A program made the translations under genes and the position numbers. Of a stretch of DNA of 64,000 nucleotides, positions 1 to 64,000 are shown in pieces. Position 1 is the stretch's first letter. Each line of letters opens with the position of its first letter. The stretch comes from Trichoderma breve (lineage: Eukaryota; Ascomycota; Sordariomycetes; Hypocreales; Hypocreaceae), in the NCBI RefSeq assembly GCF_028502605.1, contig NC_079235.1, forward strand, positions 558,001-622,000, in the 5' to 3' direction. Under the pieces are notes generated by a model. It was not told the origin of the DNA, made no database searches, and worked only from the letters and a program-made list of their open reading frames with translations.

Positions 1-3000
1 ACAATTCGTGACCTTTGCCGTTAACAGTAAACATCATGACTTCAACAGTAGGAGGTTGATACGTATGAGTGAGTAGCTTGGCCGCCTCCTCTTCTCAGAA
101 TCAACAGTGTGTTCTAACCGTTGCTTGCTCCAGGAATTGTAAAGCGGCTGCTAGATGCCATGAAAGGCGAGGCCATTTCTGAAGAAGTCGTGCCGCAATT
201 CATGGGTGCTTTCGAAGCGCTCGTGAGATCGAATCTAAGCCAAGAAGTCATGAGATCCCTGTCACTTTTCATTACGTACGCCTTTCACCTACCCGCTTCG
301 GCAGGCTCGCGAACCCCGAGGCTGTTTTTGAACACTTCACGGTCTAGTACCCCTGGCCCCTTCAAGCGGGGGGCAGCGGATGGAGGCGACGGCAATGGTC
401 TGTCCTATGGCACAAGAAGCGTATCGAAAAAGCAACTTGGAACCAAGGTTCTTAGCCTCTACTCTAGAATTCTGTGCGAGAAAGGCAACTTTAACAATAT
501 CAAGAAGTTTGCAAAGACGGTTACGAATAAGGTGAGGCACAAGCTATCCTCTACCCAAATAGTATGCAGTGGCTCAGGATTTTTTATTGACATTTCGATT
601 TCAATTAGTGGCTGCTGTATCTACTTGCCGATGATGACTCTGAAACTGTCGTCCATGGGTGCAAAATCCTAGCTCGCCTCCTTGTTGTCCATGGATCTGC
701 CTATACGTCAAAGTTTGCTGGTAAATCTGGCGGGTTTACGATTATGGCAAGTCGACTGAAAAGATTCTGGGATGTCCCCCCTCTATGGACAATTTGCTTC
801 TGCATCTTGTTTGGGCAGGATGTGGCTGATGTCAACTTTGATAGCAGGGCTGACTTCCACACCCTAGCTGAAAAGTTTGACAAGCGCAAGGTTGTCTATC
901 CTGAGTCTCTGGTTATCATCACATCGATGCTGCAGCATGGCTTAAAGGATGTGATGAAATACCAAGAAGACCCAGATTCTCCGGCAACCAATCTCTCGCC
1001 ATCTCACGCATTATCTCGACCCACCTCTGCCTATGACTCTAGGCCTAGGGCGAGCTCAGATCTTGTCAGAGGTGTGGAACCTAGGTGTAAGTCTGTTCCT
1101 TTGTGTCCTTGACAACCACTCTTTTCTGACCAAATTTGCAGTAATACTCTCTCGAGAAAGCGTAGGGGCACATGCCGGCTTCCTAAAAAATGCTATACAA
1201 GTTTTGCGAAATCTCCATGAGCGGTCATCTGAATTCCGAGACTTTGCTCTGTCATCGGAGTGGATTCGTTTGCTTTTGGCGGCTTTGTACCCGGTCATTG
1301 TCAGCGCTGATGCTGTCACTCCTGACGTGGAACTGAACTCTCGAGACTCTGCTCTGACTTTTGAGGGCAGCGATGTCATTATTCGACCCATGGGCGGTAG
1401 CTCTATGCCAGCACCTATCGTCAGAACGACCAACATTGATCTCGTGCCATCGCCACAGTCGACGCCGCCAAAGGGAACGCCTCTTAGAAGGGCGTCATCA
1501 TTCGTTCTCCTGACTGCCCAGAAAACTGCTTCAGAGGCAAAGCTCGCCATCCCCGTGACAAAGCCTCTGCCTCAACAGCAAAAGATTATTGGCGGCAGCA
1601 GCGCCGGTGATGCCATTGTGGATGGGATCACTGACTTGGTAATGCACGTCTTCATGGATCAAATATTCGTTCGCAAGGAGTTTTCGGGATTCGGTCTCTT
1701 CACCAAAATGCCTCCTGGCTTCCAGGAGCATCAGGCATACTTTGAATCGTACATCTTGAAGAGAGCGATTGCCGAGGTAACACATGTAATCCAGACGAGA
1801 CGCGAGGGAATATGCGAGCCAAGGATTTTGACGAATCTTGGCCGTCTTTGTACCCATCTTTGCGAAGCAATCTTTGAAGGATGGTTCCTAAACGGAGCAG
1901 AAGCTATGATCGACTTTAATGGTATGCTCTTGGAATTTTTGCAGCGGCCCGAGATTGCGGGGTTGAAGAGCGTTCGTCTGTGCAGCCCAGCCATATCAAC
2001 AATACGCAGCTGTCTCTTGAGGACTATTCTGCTCAAGCTCTCGGATTTGGACAGTCGGGAAACCTCAGAGGCCGAGGCCAAGGAGTTTATGAACAAGCTT
2101 GCCTACTGGCAGATGTCCATTTTGGGTTGCTTAGGGGCCGATGACGAGTACCTGAAGCTGTTCTGGTATCAGCTTTATACAAAACTCATCGACGATAAAG
2201 CCTCGATCCGCGGCGCTGCTGCCAACTTTCTCCGCATCATTCTCGTGCAAAAGCCTGAAGAATCAATTGCCTTGATTCGATCGTCTTCTGCACCTGAGCA
2301 GCGGCAGATTGTTCGTGATTTTGAAAAGTTGACAGAGATAGACGACGAGTCATTTGTACTTTGGGTGGACAAGCATAGACCGGCGTTGGACATGCTCTTT
2401 TTTGGCGGCATGTCAAAGACGTGGGAAGATTTTGTCAGCGCAGAGAACCATCGCACTTTTGAGTCTGCGAAATCACGCCTGACAAAACGCAAAGACAAAC
2501 TAAAGACTTGGAACATAGAAGTGGTCGGAGCGGATAGAATCCTTCTCAACCATGAAATCGGTAATAGCGCATGGATGAAGAGCATCTACAACGCAGAGTA
2601 TTTCAAGTATCAGCGTCTCATGCAAGACCAGCAAGATGATTTGGCTTTCCTCACGGCAGGCTATAGAAAGATGGAGCGAGATCTGCAGCGGCCCGGGGCC
2701 GTGTTCAGCATATCCACGGCGCCAAAGTGGAAGCTGGATCGAACAGAGGGTCGAAACCGTATGCGTCTGCGTCTTCTCCCAGACTACCCAGTTGGCGAGG
2801 ACAGATATCAGCCCAAGGCCAAAGGCAGTCTGCCATCGACCAGTGCTTCTTCTGCTACAACTCCTACTACTACTTCTGGAGCTACATTGAGCGCCGTCCC
2901 TGTTTCGCGAGACCCAGGTGCCGTAGGGAGCCGGCCACCTACGCGCTCCGGCGCTATTCTAGATGGCGTCAATGATAACGATTCAGCGTCTCTTACCATG

Positions 3001-5550
3001 GAGCCTGAACCAGTCTCCGATAATCCAGAGCCTGGGCTCACGGCAGAGGATGATTTTGAGCTTGTTGATGACCCCAACGAGCCAAACGAAGGCGACGAGA
3101 ATTTTGAAGACAAAAACCGCAAGGTCATGCGGCGTTTGGAGCATGGCGATCAAGTGCAGGCCGCGTACAACATATCTCGTGTCACGGGCCTCGAGGCCAG
3201 TGAAGGCCTTTTGATAGTAGGAAAGGACGCACTGTACATCATGGACAATGTGTTCCAGTGCGCCAACGGCGACATCGTGAACGTGTGGCAAGCACCGCCA
3301 GAAGAGCGCGATCCGTTTACGCAAATCGTGACCGGTGCCAAGACGCTTGAAAAGCGGCAGAGCGCCGGCGGCCGAGAGCAAGAATCAAGACATTGGAAGT
3401 GGCAGGATGTGATTAGCGTCTCGAAACGCCGGTTCCTCTTCCGGGACGTTGCTATCGAAATCTTCTTCACTGACGGCCGAAGCTACCTTCTTACCACCAT
3501 TAGCACTGGACTTAGAGACGGCTTATTTGCGAAGATGTCGAGTAAAGCACCGCATACCAGCGCGGCGCATGCGCTGCCCAATCCAGAAGATGCGTGGAGG
3601 TTTGATATGCTCAAGGGGTTTGAGGACTCTCCGCAAGGTCTGGGATCTCGGCTCGGCACCCTGTTTAACGCATCGCCGTGGACCTCCATCATGAAGCGGT
3701 GGCAGAGGGGAGAAATTTCCAACTTTCACTATCTCATGGTGGTAAACACCATGGCTGGGCGAACTTTTAACGATTTGACCCAGTATCCAGTCTTTCCGTG
3801 GATTCTTGCCGATTATACTAGCGAGGATCTCGACCTGGAGGATCCGAAAGTGTTTCGAGACTTGTCAAAGCCCATGGGTGCCCAGACTGTCAACCGCATT
3901 CAAGGCTTCATTGACACTTATAGTGCGCTTGAAGAAATTGGACAGACGCCATTCCACTACGGCACCCATTACTCGTCTGCCATGATTGTCTCCTCGTATC
4001 TAATTAGACTGCCGCCCTTTGTGCAGTCTTATCTTCTTGTTCAAGGAGATAGCTTTGACCACGCAGACCGACTGTTCCAATCGATTGGCGACGCTTGGAC
4101 TTCGGCATCATGTAACAACAAGACTGATGTCCGAGAACTGATTCCCGAATTCTTTTGCCTCCCCGAATTTCTGACAAACATCAACGGGTACGATTTTGGG
4201 CGTCGGCAAAGCAACGGTGTCCAGGTTAATAACGTCGAGCTGCCTCCGTGGGCCAAGGGCGACCCTAAAATCTTCATTGCCAAGCATCGCGAGGCGCTGG
4301 AGAGTCCGTACGTGAGTGAGAGCTTACACAAATGGATTGATTTGGTATTTGGCTTCAAGCAGCGAGGCGAGGCGGCGGTGGAGAATCTCAATGTTTTCCA
4401 CAACCTCTCCTACGCTGGCTCGGTCGACCTTGATCAAATAAAGGACGTCAACGAGAGGGCGATTTCGGCCGGTGTCATTCACAATTTCGGCCAGACGCCA
4501 CACCAAGTGTTCCAAAAGCCTCACCCGCCACGAGAACAGCTCAAGTCGTCTGTTAAAAGGCTAGACACGGCCATCTTCTCCTTGGTATGCTTGCCGAATC
4601 CGCTGCTGGAGAGCCACGAGAGGGTTTCAACACTCATCTATGCGCCAAAGTTGGACCGCCTGCTGTGCGCCTCGCCATTCCGCCTCAACCTCCCGCCATA
4701 TGACAAGTATCTGGAGTGGGGTTATGCAGATAACAGCATCCGCTTCTTCTTTGCCGACAACCGCAGGGCGGCCGGTCTGTTTGAGAACCTTCACATTGGC
4801 CAGATCTCTTGCGCGGCTTTTGCCGACTCCAAGACGCTTATTACTGCAGGAGAAGACTGCGTCGTTTCTGTACATGCTCTGCATACGGCACCGGGCAAAG
4901 CGGTAGAGTTGATTCCCAAATCGAGCCTCTTTGGCCACAAGACGCCGGTGACTGCCATTGCGGTGGGCAAAGCCTTTAGCACGTTCGTCACGGCTTCGTC
5001 GGATGGGCAGGCATTCCTGTGGGATCTTAACCAACTGTCTTTTATTCGCAAGCTACCTCTTGTGCGGCACGTAGAGTGCGCGCAAATCCACAACGTGTCG
5101 GGCGATATCATGCTATGCTCGGGACCTAACGTGCTCCTGTACACTCTCAACGGCGGCCTTATCCTAGAACAAAACGTTTGCTCGGACTCGGAGGACTATG
5201 TCCACTCTTGTGCCTTTTACGAAGGCGCTGGCAACGAGTGGCTGGAGAACTACCTCATCTTCACGGGGCACCGCGGAGGCATCGTCAATGTATGGCGCAA
5301 GAGCGTGGTGGGTGGGAAATGGACCTTGGAGCGGCTGCGACGGCTGGACCATATTGATTACACGAGCGACAAGGGAGAGAACACGGCGGCCGGCATTACT
5401 TGCATTAGCCCGATGCCCATGTGTGTCTACACTGGAGACGATGACGGGCGAGTAGTAAGTTTAGCTTTTACAATTCACAAGTGGCTACGATTTCTTTTTG
5501 CTAACGAGGGCATACAGTATGAGTGGAATTTCGCTGGCAGAGACAGGTAG
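1..5550 (+). CDS. BEACH-WD40 domain protein (Bph1/neurobeachin family), 5'-truncated by the window edge
   Basis: Large scaffold protein of the BEACH family, which acts in vesicle traffic and membrane fusion/fission (family knowledge). The window starts inside the gene. My exon model is <1..62, 134..531, 609..1086, 1142..5454 and 5518..5550, about 1,760 codons; joins keep phase (R across the first junction, K|W, L, then GRV|YEW). Visible parts in order: an armadillo-like N-terminal half, an acidic Ser/Thr/Pro-rich linker (about 2800-3110), a PH-BEACH region (about 3120-3520), the BEACH domain itself (about 3640-4550, with SPWTSIMKRWQRGEISNFHY and PVFPWIL), then WD40 repeats to the end. The last intron is 63 nt and in frame, so the uninterrupted reading through it is misleading; splicing gives the natural end YEWNFAGRDR. 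Domain identity is secure; the upstream part cannot be seen. Confidence 0.93.
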
Positions 5551-6094
5551 AGCCTGAGCATGCCTCGCCGAACATCTGTAAGAAACATTCGTCGCGCCGT
5601 GTCGCGATCTGGATGAAAGTGAAATACTTAGAGGGAAGAGGATAAAGGGGGATGGGAGTTGATTTTCCTTTTGTGTGGTGTAGCGGTGCTTCAACGGCCA
5701 GTGGGGAGAAGAGAGAGAGAAATAATTAGATTTTTAAAGGGGCGCTCAAAAGTTGGACATTGCATGCTGTAGCGGGAGAGAAAGTGAAGAAGAGCTTTTT
5801 GGATGGGAGGCATCAAAGTAGAAACGAAAGAAGAGCGGATTTATGTAATTTGCATCAATTGTTGAATTTAGAGGTCTGGTAAATGTTTCCTGACCCTGCT
5901 CTTTTTGGCCCTTCTTCCTCCTCCTCCGAGTGTGTTTTTACATGATTGAGTAACGCCGTGGTTGTTTGTGTGTGTATGTATGTATATACAGGGACTTTAG
6001 GTCTGCGATTCCGGCCCTTTTATGACTCGATGCAGAATTTCCCTGGTTGGTTTTTGGAAAGTGACGTTTTTGTCTTGGATTGAGTGAAGCGGGT
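5551..6094. other. Intergenic 3' regions between two convergent genes
   Basis: About 540 bp between the stop of the BEACH gene and the stop of the complex I gene on the other strand. T-rich and G-rich patches typical of fungal 3' untranslated sequence, including TG-rich and TATG repeats near 5965-5990. I see no gene in it. Confidence 0.6.
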
Positions 6095-6163
6095 TTATTT
6101 GTCGTCGTAGCCTGTCACTTGTTTCCGAGGACCGGCGGGAACTGTATAGCAGGAGGTTAGTTG

Positions 6164-6199
<36 letters not shown>

Positions 6200-6459
6200 C
6201 TCTCTCCACAAGTGCTCTCCCTCTCATCTTTCAATTCTCCTCCATAAGTGCCGATTCACTGGCGGGTAAACGTACCGGGATAGGTGACGGGGACGGGCGC
6301 AGGGTCGACGTCGCCGAGCATGTGGCGGATCGGAGGAACAATGGGCATGAGAGCCGGGCCGGTGGCGCCGACGACGACGGACCAGAAGTAGGCGGGACGC
6401 TCGCGGGCTGCCCAGGCGCAGTACTTGAGGGGCTGCGACCAGAAGAGGGGAGAAGACAT
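6095..6459 (-). CDS. NADH:ubiquinone oxidoreductase 9.5 kDa subunit (complex I, NDUFA3-like)
   Basis: Small accessory subunit of mitochondrial complex I. Two coding exons on the minus strand, 6459..6276 and 6141..6095, join to 76 codons. The protein starts MSSPLFWSQPLKYCAWAA, has one membrane-spanning stretch (PAYFWSVVVGATGPALMPIV) followed by PPIRHMLGD, and ends VPAGPRKQVTGYDDK, which fits the fungal 9.5 kDa family. Without the second exon the reading frame would run into non-family residues, so the split is well supported. The intron (6142..6275) carries the long AG/CT microsatellite. A further intron in the 5' leader is likely (donor GTACGT at 6564, acceptor CAG at 6466, eight... bases before the ATG being TCCATC), giving a leader exon further upstream. 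Family call is from recognition, not a search. Confidence 0.88.
6169..6198. repeat. (CT)15 microsatellite inside a complex I intron
   Basis: Uninterrupted CT dinucleotide repeat. On the coding (minus) strand it is an AG run in the only coding intron of the complex I 9.5 kDa gene, upstream of the acceptor CTATACAG. Confidence 0.95.
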
Positions 6460-6925
6460 GATGGACTGAGCGATGGGGAATTAGCGATCAATTGGCTTAA
6501 GCTAGTGAGTGATTCTCGCTGTAGAGATTGAGGAGAGAAGGATAGAATAGAGGGCGTTACGTACCGAGTTTGGGGGGGTGTGAGGGCTGCTGAGGTTCGG
6601 AGGTGCGAGATATCAGATATCGTCGGATTTGGGTGACATGAGGTTTACGCTCAAAGAGTCGTGATGCTTTGCTTGCTTCGGCTTAACCGCGGCAAAAGAG
6701 AGAAGAAAAAAGCTACCTAAGCAGATGTACCTTTGTAACTAATTGCAGTAAAGTGACGAACTGCCAAGAGTCGTCTGGGGCCCCACAGCGGGAACGAGGC
6801 TACGTATCCCCAAGTGGTCTGTACTTGTGGTATTACTGTAGCGTGGGAAGCTCTTGGATTCGCACCTCTTTCAAACATTGTCCTTTGTCAACCACATTTC
6901 TTTTTTGTTCAATTCTGCTGATAAG

Positions 6926-8566
6926 ATGTGGTCGCTTCTGAGCGTGGCTGCGGCGCTGTTTGCGGCGGCTGCTTCGGCGGTTAGCACGGGCGGGAGCCGC
7001 TTGTTGGTGGTGCTGGACGATGTTGCCGAAAAGGATACGTATGGCCAGTTTCTGGGGGATCTCACAGGTATGTTTTGAGCTTCTTTCTTTTGGAGGGAGG
7101 GTAATCAATTGGATTGGGGAGCTGGAGCTAGAGATGGAGCTTGGATTGGATTGGACATTGGGAGATTGAAGCTGAAAAACTGACTGATTGCAACAGCGCG
7201 AGGCTTTGATGTTTCGTACGAGACGCCGCGGAGTGAGGGCCTGACGCTGTTCCATCTTGGCGAGAGGAAATACGACCACTTGCTATTCCTGCCGTCCAAG
7301 GTCAAGGGTATGTTGCTATATCTATATCTATTCCATATCTGCTTGCGCAGTCAACACCATCAATGGCTTGCTGATCCAATTGCTTGCAGGCCTCGGTCCA
7401 AACTTGACCCCAAACCGTCTCGTCGACTTCGTCAACGCCCAGGGCAACATCCTGCTTGCGCTGTCCTCCACCGTCCCGACATCCACCTCGCTCGTCTCTC
7501 TTCTGTCCGAGCTCGACATTTCCCTGCCCATTGAGCGCACCGGCACCGTTGTCGACCACTTCAACTACGACACCGTCTCCGCTGCCGAATCCCACGACGT
7601 CCTCGTCCTCGATGCGCCCTCCAACGTTCGCCCTGGCCTAAAGTCCTACTTTGAGGTCCCCGGTGGTGTCTTGGCCTTCCCCCACGCTGTTGGCCACGTT
7701 CTTGGCTCTGGAGCTCTTCTCACCCCGGTTGTTCGCGCTCCTGCCACTGCTTACACTTATAACCCCAAGGAGCAGGCCGAGGTGCTTGACGCTGATGACC
7801 TGTTCGCTGCGGGCCAGCAGCTGGCGCTTGTGTCGGTGGTGCAGGCGCGCAACTCTGCTCGCGTGACTGTTCTCGGCTCTGCTGAGATGCTGCAGGACAA
7901 GTGGCTCGATGCCAAGGTCACCAAGGTCGGCGGCAAGAGCGTCAAGGCTGATAACAAGGAGTTTGCCCGACGAGTGGCTGGCTGGACGTTCCAGGAGATT
8001 GGCGTCCTGCGAGTCAACAGCATTGAGCACAAGCTGCAGGAGACCGAGGAGCTTAACCCCGAAATCTACCGTATCAAGAACGATGTGGTGAGTTTGCACA
8101 TGAAGTCCTGATGAAGCGTATCGCATCTCGGCTGACGTTTATTATCATCCAGTCTTATGCCATCTCCCTGTCCGAGTACAGCTGGGATAAGTGGGTGCCC
8201 TTTACCCTTCCTGAAGACGACGTTCTCCAGCTCGAGTTTTCCATGCTTTCCCCCTTCCACCGCCTCAACCTCGCTCTCACAGGCACCACTGACGATGCTG
8301 CCGTCTACGGCGTTTCCTTTACTCTTCCCGACCAGCATGGAATTTTCAACTTCAAGGTCAACTACAAGCGCCCCTACCTCACCTACGTCGAGGAGAAGAA
8401 CACCGTCAGCGTCCGCCACTTTGCGCACGACGAGTGGCCTCGCAGCTTCGTCATTTCGGGTGCCTGGCCATGGATCTCCGGTATCGGCGCGACGGTCTCG
8501 GGCTTTGTTGGCTTCTGCGCGATATGGATGTACAGCAAGCCTGTGGGCAAGGGCAAGAAGAACTGA
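6926..8566 (+). CDS. WBP1: Oligosaccharyltransferase subunit Wbp1/OST48
   Basis: Essential subunit of the ER oligosaccharyltransferase that transfers the lipid-linked glycan to Asn residues. Exons 6926..7067, 7197..7307, 7390..8087 and 8153..8566 give 454 aa, the usual size of the family. An N-terminal signal peptide (residues 1-19, ending AAASAVS) precedes SRLLVVLDD; the lumenal domain includes GLGPNLTPNRLVDFVNAQGN; a single C-terminal membrane segment lies at about 415-445 and the tail ends KGKKN, a KxKxx ER-retrieval signal. All three introns have GT-AG ends with conserved phase. The ATG at 6926 is chosen because the signal peptide follows it directly. Divergent from the complex I gene (about 470 bp between start codons). 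Confidence 0.95.
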
Positions 8567-10887
8567 AGAGTTGCAAGGGCATTACCATAGCTAGGTGGAG
8601 GGGATGAAGAGATAGGAGCAGAGCGGTGGATTTTTTGAGACACGCCCTTGCGAGAGAGATGGGGTGCTGTAGATTTTGTTTTTATGTACGATTTGCAATC
8701 TGGCGGGCCACGAAATACCCATGGATGGCACACTGAAATCCGCCGGGGTGGGAGGATCTTTACGAGTAGAGTAGAGACTACGAAAAACAGTCGAGATGGA
8801 ATAGAATTTTCGCGCTTTGAAGAGATTCACTGGACTAGTTGTGCGTGATCTACTCGAGAATGACTGACCAGTCAAGAATCATGTTCCCATTTATCTATCT
8901 ACCCTTGCTGAATGCCCAGGTGGCTATCAAACTACAACAAAGAAAAGACATTCCATACAACAACATCAAGTGAACAAACATGGCACCCTCAGATTAGCTC
9001 TCTTAGGTTCTCATCGGCAACTCGCAGCCACGAGCTTTTACACCCGCTGCTGTTGTCTGCAAATTTGGCTTTTTGGACCTTGAATCATCACCAGGTGGTC
9101 TCAGTTTGTTCAAACATGAAACAAGAAGAAAATATACCAGTCCCCCTCTCTTCTCCCCAGCTCACTTCCCACCAATGCACCATTTGTTCTGTTCCGAACC
9201 TCAAGGGAAAATCCTATCTGTTGAACCTCAGCCTGCTCCGATTGAAAACTATATCCCACTAGGGGAGGAAAGAATCACGAGTCTGTTGAGCCTTTTGGTC
9301 AAAATGACCGAAAGGAAAGAGACTTCTCTGAGGTGCTAAGGTGTCGGTCATTGCGGCTACTGTGAGGGAATTCAACAAACGGGGAATTTTACACAAGGAA
9401 CTGACAGGACAAAGAGGAAAACACAAAGGAAAGGAAGTGAATAGGAAGGAGAAGGGGGAAAGCTGGTGCTCGCTCAGATTTCTGTTCTTTGGAAGGCGGA
9501 CAGGTGCCAGCGGTGGTTTTGGGGTGAACCAGAACCGAACCTAAAGGCGTTCCCTTGTCTTGTGTGAAGAGATATCATCACTGAGAGCACAAGTCGGATG
9601 CCCAATCCATGGGGGAGGCAAATGGGTAGAGATGGGTAGAGGCAAGGGAGTGAAAAAGAGTTTTGAAGAAGAAGTTTTGGGGGAGAAGTGGAGTGGAAGC
9701 TACGAAGAGTGTGGCAAGACGAGGCGAGGCGAGGCGAGGGGGGAGGGATACTCCGTAGAGTAAGTAGCACGGGCTGGTTTGGGTAGAGCACGGGTTGAGA
9801 TGGGCTGGGAGAAGGGGGAGTGGTTTGAGCAAAGGAGCATCGGGCATCAGCAGAGTGAAGAAAACAAAGTGGTGATGAGAAGTTGGAAACAAAGTTGGGG
9901 AGAAGAGGCGGAAGAAGGCTGCTGTGCGAGGGATGCATGATGAAGAAAGAAAGAAAGGAAGAAGAAGAGAGGAAGAGGTTGTGGTGACGAGGGCGTTTGC
10001 TTTATAGCAGAAGAAAAATTTCAAACCGGGTGCCGGCCAGGCGATTGTTCCGGGCTTTTCGATGGAACGCAGTGGAAGCATTCAGAAGTTGCGCAGCTTC
10101 ACTTTGTGTTGACAGCTGGCGAGGAGTGTTCGATGTGAACGAAAAGTGAGGCGTGGTTGAGATGTCGTTTGACAGCTGACAGCTGCACGAGGTTTGGTGG
10201 TTTGAAAGGAGGTGAATTGGGCGCGGGGATTTGGGAACGCGCTTATGGGGGTTTTAGCGCTGTGGGAGGGTGGGATTGGGCAAGATTGGGGGCATGCAGG
10301 TACCGCTAGTGACAGGGATTTGGGGGAAGCTAGCGCTAGAGAGGGACTGTGGATTTGGGGGAGTTAGGCGCGTTGCCGCCTGTCAATCAGTGTCTGGCTG
10401 GCTGTTGGTCATTGAAGCTGCAGATCTGGAGGCAGTTTGAATGGACTTGCTTGGGTGGTGATGCCGTCAAGGGAGTGGGAAGAGTCAAAATGATGTGATT
10501 CAAGTACCTAATTCAACTTGTTTCTTTCACGGCTGATTATATAGGCATCTTGTAGAGAATTGACGAAGCATCAAGTCACTGCTGCGATATCGTCGTTGAC
10601 TCCAGTTAGTCAGCACCGCCTCCCGGCAAAAGTTGCTCTTCAGCCACCGACCATGGCAAGCAATAGCGTCACGATTCCATTCCCCTTCTGGACTAAAATG
10701 CCTGGCAGCCATCCATTTAATTTGTGTCTGACAATGCTGGACTCTTCAAACCTCATCTATACGGATTTACTACTGTTTCGGGGCTTCAAATCCATTCAGT
10801 CGTGATCCATCTGTGCCGTGGAAATCCACTCGCGTCCTGACAGAGAGAGAGCCACAGAAAGTCAAAGAGCCAGTCCCTCGGCTAAAG
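8567..10887. other. Long intergenic region, purine-rich on the plus strand
   Basis: About 2.3 kb with no gene I can support. From about 9340 to 9980 the plus strand is strongly GA-rich, so the minus strand shows open but low-complexity Ser/Pro/Leu/Phe frames that I do not believe. CAGCTG palindromes occur at 10113, 10173 and 10180. The right part is probably the promoter and long leader of the transcription factor that follows. Confidence 0.55.
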
Positions 10888-13224
10888 ATGGACCATTCAG
10901 ACGAGCAATCTGTATCGCCGGCCACCATCCACCTCGTTAGCAGGAAAAAGAAGCGCGCCTCAAAAGCCTGCTCATGCTGTCGGACTCGCAAGATCCGCTG
11001 CGATGTGCTCAAGACCGGAGTTCCCTGCACAAAGTGCCAGCTCGATGGCTTCGAGTGCGTCGTCCAGGCTCGTAAGAAGAGGCGTGGGAAGAATGAGATG
11101 GACAAGCAGTCGCCATCGCCGGGCCAGGACTTGACCATCACCGGTGCCGCAAGGCCATCGTCGCCTCGCTCAATCCCGCCGCATGCCATGCTTCATCAAG
11201 TTCCTCACTATCCCTTCTTTCGCAGCTTTGCCCCTGACAGCCAGCCGTCTCTGCTGGCCGTCTCACAGGATCCCCGTCGTCTCTCGGGGTCCATCAAGCA
11301 TTCTAGGTTGGATGAAGAGGATATCCAGTATCTCAAACGCAAAGGCGCTCTCAGTCTTCCCCCAAAGGGAGTGATGGACGAGTTTATTTCCAACTATTTC
11401 CAGCTCTTCCATCCATTCTTCCCCATCATCGACAAGTCCAACTTTCTGGCCACCTATTATCGAAGCGATCGTGGTGCTGCATCTCTTTCACAGGGCCCAA
11501 GTATATTGCTTCTACAGACCATACTTTTCACGGCCAGTGCGGTATGTAAACACTCATTATTCGAGAAGCAAGGAAGGGGGTGTGCTTACTGGTGGTTTCA
11601 TAGACGGTGCCCATAAATGTCGTACGAGACGCTGGCTTCACAACTCGAAAAGAAGCGAGAATCGCACTCCACAAAAGAGCACGGGTGAGTCTCCTTCAAG
11701 ACCAAGTCGTTAGCATCATGTTCGCACTTGTACTTATACTTCTACTCGTAGTATCTATATGACTTTGATTTTGAGTCGGACAACATTACAAATATCCAAG
11801 CGCTTCTTCTTATGAGCCACTACTACCCATCCATGGTTGAGCAAAAGCACACTTGGTTTTGGATTCACCAGGCCATCAGCCTCGCGCAAGGAGTTGGCCT
11901 GCACCGAAATGCTCCCCAGGAACCCCAGCGCAAACTTTGGGCCAGATTATGGTGGGCATGCCTGGTCAGAGATAGACTCACCACGCTCGGCACGGGACGC
12001 CCAATGCACATCAATAGTCTGGATTGTACAGTTCCAATGCTCACACTCGACGATCTCAAGGAGGATGGCGACAGCGAAGATGACCGAACAGTCAAAGAGT
12101 TTTTCATCGAGTTTGTCAAGCTTTGCCAGTACATGGAAGGAGTGCTGTCGCTCCCTCATAACATTGCTACAGAACCAGGATCACTGGAGGAGCAGATTGG
12201 CCTCTGCGAAGACACCCTTCAGCACTGGCGTCGGAATTTAGTCCCCAGTGCGAGGCTGCACGAAGAGTATGGGAGGGATTTTGACAAACGGGGCATCTGC
12301 ACTCTTTACAGGGCGCTCCTACATCTCATGTACAAGTGAGCTCATCCGGGTCCCTGATCTCTGCATTAATTTTCTCTCGAATTGCCAATATAGCTAACGT
12401 GTCGAAGTATTGTCGTCATCGCTCTTCACAAGTCACATCAGGTTTTGGATGAGAGCCGCCCCAGTGGTGCACAGCCTCCACTGCCAAAAGTTCAAGCAGC
12501 TGCCGAAGACTCGACCCGACTAGCCGGCGAGCTCGTCAGATTGGATCTGATCAAGTATTGTCCGACAATATGGTAATTGCTTCTTTTGCATCCATGTTGC
12601 GAGCTGAACATGTGCTGATCCTTTCGCAGTGTAACCGCTATCCTGCCACCGCTCATCGTTCACCTTCTCATGATGCGATCCTCCCCAGACCCAGTCAGCA
12701 GACAGCCCCATATCGACAGATTCAACAAGTGTATGGGGCTGCTGGAACAGCTTGGCGATATTTATTGGCATGCGAGCTTCTATCACGACTTCTTCAAGCT
12801 CGCAGTTTTGCATTCACAAGGACCAGCAGCATACACCAACGGAAAAGAGCAAGATCCACTTGTTGCATTTCTCAACGACCACATGCCCGTCAAGCTACCT
12901 GTTCTCAGAGGCACAGAACTCTACAGTCAAAACGCCAGTCGACGGCGTACACCGACAGGGGATGATGTCGAAGACAACCCTACAAAGCCTACAGCTACAT
13001 CAGGTCGGGACGATGATATCGCTGATCCCGCAACAATCGCTACGACTACTGCCGCCACCCAGACCGGGTTTTTGGCTCCAACAACGCAGGCTTCCGTACC
13101 TTACGAGCTTGGCACTGATGATTTGGGCCTTGGGGCCGTTGCCCTTCCAGACACCAATCTCCAACTTTTTGAAGATTGGCTGGATGAGTATGGGTATTTT
13201 CACAACATCTTCCCGTCTGCCTAA
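10888..13224 (+). CDS. Zn2Cys6 transcription factor, CTF1 (cutinase transcription factor)-like
   Basis: DNA-binding regulator. Exons 10888..11541, 11604..11684, 11752..12335, 12408..12572 and 12630..13224 give about 692 aa. A basic stretch is followed by a complete Zn2Cys6 cluster with cysteines at residues 28, 31, 38, 47, 50 and 57. A fungal-specific transcription factor domain follows (NYFQLFHPFFPIID, then LLLMSHYYPSM, WFWIHQAISLAQGVGLHR, and RLWWACLVRDR). The start at 10888 is the first ATG in frame; a longer frame upstream begins only at a GTG. The middle domain resembles CTF1-alpha/beta regulators of cutinase and fatty-acid genes; target genes cannot be read from the sequence. It is convergent with the MFS transporter, 458 bp away. 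Confidence 0.86.
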
Positions 13225-13682
13225 GTGCACCTCGTTTTTCATGGGAGTGGTTATTCAGCACCCCAGTGACTGCGTGGACTTCAAGTGTAAGAACAGGATG
13301 CTAAGGAAAGTTCTTTCTTGCTACTACCGGTACTTATCTAGGTAACAGACGCTCAGCTCCCTGACTATCTGCTGCTGTTTTTACTTCCTTCCAGTATCGT
13401 TACACATCGCTGCTTTCTTCTCGTATCTGCTACTACAGCTGTATTTCTCTAGAATGTGGTATTATCACTAGCCTTACAATCGAGACACGAGATGCTGGAT
13501 ATCAGAGTTGAAGTGCTGAACAGTCAGTCTCTTTCTTCAGCATTAATGTATAGCTGCATGATCATAAACTAGTCCAACTTATGGTTGGGCATCTAAGAGG
13601 CGTCCAAGTGGCGTCCATAGTATGTAAATATAATCACAATCTTCGTACACATCAGATACGCCGCAAAGATGATCCCAGCAGC
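13225..13682. other. Intergenic region between convergent genes
   Basis: About 460 bp between the stops of the CTF1-like factor and the MFS transporter. Pyrimidine-rich near 13370-13450. No gene seen; presumably the two 3' untranslated regions. Confidence 0.6.
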
Positions 13683-15944
13683 CTACTTCTCCTCACCGTG
13701 AACATTCGCATCCACCACATCCTCCACCTGCCTCACCTTATCCTTCAAAACCATACCATCCTCATCAAATACAGTGAGCGCCTCGCCATGCTCCAAATCT
13801 CGCTGGAACAGCGCCCCGATCCTGGTGGCCTCGGGATCGAGGAACGTCCACACAGATCGGCCCTTGGAAAACAAAAAGTCCATCTCCTCCAGTGTTTTGC
13901 CGGCCGACTCGGGGTAGAATAAGTATACGACGACGGACATGAGATAGCACAGGGCCATGAATATCATGTACAGTTTCCAGCTGTTGCCATTGGAAACCAC
14001 GTCAGCATGCTATCGAATCAAATAGAAGTATGGAGAGAAATGCGTACCTGATCTTTGCCATGGCGGTGGGAATATACAAGGCAAACCAAAAGTTCTACAC
14101 TCAATTAGCCTGGTGTTCATCACAGTAATAGTTAGCTTCCCCTTACGATGAACCAGTTCGTCGCAGTCGTCATGGATGTGGCTCGACCACGCATGCTCAT
14201 GCTGAAAATCTCGGGCGGATAGACCCAAGCGACACAAGCCCAAGTAATCGCAAACCATGCAACATATATATACACGAAAGCGATAATCGTTCGGGATGCC
14301 GCGGCATTCGTAAAGTCGAAGTTGGTCTTTTGCGTAAGCGAATCGAAGACGGGATCACCTAGCAGCGCCAAATCAGTATACGAGACAAAATCTGCACGAG
14401 AGTCGGCATCAATCATACCGTAGGCTTTCATCAGGACACCGATAATCATCATCGAAATGCCCATTCCAACGCCGCCGATAACCATGGGCCATCGCCGTCC
14501 CCATTTGTCCATGTAGTACATGTTTGGGTATGTGAAGACGTTGAGGACAACGCCTTGAAGGCCGTTTGCCAAGAGAGACGAGGAAGTTGCTCCGAGACCG
14601 GCTTGTTGGAAGAGGAAGACGGCGTAGTACATGATCCTATATCGAGTTAGGAGCAGGTATCTGGAGAGTGGATGTTGCAAGGCTGACTTACACATTGATA
14701 CCAGTCATTGATTGCCAAAATTGCTGTTGTCGTTAGCTCTTAGTTATAGGATACCAAAGTTCGGTGGAACTTACGACACCAATACCGATCCACATGCGGC
14801 GTCTTTGCGATCCAAGTAACAAGTCAAAGTAGCTAGGTGGCGGATGGTTCTTCTCAAATGAAAGCTTGGCCACAATCTCTGCGAGTTCTGCTTGCACGTA
14901 GGGATCATTAATGTCTCCACCGGCGTGGACTTGGGCAAGGACCTGCAGGGCTTCTTCTTGTCTGTCTTTCTGGACGAGCCATCTGGGCGATTCGGGCATG
15001 AACCACATGGTGACGTGAAGAGCTACAGTAGCCTGCATATCGTTAGCTACTTTAGCCTTTAGATGTGCTTAGGGTAGAGGAAACTTACAATCATTTGTAG
15101 GCCCATTGGAAGTCTCCATGCTGCGGAGCCATTGATGTGGCTTGTACCGAATTGAATCCAAAAAGCGATGAGAATACCGAAATTGACAAAACACTGGAAA
15201 ACGCTGATGATACGACCACGAATCCTACAACATCATTAACAATAATTCCCACTTATAAGATGAATTGACATACTCTCGCGGCGCAATCTCACTTTGATAC
15301 ATAGTAACCTAAACCAGTCAGCATCCATCTACTACGGCGACGAGCAGCAATCAATTCCTCACCATCATCGTCAAGCACCCATTTCCTAGCCCATTGATGA
15401 CTCTCCCCGCAACAAGAGCCTCAATGTTATTCGCCGCCGCAGAAATGGCACAGCCAATCGTAAAGATTGCTGAGCCCAGCAAAATCGTCCTCTTTCTTCC
15501 CAGCCTATCCGCAAGGAACGCACCCGTTAACAGAGACCCAGCAAAAGCCCCTGCCAAAATTGACGCGGTGATTCCTCCTTGACGGAAATTGCTTGGATTC
15601 TTAAAGTACGTCAAGAACTGTGGCATGGCCAAGATGCCGCCTTGGTGTTGAGTTAGTCGACATTATTCCCGAAACCGTGGCGTTTTTTCTCAGTGTGTAT
15701 TTTAAAACTCACTCATTGAGCCCGTGTCCTAAAAGATAAGCAATTAATTATCAGATTTTCAATAGTCTTCCCGTAATATAGCTTCCGCACTTACATATCC
15801 AAAGGCTAAGCCTCCGGTACATGGCGCAATGCCGTAGAAATATACTGCCTAATACACCACAACACCACAACGTCAGCATCCCTCTCATTCCAATTCAACT
15901 CAACACAACAAAGACAACAAGAATATCTTTACCTTTCTTACCAT
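13683..15944 (-). CDS. MFS sugar transporter (SP family)
   Basis: Twelve-helix proton-coupled or facilitative uptake carrier of the sugar porter family. Eleven coding exons on the minus strand: 15944..15933, 15848..15795, 15728..15713, 15640..15363, 15308..15274, 15224..15089, 15032..14775, 14723..14692, 14636..14147, 14094..14048 and 13980..13683, totalling 551 aa with phase kept at every junction. Family signatures seen: DTGSMSGG after helix 1, LADRLGRKRT, APREIRGR, PESPRWLVQ, QFWQSMTGINVIMYY, DKWGRRWP and PESAGKTLEE. The last junction uses the acceptor GGCAACAG (branch CTGAC), which restores ISWKLYMIF; an earlier AG would break the frame. Exon 1 codes only four residues and exon 3 only 16 nt. 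Substrate is unknown; the divergent acid-sugar dehydratase next to it suggests a hexuronic/aldonic acid or related sugar. Confidence 0.9.
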
Positions 15945-16488
15945 ATTGACATGGAAACTTAAACAATCAACTTCATCTTATCGTATACATCAATTACACC
16001 CATCATCACCAGCTCAATTATATACCAAACTGCCATGCCTAGAAATACCCGAAATGCCGTCACGAGCACCATGATTGGACAAGACCATCGACTTACCCCA
16101 GACTCCACAACATCCGCATCACCCCAGATTCGTCTAGTCGGCCGGCTAGCCGAGACCCCCAAATACGGGATCATCGTGAACTGGATCCTCCAGATAATTC
16201 CCCGACCAACGTCTGGGGTAAGATGGCATCCAGCAGCAACTTTCTACCGGCGGGAGTTTCCAGGAGCCGAAGTGCCGGTGGGAGGTCCATGATTGGCCGT
16301 GATACCATCGGTGCAGGTCGCGATTTCGACATATATCTAATCGCATGTCGCTGAGCTTTCAAAGCTGTGTATCCTGCGACTGTGGAAGCTTATTCTGCGT
16401 ATAAGTATTGTACAAAGACCTACAATTGCGCTGGCTTTTCTTCTTTGTCGACACTTGCAGGTTGCGACAGCATTAATAGGGTTTCACA
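15945..16488. promoter_or_regulatory. Divergent promoter of MFS transporter and acid-sugar dehydratase
   Basis: 544 bp shared by two head-to-head genes. It contains the inverted repeat TCGGC-CGGCTA-GCCGA at 16138..16153, a CGG...CCG arrangement of the kind bound by Zn2Cys6 dimers (inference). The plus-strand start is preceded by a pyrimidine-rich stretch and TTTCACA just before the ATG. Confidence 0.6.
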
Positions 16489-18071
16489 ATGGCGCCTTCA
16501 CGAACAGACACAAACGGCAGTGGAGAGTTCCTGGGCTCTTACACAGCCGCCTCAGAAGTCAAGATCACAGGCTTTGAAGCTCATGGTAAGATATCTCTAA
16601 GTTCATACTTACAAATATCAGAGACTCATTATACCTTCACAGACTTGAGATTTCCCACCAGCCTTGACCTCTCTGGCTCAGATGCCATGAACCCCGGCCC
16701 CAACTACAGCGCCGCATACATCATCCTCAAAACCACCACAGATCTCCAGGGCCACGGCTTCGCATTCACAATCGGCCGCGGCAACAACCTGTGCACAACC
16801 GCCGCCGAGATGATCGCCGAGCGCCTCGTCGGGAAGTCGCTCGCCGAGCTGACGGAGAACATGGGCCAGACGTGGCGGCACCTCGTCTCCGACTCGCAGC
16901 TGCGCTGGGTCGGTCCGGAAAAGGGCGTCATTCACTTGGGTCTCAGCACATGCGTCAATGCTGTCTGGGATCTTTGGGGGCGGTACTTGAATAAGCCGGT
17001 GTGGAAGATTGTGGCGGACATGACGCCAGAGGAGTTTGTCAATTGTATTGACTTTCGGTATATTGTTGATGCTATCACTCCGGAGGAGGCTATTGCGTTG
17101 TTGCGCGAGCAAGAGAAGACTAAAGCTGCAAGGCTGGAAGATGCGCGTGTTAGCAAGGCTGTGCCGGCTTATACGACGCAGGCTGGGTGGCTGGGCTTTT
17201 CGGACGAGAAGATGGTACAGCTGATCAAGTCGAATCTTGATCAAGGCATGGACAAGTTCAAGTTCAAGGTTGGCGGAAACCTTGAGGATGATAAACGACG
17301 ACTGCAGATTGCTCGTGATACCATCGGATATGACCGCCTGCTTATGGTGGACGCCAACCAGGTGTGGAGCGTACCTGAGGCAATCGACTACATGCTTCAT
17401 CTTGTCAAGTATAAGCCACTGTAAGTTGTTTACCTTTAAACGCGTTCGTCATGGGCAAGCATACTGACGTGCATTAATCTTACAGTTTCATCGAAGAGCC
17501 TACCTCACCTGATGATATCCTCGGCCACGCTGAGATTAGAAAGGCACTGAAGCCGCATGGCGTCGGTGTTGCTACCGGCGAGCATTGCCAGAACCGCGTC
17601 ATGTTCAAGCAGCTGCTTCAAGCCGGATCGATTGACTACTGCCAAATCGATGCTTGCAGATTAGGTGGCGTAAACGAAGTCATGGCCGTTTTGCTAATGG
17701 CCAAGAAGTGAGTCTACAAGCGAATATTTTTTCTACGACGTCAAGCTCATATAGCTAACCTATTCGACAGATTCAATGTGCCTATTGTTCCTCACAGCGG
17801 TGGCATTGGCCTGAATGAATACACGCAACACCTAGCTCTGATTAACTACCTGTGTGTGGCGGGAGAAAAGAGCCTGCTGGAACACATCACTTCGTTCCGC
17901 GAGGTGCTGACGAATCCTTGCCAGACCAAGGATGGCCACTTTGTCACACCACATGAATCGGGATACAGCGTAGAGTATAAGCCTGAGGCGATTGAGAAGT
18001 ACACATATCCTGCGGGTAGCTTCTGGAGGAGTGAGCAGGGATTGGCTATCATTAATGAGCCAAAGATATAA
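16489..18071 (+). CDS. Enolase-superfamily acid-sugar dehydratase (L-galactonate/L-fuconate dehydratase-like)
   Basis: Predicted to remove water from an aldonic acid, giving a 2-keto-3-deoxy acid; fungal LGD1 does this to L-galactonate in D-galacturonate breakdown. Exons 16489..16585, 16643..17420, 17486..17707 and 17771..18071 give 465 aa. The mandelate-racemase-type active site is visible: KxK lysines at about 239/241, metal ligands D269 (VDANQVW), E295 ([10 protein letters not shown]) and about E324 (TGEHCQN), and the catalytic His at about 374 (VPHSGGIG). [14 protein letters not shown] and IGRGNN near the N-terminus are typical of the fungal family. The first 18 or so residues before [11 protein letters not shown] are an extension relative to the core. 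It may be the main LGD1 or a paralogue for another sugar acid; substrate is inferred only from family and the divergent transporter. Confidence 0.88.
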
Positions 18072-18164
18072 CATTGCAAATAAGATTTAAAGGCGTATGA
18101 TATAGACAGAAAGTAATTTAAGGATATCTAAATAAATGAGGGAGTGGCTATTTGCCAACCCGGA

Positions 18165-19077
18165 TTATACGACTTCTTGGCCCTTCTTGAAGCTTGGGCG
18201 AGCTAGGAGCTTCTCAAGCCACTTTTCTAGGTGAGGGAACTCATGAAGAGAAACACCGTCCAGGTCTAGAAATTGAGTCATCGCAATTAGCTAAACATGA
18301 TAACCTAGGCACATAGTATACATAGGAAAGGGCCTTACCGTGATTGACCACCCAGCCAAAACAGGCTATATCGGCAATAGTAACGCGGTCGCCGACGAGC
18401 AGGCCGTGTGGAGACTTGGCCAGATGGGTGTCCATGGTGCGATAGAGACGATTAGTCTCATTGGCGTAGCGGCTGATGCCGTACTCAATCTTTTCGGCTG
18501 CGTATCCTGCGGGTATCTCATTAGTATATGAACTCTCGAGGGATTGCATTTTACAATAGCTTACTTCGGAAATGCTCCAGTTGTCCTTGCATGGGGCCTA
18601 AGCCACCGATCTGCCATGAGAGCTAGAAGAAATGTCAGTCATTTTGGTCCCGAGGCATATTGACTAGTTCCCGGAGCTTCACAAACGTACCCAGCTCTTT
18701 ACTTCCCAGTATTCACGGGAGTCCCTTGGATATGAGACCTTATTGTCCTTGTCGTAGCGGTCAACAAGATACTCAAGGATAGGTCCGCTTTCAAAGACGC
18801 GGATCTTCTGTCCGTCGGACCATTCATCTGTCATGGCTGGGATTCTGCCATTGGGGTTGATCTCCAGATACCATGGCTCTTTCTGCTCGTTCTCCCTTAG
18901 TTTGACGTGGTACAGCTAAAATGTGTCAGTTTGTTGGCTCTATGCAACTATTTATTTAGAAGAACCAATGTCTCTTCGCACCTTGTAGTCGAGTCCAAGT
19001 TCCTGAAGCAGGATCGGAACTTTGATGCCGTTTGGAGTTGACGCGGTGTAAAGCGTAATGTTGGTCTTAGTAGACAT
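18165..19077 (-). CDS. Glutathione S-transferase, Ure2/YfcG type
   Basis: Glutathione-dependent transferase or disulfide-bond reductase. Five exons on the minus strand: 19077..18982, 18915..18691, 18622..18565, 18506..18339 and 18265..18165, 215 aa. The thioredoxin-like half begins ITLYTASTPNGIKVPILLQE and has NPNGRIPAM and the ESGPILEYL glutathione-binding motif; the alpha-helical half has WQIGGLGPMQGQ and ITIADIACFGW-like VTIADIACFGWV. No active-site Cys is seen in the usual place, fitting the Ser/Asn-type nu/Ure2 group. It ends 93 bp from the stop of the acid-sugar dehydratase, in convergent orientation. Confidence 0.9.
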
Positions 19078-20758
19078 GCTGACTGATCGGACTTGTCGTT
19101 GTGCACAACAAGGTGTCTTGTTCTTCTCAAGGGTAAGTCTACGAGGCAAAAACTGTAACTGATGGCGGATGAAGCTCTGTCTCAATGTTGGTTGCATTGT
19201 CTTGGGGAGCTCAAGTGGTTGAACGACGTGGCTGATTTATGGTTTTAAGCTTAGAGAGTGGCAATCCGTATGACAGAGAGTCTCTTGGATCCAAGTCGGA
19301 AATCCCCCACCTTTTGCCCTGTTAATGCCTGGACAACTACTTACACATGGATCGGTTTAGCCTCACATCTCCCGTCTTCTTTCCGCCCTTTAGCGGTTTC
19401 GTAATGTTGAGTAACGGACGATTTGTCACATGCGTGTTAGTAACAGGGCAACATGGCCCACCACCATGTACGTCAGTTGGTAGTCTCTTGCTGAAGAGCC
19501 AAAATCGCTGAATAATTTTTGGCCCACATTGGAACGAATTGGTGCGTATTTATACGGGAAACATACCGCCTGCAGATACGCGACTTGTAGATATCCAGCA
19601 AGATTATGTTGCAATGGTACTTGGAGGTTCACGTCATACATGCACGATCCAACCATTCAATATTTAGCTAAAGATTACATATTACTCTGCAAAATTGCTC
19701 CGAATGCCACTCAATGCACAACTCTTAACCTCAACTCGATCCCAACTCATTTCTTCTCGGTCCATCAATCTTGGCTTCCAGTGTATGGATAACATGGATT
19801 TCCCGATACACAAAACGAACAGCTTTCCTCTATACTATATTCTACTACAAGCCTCCTAAAAGATAACCCAAGAGTATGGTACGAGACATTTTGTATGTAA
19901 TGTACTGGCTGTCAACCACTTCAATCAAGATCATTTCATGAACCAAAATAACTCATAGAGCATGATTTCCCCCCAGCCAATAGTAGCCCAACTTAACAGT
20001 ATCGGACTTTAAAACCCTAGTCATTGCTTTGGTGATGTCAAATTCGTTACAAGCGCATTGAGCGCCAAACTTCGATCTCCTGCTTTCATTGAGTATACAC
20101 TGCGTGATTGACGAATAGCTCAAAAGCATATTACAAACAGAAGATATAACATCCAGTTTCTCTGTGGCTAGTTGATACTCAATCGTAACCACAAAACATT
20201 CCTCGAAGCGGGAATGTTGCTTCTCCAAATACATGTAAAAGCTCGAGTAAGAAACCCGCATGAGGCCATATACATATACAGCCTCCGGAGGAAGTCAAAA
20301 GAAAGCACGAATTCTGGAAAGACTTTTAATCTCGGACTATGATGAACCCGATATGAAGCCCGTGAATTCTTACTCTAGACATTTAGTTGGTCATCAATAA
20401 GCCAAGCCGTTCTTGTTACAAAGATGGTGGTGATACAATGAAAATTGCAGTGAAAAAGCGCTGCCAGTCAAACAGCTGGTAGAACATGCATTCATCAGCT
20501 GGCAGAATATTTTATCAACAGCTGGCAGATTAAAACCAAACGGCATACCTGCATAGTCGGGCGATAAGATATCAACGCACAACTGCAACCTTTTTCTTCC
20601 TCTTTTCCTTATCTTATTTTCTTTCTTCAGCTTCTCTCTTCTTTCACCACTTTAGAGACAGCTCTTCTTGCTCGCTCTTTTGGTACGTGCCATCTCTCAT
20701 CCATCCCCAATCCGTTCATCCTAATTCTTTGATTAGTGTTTCCTTTTGAAGTGACAAG
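19078..20758. other. Intergenic region upstream of the H3-like gene
   Basis: About 1.7 kb. The left part is the GST promoter; the centre (19430-20400) is AT-rich without a credible gene; the right part holds the three regularly spaced CAGCTG sites and then a pyrimidine-rich leader (20590-20660, TTTCTTCC/TCTTTTCC) leading into the H3-like ORF. Confidence 0.55.
20473..20524. promoter_or_regulatory. Three CAGCTGG sites at exact 23-bp spacing
   Basis: CAGCTG occurs at 20473, 20496 and 20519, each followed by G and a YAGA-like flank (CAGCTGGTAGA, CAGCTGGCAGA, CAGCTGGCAGA). The repeats are direct, 235-290 bp upstream of the ATG of the H3-like gene. An operator for a bHLH or other palindrome-binding factor is the simplest reading (inference). 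Confidence 0.55.
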
Positions 20759-21330
20759 ATGGATCGAACGGAAGAAACTGCTCGCGTATCCCCGGACAAC
20801 GACTCGCAAGGAAAGGTGGCGATGGTCAAGCAAGAAGGAGACGAGGATCTTTGCAAGCCTCTCGCGGCGAAAGCAACTCCCAAGATGATCCCACAGAAAG
20901 CTGCTCGCAGGCGGTTCATTATCCGTCAAAATTCTGTGCGGCGCTTCGGACCTGGCAGTAAGTTCATGCTTGTTGCACGTATTATCTTACAATTCTAACA
21001 ACTTCAGCGAAATCGAACCTAGTCATTGGCAAGATGGCCTTCGTTAGGCTTTGCCAGTCTGTTGCCTCTGAGATTGGTCATCGTCGCCTTCGCTTTGATG
21101 GGGCTGCAATGAACGCGGTTCAAGAAGTATGCGGAGCCTTCCTCGTCAATTATTTCTCCGGTAATTCTCTATCATTCTCTGTATCAAACTGAACACTAAC
21201 GTCTCTAGCCCTTAATGTTATTGAGAATCGTGCAAACCGTGCCACGGTCATGCTCACCGACGCCGCACTTTTGAAGCAGGCGTTGGACGTCCTCGAGCTT
21301 ACTCCGAAAGAAAAACCTACAAGCAATTAG
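20759..21330 (+). CDS. Divergent histone H3-like protein
   Basis: Small basic/acidic protein clearly derived from histone H3. Exons 20759..20957, 21008..21160 and 21209..21330 give 157 aa. The first residues after Met, DRTEETARVS, align without gaps to H3 residues 1-10, with K4->E, Q5->E and K9->V and with R2, T3, T6, A7, R8, S10 kept. After an acidic insertion, KPLAAKATPKMIP matches H3 18-30 (lysines at the K18, K23 and K27 places kept). FGPGT corresponds to H3 YKPGT, but the following alpha-N helix is almost entirely missing. The histone fold then runs AFVRLCQSVASE, LRFDGAAMNAVQEVCGAFLV and NRATVMLTDAALLKQAL, matching alpha-1, alpha-2 and loop 2/alpha-3. It is not an ordinary H3 and lacks a typical CENP-A look. 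Function unknown; expression is not shown by sequence, but intact frame and clean introns argue against a pseudogene. Confidence 0.85.
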
Positions 21331-21904
21331 ATTTGGTTATACCAATTGAGACGGCCTCAGAGTTTCTGTAAGGTGAACCGCTTGGCTTTATTGCGAGGGG
21401 GTTACAGTTAAACATGTGTTTACTAAGTAGATACCGAATTAGCTATGTAGTTTGCTCTTGGCAGTACTAGCATTTTGTTCGGAACTTGTCTCAGTCTAGC
21501 GATTGTTCCCTATAATTGATTCCTACAAACGTTTCCTACAACTATTTTTGACCCATATTTTAAGCACTTTAGAGGCCGTGCGGATGTATTATCAAGTCGG
21601 CATCGAATTTGGCAAAGAACGGCTCGTTAGTCAATATGTGATGCACATCGCCGAAATTGAGCGGCGTTCGGCCATTTTCGGCCACTCCTTTGAGTGAGAC
21701 GTAGACGATAATGTAGCCACGCACATAGGCGAAAACGATGATCTTTCAATAGTAAGACTGATATAGTCAAACGATGACGTATAATAATATCAACTCGGTA
21801 TTGTGTACTTATATAGTCACTGCATATGTAGAGCGGGAAGCCGGTCCCTCTTCCAACTCTAATCTCCTCATTGTCACTTATCATTCCCCTACGTTATCTA
21901 CATA
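21331..21904 (+). promoter_or_regulatory. Promoter region of the aconitase-family gene with a TCGGC direct repeat
   Basis: 574 bp between the H3-like stop and the hydratase ATG. At 21668..21682 it holds TCGGC-CATTT-TCGGC, a direct repeat also present (with variation) upstream of the cluster regulator and between the PrpD and lyase genes. A further CGG lies at 21662. The rest looks like 3' untranslated sequence of the H3-like gene plus promoter; I see no other gene. Confidence 0.6.
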
Positions 21905-24848
21905 ATGACTGCCAATCTCAATACGAACGAACTTTTGACCAAGTGGTCCGATCTGTTGTTCAAATCTCGGGCTGTCAAGCTTGACGTAGCGGATATAACT
22001 AATGAAGGAGTACATCCGCTTATTCTGCTTGACAACGTTGGCCAGGTACTCCTCAAGCAGGGAGCCTCTCGGGAAAGCCAAGTATTCTCTCAGATATCTG
22101 AAATCGCCTCAACCTCGCCCAACTATGGAGGACTTGGGCTGAATACAGATGTTCAAATCACTGAAGATGATATACACGAGATTAGCTTTCTCATATCAGC
22201 CTGTGAGCAGCTTTCATATCGATATATTATATATGTTCCTTATTGTCTATGCCTTGTACTGACCTTTTAATTCAGGGCTGGAGGCACTCAACTCGGATGA
22301 TCGAAAGAAATCCACGCAAGCCAGTACCCAAAAGCTAGCACCAAAAGATAGACCACCAATGAATGTTACTGAAAAAATATTCGCTATGCACGCTATTGAC
22401 TCCAAAGGCTATGTAAAAACTGGCGATACTATTCGGGTATCTCTGGACTGGATCATGGCTTCAGAGGCGTCATGGGCTGTAAGTAACCCCGACTTTTTCC
22501 ATCGTCAATACTGATTCACGAACAACTTGGTGCTAAAATACTACTCAAGGGTATGGAAGGAACATATAATCGCCTTGGAAGTCCCGGCATCTTCCGCAAT
22601 GATCGCTTCTGGCTTGCCGGTGACCACGTCGTGGATCCTAGAATTAAAGGCATGCCTCAAGTTAAGAGGCTAATTGAGTCATCTGAAAAAGCGCGCAAGG
22701 TCTTCAAAATGACTGAGTACCAGGGTATGAATGTAAGTTAAGCCAACATCAGATTCACATCCATGCTTAAAACAAGACTTTGCTAACGCCATCGACATTT
22801 TAGTACACAATTATGCATACAGAGTTTTTCAGAGAGCGTGCCCAGCCGGGTATGCTCCTCATCGGCTCCGATTCTCACACATGCTCTTCTGGCGCAGTTG
22901 GCTGTCTTGCCATTGGGCTTGGAGCGGCGGATGTCACCATGGGTCTCATCACGGGAGAGACGTGGTTCAAGGTGCCTGAAGTTGTCAAAATTGAGTTCGT
23001 GGGGCAACCAAGTCGTGGAATTGGAGGCAAAGATGTCATTTTATACGTCTTACAGCAACTCAAGAGGAACACAGTTGCCTCGGATCGCGTGGTCGAGTAT
23101 ACTGGGCCTGGTCTAAGTTATCTTTCCCCAGATGCACGTTTTGCAATTTCCAACATGACGACAGTAAGTTTATGAGTCGCATTACAGTTGGAATGAATCG
23201 AATTAACAAGATGTTTTACTCTAGGAACTTGGAGGTGTGACTGGGATTTTTACTCCGGATCATATAACCAAGGCATTCATTGACGGACGAAGAGTGGCCC
23301 GGCATAGGAACGCATCAACCTACTTTCGTGCAGACGAGGGGGCAGTCTACGCTGAATCGCACGTCATCGATCTAGCCAAGGTTGAATCCTTTGTGGCTAA
23401 ATATCCGAATCCCGATGATGTCGTTCCGGTGACAGATGTTCTGGGCATGAAGCTGGACGGATGCTTCATTGGAGCCTGCACCACAGCGGAAGAAGACATT
23501 ATCCTCGGCGCCTTGGTCTTGGAGCAAGGACTGAAGAGTGGACTATCTCCAGCGAAGGACGGCAAAAAGAGAAAAGTAGTTCCTGGGTCTCTACCTATTC
23601 TTGATAAGCTGCGAAAATCGGGACTTGCACAGATTTATGAAGATGCTGGCTTTGAGATTGGCGTTCCAGGATGCAGCTATTGCGTGGGTATATCTGCAGA
23701 CCGCGCAAAAGAGTCTGAAGTTTGGCTGTCATCTCAAAATAGGAACTTTGAGAACCGTATGGGTCAAGGTAAGTGAAATGTTAACCCAGATAACAGAAAA
23801 AGGAACTCATCATGGGATTTTAGGTTCTATCGGAAATCTCGCTTCGGCTGCGACTGTGGCAGCGTCGTCTTTTCAAATGACAGTGACAAACCCACAACAT
23901 TTCATTGATATGATCCCTCCAGAAAGATGGGAGCTTTTGAACGGCCGCAGTTCTATAAAAGGAAAGCTGTCAGGAAAAGAGCCGGACTGGGTTGAACCAG
24001 CAAGTACTGTTGAAGCATTGCCTGAAAATGTATTGAGCGACAGTCAATCGGCAACACCACTCACTCAACATGATGATTCCAAGGATTCAGCTGTGGTAGC
24101 GGCAGAGGTTTCCGACCAGCATGAGAAGAAGGGAGAAAAGCTTACTATACACGGAAAGATCCAAAGACTTGGAGATTTTGTAGATACCGATGCGGTACGT
24201 CTCCCTTGAATCACAGCATGTCGCTTGCAGTGAGCCTAACAATTAGCAGTTGGCACCGGCCCAGTTCCTTGTCTCATCTCGAACTAATGAAGAAATTGGA
24301 GCTCATTGCCTTGAATATACGAATCCAGAGTTCCGCGCTCGAGCCAAAGAAGGCTTTGATGTCGTGGTGGCAGGCAAGGCATTCGGCTGCGGCTCTTCAC
24401 GAGAGCAAGCGGTATCCGCACTACTTGGTATGTACAGTTTAGCCCTCATACTCTTCCCCTTTATTTCGTTGGCCTGGATATTGATGATTGATTTTCTGAA
24501 GGATGTGGAATCAAATGTGTAATTGCCGAATCTTTTGCTTTCATCTACGGCCGCAATCAGCCCAGCCTCGGCCTTTTAGGCTTTACCATGGACGATCCGG
24601 CCTTCTTCGAGGCAGCTGTAGACAGTGCAGAAATCAGCATTGACCTGGAAAACAATCGGATTCATATTGGTGAAACCGAGTTTTCCTTCCAGTTGTCCAC
24701 CATGGAGAGAGAATTGGTAGAAGCAGGAGGCATCACTCCGGCCTTTAAGAAGTTTGGCAAACAGCTTTTTGACATGATCTGCGGCAGCACCAAGGATGGC
24801 AGGAGAGCTGTGGAAGTCGGTGGCCAAGCTGCCGGTATGCAATGGTGA
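21905..24848 (+). CDS. Aconitase-superfamily hydratase, fused LeuC/LeuD (isopropylmalate dehydratase-like)
   Basis: [4Fe-4S] hydro-lyase acting on a small di- or tricarboxylic acid. Eight exons, 21905..22202, 22276..22478, 22550..22732, 22804..23163, 23225..23768, 23824..24194, 24250..24427 and 24502..24848, give 827 aa. Cluster cysteines are C433 (GACTTAEED), C498 and C501 (PGCSYC), with the usual 65- and 3-residue spacing; [11 protein letters not shown] is at about 251. An acidic linker of about 60 residues (around 23990-24150) joins the large part to the swivelling LeuD-like domain, which carries GSSREQA at about 700. The layout follows fungal Leu1, but the sequence is divergent and sits next to PrpD and lyase genes, so it is more likely a specialised paralogue (methylcitrate, dimethylmaleate or aconitate type) than the leucine enzyme. 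Acceptor of exon 7 could be 24247 or 24250 (one Gln more or less). Confidence 0.87.
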
Positions 24849-25007
24849 ATGAGATGGATAGTGACCAAAATACAGCTACTCTAAAGTCTTACTGGTTCTC
24901 TTTTCTCCGTGATTATATCTGTATGTCATTGTCGTGACATTTCAATAACACGAAACGGGCAGCTTACAAAGTCACGTGCCAGCACTCACCACTTCCCTTC
25001 TAGCCAA

Positions 25008-25022
25008 TCGGCCAATCTCGCC
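25008..25022 (+). promoter_or_regulatory. TCGGC-N5-TCGCC site upstream of the cluster regulator
   Basis: TCGGC-CAATC-TCGCC, 46 bp before the ATG of the Zn2Cys6 gene. It differs by one base in the second half-site from the TCGGC-N5-TCGGC repeats of the two neighbouring promoters. May be an autoregulatory site (inference). Confidence 0.45.
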
Positions 25023-25067
25023 CTCCTTCATATCATTGTAAACTCACTTCTCACGAAACATGTATTG

Positions 25068-27317
25068 ATGGCTCCTGAACGAGTCCGAGTGCGTCGTCAT
25101 CCAGCATGCCGAGACTGTAGAGTTCAAAAGGTAAGCAATCATTATCATCATTATGATATCATGCTTCAATCGCTGATATATGGCGTCCGTGTAGGTCAAA
25201 TGCGATGCCGAGCCTCCTGCTTCGTGCACGCGATGCCGTCACATGCAACTTTCATGTGTTGTTGAACGGACACCGGCATCTCGGCGGACCAAAGCTCAGC
25301 TACAAAGCGAGTTGGAGGCCATGAGACGCCGCTCTGGTGCGGATGAGGAGACTGATGGCGTGTTAGACAGCCCCACCTCCGGGCGAGGGATGGCGAGACC
25401 CTCCGGCGTCGATGTTACAGCTGGAGCTCCGGCTTCTATCCCAGATACGGCAGAAGTTCCATTCTTGACTCCACTGCTTGTTCCGGCCCTGGCTTCAGCA
25501 TCGGCTCCAGATGCGGTGCTTGCTAGTCCACAGCCAGCAACGACACCCTCAACAGTTAAGGAGGGTGGTAGTCATCAGTCTCTCATATTGCAGAATGATT
25601 CAAACGAATCGATAGCCAACTCTAGAGAGTTTGATGGCCAACTGGTTTCCGGTCGCAAAATTCAAGATTGCTTCGATTTGTACACGCCCCGATTTCTTCT
25701 CGGCCGTCTGAACACCGATACTGACTATCCCGCAGATTCTTTAGCTTGTATGCCCCATTCTTGCCGACCTCCCAGTTAGAACCAAATCCAAACCAATGCT
25801 ATGAGCAGTCTCCCTTTTTGTTCTGGGTCATCGTCTATATCGGCAGCAGACGCTATACTGGTGACCCAACTATGCTGGGTCGACTCGCCCCAAAGATTAA
25901 TTCGATGGCCTTTGCATCCCTGGAATCGCGGAGTAGCCCCATACAGGCCATCCAAGGCATATTATTACTATGCCAGTGGCCAACTCCGGTTAATACTATG
26001 CACAGAGGAATTAGTCTTGTTCTCGCAGGTGCAGCGCTACACCTCGCCATGCAAATCGGACTACATGTCGCTGGCGTTGGTCAAGATTTTGCAAGGACGA
26101 TACTGGACGGCAACCGGCTTGAAAGAGCTAATCGCGCCATGCTATGGAAGCAATGCTGCATAACTTGTTACATGTGAATCTCCAGCCCCTAGTCACTAAT
26201 ATTACGGCTAAACTGACTCATTCATGTTATAGCGTTGGGCTTGGGGAAGGGATCTTGCCCCTAGGATTGAGTGATGCCTTCACTTTACCAGTTCTCTCAG
26301 ATGGAGGAGATGGTGGTGACGATGCAAACGCTCAACAAGAGACCAAACTGCCTCTCAGATTGTGCGAAATTATGATATGTGCAACTGAAGCATTGAGGAG
26401 AATCCATGGCGGTCGTGACCCTGAAAAAGCTGCTTCACTACTGTCGTGTATTAGTTTGTTCGATGCGCAGCTAACGAAAGCTGCATCTCAAGGTCAAACA
26501 GCCATTGGTAAGAACAATTCCTTCCGAGAATTTAACTCTAACATAGTTCTAATGGTTGAGAAACAAGATTCTATTTATTTTCAGTGCTTTCGCCTACATC
26601 TCCTTTCATGCCACTTTCTCATAGACCCAGCATCTCGCAAACTCGAAGCCTTTATTCCTCTTTTTGCAGTTGCATGCAGCTTCATCAACACCGCGTGTCA
26701 GCAGTCCTGGAACGAAGGGGCTACCGCCAAGAATGCACCCGTCGTTGTTCAAAAATCTGTTATGCTGGCAGCTTTCACAATCCTGAAAATCCATCGCAGT
26801 GAGCTCGCGCCGCATTTGGATCTTCAGGCTGGTGAGCAAGCTTATTTTGCCGCCATATTCTTTGCCCGAGAAGAGTCACTGCAAAATAATGATCTGAGCG
26901 CCAGGGCTGCTTCCATACTCGGTCAATTATGGAACAGCCAATCAATATTTAAAACCAAGAATGGTACAGTTGATAGCCTGACCAGCCGAATCTCTAGCAG
27001 GTTGTCAATGAGCACCCTCTTTGATTGCCTATGGTGGTGGAGACAGGAGTTTGGTGGGCTGGGCAATCCTTACGAGAATAGACAGCAGAGTATGATTCCA
27101 ATTGCGCCTTTTCTTGTCCAAAAGCCGTTCACTGATATGAGATACAGCCCGATCCGAGACCTTGACTGGAACTGAAAGTGTCACTTCATATGCGCTGCCA
27201 GCAACTGGTGATGTAAATGCGGTGCCAGACATTCAGCAATCGGCACTCCTTGCTGATGAACCGTTTGTTGACTTCGATTGGGCTATGAACCTAGATATGA
27301 CTGATTGGCCTATGTAA
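25068..27317 (+). CDS. Zn2Cys6 transcription factor, likely regulator of the aconitase/PrpD/lyase group
   Basis: Exons 25068..25130, 25195..25679, 25736..26173, 26233..26507, 26547..27089 and 27148..27317 give 657 aa. The zinc cluster has cysteines at 14, 17, 24, 32, 35 and 42 and is split by the first intron between residues 21 and 22. The fungal regulatory domain starts at CFDLFFSLYAPFLPTS, which appears only after removing the 56-nt intron 25680..25735, and continues with SPFLFWVIVYIGSR. The last intron (27090..27147) restores the C-terminus ending FVDFDWAMNLDMTDWPM; an unspliced reading would stop early at 27175. The 39-nt segment 26508..26546 has GT-AG ends but is short and in frame, so it may be retained (670 aa). 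Position between the hydratase and the PrpD/lyase pair suggests pathway-specific control. Confidence 0.84.
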
Positions 27318-27578
27318 CATAACTTGATATAGATACTACTAACTAGCATTTACGTATTCAGTATTATTACTACATGTCGCTTGGATTTGGGCAATGCGGA
27401 TACTGGTTAGTTAACTTGGGGTGCTGAATAGCCACTCTCTTTCTTGTGGTAAAGTACACTGTGATGGATACGTCCAAATGTGTATAAGAAGAAGAATCCG
27501 TGTTTAGTTATTTTGATGTCGATATATCGTCTATTCTAACATTAACTAAAGTTAAACCAAGGCTGAAAAAATGTCTAA

Positions 27579-29060
27579 TCATCCAATTGGATTCGCCGTC
27601 TTGCCCATGAGCAGCTGACTCAATACTCCAAGATCATTACAATCCTCGAGATTTAGAATAACATCTTCAATCTTTTGCCTTCGCTCGTCGTCAATCACAT
27701 TAGCCGTGATATTCTTCCACTTTTCAAATATCTCATCATTGCTCAGCAGCGGCTTAACACTCTTCGCCAACTGCCGGTCCGCAATGATAGGCTCCGACCT
27801 GCCCTTGAACCAGACACTCACTCGGGTTCGCATCTTGTCAAAATCGTTGTTGAGCTCACACGTCGTCTTGCCCACCAAATCCCAGACCTCATCTCGCTCA
27901 ATTGCCTGAGCAGAGAACTGAGGTGGAAGAACTGCACTGTCAACGATGTATGTGGCTGCAACATACGAGTTGCTCATCTGCGCTCCCGTCGCTGTCAAGG
28001 GACGCTTAGTTTCCCATCCTCCGTGCTCGAAAGCAGGCTTGCTCAACTCAATCAAGATCCTCTCAATCCCAGAGAAATCATCCAACAATTCGGGATAAAC
28101 CTGACGCAAATCTGCCAAGCAGTCCACCGTGTTGTGTGTTCCTGCCATGCTGGCATATGGCTTGATTGCAACACCCTTCATCAACCACTCTTGACCAAGC
28201 CCCTTGGCAATTTCATCAACCTTGTACTGTGGCTCCATGCTGTTACCACTGGTGAATTGCTTCAGAAAGCCGCCGTATTCGCGTTCAAAGACACGCTTGA
28301 TCCCGATGTAGCCAGTTTGTGCGAGAATCCCGCCCAAGAGGCCGTTTCTTGCTGCGAAGCCATGCTGCATGCGTTTTACTTCAGACTCAAACTGCGCGGA
28401 CATTAATCCACCAGCCTGAGTGCATGCGATGCCAAAAGCGTCTTCAATAGCACCAGCTGATAGGCCGAGGAACTTTCCTACCGCGGCGGCGGATGCTGGA
28501 GGGCCAAAGACGGCACCGGAATGCCATCCCATAGACAACATGTGAGGTCCATGAAGAGCGAGGCCAACGCGAGGTCCAACTTCCAGTCCAGCAATGTATG
28601 ATACTATGAAATCCTTGCCAGATCCAGAATAAGAAGATGAAGCTGCACTTGGCTTCAGTGACAAATGATCAGATGCGGCGAGCAACGCAGGAAGAATGAT
28701 GCTATTCGAATGCAGAGGAGCTCCGGTGTGCCAGTCGTCCAGCTCAAATCCTTGAATGAATGAGCTGTTTAGCAAGCACGCATTGAGAGCATTGATTCGG
28801 CGTTCATAGCCAATGACGCCGGCGGAGCCCTCTGTAAGTTCCAGGTCTATTAGAGCTTGGGTCGCTTTTTCGGACCATGGTAGATGGGCGCCGACTAAGC
28901 CGCATGCGATGCCATCTAGAATGAGATATTTGGCACGGATACGAAGGTTTTCTGGGATATCGTTATATGTGAGGGAAGATATCCATGTGCAAAGCTGTCC
29001 TGTTGGGCTTGCTGGATCGGAGGGTGTGTCCGATGGAGTTGCAACAGCGGTATGGGTCAT
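27579..29060 (-). CDS. MmgE/PrpD family protein, CadA-like (aconitate decarboxylase or 2-methylcitrate dehydratase type)
   Basis: Intronless, 493 aa, the usual length of fungal cis-aconitate decarboxylase and of 2-methylcitrate dehydratases. Conserved active-site segments of the family are visible: ELDDWHTGAPLHS at 106-118, GWHSGAVFG in the middle, FESEVKRMQHGFAARNG (Lys and His) and AGTHNTVDCL (His). These patterns are closer to the fungal CadA branch than to bacterial PrpD as I recall them, but the branch cannot be fixed without a tree. No targeting peptide is obvious; the first 20 residues are Ser/Thr/Pro-rich. It is divergent from the lyase gene, sharing a 389-bp promoter, and convergent with the Zn2Cys6 gene, 261 bp away. 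Confidence 0.88.
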   Translation of the reverse strand: MTHTAVATPSDTPSDPASPTGQLCTWISSLTYNDIPENLRIRAKYLILDGIACGLVGAHLPWSEKATQALIDLELTEGSAGVIGYERRINALNACLLNSSFIQGFELDDWHTGAPLHSNSIILPALLAASDHLSLKPSAASSSYSGSGKDFIVSYIAGLEVGPRVGLALHGPHMLSMGWHSGAVFGPPASAAAVGKFLGLSAGAIEDAFGIACTQAGGLMSAQFESEVKRMQHGFAARNGLLGGILAQTGYIGIKRVFEREYGGFLKQFTSGNSMEPQYKVDEIAKGLGQEWLMKGVAIKPYASMAGTHNTVDCLADLRQVYPELLDDFSGIERILIELSKPAFEHGGWETKRPLTATGAQMSNSYVAATYIVDSAVLPPQFSAQAIERDEVWDLVGKTTCELNNDFDKMRTRVSVWFKGRSEPIIADRQLAKSVKPLLSNDEIFEKWKNITANVIDDERRQKIEDVILNLEDCNDLGVLSQLLMGKTANPIG

Positions 29061-29449
29061 GATTGATTGACTGTATCTCGGCGATGCTGAAGAAGTGGGT
29101 TCAATGGTATAATGATGTACTTAATTTCTCCAGAAAACAATCATATAAAGCTAGAACATGCACTTATTTATTAGACATCTTGAGTAGACAATATCGCGGT
29201 GTTGTTGAACACTTGTTGCAGTGTCAGCACTACGCACTCGGCGAATATCGGCATTTGACAATGACGACGGAGGCGGCCAGTCTCGGCAGGCCGGATCTCG
29301 CCAGCTCTGGCTGGATATAGCGGATGTTAATGACGATTCGCGACGTATTTCTATGGGAAGATAAATAATAGAAATATGCATGGGGAGGGGGGGAAGTAGA
29401 TATCTCAATTTAGAACATTATCATTGACGCACGTATCGTTATCATCACC
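29061..29449. promoter_or_regulatory. Bidirectional promoter of PrpD-like and lyase genes, rich in CGG triplets
   Basis: Contains TCGGC-GAATA-TCGGC at 29238..29252 and further CGG triplets at 29268, 29274, 29284 and 29292, six within 56 bp. Such CGG clusters are the usual half-sites of Zn2Cys6 proteins (established knowledge); that the neighbouring factor binds here is inference. Confidence 0.6.
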
Positions 29450-30509
29450 ATGGCTAATCAGACGCAGCAGACGGCAGTAGCTAGACTCCGAGCTCAATTG
29501 GCTGAACCTGACAATATCATTGTGTGTCCAGGTGTATACGATGGCTTTACGGCTCGCATAGCTCTTAAAGCCGGCTTTGACTGTTTATACATGGTCAGTC
29601 CGTTGTTGTGTATTCAGTATGCTTTTGCTAAGATACAGGTTTAGACAGGAGCCGGCACGACAATGTCTCGGCTTGGAATGCCAGATCTAGGTATAGCTAC
29701 ACTGAACGATATGCGGGATTCGGCTTCTATGATTGCCTCGTTAGACCAAAGTGTGCCTCTCATCGCAGATGCAGACACTGGATTTGGCGGTAGGTAACAC
29801 TTAATCAAGACGCTCTTGCGCGTCACGTCATCTCTTTATACATGGTTAATAATTGCATATCGTCTATGCTTCTCAAGGCCCTGTAATGGTTGGACGAACA
29901 GTATCTCAATACATGCAAGCGGGAGTCGCCGCGCTGCATTTAGAAGATCAAGTCCAGTCCAAACGCTGCGGCCATCTCCTAAACAAGCAAATCGTCCCTG
30001 AAGACGAGTTTATATCTCGCATCCGAGCTGCCAATATCGTCAGAAAGAAGCATCTTGGCGACATTCTCATCATCGCCCGCACAGATGCCCTGCAGTCCGA
30101 GGGCTACGAAGTGGCAAGGGATCGCCTCAAGGCCGCCATTGCAGTGGGAGCAGATATCGCTTTTCTAGAGGGCATCACGTCGAAGGAGCAAGCTCGGCAG
30201 ATTTGTGAGGATCTAGCACCTACCCCTGTGATGTACAACAATGTGCCCGGGGGCTTGTCTCCAGACTTGTCGGCTCATGAGGCTAAAGAATTGGGCTTCA
30301 AACTCATTATATATCCTGGACTATGTCTTGAACCCGTTTTCGAAAGCGTGACAAGGGCTATGGAAGGGTTGAAGAAGGATGGCGCTCCTCCAAAGTCTGG
30401 GCAAGATCGCAAGGGCTCTCCCAAGGCGCTGTTTGAGGTGGTTGGACTGCGCGAGTGTATCGGACTCGATGCCGCTGCTGGCGGTGCATCATATACCGGA
30501 GGCGTCTGA
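29450..30509 (+). CDS. Isocitrate lyase/PEP mutase superfamily lyase (methylisocitrate/dimethylmalate lyase or oxaloacetate hydrolase type)
   Basis: Predicted to break a C-C bond in a 2-hydroxy dicarboxylic or tricarboxylic acid, or to hydrolyse oxaloacetate. Exons 29450..29593, 29645..29789 and 29878..30509 give 306 aa, the size of the short (single-barrel) branch. Seen: metal-binding DADTGFGG at 90-97, the catalytic-loop signature KRCGH at 125-129 with the acid/base Cys, LHLEDQ before it, and ARTDAL after it. The Cys marks the lyase/hydrolase branch rather than the phosphonopyruvate enzymes. No peroxisomal SKL tail; it ends SYTGGV. First donor is GTCAGT, less common, but phase and family fit (CLYM|TGAGTTMSRLG). 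Which acid is the substrate is unknown. Confidence 0.86.
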
Positions 30510-30961
30510 GGCTCTTCAATCAGAATGTATTGAAGAAGAATATGTGTACTTTCTTCCTCCTTTCTGGCTCTGCTGTGACCCGCCAATCCAATATCTCGTA
30601 CTATATCTGCGTGTTTCCACGCGACAGTGACCGCATGTACCTGCTAGGGAATACCGTCAATAGAGGTATCTTGCTACTGCAAGCTATACTAAATATCTGC
30701 ATTTATTTGAAGAAATTGAAGTAGATCTGCAAGTAGGTACATGTACATGTACATGTACTGCCTCTCATGCCGCTCTTTCGCGCCTTCCTCCCAGCTCTCG
30801 TGTCGTTCCTCCCCACAACACACACTGTTTCTTCTGCCAATTTGTTTCTCTATTTTCTTCTCCTTCACAATCTTCTCTGTCTACCATTTTTCAGCATTAA
30901 CATCTCTATCTATATTCAATCTCAAGCCTCTGGTCGACGACACCAAAGTTTGCACGCTAGA
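30510..30961. other. Intergenic region with a GTAC-type palindrome
   Basis: About 450 bp. Holds the perfect palindrome (GTACAT)x3 plus GTAC at 30737..30758, then a long pyrimidine-rich leader (TTCTTCC/CTCTTTTC tracts) ahead of the F-box ATG. The in-frame ATG at 30767 lies in this leader and I do not take it as the start. Confidence 0.6.
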
Positions 30962-32689
30962 ATGGTCCATATCCCAGGCGAGATCGTGCTGAACATTCTA
31001 GCCGACGAATGCATCAGTAAGCCGGACCTCAAAAATCTCCGTCTCGCTTCGAAATGGACTTGTAAATTCGCTACCGGCCTCTTGTTCTCCAGGATATACA
31101 TTTCGAAGCTCAAATCTGACCGCGAATCCTTCTTCAACATCGCGGCCCGACCGCATCTTGCAGCGGCTGTCCAGACTGTGACATGGCTGGAGATGTTGGA
31201 AGATGAGACCTCATTCACACACGTTGAACCAGGTTCGGAGGACCAAGACGTCGTTGATGTCAACTTATTTTCTCTTTTGCGACCCTTGGCACGTGCATTG
31301 TTCTGGCTGCCATTCGAGGAGCACCTTGTACGAAGCGAGGAAAACCACCAAGGGCCATCAACAGTGCCTGATATAAATGAAGAGGCGAGAGAGAGAGCAA
31401 CAATGCGAAACATACGAAAAACGGAGAGACAAAGAACTGAAGCAATCCAGACTTTTACACCTCATTTCTTCGCCGCGCTCGACAATATGCCCAGGCTGAG
31501 AGAACTCACATCTCAGCCAATGCCTCCCCGACGTGAATTCGTCAAGCCATTTGGACTATCGCCGTCACAATATCCATTCACGTCTCAGATGTTTCTTCGA
31601 ACCATGAGCAAGAGAGGCCTCCAGCGTAATGATGGATTCTGCACCTTTCTGATTCCATACATGGCCCATAGGGCTAATCTACATACCCTCGAGCCCATCA
31701 CAAGGCTCCGTCTCGTCGACGAATCCAATTGGACATGCACTGGGAGATTTGATGAAACTTTTGTTAAAAGCTTTGACAATCTGACGCACCTAGATCTTTG
31801 CGTCTCTAGTTTCCTTGAGGCCAGCCAATTTGTGTGGCTGGGCCAATGCCTCAAAGCAGCAACGCCACTTGAGGAAGTCCGGTTATGTTTCGAACGTTCT
31901 CGAGTATGTTCTGGCCATACGTGGAATTTCTTCCCTTATCTTTTCCCAGATGATGGCATATATTCCAGTCTCCGCACTTTGATACTGGTAGAAATGCCCT
32001 CAACGCGTGCAGTGTTTCATCTCATCAAAAAAGTGGCTAGTTCGCTGAAAATACTTAGATATGAGAACACTCCTGTTACCCTTGAGCTACTACAAATGTT
32101 GTCAAAGGTACCCGAGTTACGGCTCGAGCAGTTTATGGTGATATCGGACAGAGGACCCTGGGACAGGGATGACGACTGGGATTTAACGGGCCTGCTACTG
32201 AGGGAGGAGACAGTTTTGGGTGTCCTCGACGGAACTATTACCAACTTCTTCCACCGTTGGCCTCCGAAAGACAGAGACTTTCACATATATACCCACTACA
32301 CTGGACCTCCCTTGCGGGAACCATCGTTCTTTGACAGTAATCATCGTGTTTTAAATCAGGACAGGATCGATTATATCCAGCTGAGAGAATGGGGGCACCC
32401 TGATATTGAAGAGGCAGAAAGTTCCGACGCTGACTATGATACTGAAGGCCCAGAGGATTCCGATGCTGACCCAGAGGGTCCCAGCCCTGACCCTGACTAC
32501 TACGATGACGGAGAAGTGGATATTAAAGAGGACGGCGGCTCCGAACAAGATGACGATGACGGAGATGTGGATATGACGGACACCGATGATCTCTCAGAGA
32601 CTGATGACGAGCTGATGGACTTTTACGCTAACTTACTCGAAACGAGCGATGGGTCTCAGATCGTTGACTCGACCAGCACCGGCGACTAA
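30962..32689 (+). CDS. F-box protein with acidic C-terminus
   Basis: Probable substrate adaptor of an SCF ubiquitin ligase. Intronless, 575 aa from the ATG at 30962. An F-box-like motif starts at once (MVHIPGEIVLNILADECI...LKNLRLASKWTC), followed by a Leu-rich part with weak LRR-like strands (LTHLDLCVSSFLEASQF, LRTLILVEMPS) and, over the last 100 residues, a highly acidic Asp/Glu/Ser region (32420-32660). The frame stays open 65 codons further upstream to an ATG at 30767, but those residues are hydrophobic/Ser-rich and come from a pyrimidine-rich leader. Target unknown. Confidence 0.8.
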   Translation: MVHIPGEIVLNILADECISKPDLKNLRLASKWTCKFATGLLFSRIYISKLKSDRESFFNIAARPHLAAAVQTVTWLEMLEDETSFTHVEPGSEDQDVVDVNLFSLLRPLARALFWLPFEEHLVRSEENHQGPSTVPDINEEARERATMRNIRKTERQRTEAIQTFTPHFFAALDNMPRLRELTSQPMPPRREFVKPFGLSPSQYPFTSQMFLRTMSKRGLQRNDGFCTFLIPYMAHRANLHTLEPITRLRLVDESNWTCTGRFDETFVKSFDNLTHLDLCVSSFLEASQFVWLGQCLKAATPLEEVRLCFERSRVCSGHTWNFFPYLFPDDGIYSSLRTLILVEMPSTRAVFHLIKKVASSLKILRYENTPVTLELLQMLSKVPELRLEQFMVISDRGPWDRDDDWDLTGLLLREETVLGVLDGTITNFFHRWPPKDRDFHIYTHYTGPPLREPSFFDSNHRVLNQDRIDYIQLREWGHPDIEEAESSDADYDTEGPEDSDADPEGPSPDPDYYDDGEVDIKEDGGSEQDDDDGDVDMTDTDDLSETDDELMDFYANLLETSDGSQIVDSTSTGD

Positions 32690-33565
32690 TGGGAGTCTAA
32701 AACAGAAGCCCCTATTTATAAGGTGCTTGGATCTGGGGCACGATGGGTCAGAAACTGCAAAGTTGCACATGAGATCTTGTTCAAAACTATATCTGATACA
32801 ACGTGGACTGTTCCTTTGATTATACAATGGGGTAGGCCCTTGAGGAGAGAAGCGAGCGAATCTGAAGACCGCTGTGAAGCCACGCTGCCTGGATCTGCCT
32901 TTGAGAAGTGAATGGAGTTGAGAGGCCTTCGAGAGGCGCTTCTACGCCACTACACGAACACCGGTGATAAAAGGGCATAAGCAAGTTCGCGACGCGATTG
33001 ACATCAACGGCCCTGTGAGACACTAATTGTATACACCCAATCGGTTGCGGATATTCGGCATCAAGTTTCACAATCTTTAGCTGAGATGACAGCTTGCTTA
33101 CTCTCGATCGCGGTGGCTGGCTGAGCAGCCAATGGAGAGCTCATGGGCGCATCACCACTCCGGAGAGCTGGTTCGGCAGTGCAATGTTAGCGGATGCACT
33201 AGCCAAGTCGAGATGGAATCATTATAAAGCGGTGCTGTCAATGGTTTCAGATGGCGTGAAGCTTAATGTGTTGGCCGACGGATCCAACAGATTGGTTGTT
33301 TCTCCGAAGCGGAATATTGGAGCGGCCGTGCGGTCCGAATGCTGTGTTGGCAGTGCTAAATTTCCATAGAGGCAGGCAAATTTGATCAATTCAATTCATC
33401 TTGTTTCACCAAATCATTCGCTCGCTCAGTTGGTGAAGGAAGTCTCGTTCAAGTCGTCGGCGAATCGCAGTCGCTCTCGATGTCCAGCGCAATAGCAGGC
33501 ATAAGCCTCCAAAGGACGTCGAATCACGGGCGAGATGAGCGTTTGAAACCCCCTTTGAACGCGTC
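32690..33565. other. Intergenic region
   Basis: About 880 bp. Short open frames on both strands show no recognisable family and no codon bias I trust. No RNA gene seen. Confidence 0.5.
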
Positions 33566-35064
33566 ATGGCCTCTCTGGGGCCTCCGCCGCCTGGAATCGA
33601 CCTCCAGGCGAGCAGACAGGGCAATCTTGTTGCATCATGGGCAGCGACATGGGGTTTGGCAGTGGCGGCGGTTATTTTGCGTGTGTTGTGTAGGAAGCTG
33701 GCAAAGATTCGGTTTTGGTTAGACGACTGGTTCATTATCACTTCTTTGGTAAGCGTCATCCCGCTCTATCTATGCTGTGGTGATATATGGGAAGATGTGT
33801 TGACGCGAGATGCCAAATACTATTAGCTGTTTTCTGGCGGATTTACTTTTACAGTCACTATCTACAGTAAGTTTTGATGGAATTAACCGCGTTCCCGATT
33901 TACATGGAGGCATTTTATGGCTAATACTCTCTGGCAGTGGTGAACAACGGGTTCTGCAAGCATATATGGGCTGGGCCACCGGATGCCACTCGAGACTGGG
34001 CGCTGGGACTATTCACGACGGAGTTCACCTACACTTTCAGCCTCATGTTTATCAAGTTTTCGATTCTGGCTTTTTACTGGAGAATCTTTAGCGTCCAGTT
34101 TATAGACAAGCTTCTGCTCTGGATCTTGGCCGGGATGGTCGCTTGCTGGACGATTGCGTCTGTATGGCTCTCTCTCTTCTATTAGCTCAGACATTTTTCT
34201 GGGTATTTACTTTTATGTGTGAGAATTGAGGCTGACTTTTTTGGGGCAGATTCTTACTTCGGCGTTTCAATGTGTACCGATATCTGCTCTTTGGATGCAG
34301 TTTGACCCCGTTCATCCGACGGATCCATCGACGTTTACGTGTGGCGTGAATATTCACAAGCTTTTCATCGGGAAGACGGTTCCTCATATTATTACTGACA
34401 TATTCATTCTGTTGTTCCCGGTGCCGTATATCTGGGGTCTGCATTTACGCATGTCGCAGAAGATTGCGACGGCGTGTGTTTTTATGCTGGGTATCTTGTG
34501 AGTTTCGCTGCCTTTCTTTGCATGACTTAGTGAGGTTGAGTCTGATAGTGTATTGCAGTGTTCTCGTCGTTTCGATTGTGCGATTTGTGTTTGTGCTCGA
34601 GCTAGATTTGTCGTCTGAAGATGTTACGTGGGATGAATGCACGGAAATGAAATGGACTGGGGTTGAGGTGAATATTGGTACCGTTTGTGGTATGTCTTGC
34701 CGTTGCGCTTTCTCATCGCAGTGTTCGGCTAATATAAATGACAGCTTGTCTTCCATCACTAAAACCATTGCTGAATCTTATCCTGTATGGAAGAGTTCAC
34801 CCGAAGTCGCATAGGCCGAGTGTAACGGACGCGCAAACCATTCTTGAGATTGCCGAGGCAACGAAGCGGCGATATCGGCGCCCATCGGTTGCGAATGTTT
34901 CGAGCGCATATATATTTGCGTCGATGAGGGGAGCGATGGATGATCCGGATATATTTGAACGACTGTCTGGGAGCGAAATTGCGAGTGAAGCTGCGACTAC
35001 GCAGGATACCACGCCGGGTATTGAGATGGAGAATACTAGGGATATTTCCAAGGAAACTGGTTGA
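33566..35064 (+). CDS. Rhodopsin-like seven-helix membrane protein (fungal PTH11-related / SAT5 family)
   Basis: Fungus-specific integral membrane protein. Exons 33566..33748, 33827..33866, 33938..34161, 34250..34497, 34559..34689 and 34745..35064 give 381 aa. Seven hydrophobic segments follow in order; family marks include DDWFIITSL after helix 1-2, FSLMFIKFSILAFYWRIF, CVPISALW, CGVNIHKLF, DIFILLFPVPYIWGL and ACLPSLKPLLNLI after the last helix. The 40-nt second exon is supported because it supplies exactly the phase and the hydrophobic residues LFSGGFTFTVTIYM that join the two sides. The tail after about residue 285 is hydrophilic. No CFEM domain at the N-terminus. Role unknown. Confidence 0.85.
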
Positions 35065-35859
35065 GAGATGATCTACTCTCAAGCAGTATACGATTATTAT
35101 GTGCGTCAGTCGACAGAATGCGCATATACCCTCGATTCTTTTGGATTGCTGCTGCTATCAAGAATCGAGACAATGATGCATGTGATACTGGATACGCGGT
35201 ACGGGTCAGTTACTCTAACTACAAACTCGTCGTGAGCTTTTTTGGCGCTCATATTGCAGTTTCGCTGACCATTCGCAGGATGCCAAGATGTTGACCCAAT
35301 TGTTGATAGCAAAAAGAGATGAAACTCTTTATAGAGAGCAATGCGGTCTAACTATCGACAATGCTCCTTTCCGAGATTATGAAGGGAATAGCTACTCGAC
35401 ACCCCAAGTCATTTATCCAACACCGCTGCGACTCCGTAGATTCAAGAAGAAACAGAATGCTGAGGACGCCCTTTTATTCTTACTACGAATATTTATCTAA
35501 GTAGTCAATACTTGGTTTCTCAAGGGTTTAACACGAGTACTACAGTCTGCTACTATAGCTATAGTCCTCTAGTATCTAGTAACTTTTACTAGCTTAACGT
35601 TTGGCAATGTGTTGCTGAATAGCAAATTTGAGGTTCTGAATAACCACAATGATGTCACTCAATGACAGCTTCTCACATATTCGGCGATTGCGCTATATCT
35701 GCAGTAAGCAGCTTGTTAAAGAGGGCCACACCGTGGCGAAGCATCTCGTTTCAGATGTCGCCGCCTAATTCGCTGTTCTGCGGGGTTGTTAGCCATATGG
35801 AGTAGACTCTCACTCTCTCTCTCTCTCTCTCTGCTTACTCTTCACTCAATCGAAGCACG
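35065..35859. other. Intergenic region ending in a CT microsatellite
   Basis: About 800 bp with short, unconvincing frames. A (CT)10 run lies at 35813..35832, 28 bp before the HET gene ATG, in the leader. Confidence 0.55.
35813..35832. repeat. (CT)10 microsatellite
   Basis: Pure CT dinucleotide run in the leader of the first HET-domain gene. Confidence 0.9.
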
Positions 35860-37847
35860 ATGAGTTCTCCCGCAGAGCCTCACTCATGCGAACTATGCGA
35901 ATCGAGACTAATTTTCACCTTTGGCAACTACTATTCCGACCAAGGCTGGTACGAGCTCATAGACGAGAACTACTTCGCTACAGGAGAAGCGTATGTCTTT
36001 AATATCGCATATGACGAGGCCGTTTCGCTGGCGGACCAAGGCTGCGAACTGTTCAAATGGCTTGTTACGTTGCGACGGGACGATACGCACTCTGAGAGCT
36101 ATCTGAGGGCGTATTTCGCGCATAACTCGAGGGAGCAGATGGTGTTAGATTGGGTGGATGAGTTGGATGATCACATTGATGGGGGAACGCTGGAGCGGAA
36201 GCTGATTGTTTGTGCGGAAAAGAGGTGAGATCTCGATTTATGTTGGAATGGGTTCAATTACTACAAAGACTGATAATGATAAGTGAACTGGCTGTAGAAG
36301 AGGTTACATATAGGCCTCCCAATCTGTTCCCGTCGTCCAACGAGACGGTAGAAACAATCAAGTATTGGCTCCAGGAATGCTTCACAACACATGCCGAATG
36401 CCAACAGCTTCAGAAGAGCAACCGGCCTTCCGATGGGTCATTAACAGGTCCTCGGCGCCTCTTGCACCTCTCCGGAAAAGCTGCACATCCCCAAGTGAGA
36501 CTTCAAGAAAACTCATCTGCTAGCAAGTTTGTCGAATATGCCGCATTGAGTTACTGCTGGGGAGGAGATCAACCGGTAAAGCTCAAGGAGAATCTCGTCA
36601 AGTCATGGATAAAAGACGTCCCGTACGACCAGTTTCCACAAACAATTAAAGATGCTATTCAAGTAACAATGGCTCTGGACCTAGAATATCTCTGGATTGA
36701 CGCTTTGTGCATCATTCAGGATTCGAATCAGGACAAGGCAGAGCAGATATCACGCATGGCTGAGATTTACGAGCAGGCATATATAACTATATCTGCGGCC
36801 AGAGCAACTGCTGTACCAGAAGGCTTCCTCCACAATCGATATGTAGCTGGAGAGAAGGGGTTTCGTATGCCATTTACTTGCAAAGATGGCCAGATGAGCG
36901 CCGTGATACTCTGGCAGGGAAGAGAACCGGACGCATGGGAGCCCATCGACCAACGATCCTGGTGTCTTCAAGAGTCCATCTTGTCGCCGCGTGTACTTGA
37001 ATACGGAACGCACAACATTCGCTGGCACTGCGCTCGGAGTCGCGCAGATGAGTCGAAACTACAGTCTGATGGCTGGGTCGGACACTCAAGGACTTTTGCG
37101 CAGCTGAACATGTCTCACCCACTCACGTCGAGTATCGATTGGACGGGCTTAAGTGAATCTTACAAGTTTGTCGAGGTATGGCAAACGCTCGTGTCTCATT
37201 ACACGCGCCGCGGTTTAGGCTGGTATCAGGACAAATTACTAGCCATCTCCGCCATTGCCCGAAAGATGAGCAAAATGACGGACAAGCATTACATTGCAGG
37301 GCTGTGGACGGAGTTTCTGGGGGAGACGCTGCTGTGGCATCCGAATCACGGGCCAGATGCAAAGGAAAAGGCGAGCAGACATGCTACATATGTTGCGCCG
37401 TCGTGGTCGTGGGCGTCATTCAGCGGGGAGATTGACTTTACGTTTGGGTCGACGATGCATTTGCTGGAGCTTGTGCGATGCGAGGTGAAGACACAGATTC
37501 CCAATGATGAGTTTAGTGCGGTGACGAGTGCGAGATTGGAGATTAAGACGTTGATATTCCAGGCGAGGATTCGGAAGGGATTTTACGGGTGGTTTCTGTG
37601 GGACGAGCAGATGAAGGATGAGATTGATGGATCGTTGATGTTTGACGTGGTGGAAGGTGATGTTGATGGCGAGGTTGTGGAGGATGAGCAAGTGTTATTG
37701 GCGTTGATCATGACTCAGGATGCATTGATGCTGAAGAAGAAGAATGGCGTAGGAGTGGAGGAGTTTGTGAGGATCGGGATATTCCGAGAGGGACAGCGGA
37801 TGACAAACCGGGCGAGATGGGAGATGGGGGAAGTTGTCATGGTGTAA
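35860..37847 (+). CDS. HET-domain protein with an extra N-terminal region
   Basis: Heterokaryon-incompatibility family protein, a class linked to non-self recognition and regulated cell death in filamentous fungi. Exons 35860..36224 and 36284..37847 join (AG|T, Ser) to 642 aa. Residues 1-120 form a separate part with CELCE near the start and many acidic/aromatic residues; I do not recognise it. The HET domain follows, with EYAALSYCWGGDQ, IKDAIQVTMALDLEYLWID, ALCIIQDSNQDKAEQISRM and YITISAA, and later RSWCLQESILSPRVLEYG and PSWSWASFSG, typical of the family. No NACHT, WD or ankyrin part. Confidence 0.88.
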
Positions 37848-38740
37848 GAAGACGGTATGAGATGATAAGATGGCATGAAATAGCACAAGAATGATGGGTA
37901 AACGAATGAATGAACGAATCATTGAGTTGATTACTCAGTATTGATTTGATTGCTATACACTACAGTAGCGACCGAAATGAGTGTCCGCTTTTGTCAATGT
38001 CAAGTTTCTCCCCGCACGAACCACTTTGCGAACCTGTGGCTGGTACAATGCAAATTTTCTCTCACCATGTACTGTTTTATGGCGATTCTAAGAGTTCCGT
38101 CCGTTTTTGGATGTGCCATTTCTGGCGCCTCGTTCGACCGTCGCTATTACCTTATCGGCTGACTTGCAGTATAACGGAAGTAGCGACAGTCTTCCCTGGG
38201 CCCTATTAGATTATAAACCAGATGCTATATATAATAAAATGCCCCTTTAACCCTCTAATACAAATATTAACTTGATCACGGGTCTGTTAAATCCTCCTAT
38301 CAAAATACTAGCTCTTGAAACCGGATTTATATTGTGCTGGATTTTATATATTCTGTACCTTACCTAGGCGGTAGCAGACCAGCAAATCGTAGCTAGGTAC
38401 CAAGCCTTGCCCTTAGCCAGTAAATTTTCCTTAATGTACCTCTCTCAAATACTATAACATAACCCATCTGTATAGTGAAAAGCGGAATTAGTGTCGCCTT
38501 TTGTTAAGTTAATTAAATAAATACCAGGCGTAGAGTAGCAAAAGTGGATCTGCGCTATTCATTGTGCAGCCAGGTACTGGCGCCGCGGGGCCTAACAGCG
38601 GCCAGTGCTGGCTGTACGGAGTAAGACCTACTGTATCCTGATTCCTACCTCCAGTGGCCGCGCTGCTGACCTCATTGCTCTCTGTCCCTCTCTTCTCTTC
38701 AATCACCTATGTACATGTGTGTATTTTCATTTTGCGGTCC
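37848..38740. other. Intergenic, AT-rich in its centre
   Basis: About 890 bp. From 38200 to 38520 the sequence is markedly AT-rich (TATATATAATAAAAT and similar). No gene, terminal repeat or transposon remnant that I can define. Confidence 0.5.
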
Positions 38741-40444
38741 CTATTTTTCATCATACCACTTGGCAGTGAGAGTATTAAGTTCCCTAGTTAAGATTTCCCC
38801 AGCCAGGCGAGGCGATGGCCTGTCGAATTTGTTATCTTCAGCATGAATCCAGTAACTGTTAAATTCATGTACTCGAATAATGTCGTTTATTGGAATTGCT
38901 CTTCCATTATTATCAAGGAGATCACACGGGACGTATGCGCTCCGTGCCGTCCGGCGTTCCGCTAACCGCACCGCATTTGCTAGATACAGCTGCCTTCCAA
39001 TGTTGATAACTGTGACGGTTGGCGTATCGACCAATCTTTGGTTGTGTAACTGATAGTCAACCAAGACAACAAATCTTGCTGACGTCTGCTTGCGAGCCCT
39101 CAATTCTAAGATGAAGGTATAACCTCGTTGATTAACTTTCCCTTTTCGTGATAATCCACCAAGAATGGCAGGAAAATGCCGATTTCCAGACTGTGTTTGG
39201 ACTGGGTATGTAAATGTCGTAGAATAACTCTCCCACACCCTCGAGCCAAGGCTGAATCCATCGCGCTTGAAATTGATATCCAATGCTTTAACTTTTCTGA
39301 TGAAACAAACTAGTTCTGGCATGGCCGTTTCCATGAAATTCGAACTGACCCAAACAGGATCTGAGAACCTAACGCACTCATTCTCCGCAGTTAATTGAGA
39401 GGGAGCCGTTCTGGGGAACATTAAAGGGATAATTAAAGATATCCGGTTCCAAAAACGTTGGCCTTTGTTGTCTACCAGAATAGCGTATCCAATTGCGTCA
39501 TCGATTGGATCTCTTCGGATCCTTAATGTCGTTTGCAGACCTTGCGGCGTCAATGTAAAAGGAAGCTTCACAAATGAATGTATTTGCTTCATTGGGCGTA
39601 CCAAAATTGGATATTTCTGGAAATTGGCTGGCGAAGCAGCCAGGCCATTAGATGTAAAGTCAGTGTCAGTATCTATAGAGCCCCATACTAGTATAGAGGC
39701 ATCATCATTTACTTTAAGTATTTCCTCTTGGAGACGCTGAAATGCTCTCTCTCCTTGGCCATATAACATAGGTAGGTCAATCTCAAAAAGGCCGAGTAGC
39801 GAGTAAGCCCGATCTTCAACTCGAGTAGTCTGTCGCTTCGCGGCCCAAGCCATAACACGTCCTACTCGGAGTGTCTGTATATTCGTTTCTCCAATAAAGT
39901 TTTGGACACGAATTTCCGTCTTTTTGTTGATACTCTTTTTCAAACTTCTGGCCGTGCCAAACTTCTTCCAATTCGCATCAACAAATACAACATTTTCTGG
40001 AGCGATCAGCTCTTGAAGCGTCCAACCGCGAGTGAACCATAGAGAAGCCTCAAATGACTTGAGGAATGCCGCCCTATACGACAATTTGCCTCGCCGATCG
40101 ACGTTGTGATTAGGGGCAAGTACATCCGAGAGGTAGGCATAACAGTCTCCAGAGTTCCTATACCATTGGTACATAGAGTTAATGGCTTCTTGGAGTTCAG
40201 CGCTGCTGGATTTATCGATGCAACAGGTGTCAACCCATATATATTTATAGCCATCGCTCAACGCCAGCTGACGGAATTGGTCAATTTTGCGGAAGCCTTG
40301 TTTGATCTCATGCTTCTTTGTGTCGCGCATGTCTTGGTAAGAGATCTCGTCGGATTCCCATCTATGCGACAGAATTGCATATTGTGGGATATCATTGCCA
40401 TAGAACTCGAAGAATTGGAGATTTTCCGTGCTCAGTAGACGCAT
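38741..40444 (-). CDS. HET-domain protein of the HET-E/HET-D N-terminal type
   Basis: Intronless, 567 aa. Starts MRLLSTENLQFFEF, then the HET domain: PQYAILSHRWESDEISYQDM, GYKYIWVDTCCIDKSSSAE, SMYQWYRNSGDCYAYLSDV and FTRGWTLQELIAPENVVFV. This is the subtype usually followed in HET-D/E proteins by NACHT and WD40; here only about 330 uncharacterised residues follow, so it is a stand-alone version. Second HET gene within 5 kb, convergent with the first, but of a different subtype, so not a recent tandem copy. Confidence 0.9.
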   Translation of the reverse strand: MRLLSTENLQFFEFYGNDIPQYAILSHRWESDEISYQDMRDTKKHEIKQGFRKIDQFRQLALSDGYKYIWVDTCCIDKSSSAELQEAINSMYQWYRNSGDCYAYLSDVLAPNHNVDRRGKLSYRAAFLKSFEASLWFTRGWTLQELIAPENVVFVDANWKKFGTARSLKKSINKKTEIRVQNFIGETNIQTLRVGRVMAWAAKRQTTRVEDRAYSLLGLFEIDLPMLYGQGERAFQRLQEEILKVNDDASILVWGSIDTDTDFTSNGLAASPANFQKYPILVRPMKQIHSFVKLPFTLTPQGLQTTLRIRRDPIDDAIGYAILVDNKGQRFWNRISLIIPLMFPRTAPSQLTAENECVRFSDPVWVSSNFMETAMPELVCFIRKVKALDINFKRDGFSLGSRVWESYSTTFTYPVQTQSGNRHFPAILGGLSRKGKVNQRGYTFILELRARKQTSARFVVLVDYQLHNQRLVDTPTVTVINIGRQLYLANAVRLAERRTARSAYVPCDLLDNNGRAIPINDIIRVHEFNSYWIHAEDNKFDRPSPRLAGEILTRELNTLTAKWYDEK

Positions 40445-41131
40445 CTTCGCGATGATGGGCGGAGATATATTGAAACTTAATAGACGTTTGGTCCGAACAT
40501 TCGGCTGAATTTTAATGGCGCGCCAAAATCCAGGAATTTAACGGCCCAGAGAGAACAAAGACGATTTATAGTTGTACAGGCAGGGAGCAAAATGGGATCC
40601 TACGCATTGGACAGTGAGCTTAGAGCAGAGGCGCGTCGTCAAGAGGTGGTGTGTTAGTAGCACCATCCTAGAGCGGAGCACTAAGGAACCGTGGCGCCAT
40701 TAGGTAGATCCGCCGTCGAAGTGGGACGGTTTTGTGAAGGAGCACAGCCTACTGTACAGGCAATATCGAGAATCAGCGGCCAACCCATGCCGCCATCAAT
40801 ATCGGGTTTGGGAATCAAGCAGCGCCCCGCGCTAGGCTTTGTGTAAGGTACTGCGCAAGGCTCACTGTGTATCTTTTCCTTAAAACAAGAGAGCCTGTGG
40901 CGTAGCTTCGGCGTGCAAGGATGAACCTGCCTGAGGTGCTTGGCTATTGGCTGATCTGTGTTCGCTGCAGCAGGCTAAGGAATATACATGTAGTAAAATG
41001 CGGGGTTTCACGGCGGCCTTTAAGACTGGCGTTCCATGCTTAACAGGCACAACAGGGTACCCGCGAAGATCAACTATCTATGCTATTTCAACGCCGTCTC
41101 TATAAAACAGTGGCAGACAATCAAAATCAGA
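40445..41131. other. Divergent intergenic region between HET and BTB genes
   Basis: About 690 bp, GC-richer than the region to its left. No gene seen. An ATG in frame with the BTB gene lies at 41036 but adds an atypical leader (see BTB entry). Confidence 0.5.
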
Positions 41132-42149
41132 ATGGAAGACCCAAATGACACCCAGACAAACACAATCGTCGAAATTGCTCCAGATGGTGACCTTATTCTA
41201 ATAGTTGGGCCAGAAGAGGCAAAACTCCATGTTAATTCTATGATGTTGAGAGCAGTCTCAAAACCTTTCTCCGCCATGTTCAAGTCAGACTGGAAAGAAG
41301 GCCATGATTTGCTCGATTGCGATAGACCTGTCGATAGACCTGCTGAGATACCACTGCCTGAAGATAATGCTGCTGCGATGAAGATTATCTGTTCTATTAT
41401 TCACCATCAGAACAAGGAAGTACCCCGATCCCTCGCCGCAGGCGATGTCCTCGCAGTTGCCGTCACCGCAGACAAGTATGATTGTGTTGAGGCCCTGAGA
41501 TTTGCGAGCGATGGTTGGCTTCGACCCTCTGGAGACGAAGCTGGCAATCTAATACTCCTCACTGCCGCGGCATATCTATTCCAGAACGCACAAGCGTTCA
41601 AGGAGATCACGAAAGCATTGATACTTGACTATAAAGATCCTTATCTTACTCTCTCTTGCAGAGAAGTTGAATCTGCTATGCCGTGGAAGGTATTTTGTAA
41701 GTACCCAGAGGATCGGTTTGGAAATATCACTGACGGGCAAATGAACAGGTCTGCTGGAAGAGCAGAGAGGGTCTGCAAGGCTGAGGGTGGCAGATATTCT
41801 CATGGCAGGAGTAAACGACTGGACTGGGCATTGTGTTCACAATTGTGGATGGACAAGCAAATATGCATATGCATATATAAAGCTGTTGGAAGAAGAGCGT
41901 CTTTGGCCAGCACACTTACCCGGTATCTCCATCTCCGAGGCCCTACAGTCAGCAGAGAGAATGCCTGATCCGATACCTGAGGAATCAAGTACCGCGTGTA
42001 CCTATGGGTACAAGCATACCGCACCAGCATATAGGAGAAACCGTACCGAGAGTCTGGATGACTTTAATGAGAGCATTGGGCTTTGCTTGCACTGCGTTCG
42101 ATCAGGCCGCATGAAATCTAAATGTAGCAAGCGTTCCCATAGATCCTAA
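41132..42149 (+). CDS. BTB/POZ domain protein
   Basis: Protein-interaction domain protein of a class numerous in filamentous ascomycetes. Exons 41132..41696 and 41749..42149 give 321 aa; the 52-nt intron joins MPWKVF to CLLEEQR. The BTB fold shows as EIAPDGDLILIVGPEEAKLH, VNSMMLRAVSKPFSAMF, KEGHDL, IPLPEDNAAAMKIICSIIH and the helix with ADKYDCVEALRFAS. After it come helical residues and a Cys-containing tail, CLHCVRSG...KSKC, that recurs in fungal BTB proteins as I recall. Upstream in-frame ATG at 41036 would add 32 residues without BTB features. Confidence 0.83.
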
Positions 42150-42723
42150 CAGTGCAGTCTAGAGAGGTGGAATTACAAAACACCAGACCAGCAACTTTCC
42201 GGGGGTCGTTATTTCTTTAGTGGAGCATACCTTGAATTTTTCAGCAAATTCGCAGCGATTTCTGGCTCCTGTTAGGGGATGCCAGATTATGTACGGAGAA
42301 CCTTCATCTACAAGGGATATTTCGCAAAGCCATAAAAAAAGCCACAAGCTGACCTAAGCTACTTCACTAATAAAGCTATCTAAAAATCCAGCGACACCTA
42401 TTTCGCCTTCTACTGTAATCACCATTCGCAATAATAACCGCTTCAAGGTCTTGGTGAAAATAGCGCCAGAGGCACGTGAAATGGTGTGCGAGGCCGAGAA
42501 TCCGCCGCCCCACGCCGATGGCCCGGATTGCAGCAATTTTGAATGTCCCATTACAAAGCGCGCCATCGTTCCTTTAAAATGATGAAATACCCCGGATTTC
42601 TTTTTCACTGAGAGGGTGGATCTCTCCTTGTGTTATCCTTGAGACATTTTGGCATAGATTTCAGCTTTGTTTGTTTGTTTGGAGTGAGAATCCTTCTGTG
42701 AGTAGAGTAAGAGAGAAACCAAG
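42150..42723. other. Intergenic region / promoter of the MetX-family gene
   Basis: About 570 bp. Contains a CACGTG at 42475 (in GGCACGTGAAAT context), the core recognised by Cbf1/CpcA-linked or Met4-Cbf1-type regulators of sulfur genes (known in yeasts; inference here), which suits the gene that follows. Confidence 0.5.
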
Positions 42724-44373
42724 ATGAGGGCGCATCAGGCTCTCCGATTGGCTGGTCGACGACTACAGCGGCCGCTTCTGTCACCACCGAGACCGGCTTC
42801 AACGATCCTGCTCTCCTCTTCATTCTCATCTTCGTCGTCTTCATCATCACCGGCTTCAGCAGCAGCTTCATCCTCCGCAGCAGAAACACAAACATCCCGG
42901 CCAGCTGCTCCCGCCCCGTCAAATCCTGCCCTCAACTTCCCCTGCCTCGACGCAATCGAGTCCCGCTCCGCACGGCTCAGCGCCGATTCCAGCTCCGCTT
43001 CCCGGGCCGGCCTCTCATCTTCTTCTTCATCATCTTCATCTGCCGGCCCCGAGCCCTCGTACACTTCCGGCGACACCCTCAACTACCACTGTCGTGATCC
43101 CTTGCTGCTTGACTGGGGCGGCGTTCTGCCCTCCTTCAACATCGCCTATGAGTCGTGGGGTCGTCTCAACGCTGACAAGTCCAACGCCATCCTCCTGCAC
43201 ACCGGGCTTTCAGCTTCTTCTCACGCCCACTCGACGGATGCCAATCCCGCTCCCGGCTGGTGGGAGAAATTCATCGGCCCCGGAGCTCCCCTAGACACGG
43301 ACCGCTTCCACATCATCTGCACCAACGTCATCGGCGGCTGCTATGGCTCAACCGGCCCGGGCAGTGTCGATCCGGGCAACGGCGAGAACTACGCGACCCG
43401 GTTCCCCATCCTGACCATGCAAGACATGGTGCGCGCTCAGTTCCGCCTGCTGGACCACCTCGGCATCGACCGTCTCTACGCCAGCGTCGGCTCCAGCATG
43501 GGCGGCATGCAGTCCCTCGCCGCAGCAACTTTGTTCCCTGACCGTGTATCCCGTGTCGCTACCATCAGCGGCTGTGCCAGAAGCCATCCGTACAGCATCG
43601 CCATGCGCCACACGCAGCGCCAGGTGCTCATGATGGACCCCAACTGGAACCGCGGCTTCTACTACGGCCGCGTGCCCCCCCACGCCGGCATGAAGCTCGC
43701 CCGCGAGATCGCCACCGTCACGTACCGCTCCGGCCCGGAGTGGGAGCAGCGCTTCGGCCGTCGCAGGGCTGACCCCAGCAAACCCCCCGCCCTGTGCCCA
43801 GACTTCCTCATCGAGACGTACCTCGACCACGCCGGCGAGAAGTGGTGCCTGACGTACGATCCCAACAGCCTGCTCTACGTCAGCAAGGCCATGGACCTCT
43901 TCGACCTCGGTTACGAGAACCAAGTAGCTACCCAGGCCCGCCGCAGAGCTCGTGAGGACGCCCTTGCCACAGCATCTTATTCACCCTCAGAATCTGCTGC
44001 CGCCGACCCGCACTGCAGCCTGACGCTCCCCAACGAGCCGTACCAGGAGCAGCCCGATTCTTCGTCTTCTTCAGCAAGCGATGCCTCCGAGGCCCTCTCG
44101 TCACCGGCAAACCCCGCGTCCTCTCGTCCCCCCGACGACCTGATCCGTGGTCTGTCTCCCCTCCGCGACATCCCCACGCTCGTCATGGGCGTTGCCAGCG
44201 ACATCCTCTTCCCGGCATGGCAGCAGCGTGAGATTGCCGAATCTCTCCGCCTAGGCGGAAACCGAAACGTCACTCACGTAGAACTGAGCGAAGAGACGAG
44301 CTTATTCGGACACGACACGTTCTTGCTAGACTTGAAGAACGTAGGAGGGAACTTACGGTTGTTCCTCGACTAA
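42724..44373 (+). CDS. MetX-family acyltransferase, CysA/Cys2-like (serine or homoserine O-acyltransferase), mitochondrial
   Basis: Alpha/beta-hydrolase enzyme activating serine (CysA/Cys2 branch) or homoserine (Met2 branch) for sulfur assimilation. Intronless, 549 aa. Residues 1-28 are Arg-rich without acids ([18 protein letters not shown]), a good mitochondrial presequence, followed by a Ser-run low-complexity stretch to about 115. Catalytic nucleophile S258 in VGSSMGGMQ; late Asp in GVASDILFP and His in FGHDTFLLD. An inserted Ser/Glu/Pro-rich loop of about 80 residues (around 43940-44140) lies between the core and the catalytic Asp. The presequence and the GSSMGG form favour the fungal CysA-type serine enzyme; I recall A. 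nidulans CysA as similar in length. Met2-type remains possible. Confidence 0.82.
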
Positions 44374-44962
44374 AAAGGCGTAAAAGGAGCAGGGTGTATG
44401 ATAGAAACATGAAACAGCCATTTTTGTTAACCAATGTATATTTCTTTTTTTTTATTTTTTTGCCTCCTGAAACAAACAGTTAGTATGTTCGGGATATCTT
44501 GCGTATTTAGCACACATGACTTTGTTGGATACAATGTTTAGAAAAAAAATATTCCTTTTTTCAAAAATTCCCATGCATATACATGTCGTGCGCCAAAAAT
44601 CCTCCAGGCATACTAATACAAGTCTTTCTCAGAAGGGAAAAAAAGGGGGGGGGAGAATAATCACTCCTTCCCACAAGTAGACTGACAATCTCTGCGGCAA
44701 TCGACTTCAAATACTAGTCCAGCTGGCAATTATCTAATAAAAACTTCTGTACAGACAGATAGGAAAAACGAGTGACGTGAATGAAATATAAAGGTCAACG
44801 CTTGCAAAAAAGCATCACAAACAAATCCTACTCCATCATCCCATGTCAACACGGTCGTTAAGTACACCCAACCAATGATCAGCCACAAAACAAATAAAGA
44901 GAGAGAGAGAGCGAGAGTAAGAAAAGAAATGGGACAAAAGCAATGGAAAAGGAAAACTTTTT
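44374..44962. other. Intergenic 3' regions with homopolymer runs
   Basis: About 590 bp between convergent genes. Poly-T and poly-A/G tracts near 44448-44465, 44539-44550 and 44636-44655, and (GA)n near 44900-44915. No gene seen. Confidence 0.6.
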
Positions 44963-47474
44963 TCAGATAAATGTCGATCCTGATGGAGAATACAGGCTAT
45001 TTGGCGTCAATGGGCCCTTATCCCTGATAAGTGACGGCGGCAAGTTGATGGGTGAAGGCGTTGGTCGTGGAGGCGCCTTCTTTGCTTCAACGCGTATGAC
45101 GGGGCTCGGCTTGATGCTGGGGCTGGGCACATCGTTGACGGTGAATTCGTTCGCAAGAGGCGAACGCGGAGGAGCATCATAGGATATCTCAAACGACTTG
45201 GCGAAGTCTTCACTCGATGCCGAAATGGCCTTTTCAAGCGATGGGAACGTCGGACTGGGGATGCGTGGCGCTACATCCGACGTAGGGGTGGAAAGAGACC
45301 AGGTTGGCGAACTCGGTCGTTGGCCCTTGGGGGTTCGTGGCATTGGCACTGTAGCGCTTCTTGACTCTGAGCGGTCACGGCCAAAGCCTCCCCACTTGGA
45401 AAATGGTCGAGGGCTTCGCTCCTCAGATTGTCTCTCCGGGGAATCGCTAGGAGGGATCTGTGGGCGGGGAGGCTGTCGACCTCGGGGAAGGCCCTTCATG
45501 ACGGGAAACTCTCCTTCCATGGGCGTTCTGGCAGCAAAGGGGCTCAGTGGCACACGGTCCATGGGCGGCCGAGGTGCCTCGTATGTACGTACATAGGTGT
45601 CCTCATCTGCAGCAGCAGGCCCGTATGGACTTCGGGGGCTTTGTGTGGGCGTCTCCATGCGGGCCACGAGGCTGGAGAGTGTAGCATGCTGTAGCGGCTG
45701 TGGAGGGCCTCGAGAACGAGAACGAGAATCAGACGTCATTCGTGTGTTGAAGCCTTGTGGCGTAGATGGCGGGAATGAGTTCAACACCGAGGCCAGTGCG
45801 ACTGGAGCCTCAATATTCGCCTGAGATGGTCTCCGGATGATTTGTCGAGGGCTTTCGATGCCAGCCGAGACAGCAGAGGGCGATGGCAATGGCGCATTTG
45901 TCGATAGGGACTGCGAGTCCTCGTCAGGAATCGCCACTTTGAGCCGCTGGGGGCTATTTTGTTCGACTGATTCCTGGGCCTGATGGTGTATCTGATGTTG
46001 CTTCGGCGATGATCTCGGTGATGCCATGGGTGATGCCATAGGAGAGCCGATGGGCGATGCTATGGGCGATACCAAAGAGGCAGTTTCGCTTGGCTCAGTC
46101 AAGCCATCGCTAGCAACATCTTCGGCATCCTCCGCGCCCACAGCATCCTGAGTATCCATGGCTTCTTCAACATCTCCCTCGTCAGCTCTCGCAACTTCTC
46201 TAAATGGATGTGGCCCCTTCATTTGGATCGGGCTCTCCACCAGTTCCAAACCGAGTGTCCCAACAGCCACGGTAGGCTGCTTCGTCACCCCGTCGCCGAA
46301 ATCAAAATTGGAAAAGTTGCCTGTAAGTCCCTCTACGGGATGCTGTTGCTGCCGGTGTTTCTCGAGGTCGTCTGCTTCAATGGCCATTGTGAAGCTCCTC
46401 CTTCGTGGCGACAGGAACGTCAGCGTGTCTCGCTTCGCTTGAACATTTCTAACGACAGGCGACGCTCGTTTGTCTTCGCTCTTGCGTGATGTTGACGATG
46501 ACGGACTAGGCAGCATCGTGGGACCAGGGCCGTTGGCGAATCCTGGAGCGACAAATTGGTTTTGTTGCAACTCGTTTGTGCTCACTTCTACTTCTCCCTC
46601 CGTCTCTGCCTCCACCTCTGCCTCTATGTCGGTCTCTGCTCCAGTATCTCCGCCTGCAAAGGCCATCGGGGGCCACTGGTCCTCGGTTTCGACTGATTGA
46701 GGAGGAGATGGATATCCAGCATATCCAGAACCACGAATTCCAACATCGGGCCCAGGTTCACCAAAATCATCAAGTCCATCCAAGCCAGCCGAGGCTCTTT
46801 TGGCTGACTCCGGCTCCGGTTCTGGCTCAGCCTTCGAGTCAGGCTTACTCAACGGGCTCTTGCTCGTCACCGCTTGAACACCACCGCTGCTGGCACGATT
46901 GGAAGATTTTGATGTACTTCCAGATTTCTTGTTAAAATGAACGTCTAGAGGATTAACCCACTCCGACTGCCTAGAGCCAGCAGGCCGTGAAGGCATCCCC
47001 GGCCGGCCGCTGCCGTTCACCCCAAAAGGATCTGGTACGGCAAGGTTGGTCATGCTCGCGTTAGGTTTCATCCATGGCTTGAACCCAGCGCCGTCAATGC
47101 CATGGCGCAGGCTGCTCTCGCTGGGTTTTCGGGGCACTGATAGATCAACCATAGACGACGCCGCTGGCACGCCCTTGAAAGTGGCACGCCAGCCCAGATT
47201 TCGGGCATTCGAGGTAGAGGTGCCTGATCGCGAGGATGGGGGTTGCGGCTTAGGGAACTTGAAGCTGTCATCGCCGTTGCCGTTCCATCGTGGAGTCTGT
47301 TGTGGCTGCTGGGCCACTTGCTTCTTGTCGGACTGCTTGCTCCTGTGCCGAATAGTATTAGTCAGTTGCAAGGGAAGCCGGGTGGCTTAAGAATGGGTGG
47401 AAGCAAAGGTAATCATCATCTTACTGGGACTTCTTTTTGTCGCTGCCGAACCTGAGGCCAAAAAAGGACACCAT
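44963..47474 (-). CDS. Large disordered Ser/Pro-rich protein of unknown function
   Basis: Two exons on the minus strand, 47474..47425 and 47342..44963, give 809 aa. The short first exon codes MVSFFGLRFGSDKKKSQ, joined in phase to SKQSDKKQVAQQPQQTPRW. I do not recognise a catalytic domain. The protein is mostly low complexity: many SP/TP sites (possible proline-directed kinase targets), acidic segments (around 46580-46680 on the plus strand), a short tandem of PIGSPMASPMASPRSSP, and PxxP motifs. The conserved-looking N-terminus and the C-terminal part (EKAISASSEDFAKSFEISYD) may be the functional ends. Such proteins occur in many Pezizomycotina genomes as hypothetical conserved proteins (impression, not searched). 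Confidence 0.8.
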
Positions 47475-50400
47475 CTTGCAACGACTGGCTACCCGACTTG
47501 ATCAACACCGTCGGTGCCTCCCGATGAATAATCACCTGCTTGTTTTGCAGTCTCTGTGGTCTCCGTCTCCGCCCTGGCTACCCAAAGGTGCCATGAACAG
47601 ATGGAAAGGCTCCTCTCCACCCCAGCGGTATGTAGTGTATGGTCCGGGGTTCAACAGGAAGGGATAGAATAGAACGGTAAAGAATGGAGTAGCGTAGAGT
47701 AAACCGGCACAGTATAGTACAAGGGGTTCGTGGTTCGTATGCGGTATGTTCGTAGACACGCTCTATTGTGTTAAATTTTCGTCGTCGTGGATCTTGAGTT
47801 TGGGTGAGAAAATGCGAAAAGGAACGGACGTGTCGAGTGTGACACAGGCGACGGCAACAGTGAGAAACGAGGGATGTGCAAGCGCGCGACCAGCCGCAGA
47901 ATCAGCATACAAAAATAGAGACGGAAAAACGAAGTCTCAGAGGCCGTCGCCGGTCAATCAGAGATTTGATTGATGTCAAACAGAAGAGGGGAGGAGGCAG
48001 TTGAGTCCAGCCCAGGCGAACTGTCTGCTAATGCTACCAGACCCTAAGCGTGCGGTAGCACAAGCACCAAGGCTGCAAGGTACCAGCAGGTAAGGGTGGA
48101 GGTGGAGGTACAGGTACAGGTACAGACACAGGAACGAGCGCCGATTGAATGGATGGAGTGCGGCATCCGTCCACTTCAATGCGACCAGACAGACCTCTGG
48201 CCAGTGCCTGCAGTGTGTACGAGTACAGGTCCAGGTCCAGGTGCCAGCGGGCGCACGTACCAGTACCTTGGCTGCAGAGAAATGACTGGTCGAGATGGGC
48301 TTGGATGCTCTCCACGAGTCGAGCACGGGGAAGCGAGGATACGAATTGACTGACGTGCCGCCTAGCCCCGGGCCAGGGTTGAACGATGCTCGTACCTGTA
48401 CCTGAGCGACTACGCATTCTCACAGGTGATTCGCCCAGGTACAGATACTGGGAGGGCCCCCGGCTCTGGACCAGACGTTGGTGGATCGTGGCATCGCGCC
48501 TCGCAATTTGTTGGTGTTCACCAGAGCAGCAAAATGAAGCGGCGACATGCTGGCGCTATTGGCAGGCCAGGGGGTTCTGGGGCAGCTCCGCGCGCTAGAC
48601 AGCGCTATGCCATTTGCAACGATGGCGACAAGCAGGGAACGTTGAAAAGCGCATCCCTCGAGCCATTTTGTGGTGCAGCAAACAGAGGCGAGGATGGGAG
48701 AAAGGATGAAAGAAAAGAAGAACAAAGACATAAACAAACAAACAGTGGTCAGTGTCTGTGCAGAGCCGAACAGGGGTGGGTTGGGGAGTTTGCCCATCCT
48801 GCATGAGGTACAGTACATACATGTGGATGGATGCCTTGTAGCCGCTGATGATGGAACAGCGAATGGAAGCCCGAATGGATCAAATGTTGCCGGTTCGCAT
48901 AAATCGCCCGAGCGGGCAATTAAATCAACATGAACATCAATGGATTGGATGGCATTGTTCCCTCACTGCTGCTGCTTACATGTACATGCGCATGTCAGGT
49001 ACGAGCACCAAGAAAACAGCAAAGCCCTGGAGGCCCTCCAAACACCTAGCCAAAGAACGAGCTCCCTCACCTCACCGCTAGCGCCCACTAAAAAGAACGT
49101 TGTCCGCCGTCTTCTAGCGCCATGGGTCCCTTGCAGTGCCCCCTCCCGTGGTTGGCCAGTGCCCGCGTTGCCCCTGAAGCTAATGCACGTCTTTGGCGGC
49201 TCGACCGTTTTTGCACATGGCCTGCATGGGGGGATTTTTACTGGTAGAAAAAAGGTTTGGCATGCAAAACTTGGCGGAAAGGGCATGAGAACTAAAAAGG
49301 CATCTCCTCAAAGTCATCATGGGAAAAAGAGGGAGCTAAGAGGAGACTCATATCAGTGCTCCGTAGAAGATTAGGTACCGATAACGATAACGATAGGCAG
49401 CGAGCTTGCACGGCCAAATCCGACATGGAAGGGCTCCGTCGATTTCTCAACCAGGCAATGCTCCGGTTTAGGACTGCGCAAGTACCAATACTGTAGTATT
49501 TGATACATGAACGAGTACTCGTACCAGGTAGCAAGGTGGTACAGTTACATTGAACAAACGCGATCCAATTATTGAATTGATGGATCAACATGTGATTCTG
49601 CGTCTGGTCTGTACTCTGCACCGCTGCTCGCTTGGCGGCGACTCAAGGCCAGGTGAGACTCGGTTCAACTCAACCGCGAGGCCTTATTAGGTCATCTTAA
49701 TGTCCACCACCGTTCCGGTAGACGTTCATCTCACCGGGGGCCAGCCTGTGCTAGGTACGAATATGCCGTACGAGTACAGCACGGAGCACAAGCATCGGCC
49801 ATTGATCCTCTCGATGTATCTTGTACTCCGTCCACGCGTCAGCTTCGGCTAGGCGAGAGCCGGTTTTAGCATCGGCAGCAACTCGCTGCTTACAGTGGCA
49901 CTTTGTACTCGAGACTTGGCAGCTTATGCTCGGAGCTGAGTAGTCCACCTCATCAAGCAATTGTCCAAACCAGGTGAATATTGGTCAGATAGGCAGATAA
50001 CATGAAGGGCACGTGCAATCAATATTTCAGTGGCGAGAATACAGCGGTATGATTCCCCTTACGCTAAACAAAGCTGTGAAAAGGAAAATCGCATCAAAAG
50101 TACAAAATGCAGCCAAGACACTAATTCCCCGAAACGCCATCAAGATCCTATTGAATCTTGCCCATCTATCACAGCACCAGCATCTCCAAACCACATCGTC
50201 AAAACGTCCTTCTCATATCTCCACAGCATCGCAACAGTCGGATCATTCTCAAATTCACAGGGCCGACTGGCTCTTTCCTTTCCCTTTCCTCCTTGAGATC
50301 CTTGCCAGGATAATCAGACAACCAAGCATTCGCGGGTGTTGAAATGCCGATGCCATATGTACTTGCTTCCCAGCAGTAGCCCGCACGAAGCGAATCAGTA

Positions 50401-50595
50401 GGGCTTACATCGTGCCCAAGTTCCCATAAAACCATGACGCAGTAAAGGGTTTGCCTAGACGGTAATGTCTTGAATGCTGGCATCTCCCCCGTTTTCCCGT
50501 CGGGTGGTATTCTTGCACCAAGCATTGCGTCTCTGTCATCGATCCGCATGCAATGACTTCCATCGTATTCCCAGGCCGTGCAAGGAAATGTCGAT
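47475..50595. other. Long non-coding region, enriched in GTAC motifs
   Basis: About 3.1 kb. No convincing gene: open frames on both strands are short or low complexity. Between about 48080 and 49930 the tetranucleotide GTAC appears about 25 times by eye, often in tandem (GGTACAGGTACAGGTACAG near 48109, and AGGTCCAGGTCCAGG near 48226). GATAAC direct repeats lie at 49380-49396. Both flanking genes read away on the minus strand on the left and toward it on the right, so this is upstream sequence of the disordered-protein gene plus 3' sequence of Isy1. Confidence 0.5.
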
Positions 50596-51382
50596 TTAAA
50601 GCTGGTCAAGAAGCTTCCGTCTTCTTCTCTCGAGAAGCTCCATCTGAACCTCCTCCATCGTTGGCAATGCCCACCCATGGCCATCCCCACTATCCCCAGG
50701 TAATGGTTCCCAGCCGTCGGGGACCCCCTGAGGCCCTGTCTTGACGAGATTCTCCGCCGCCTCCCTTTCTTTCTCTGCCTCGTATTGTAGCAGGGCGTCG
50801 TCCTCTTCGCCAGGAGCGTAGCCGTAGTACGCTGCGTCCACAATTTTCCTCAAGTCTTTGCTGGTTTCGAGTGGTTTGTCCTCTTGCTTCTTCGCTTGGG
50901 CCGCCTCAAAGAGCTCCTTGACGCCGGGCAGTTCTCGGGCTCGTCCGTAATACTTGTATCCCTTCCCTCCGCCCGGTATTTCTCTGCCTTGCTCGTCGTA
51001 CATCTTCCCGCCTCCTCTCATGTAATTCGGCCCGCCTAAATTCCGTATCTGTACCTCCCACATGTGCTTCTCCCGCATCAGCTTGTTGATTTCATCGTTG
51101 ATGTCGCGGATCTGGTAGTCGCTGAGCACGGGGTCCTGGATCCTCGAGACCTTGCGCGAAATCTCCTTGAGCACTTGGCCACGCCATCTCTCGCACGATG
51201 GGATTGAGTCGACTTCGGTGATGACCTTGGGGCGGCGAGTTCGTCCGGCGTCGATGATGCCCAGGTCTGCTGCTTGCGCTTCGCGGAAGCGGAAGAGCAT
51301 AGACTGGGCCTTTTCCGAGTTTCGAGCCTATATAAAATAGATGAGCAAATTTTCGCCATAACTAAGGACAGATTCTTACCAT
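50596..51382 (-). CDS. ISY1: Pre-mRNA splicing factor Isy1
   Basis: Component of the Prp19 (NineTeen) complex of the spliceosome. The ATG codon forms a three-base first exon (51382..51380) followed by an intron with donor GTAAGA; exon 2 is 51327..50596. Protein 244 aa: MARNSEKAQSMLFRFREAQA, then RRPKVITEVDSIPSCERWRG, VSRIQDPVLSDYQIRDIND, LMREKHMWEVQIRNLGGPNY and ALPTMEEVQMELLERRR. All are strong family signatures. The single-codon first exon explains why the frame otherwise appears to begin inside the protein at MLFRF. Confidence 0.94.
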
Positions 51383-52463
51383 TTTGACGGTGGGAACACG
51401 AGGGCCAAGTTGCTGTGAAAGTTGACGATCGCTCAGCTGGCAGAAGCTCACTTTGGAACTTTGCCTAAGCCAATGTGCAGCCTTGCGCAGGCCGCTGTGG
51501 CTGAGGCACCAGCCACCAGCAGTATTAGCCACCCGACACTTTTGAGAGTCCCCAGCCTTGCGACCCGGCAAATATCCTACCCTGCAATATCCAAGTTTCC
51601 ATTATTTTTCAGTGAAATTTTCAAATAATGACCATTGGGGAAACTAAATTCGGCTAGATTCTCTATTGCTATTATCATCATCATTTTCTTTCAGCTGCGC
51701 AGCTGCTCTATACTCATACGATCATCTCTGAATCAACCTTACTCAGTATGTAGTGAGATGTCCTAACAGTCGTCATCGCAATCCTAACATTGGTAAAATA
51801 TTGAAAGCAAACCTCAACTCGTGTCAAACAACATAACAGTACAGCTTGCTTCAATTGTTCGAAACTAGTCATAATTATCCACCAATAGGATGCTATTTTG
51901 TTCCGGTTGTCAAGGCTCACCGAGTTCAGGTGAACACCTAATTGCTCACGCAAAGCCCCAATGATAGATGAAGCATTTCCGCGGCATTTCCGCTGTTGCT
52001 CGCGAAGTAGCTTGTAGGAGAAAAAGAACATCTCCGCGACACCCAGCAAAAGCCAGCTTTACGCTAGACTATTGAAACGAGCTGCCAGAAGGAATCTGCC
52101 GGAGCTCAGATTTAGATCAGCCGTGCCGGCCATGGCCCCACTACGGAGCTGGGTTGCTTTTGATATGACCATTCAAGCTTGAGTGCTCAATCAGGCAGTA
52201 AGACAGTTGATAAGTATTCAAAGCAATGTTATTTACGAAGAAAACAGAGACAGATAGTAAAGTAGGCACATTGAAATGATTATAAGACGGTGCCTTTCTT
52301 CTCACTTTCGACAATGTTTATTCATCACAACAATCGCAGCCATAGAAAGGACAGACACAACAGCTTAAATCGCCCTGATCCCTCCTACTTCAATATTCTA
52401 TTCCCTGACTCAATCAACAACTCAAACACCTAATAATTTGCCACACCTTAAACTATTTTGACA
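51383..52463. other. Divergent intergenic region between Isy1 and flavin reductase-like gene
   Basis: About 1.1 kb. A 111-codon open frame on the minus strand (51714..52049) has no recognisable family and I do not call it. The right end is a pyrimidine/CAA-rich leader. No RNA gene seen. Confidence 0.5.
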
Positions 52464-53207
52464 ATGTCACACTCCATCATCTCCCCGGCTATCCTCTATT
52501 GGGGCACTCCCGTTGTCCTCGTCTCGTCCGAGAACGAAGATGGGTCTGAAAACATCTGTGCCATCTCTTCTGCTTTTTGGCTGGGACATCGGTGCATCCT
52601 TGGCTTTGCAGCCCAAAGCAAGACACCAGTGAACATTCTTCGAACTGGTCAATGTGTTGTCAATCTTCCCGACGACAGCATGGCTCGCCATGTCAACCTG
52701 CTAGCCGATACAACTGGCACCGAGAATGTCTCTGACTCGAAGAAGGACAGAGGATACCGCTATGTCAAGGACAAATGGACCTGCGCGGATCTTACGCCTC
52801 AGATATCCGATCTTGTTCGCCCGCGTCGAATTTTGGAATGTCCTGTTCAGATGGAATGCGAATTAGCCGAAGCCCATCAAGTTATGAAGGACTATCCCGA
52901 TCTCAAGGGCGTCATCGTCTGCATTGAGCTCAAGATTCTTCGAACCCATGTTGTGGATTCGATTCGTATGCCGGGATATCCCAACCGTATCGATCCCGAC
53001 AAGTGGCGGCCCATGATTATGTCTTTCCAGGAATTGTATGGCCTGGGAGGAGGAAAGCTGGCCAAGAGCACTTTGGGCAAGGTTCAGGAAGAAAAGTATC
53101 GTGGACTTACACGAAGTGGCGTTGTTAAATTGCCTGGAGATGACGACAAGGAAGAAGTCGAGGCGGCTTATATGAAGGCACATGGGGGCCTTGAAGATGG
53201 AAACTAG
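52464..53207 (+). CDS. Flavin reductase-like (FMN-binding split-barrel) protein
   Basis: Probable flavoprotein of the DIM6/NTAB flavin reductase-like family; the reaction is unknown. Intronless, 247 aa from the ATG at 52464 (the frame opens two codons earlier at a TTG). The split-barrel core shows as AILYWGTPVVLVSSENEDGS, NICAISSAFWLGHRCILGF, KTPVNILRTGQCVVNLPDD and VNLLADTTG; these match the substrate/flavin pocket of the family in bacterial and fungal members. C-terminal 60 residues are charged (EEKYRGLTRSGVVKLPGDDDKEE). Confidence 0.84.
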   Translation: MSHSIISPAILYWGTPVVLVSSENEDGSENICAISSAFWLGHRCILGFAAQSKTPVNILRTGQCVVNLPDDSMARHVNLLADTTGTENVSDSKKDRGYRYVKDKWTCADLTPQISDLVRPRRILECPVQMECELAEAHQVMKDYPDLKGVIVCIELKILRTHVVDSIRMPGYPNRIDPDKWRPMIMSFQELYGLGGGKLAKSTLGKVQEEKYRGLTRSGVVKLPGDDDKEEVEAAYMKAHGGLEDGN

Positions 53208-53557
53208 ATACTATAAGACTGACCGATCGCTTTTCTCGTTTTAGAACGTACACGCAGTATAGAGTTAGACAGGATATTTCTTACAATTGAGCTTTTATCT
53301 ATATGAATTGACCAGTTTGCGGCATCCGTTGTCACAACAAGCATCATAATATACTATAGCCTCGGTAGTGAATATGTCAGTAACAAAGCATGTAGCCTTT
53401 TGGACGTATCGAACAGGAAATACCAAAGCTATACACCCATCTCAGAAATAATAAACCATTCAGTCAGGAGCAGCATATTTAAACTATGAGAAAACAATAA
53501 CATATATAGCTTGTAATATATATAGCTTGTAACATTTCAACCTATAGACTATTCTAA
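53208..53557. other. Intergenic region between convergent genes
   Basis: About 350 bp, AT-rich, with a short direct repeat ATATATAGCTTGTAA at about 53502 and 53517. 3' untranslated sequence; no gene. Confidence 0.6.
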
Positions 53558-54490
53558 TTAGTTACGAATCTGACCCAGAAGATCGGGATCCTCATATGCT
53601 ACTTTGCCCTCGCTAACATCGGGATAAATATCGTAACGCCTCTGTGTCTCCAAAGGTATGTTTCTTCGTGTCTCCGTAATTCTCTCTTCGTTCAGTTCAG
53701 CCTCAATGATAGCCTCCCCTTCTTCAGTCTCCGCCAAGACACCAGCCATTGGGTCGAGAATCATACTGTGGCCCCAGGCATGATAGGGACCATCTAGGTT
53801 ACGTGCAGGGCTGCACATTCCCACGTAAATTTGGTTGTCAACGGCTCGTGCCTGGGCTAATAGCTTCCAGTGAAGGGCGCCTGTGATGAGGTTGAACGCG
53901 CCAGGGTAGATTAGAGCAAATGCTCCTTTGCGAGCTGCAATAGTTGCAAGCTCAGGGAACCGAATATCGTAGCAAATACCAATAGCGACTTTTCCATATT
54001 CGGGAAAGTCGACGAGGGTGACCTTGTTGCCTGGGCTGAGAACGTCAGATTCCCGGAAAGTAATTTTGCCAGGAATGTTAACATCAAATAGGTGCATCTT
54101 GCGATGAATCGACAACAGGGCGCCATCGGGTCCGAAGATGAGACAAGTATTGTAATGCTTCTTTGTAGAAGGGTTGAGCTCAGGAATCGAGCCTCCAATA
54201 AGGTATACCTTATTCTCTGCTGCCATTGCCGATAAAGCATAATAGGAAGGGGCTTGCTCCCTCACTGGAGGCAAAGGCAGCAGGGTCTCTGCGTATTTGG
54301 GAAAGAAATCGGTTCCATAAGGTGAGTTGAAGCACTCTGGGAGAACGACAATCTTGGATCCCCCCGAGGCGGCCTTTGCTACTTGAGAAGCAGCATGCTT
54401 CAGATTTGCAGCCTTGTCAAGGCCCGAAGACAGCTGCACAATGGCAATCTTGACGGGTTTCTTCAGAATGCTGCGAGCGATGGACGCCAT
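53558..54490 (-). CDS. NIT3: Omega-amidase of the nitrilase superfamily (Nit2/Nit3)
   Basis: Hydrolyses alpha-ketoglutaramate and alpha-ketosuccinamate to the keto acid and ammonia, clearing glutamine transaminase products. Intronless, 310 aa, the usual length. Catalytic triad is intact: E52 (LPECFNSPY), K131 (HRKMHLFD) and C173 (GICYDIRFPE). The segment after the Lys, FDVNIPGKITFRESDVLSPG, is diagnostic of the omega-amidase branch. A slightly extended N-terminus (MASIARSILKKPVK) could target mitochondria weakly. Divergent from the small cupin gene. Confidence 0.95.
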   Translation of the reverse strand: MASIARSILKKPVKIAIVQLSSGLDKAANLKHAASQVAKAASGGSKIVVLPECFNSPYGTDFFPKYAETLLPLPPVREQAPSYYALSAMAAENKVYLIGGSIPELNPSTKKHYNTCLIFGPDGALLSIHRKMHLFDVNIPGKITFRESDVLSPGNKVTLVDFPEYGKVAIGICYDIRFPELATIAARKGAFALIYPGAFNLITGALHWKLLAQARAVDNQIYVGMCSPARNLDGPYHAWGHSMILDPMAGVLAETEEGEAIIEAELNEERITETRRNIPLETQRRYDIYPDVSEGKVAYEDPDLLGQIRN

Positions 54491-55035
54491 TTTGATGAAA
54501 GATGAAGTTGACTTGGAGAATGGCCCTATACAGCTAATGAAGAATTAGACTGTAATTGAACGCTCTGTTGGATAGCTGACGAATAGCTGTTTGTCTATCG
54601 CCACTTGGAATTTGTCAATAATAATCAGTATTCTCAAAATATCTATCCATGCAATGATAAGAATAAGATATGCCAGAGGCGAAGCAATACCAGCTTTGAT
54701 GTCTTTCGGCTTTTCGGCTTTTTCCACAGTTCCAATCTATTGCCCCATAGCGCATTCTAGTACTCTTGTCTTGCTCCATATAGAGGCTTCAATAGCGCGC
54801 CCAGTGTGAGCATCGGCTTAATCGCCCATTCACCGACAGCGGCGGTTCCACTCAGCTTCTCCTCATATCAGCTGGTGATAAAAGGTGGCGGTCGATGCTA
54901 CAGTAAGAAGAGAAAGAGTCGGGTTGGAGAGCTGTCCACGCGAGCACGCAAATCACGAAACGAATCAACGGTTGTATCTGCGCATTCAAGCCAATTGGCA
55001 CAAAGCAAACGCGACAATCATCACCAATCTCGACA
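54491..55035. promoter_or_regulatory. Divergent promoter of omega-amidase and cupin genes
   Basis: 545 bp between two start codons. Holds a spaced direct repeat TCGGC-TTT-TCGGC at 54706..54718. AT-rich on the amidase side, with tandem AC/CA-rich leader toward the cupin. Confidence 0.5.
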
Positions 55036-55386
55036 ATGGAGCAGTTCGAATTCCATGATCCCACAACGCGCTCCACCTGGCGGCAGTGCTCTCCAGGAAT
55101 CGAGGAGCTGGTTCTAAACGAGGACAAAGCAACTGGTCGCAAAACACTACTCCAGCGATGGCAACCCGGCGCAACAAACCCGGCCTCAAGCCCCTTTGTG
55201 CATACGTTCATTGAGGAGATTTATATCGTGGAGGGCGATCTTACGGATAAGACATTGCGTCAGACCTTTGACAAGGGCATGTATGCATACCGCAACCCGG
55301 GGATGGAACATGGGCCGTGGTCTTCAGAGCGCGGTTGCTTGATGTTTGTCACTTGCGCGGCAGTTGATAGTACAAGTACGAGTTGA
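55036..55386 (+). CDS. Small cupin-domain protein (ChrR-like)
   Basis: Single-domain cupin, 116 aa, intronless. The metal-binding barrel motifs are VHTFIEEIYIVEGDLTD (HxxxEE with Glu) and YAYRNPGMEHGPW (late His), as in ChrR-type/cupin_7 proteins. Such small cupins are often dioxygenase-like or sensor proteins; the substrate here is unknown. Head-to-head with the omega-amidase. Confidence 0.82.
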   Translation: MEQFEFHDPTTRSTWRQCSPGIEELVLNEDKATGRKTLLQRWQPGATNPASSPFVHTFIEEIYIVEGDLTDKTLRQTFDKGMYAYRNPGMEHGPWSSERGCLMFVTCAAVDSTSTS

Positions 55387-56114
55387 AATCAATCGGTTGC
55401 AAGGGTTGAACGATCCAATGATGCATTGTAACATAGACTTGGCTGCATGAGTTGGTTCAATGCTGGTGGAATCATGGGTTTCTGAGTGATTGTTTTGTCA
55501 TCCTGCGCGAACCCTTTTGGGAAAATGGATCGCAAAATAATATTCCACGTATGATTTGACTCGATATCACTGTGCAAATAGCTAGCAAGCCCCCCGAAGT
55601 ATGCTCAACTCTTCTCTCTCGCCTTCTCTCCTTCTCTCGCCAGCATCCCGTAGTATTGTCGTTTTGTCCATGACAGCAATTGACAGCGAACAATTGATTA
55701 CGTACATGTGCCGGCTTCTTCCTGTGGCCAAGCTGAAAACGGGCGCTCCATGGAGCCAACCTTTTCTCCGCATTCGCATTTCCTTCTCCAAAAAACCCTG
55801 CGGAGGTTGCGGAATGGCGTCGAGCTTCCCCAACTCCCTGACTCAATAAGCATCCTCAGCTGGTGATTTGGCGACACAATCGTCCGAGCTATCCCTAAGA
55901 ACGGGGACCCTTCCCCAGATCCCCCAGAAAAAACCCCCAGATCTAGAGCAGGCCTCTTTAGTCATAAGACTCTTATATCGGCAAATTCGCCTCCAACACA
56001 CAACAGCTCATCTTCCCTCACACCAACAATATTCTAATTGCCGACACTGCTTTTTTATCAGAAACAATCGCCCTCGGAACCGGAACCCCGTTGTGTATGT
56101 GGAGAAACCCCGAG
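55387..56114. other. Intergenic region / promoter of Zn2Cys6 gene
   Basis: About 730 bp. Open frames in it are low complexity or overlap the next gene in another frame. No gene or RNA seen. Confidence 0.5.
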
Positions 56115-58239
56115 ATGACGGACGTTGTGGTGGCCCAACCGAGAAAGCCGGCCAGTAGAGGCAGCAGACGAGGCCGGAAACCCACCTCGTGTACGCAATG
56201 TCATTTGAGGAAGCAGAAGTGCGATCGTAATCAGCCGTGCAATCGCTGCCTGCAGCGTGGAGTTGCTCACCTGTGCGGCGATTCTACGACCAATGGAGTC
56301 TCTAAGGCGTCTGAGACCCCCCAGGTGGTTGCCATCACCCAGCCATATTCACCAAGACCGAGAAGGATCATACAGACGCCCATGAGTCCTCGTTTGGGGT
56401 CATTGTTCGCCAATAGGGGCTCAAGGGCCTTTTACGGCTCTTCCTACTTTGGACACCAAGTAGCGGCTAGAATACTGAGCGAAGAGGGTCAAGATCTCCC
56501 GTCAGGAATCTCACGGGGTCGGGACACGCTGCAGTCTTTTCGAGATGAATCCAGCTCTTTTGCTCAGGTTTGGGACCTACTTGGTTTGTTGCCTCGTCAG
56601 AAATCGACAGTTGATCGTCTGGTGAACATTTTCCTGGCCGAAGTGAACTGGTCTTTGGATGCGGTTCACGAGGCGACCTTTAGGAGCAGCTATGACGAGT
56701 TTTGGGGACGACGATTTGGATTTGACGATCTGGCCAACGTTGATCTTCGCTGGCTGGGACTTTTATTCATAATACTGGCATTTGGAGTGTTGCTCGACAC
56801 TCCACCGCGTCTAACGCTGGATGTACAACGAGAGCGGGAAGAGGCATCTCTAAGATTTTACGTACGTATTTACTGATCCTGGTGCAAATGATTATAGCAA
56901 GTACTCAGCAGCTGACGGGATACTATACAGTGGGCAGCTAGGAGAGCAATCGTTATTGCTCCATCATTCTACGGAGAAAGCACAGATATTGTACGGGCTG
57001 GGCTTCTGGTCACTCGCTATCTTCTTCACACTCGACGAGTTTCAGAATCATGGCTTACCATCGGCTTTGCTTCACGAATGGGACAAGCCCAGGGAATGCA
57101 CGTAAGAGTTTCAAAGGTCCAATATTGTTCATGACATGAGAGAAGCTCACATATGTTAGGTTGACGGTGAAAGATGGCGCATGTCGCGGAAAGGCACGGA
57201 ACAGCGGAGACGACTTTGGAGCCATATATACGCCATCGACCGTATGATATCCCTCGCATTAGGCCGACCCTATGCTATCAATGACGAATTTTGTCTAACA
57301 CACGAGGCTGAGAATGTGTGGTTGGATGACTTGGAGGACGAAGAAGCTGCTCGCGTTGTTCCGCAGCCGCTTAATCTACCAACGCCGAGCGTCTTGTCAT
57401 TCCTACTCTATCGACTTGCCAAGGTCATTGGCAAGATTCAGGAGAAATGCTTTGGATTAGAACGAGCCAGCTACGAAGCTGTTCTTCAGCTCGATGCCGA
57501 CTTGGTCATGTGGAGTGAGCAGCTACCGCCATATTTCAGCCTAGAAAACCCGGACACTGCAGGAGACGAGGCCCTCCCATTTCTTCCGTGGCATCGACTC
57601 TACCTACACACATCATTCCACTTTGCAAGAATCATCCTACATCGGCCATTTTTGCTCCGGGAGTCTATCACGGATCGATTTCGGTCGAGTCACGAGGCGT
57701 GCATGTCATCAGCGTTGGCAGATTTGAAAATCAGACTTCGTACAATGAATAGCACGACTGCGGACAACTTGCGATGGGCTTTCGGAGCTCACAATCTATT
57801 CAATAGTGCAATGATTTTAGGAATTATTGCGGTTAAGAATCCTCATTCGTCACAAGCTGGTGCTATCCTAGAAGACCTGGAAGCATACTGCGAAAACCTG
57901 CACCAAGACCCCTGGTTAAACGAATTTGGTATGGCGGAGCTAAAGGTAATTGAGCTTTGTATTGCAAAGGCCAGAGATTCCAGATGTACTTCGATGAGTG
58001 TTTATACATCTGGCTCTCCGGCTGAGCCTCTTAACACCAGAACCAACACTGTAGATGGTTCTGCGCGTATACGACCCCCAGACTTGGAATCTCCAGCCAT
58101 GTCTTCGGATATGAGCTCCATATATTGGCCAACTGTTTGGGAGGATAACCAATTTTCATTTCCTGGTGCAGCAGACTTTAGCACTTGGGAGCAGATGATA
58201 TCAGATATTGCGGAAGATAGTAGCTATATTGGGCAATAA
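56115..58239 (+). CDS. Zn2Cys6 transcription factor with fungal-specific domain
   Basis: Exons 56115..56861, 56931..57101 and 57160..58239 give 665 aa. Basic stretch RGSRRGRKPT leads into a zinc cluster with cysteines at 26, 29, 36, 42, 45 and 54. The fungal_trans domain follows (VDRLVNIFLAEVNWSLDAVH, YLLHTRRVSESWLTIGFASRMGQAQGMH, VDGERWRMS and RRRLWSHIYAIDRMISLALGRPYAIND). An ATG six codons upstream (56097) is a possible alternative start. The stop is 116 bp from the end of the FAH-family gene on the other strand, so this factor, the FAH enzyme and the amino acid permease form a compact trio. Confidence 0.88.
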
Positions 58240-58355
58240 CGCCTACATAGTAATGCTATTCTAGATTTCCAACTCGACTCTGTTCGTCGAAAGTACTCTA
58301 AACCAAACTTCCTAACTGTCCCATCAGATGTACGCTCGTGAGAGAAACGTCTATT

Positions 58356-59627
58356 CTAGATTCTCGCTTCAACGAGGTGTCCATTATGCTTTGAAGATTT
58401 GAACGCAATGGGGTTTGTCAGCGACCCAAGCCCATGACTAATAGTTACAAACAACTCGTCGCCTTCGACGAGCCGAACTGGCGGGTTTCGGCTGACACCA
58501 ATTCCGCAAGGGGTCCCAGTCAGAATAATAGTCCCCTTTTGCAACGTGCAGCCCTATATCCGATCGTAAGCAAATATACACCATGTAAATTCTCCTTAGT
58601 TTCCTTACCTGAGATAAAAACGAGACTATCTTGGGAACGGTGAAAATCATGTCACTCGCTTCTCCTTGCTGCATCACCTGTCCGTTGAGGACGGTCTGGA
58701 GCTGTAAAACCGACGGGTCGGGAATGACCCTTGACGAAACGAGAGCTGGTCCGATTGGTGCGAATCCGTCGAAGCCCTTGCCGCGATCCCACTGCGAGAC
58801 TTCGTTCTGGTGTGTCCGTGCGGTGACATCGTTGGCGGTCATGTAACCTAGCACATATTCCATGGCATGATCCTCGGAGACATCTTTGCATGTCTTTCCG
58901 ATGACAACGGCGAGTTCCACTTCGTAGTCCAAATGGCAGTCGTGTAGATCTGCGCAGTGAGGGGCAACAATGTGGCCTGAAGGGTGATTGATTGTTTCGG
59001 TTGCCTTGAGAAACATTGTCGGAGTTTTAGGAATTGATAACTTCATTTCTGCCTGTTATAATAAAATTAGATATCTCTATCCAAAATTATTCCTCAGAGT
59101 TGTGCCAATACTTACGGCATGTTCGCGGTAATTGAGTCCAATGCATCGTATTGTACCCGCTTCCTCTGGTCTGAGCGGTGCCAATATCTGTTACTCCGTC
59201 AACAAGCTGATCCACGTCCGGTAGTTGTAGGATTCTCCGCTGACCCTTTTAACTTGCACGACGTCTTCTGATAGGGCGGCGGATAGGTCTAGAGCTGACT
59301 CGGCTCGAACAATCCTAGCATATACGTCTTCGCCACGGTGTAAGGCAATGCCAACTAAACGTAAAACCCATGTTAGTTATTGCAGCAAATGCCTGTAACT
59401 ATCCCGTGCTTTGGAATCAAAGTGTAATGCATCGTACCATCGAGGTCATCGTCAATAGGTTCACCGTATCTCTCTTGACCATTAACATCTTCAAATCTAA
59501 TTAACCTATTCCAGACCTAGAGGCGAACAGTCAGTCCAAGTTAAGTCAATAGTAGATAAGAATGGGCCAGGGTATTCAAGGCAGAACCAATACTTACAGG
59601 CTGGTCTTCCAATAGTATAGGAGTCAT
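58356..59627 (-). CDS. Fumarylacetoacetate hydrolase (FAH) family protein
   Basis: Metal-dependent enzyme of the FAHD1/acylpyruvase/HHDD-isomerase type acting on a 2,4-diketo or 2-keto acid. Six exons on the minus strand: 59627..59598, 59516..59438, 59354..59245, 59187..59116, 59052..58609 and 58553..58356, 310 aa. The catalytic domain is plain: IRCIGLNYREHA, PTMFLKATETINHPSG, LDYEVELAVVIGK (metal Glu pair), GYMTANDVTARTHQ (metal Asp), GKGFDGFAPIGPALV and TILTGTP-like IILTGTPCGIGVSR. Exon 3 is taken to end at 59245 with a GTCAGC donor, the only choice that restores the frame into ILAPLRPEEAG. Substrate unknown; neighbours suggest amino-acid catabolism. Confidence 0.86.
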
Positions 59628-60068
59628 TGTTCAAGCCAAGCGATATATGCAAATACAGTTGCTGCACACTGGGACCAAGTCTAAAGCCACAACACTAGGG
59701 CAGTTCCATGGCGGCGTTCCTTATCTGTATATAAAAGCTTCCCCTTTCCTATTTCCCAGCCTTGGAGGCGCATCGGGGCCGTCTTTTCGGGCATTGGGAA
59801 TCATTTGGCATCGGTAAATGCTGCTTATAGCGCTGAATGTTAGCGTGGGTCAGCCTGCATGGCTCGTCGGCATATTGAGACCTGACCATCGGCAAAATCG
59901 GGAAATTCGTATCATCCTAGTTCACGATAGCGACTCTCGTGATAACAGTAACAGGCATTCAAAAGACCTTGTAAGTCCTCTTCAAATACTACAAATACGA
60001 ATAGAGTTGTTCAATGAAACTCAAACTCGACAACACTCAAGTAAACAGTTTCAATCCTTGCATCTACA
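59628..60068. promoter_or_regulatory. Divergent promoter of FAH-family and permease genes
   Basis: 441 bp between two start codons. Contains several CGG/CCG triplets (for example in CATCGGGGCCG near 59773 and GTCGGC/ATCGGC near 59868-59892), possible Zn2Cys6 half-sites, without a spacing I can call with confidence. Confidence 0.45.
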
Positions 60069-61918
60069 ATGGACGAGAAGAAGATTGCAACTCCATCCGA
60101 CTTGTCAGAACATGCCTCCGTCAATAATATAACCCATTATGAGGGAGTGGTTAATATCCCAATGGTGGAGAGGGAGACAGTAAAGAGAAAGCTTAAATCG
60201 CGTCATATGCAGTTCTATGCCATTGGCGGTACCATTGGCACGGGTCTCTTCGTGGGTATTGGTGGTGGCCTCGCCCAGGCGGGTCCCCTGTCTCTCTTGT
60301 TGGGTTACTCAATTACTAGTGTGTTTATATTCTCTATGGTGAGTTTTATATGGCTACTCCTTACATAAGGCTGTGTAGTTGGCGCAAGGGTATCATGATA
60401 ATGCTAACATACTCTGTCTTCAGATGCGATGTCTAGGAGAGATGACAACTTGGATACCACTTCCTGGTGCTACGCCAAGATTCTGCTCTCGCTTTGTCGA
60501 CGAGGCATTGGGATTTGCGGTTGGTTGGAACCAGTGGTACAACTGTGCAATCACTGTATGCGCAGAGATATCGGCCGCAGCTGCTGTGATTCAATTTTGG
60601 AATGACACAATTTCGCCCGCCGTCTGGATCTCAATCATCCTCGTTCTAATCTTCATATTCAATCTTATCGATGTGGGAGTATTTGGGGAAGTCGAATTCG
60701 TATTCTCCTGCATCAAGATTGTGGCTCTGGTTGGCCTTCTCATCTTGTCCCTTGTCATTGATTTGGGTGGTGGCCCAACTCACGACCGACTTGGATTCCG
60801 GTAAGTGCTCTTTTCATTGGGAACTCTCTTTTGTTATCTTTTTTAGACTCAAAAAATTAATCTGAACTCCTTGTATAGCTATTGGAAGAATCCCGGAGCT
60901 ATGGTGGAATATATCGTCAGTGGCGACACTGGGCGCTTCCTCGGACTTTTCAACGCCATTATCAACGCTGGATTTGCTTTTGCGGGTATCGAGATGATTG
61001 CTGTTGCAGCAGGAGAAACAGAAAACCCTCGACACAACATTCCAAAGGCAGTGAACCGACTCTTCTGGCGTATCCTCTTCTTCTACGTCCTTGGAACACT
61101 TGCTGTTGGCGTGCTTGTCCCATACACCGATGACAGGCTCCTAAACGGCGGTGCTGGTGTTGCCAGCTCACCCTGGGTTATTGGTATTTCCCGTGCTGGC
61201 ATCAAGGTTCTCCCTCACATCATCAACGCTGTGGTTCTCGTGTCTGCCGCTTCGGCCGGAAACGCGTTGCTATACAGCGGTAGCCGATATCTCCTTGCCC
61301 TCGCTGAAGGTGGCCAAGCGCCAAAGTTTTTGCTCAAATGCACTAAGAGAGGAGTTCCTATTTACTGTGTTCTCTTTACGGGTGCTCTTGCACCTCTTAC
61401 TTACATGGCCGTCAGCTCCGACAGCGCCAAGGTCTTTTCGTGGTTCGCCAACCTCGTCACAACTGCTGCTCTGTTTACCTGGTGTAGTATTTGTATTGCT
61501 TACATGGGTTTTGACCGTGCACTTCGTGCTCAAGGCATAAACCGGAAGGAAGAGTTGGCCTTTGGTGGCCGCTTCCAACCTTACCTCTCCTACATCAGTC
61601 TTGGGTTTTTCATCATCGTCCTCATCTTCAACGGCTTCAGTACGTTTATTCACGGCCATTGGGACACTCAACACTTCGTGGTTTCGTACGTAGGCATACC
61701 GTAAGTCTTAATATTCACGCAATACTCTTGTTTTTCTGCTGACTTGTGGTTGTAGAATCTTTTTCACACTTTTCTTCGGATGGAAGATCATCAAGAAGAC
61801 CAAATTCCGCCACGCCAAAGAGATTGATCTTGACACTGGAAGGCAATTGGATGAGTCTACAGACTATGAAGAAAAGCCAAAAAACCTAGTCGACCGGCTT
61901 TGGGCATGGGCAGCATGA
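60069..61918 (+). CDS. Amino acid permease (yeast AAT/YAT family)
   Basis: Plasma-membrane proton-coupled amino acid uptake carrier with about 12 helices. Exons 60069..60338, 60424..60800, 60879..61700 and 61756..61918 give 543 aa. Family marks: KSRHMQFYAIGGTIGTGLFV at helix 1, MRCLGEMTTWIPLPG, AVGWNQWYNCAITVCAEISA, FAFAGIEMIAVAAGETENPR and ASAGNALLYSGSRYLLALA. Cytosolic N-terminus of about 50 residues and a Lys/Glu-rich tail. The first two exons meet at M|MRCLGEM. The specific amino acid cannot be told from this. Confidence 0.93.
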
Positions 61919-62733
61919 GATATGATTACGACAACCATTATAGTTAACTATATAGCCTCGCGGGAGGGGTTTGTAGAAATACACCGCGATTATTACACTA
62001 GTTCTAAGTGCAAACAGCTATCGAGTGCTAAATGAAAATAGATATTCGAACATTTACATCTAATTGACTCTCCTTCTCTTCTACTGACTGCCATAGACGC
62101 CTATGACCACCAACTTCTCACGAGTGACACCCCCGCCTCGGAGCAGCACCTTAAAGCTTCTTTTAGTTACATGTAGTCTTGTTGTGGAAACAACTTTTGA
62201 TAAAACGAACTTGCTATTAAAGATGATTCCTTGCTGCAAGCTTGTGAGATTAGGGTTCGAGTGTGGTTCACTGTCTTCGTTGTGATTTCAAGGTGAATGC
62301 CCGCTCGCACGTGATTGAGCTCCTCAGTATCAATATATTATTATTGCTCTTTCTTCCCAGATCATCACGCCTTTCCTCTTTTCACCTTTCAACTCTCACG
62401 TACATGCTTCGATCTTCTTGTTCAAGACACCGCTTATTCCCCCCAGGACGTATGCCGCTTCTTGGAGTTGAACACGGTACTAAATTCGGAAACAAACGCG
62501 ACTTTTATGTTCTTTCATCAGCACGTGTTATTATACGCTGCTAAGCAAAGGTCAGAAAAGGTAGGACCGCAAATGAATGAGTACATACATTCAGGAATAT
62601 AAGCACCCAATTAAGCTGTCGAGGAGCGCTTTTGTAGAATAACGCCTACCAGTATTCAGCCAGCAGCCGAATTTTACCACATGAATATAGTAGCAATCAC
62701 AAGATAAATATAAATATAGTAGTAGTTATGAGG
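61919..62733. other. Gene-poor region downstream of the permease
   Basis: About 800 bp. Short open frames only. From 62690 the sequence passes into the 29-bp minisatellite through a degenerate first unit. Confidence 0.5.
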
Positions 62734-62945
62734 GAAATATAGATGTAGTAGCAGTTATTAGAGAAATGTAGATATAGTAGCGGTTATTAGAGAAATATAG
62801 ATGTAGTAGCGGTCATTAGAGAAATGTAGATGTAGTAGCGGTTATTAGAGAAATATAGATGTAGTAGCGGTTATTAGAGAAATATAGATGTAGTAGCGGT
62901 TATTAAAGAAATGTAGATGTAGTAGTAGTTATTGGGGAAATGAAA
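62734..62945. repeat. 29-bp minisatellite, about 7 units
   Basis: GAAAT-start units begin at 62734, 62763, 62792, 62821, 62850, 62879, 62908 and (partial) 62937, an exact 29-bp period. Core TAGATGTAGTAGCGGTTATTA with point changes (ATATAG/TGTAG, CGG/CAG/TAG). A worn unit precedes it from about 62705. Confidence 0.95.
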
Positions 62946-62956
62946 ATATAGCAGCT

Positions 62957-63016
62957 ACTCCCTTCGTAGGCGTATGACTCCCTTCGTAGGCGTATGACTC
63001 CCTTCGTAGGCGTATG
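62957..63016. repeat. 20-bp direct repeat in three identical copies
   Basis: Unit ACTCCCTTCGTAGGCGTATG three times in a row at 62957, 62977 and 62997 with no differences, 11 bp after the minisatellite ends. Confidence 0.95.
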
Positions 63017-63537
63017 ATTTAACTCGTGAGTATTCGAAGTCTTCTCAGTCTCGAATTTTTTGTCCTCCGCTTACCTACATACCGGGTGATTCCTCCCCTT
63101 ATGAAAACGTTTGCAAGCTTTGTTCGCTCTTTAATCGACCCTGCACTTTTACAAGACGAAGGGAATTGGTTGATCTTTGGGGATTTGCTCCCCCAGCTGT
63201 GGGACCGAGATCTCCTCTCGACCTGTATCCAACCGGACCCCTCCGCTTCCTAGCGTTTTATTCTACCAGAAGCCAGGGCGTTTTTTGCTCCCCCGAGCCT
63301 CGTGAGAAGTTGATGGGGCTCTTTCCAGACCCAGATTCGATTGATGGGGAAGAACTACAGGGGGAGACAGCACCAGGGGTAGACATGGATGGAGAGAATT
63401 CAGGCGAGGATTAACATGGATCATTATGGGGATTTGAGCTGGATTTGATTCAACGCTACTTGCTCCTATATAGGTGATTGCTCAAATATATTTCTGCTTT
63501 ACATGCATTTTCATGAAAGACATTGCTATCTACCTTA
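63017..63537. other. Intergenic with short unassigned frames
   Basis: A plus-strand frame at 63166..63414 ends in an acidic tail (GVDMDGENSGED) and another overlaps it; neither has a family I know, and no start context or introns support them. Could be a worn gene fragment. Confidence 0.35.
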
Positions 63538-63999
63538 CTACGAGGTTGTAAAGCCCAAAGTACATCTCTCATAGTCGGGCAACTCGCATGGCGTTATATA
63601 TATAACACTTTTCACGCTCTCACTGTCGGTTCCGTCGTCGCTCTCTAGTTCATTGGCAACAAGGGGCGCAGTCAAAAGATGTTGTCTGCCCCCCTGGCTG
63701 TCTTCTATTTCCGAAGGTAAGACTTCAGGAGCAGTGGCTTCGTCCAGGAGAACCCGACCGTCTTCAATTTTCGACGGAGTGAAAATCTCTGACTAAAGAT
63801 CCTCAGCCTGACTGTCCGGGATTTCGATGATTGTAGGTGTGTATCGACCATCCAGGATATGGACAGGAGTTGTCGCCTCATGAGGTGTGGGCTCGATATT
63901 TTGATGGACAGGAGTAGAGGTTTCTGACCAAAGGTCTTCGGTTTGGCTGTTTGGGAGTTCGATAAATGTGGGTATGTCTTGACTGTCCAGGATTTCGAT
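63538..63999 (-). pseudogene. Repeat-bearing reading frame with one internal stop, running off the window
   Basis: On the minus strand a single frame runs from the window edge to a TAG at 63538..63540, 154 codons, interrupted only by TAG at 63793..63795. Two copies of an approximately 45-residue repeat are visible: TFIELPNSQTEDLWSE and TIIEIPDSQAEDL*SE, where the second has a stop in place of Trp. The change is TGG to TAG, i.e. CCA to CTA on the plus strand, a CpA-to-TpA change. Product rich in Asp, Glu, Pro and Thr; family unknown. Either a decayed gene, or an exon boundary I cannot see explains the stop. Confidence 0.45.
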
Positions 64000-64000
64000 C

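Follow-up and report, generated by a model that had tools for sequence, protein, structure and literature searches.

A gene of Trichoderma breve, here named H3x, encodes a strongly altered histone H3 that, to judge by its sequence, derives from H3 and keeps the alpha-1/alpha-2/alpha-3 fold sequence. Histone H3 is among the slowest-changing proteins. In most ascomycetes, H3 variants are described as absent (PMC6703697). The reading favoured here, and held tentatively, is that H3x is a fast-evolving, weakly constrained H3 paralogue, predicted to be an accessory H3 that enters chromatin weakly. No description of the H3x family was found in the titles and the openings of abstracts searched in the literature.

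The window analysed is a stretch of 64,000 nucleotides (C4:558001-622000) of the T. breve genome (38.5 Mb, 9 contigs), and H3x lies on its plus strand at 20759-21330. The gene contains two short introns, and splicing of 20759-20957, 21008-21160 and 21209-21330 yields an uninterrupted frame for a protein of 157 amino acids. Exon 1 (20759-20957) runs from the start codon to the first base of the T67 codon (T45 in H3) and is identical to the corresponding part of P0001, the annotated T. breve protein. Intron 1 (20958-21007, 50 nt) falls in phase 1 within the codon of H3 T45 and is read through in the relative P0013. Exon 2 (21008-21160) starts at the expected site of alpha-N and encodes alpha-1, loop 1 and early alpha-2. 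Intron 2 (21161-21208, 48 nt) falls in the codon of H3 106, inside alpha-2, and is read through in the relative P0012. Exon 3 (21209-21330) encodes late alpha-2, loop 2, alpha-3, a C-terminal extension of ~10 residues and the stop. Both introns start with GT, end with AG and contain a CTAAC motif, which we take to be branch-point-like. P0001 as a whole is 100% identical to H3x; the gene is thus already in the databases, under a generic name only ("core histone H2A/H2B/H3/H4 domain-containing protein"). The splicing, the GT/AG ends and the identity to P0001 confirm the intact frame and two clean introns of the original prediction, and the open frame in T. breve bears out its view that this is not a plain dead copy.

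A profile search gave a significant histone match: P0001 scores 28.8 bits against Pfam Histone (cut-off 26.4), and all ten family members match this profile at E<=0.01. The top phmmer matches of H3x in the PDB are H3.1 chains (E 1.3e-9). Together, the Pfam and PDB matches bear out the predicted identity as an altered H3; among NCBIfam families, P0001 matched none. T. breve also has a normal H3 (L001, on C7) and a CENP-A (L002). No second copy of H3x was found in the genome by protein or DNA search, the latter returning H3x itself alone.

The tail tip of H3x (MDRTEETARVS, 20759-20791, plus strand) is identical to H3, in register, at six of the ten residues after Met, which was reached by 4 of 200,000 shuffles; the score of the entire tail against H3 was topped by 0 of 20,000 shuffles. 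The proposed H3 register is therefore real, and the reported replacement of K4 by Glu and K9 by Val in T. breve is correct. Loss of K4 and K9 is evidently a property of the family and not of T. breve alone: in the eight of ten members that have a tail tip, K9 is absent from all (V, A or T) and K4 from seven, and S10 is kept in all eight. Which other H3 residues are kept varies by member. T. breve retains T3, T6 and R8, P0010 has Lys at position 4 and Thr after S10, and the tail of P0013 runs on as STG, like H3. This mosaic is consistent with descent from one ancestor that had the complete H3 tail.

Residues 12-32 (20792-20854, plus strand) are not alignable to H3. They put 21 residues in place of the seven of H3 (11-17), an insert missed by the original prediction, and this insert is the most alike of ten segments among members (mean pairwise identity 0.78). 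It contains VKQEGDED, a string that presumably resembles a SUMO consensus. In P0001, residues 22-30 read MVKQEGDED, with acidic residues after the SUMO-like consensus; P0010 and P0013 have Glu in place of the Lys, and P0008 and P0009 are without the stretch ahead of EGDE. The K18/K23/K27 block that follows (KPLAAKATPKMIP, 20855-20893, plus strand) is kept as described earlier (K27 in 10/10 members, K18 and K23 each in 9/10), but T. breve has Pro for R26 and Met for S28.

The reported loss of alpha-N is also correct, and its exact size can be given. In T. breve, the residue after GT (H3 44-45) is H3 57, so that 11 residues (H3 46-56) are gone, among them R49, R52, R53 and K56. Seven of the ten members (P0004-P0010) have alpha-N, more or less altered, whereas P0001-P0003 do not, and on the tree this absence requires one change. 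Unlike the K4/K9 loss, the loss of alpha-N thus happened once and later, in T. breve, T. afarasin and T. camerunense. The possibility that alpha-N is hidden in intron 1 or lost by splicing alone was ruled out by two relatives: P0013 reads the same intron 1 (SKFIFIARIMLQF versus SKFMLVARIILQF), and P0012, whose contig has the same length as that of P0013, encodes part of alpha-N before alpha-1. In T. breve, the alpha-N coding DNA itself has therefore been deleted, at the start of exon 2. An additional gap in P0003 (GLG-IIGK) was not counted as a deletion, since it is explicable by a gene model with a later AG acceptor; such an acceptor exists in T. breve (CCTAG, 21018-21022).

Within the fold, T. 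breve H3x also carries the changes R63G, R72Q, H113R and K115N, and it keeps K64, R69, R83, R116, T118 and D123. The H3 residues lost and kept are presumed to have DNA-contact and tetramer roles. Of the 75 positions compared in the fold, just 23 have the H3 residue, and K64, F67, F84, A88, Q93, L100, F104 and D123 are invariant in all ten members.

An AlphaFold2 monomer prediction from an alignment enriched in H3/CENP-A relatives (the second model) places helices at 75-88, 98-125 and 133-145, the histone fold, with no alpha-N. Confidence lies in blocks of 79-93 over residues 71-140 and is low for residues 1-67 (overall mean 62.6). A Foldseek search with this model returned 36 matches at E<=0.001, with entry titles naming the nucleosome, other histone or chromatin complexes, or UAF. 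The tightest rows are nucleosomal chains, with an rmsd of 1.3-1.5 A over 73-76 columns; other rows are far looser, the first one being 8.9 A over 93 columns. The H3 likeness of this model is not independent evidence, because its alignment includes H3/CENP-A sequences. The first model, built from the ten family sequences alone, was poor (pLDDT 56.6, with a broken alpha-2), had a low-confidence helix at 46-61, before FGPGT, and gave no Foldseek match at E<=0.001.

The family joins H3 against the CENP-As (support 96/91) in a tree built without the long-branched P0019, but joining it to fungal CENP-A is not rejected by the AU test (p 0.107). With P0019 included, the tree does not decide between H3 and CENP-A. 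The tree alone is thus not decisive, and CENP-A identity is ruled out by other characters: the H3-type tail, F84 (10/10 members) in place of a CENP-A-type Trp, and a loop 1 with at most one extra residue. These characters uphold the earlier call of an altered H3 rather than a CENP-A. The CENP-A of T. breve (C3:2298801-2299175) is, like H3x, a divergent H3 relative that changes faster than H3; unlike H3x, it has no H3 tail, carries RWQ and a longer loop 1, and keeps alpha-N. The two also differ in spread within Trichoderma: H3x forms ten clusters with identities down to 49%, whereas the CENP-A search, whose query had an approximate N-terminal join, placed two named Trichoderma among the best 120 of 7639 matches, both 92% identical. 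P0019 itself, from Hortaea werneckii, is a very divergent H3-like protein of 107 amino acids that adjoins the family in one tree; here, H3 may have decayed or diverged independently.

Gene structure bears on the origin of H3x. An intron at the L70/V71 boundary is found in both H3 and CENP-A of T. breve and is absent from H3x, which has two others. Because its introns differ from those of the local H3, H3x is not a simple recent duplicate of that gene. Origin from an intron-poor (perhaps retroposed) copy or from a foreign donor is possible.

The first protein search found 11 proteins and the profile search 29, comprising ten clear family members, three pieces (P0011-P0013) and other matches. 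All ten members bear Trichoderma names, and these searches found full relatives nowhere else; the family thus appears restricted to Trichoderma, provisionally, since the search reaches only relatives that share short words. The members are separate 90%-identity clusters, and T. breve H3x shares 49 to 82% identity with the other nine. Seven clusters belong to T. breve, T. afarasin, T. camerunense, T. harzianum (two), T. pleuroticola and T. aggressivum, and three to Trichoderma isolates without a species name. Most of these species, we assume, are of the Harzianum group.

On the favoured reading, H3x, when made, would pair with H4 through the retained fold and would enter chromatin only weakly. 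Its nucleosomes would be unstable, with DNA ends unwrapped, because R49, R52 and R53 of alpha-N are missing and R63, R72 and K115 are replaced. It would also be blind to the K4/K9 methylation systems and would thus act as a low-level accessory H3. By analogy with known variants, loosely wrapped nucleosomes are a plausible prediction. Two alpha-N arginines have been tied to DNA-end flexibility by simulation and nuclease work, as summarised in one report (PMC4365049). The best mechanistic parallel appears to be mouse H3mm18, for which a cryo-EM nucleosome structure is described as having disordered DNA ends and an ambiguous alpha-N, and which carries R53S, R72L and R83C and forms unstable nucleosomes (PMC8855299). 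The mouse H3.3 sub-variants are, like H3x, presented as lineage-specific H3 paralogues, some of which were once called pseudogenes (PMC8855299; PMC4574566). However, the same reports present them as strongly conserved when set against known H3, and an alpha-N segment exists in H3mm18, whereas H3x matches H3 at the 23 fold positions given above, has alpha-N deleted and keeps R83. H3V-CTG of Candida is likewise an ascomycete H3 variant confined to one clade, but its description gives three differences from H3 and an unvarying protein across 182 isolates (PMC6703697), whereas the sequence of H3x is rewritten throughout.

The main rival, judged almost as likely, is that H3x is a decaying duplicate. 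On this view, an H3 copy was functional early on, then lost its role and has since drifted near-neutrally, its frame surviving in several species through chance and recency. Selection was judged from protein sequences alone, and the replacement chemistry of close pairs is neutral-like, as decay would have it. For instance, across five close pairs the 98 replacements average -0.357 in BLOSUM62, where random missense mutation of the T. breve gene gives -0.379, and 9149 of 20,000 neutral simulations scored as high. Replacements in the fold average -0.14 in H3x (n=56) versus +0.55 in seven H3/CENP-A pairs (n=71; p 0.008). Matrix yardsticks of ordinary constraint disagree, the PAM30 and BLOSUM80 expectations being rejected (1 and 6 of 3000) and that of BLOSUM90 not (904 of 3000). 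The flatness of the site rates also favours decay, with a gamma shape of 2.2 in the H3x fold versus 0.71 in H3/CENP-A. Site rates are not significantly related to H3/CENP-A conservation (Spearman rho 0.14, p 0.21, 77 positions) and show no relation to hydrophobicity (p 0.11 and 0.41).

The gene models and codon usage point the same way. Four of the ten gene models are shortened (P0007 in an internal stretch, P0008 and P0009 in the tail, P0010 at the end). P0011, on a short contig, has Arg at the T. breve Ser that spans the splice donor GT, and the donor therefore looks altered there. Codon bias is low (GC3 0.55 in H3x versus 0.79 in H3), and most other members carry polar core changes such as I89T, L109D and V117D.

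Conversely, the hydrophobic core of T. breve H3x is kept: among 16 large-hydrophobic positions that have changed, 15 still hold a hydrophobic residue where 8.8 would be expected, a result matched in 12 of 20,000 simulations (~0.006 after ten tests). All ten members lie above expectation in this test, although they share history and are not independent, and none of the other nine survives correction for ten tests (counts of 20,000: P0010 751 and P0009 826, ~0.04 uncorrected; the rest 1668 to 4571). Along a tree of 1.94 replacements per site (~300 replacements), no stop occurs in the ten predicted proteins where ~10-12 would be expected (0.033-0.040 per replacement at random mutation), a count that also speaks against decay but is biased, since a copy with a broken frame does not get into protein databases. 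The few relatives that allow a reading share both introns (P0012 and P0013) and part of the 5' leader (P0006) with T. breve, which likewise argues against decay. Constraint on individual residues in the family is thus weak, as far as protein comparisons tell. The original prediction had named a long but constrained branch as what would support it; neutral-like chemistry and flat rates leave little of that constraint at the level of residues, and the T. breve core is the part that stands. Given such weak constraint, any role of H3x is probably dispensable or sequence-tolerant.

The fullest functional version is unlikely, namely that H3x is a natural alpha-N-less H3, expressed, forming end-unwrapped nucleosomes, K4/K9-free and modifiable at K18/K23/K27, in a family under diversifying selection. 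It is also quite improbable that H3x is a non-nucleosomal or conflict protein, either a histone-fold subunit or a decoy for an H3-H4 chaperone. Diversifying selection would account for a frame that is maintained while its residues change freely, and the open frame is indeed found alongside neutral-to-radical replacements. Rates are slightly lower in the tail insert and K18-K27 block than in the fold (0.89 versus 1.01, p 0.036), the opposite of a normal histone, but this difference is small and one among several comparisons. A low net charge (just +7.6 versus +19.7 for H3) and a fold match in the yeast UAF complex (one chain of 7z0o), where H3 serves outside nucleosomes, are also consistent with such a protein.

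H3x as transposon cargo is disfavoured and very improbable, although its protein is the same kind as H3L of Pyrenophora tritici-repentis, which is described as H3-derived, with a tail insert and variable helices, and as neither H3 nor CenH3 (PMC3538342). H3L occurs in 26 near-identical copies inside hAT elements according to that report and, with its altered helices and suspected drift, appears closest in kind to H3x (PMC3538342). H3x, however, is single copy, lies in no clear element, occurs in several species and has alpha-N deleted. A weak inverted pair does bracket the gene (left arm 20395-20420 on the plus strand, partner 21367-21393; ~22/26 paired, one gap), but it does not stand out clearly from chance: a pair as good arose in 51 of 400 shuffles of the 1.5-kb flanks, and in 10 of 400 for nearer flanks chosen after seeing it. 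The core of the pair has no other exact copy in the T. breve genome, no target-site duplication was seen by eye, and no transposase domain was found among 20 of the longer reading frames in the window.

Upstream of the gene, in the promoter or 5' leader, lies a 23-bp tandem repeat of 2.6 copies with CAGCTGGCAG cores (20471-20529, plus strand; TRF score 69). The structured promoter proposed earlier comes down to this repeat, with nothing more seen. The spaced pair of CAGCTGGCAG cores has one other site in the genome, at C1:2353999-2354027 and not at the H3 gene on C7, and a histone-type promoter was rejected for this reason. P0006 retains the leader overlapping and just 3' of the repeat: its N-terminal extension NSWQIKSKQHTC corresponds to NSWQIKTKRHTC, the read-through in T. 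breve.

The surroundings of H3x in the window include a possible catabolic cluster at 21905-30506. It comprises an aconitase/isopropylmalate-dehydratase-like gene from ~21905 (domain matches within 22804-23773), an MmgE/PrpD protein at 27582-29060 (minus strand) whose best solved match is cis-aconitate decarboxylase, and a lyase at 29853-30506 whose best solved match is 2,3-dimethylmalate lyase (3fa3). This gene mix presumably resembles the last steps of bacterial nicotinate breakdown. Two convergent genes at 36180-37844 (plus strand) and 38744-40537 (minus strand) have HET (heterokaryon-incompatibility) domains, and adjoining tandem arrays lie at 62688-63017 (a 29-bp unit in 8.3 copies and a perfect 20-bp unit in 3).

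As a weakly constrained H3 paralogue, the reading tentatively preferred here, H3x belongs to a family whose open frame and H3 fold pattern persist although most positions change, and it would thus offer a natural test of what H3 needs. Related species with and without alpha-N would make the entry-site role of this helix testable beyond engineered mutants. If the gene is instead decaying, H3x would give an unusually clear view of the death of a histone gene.
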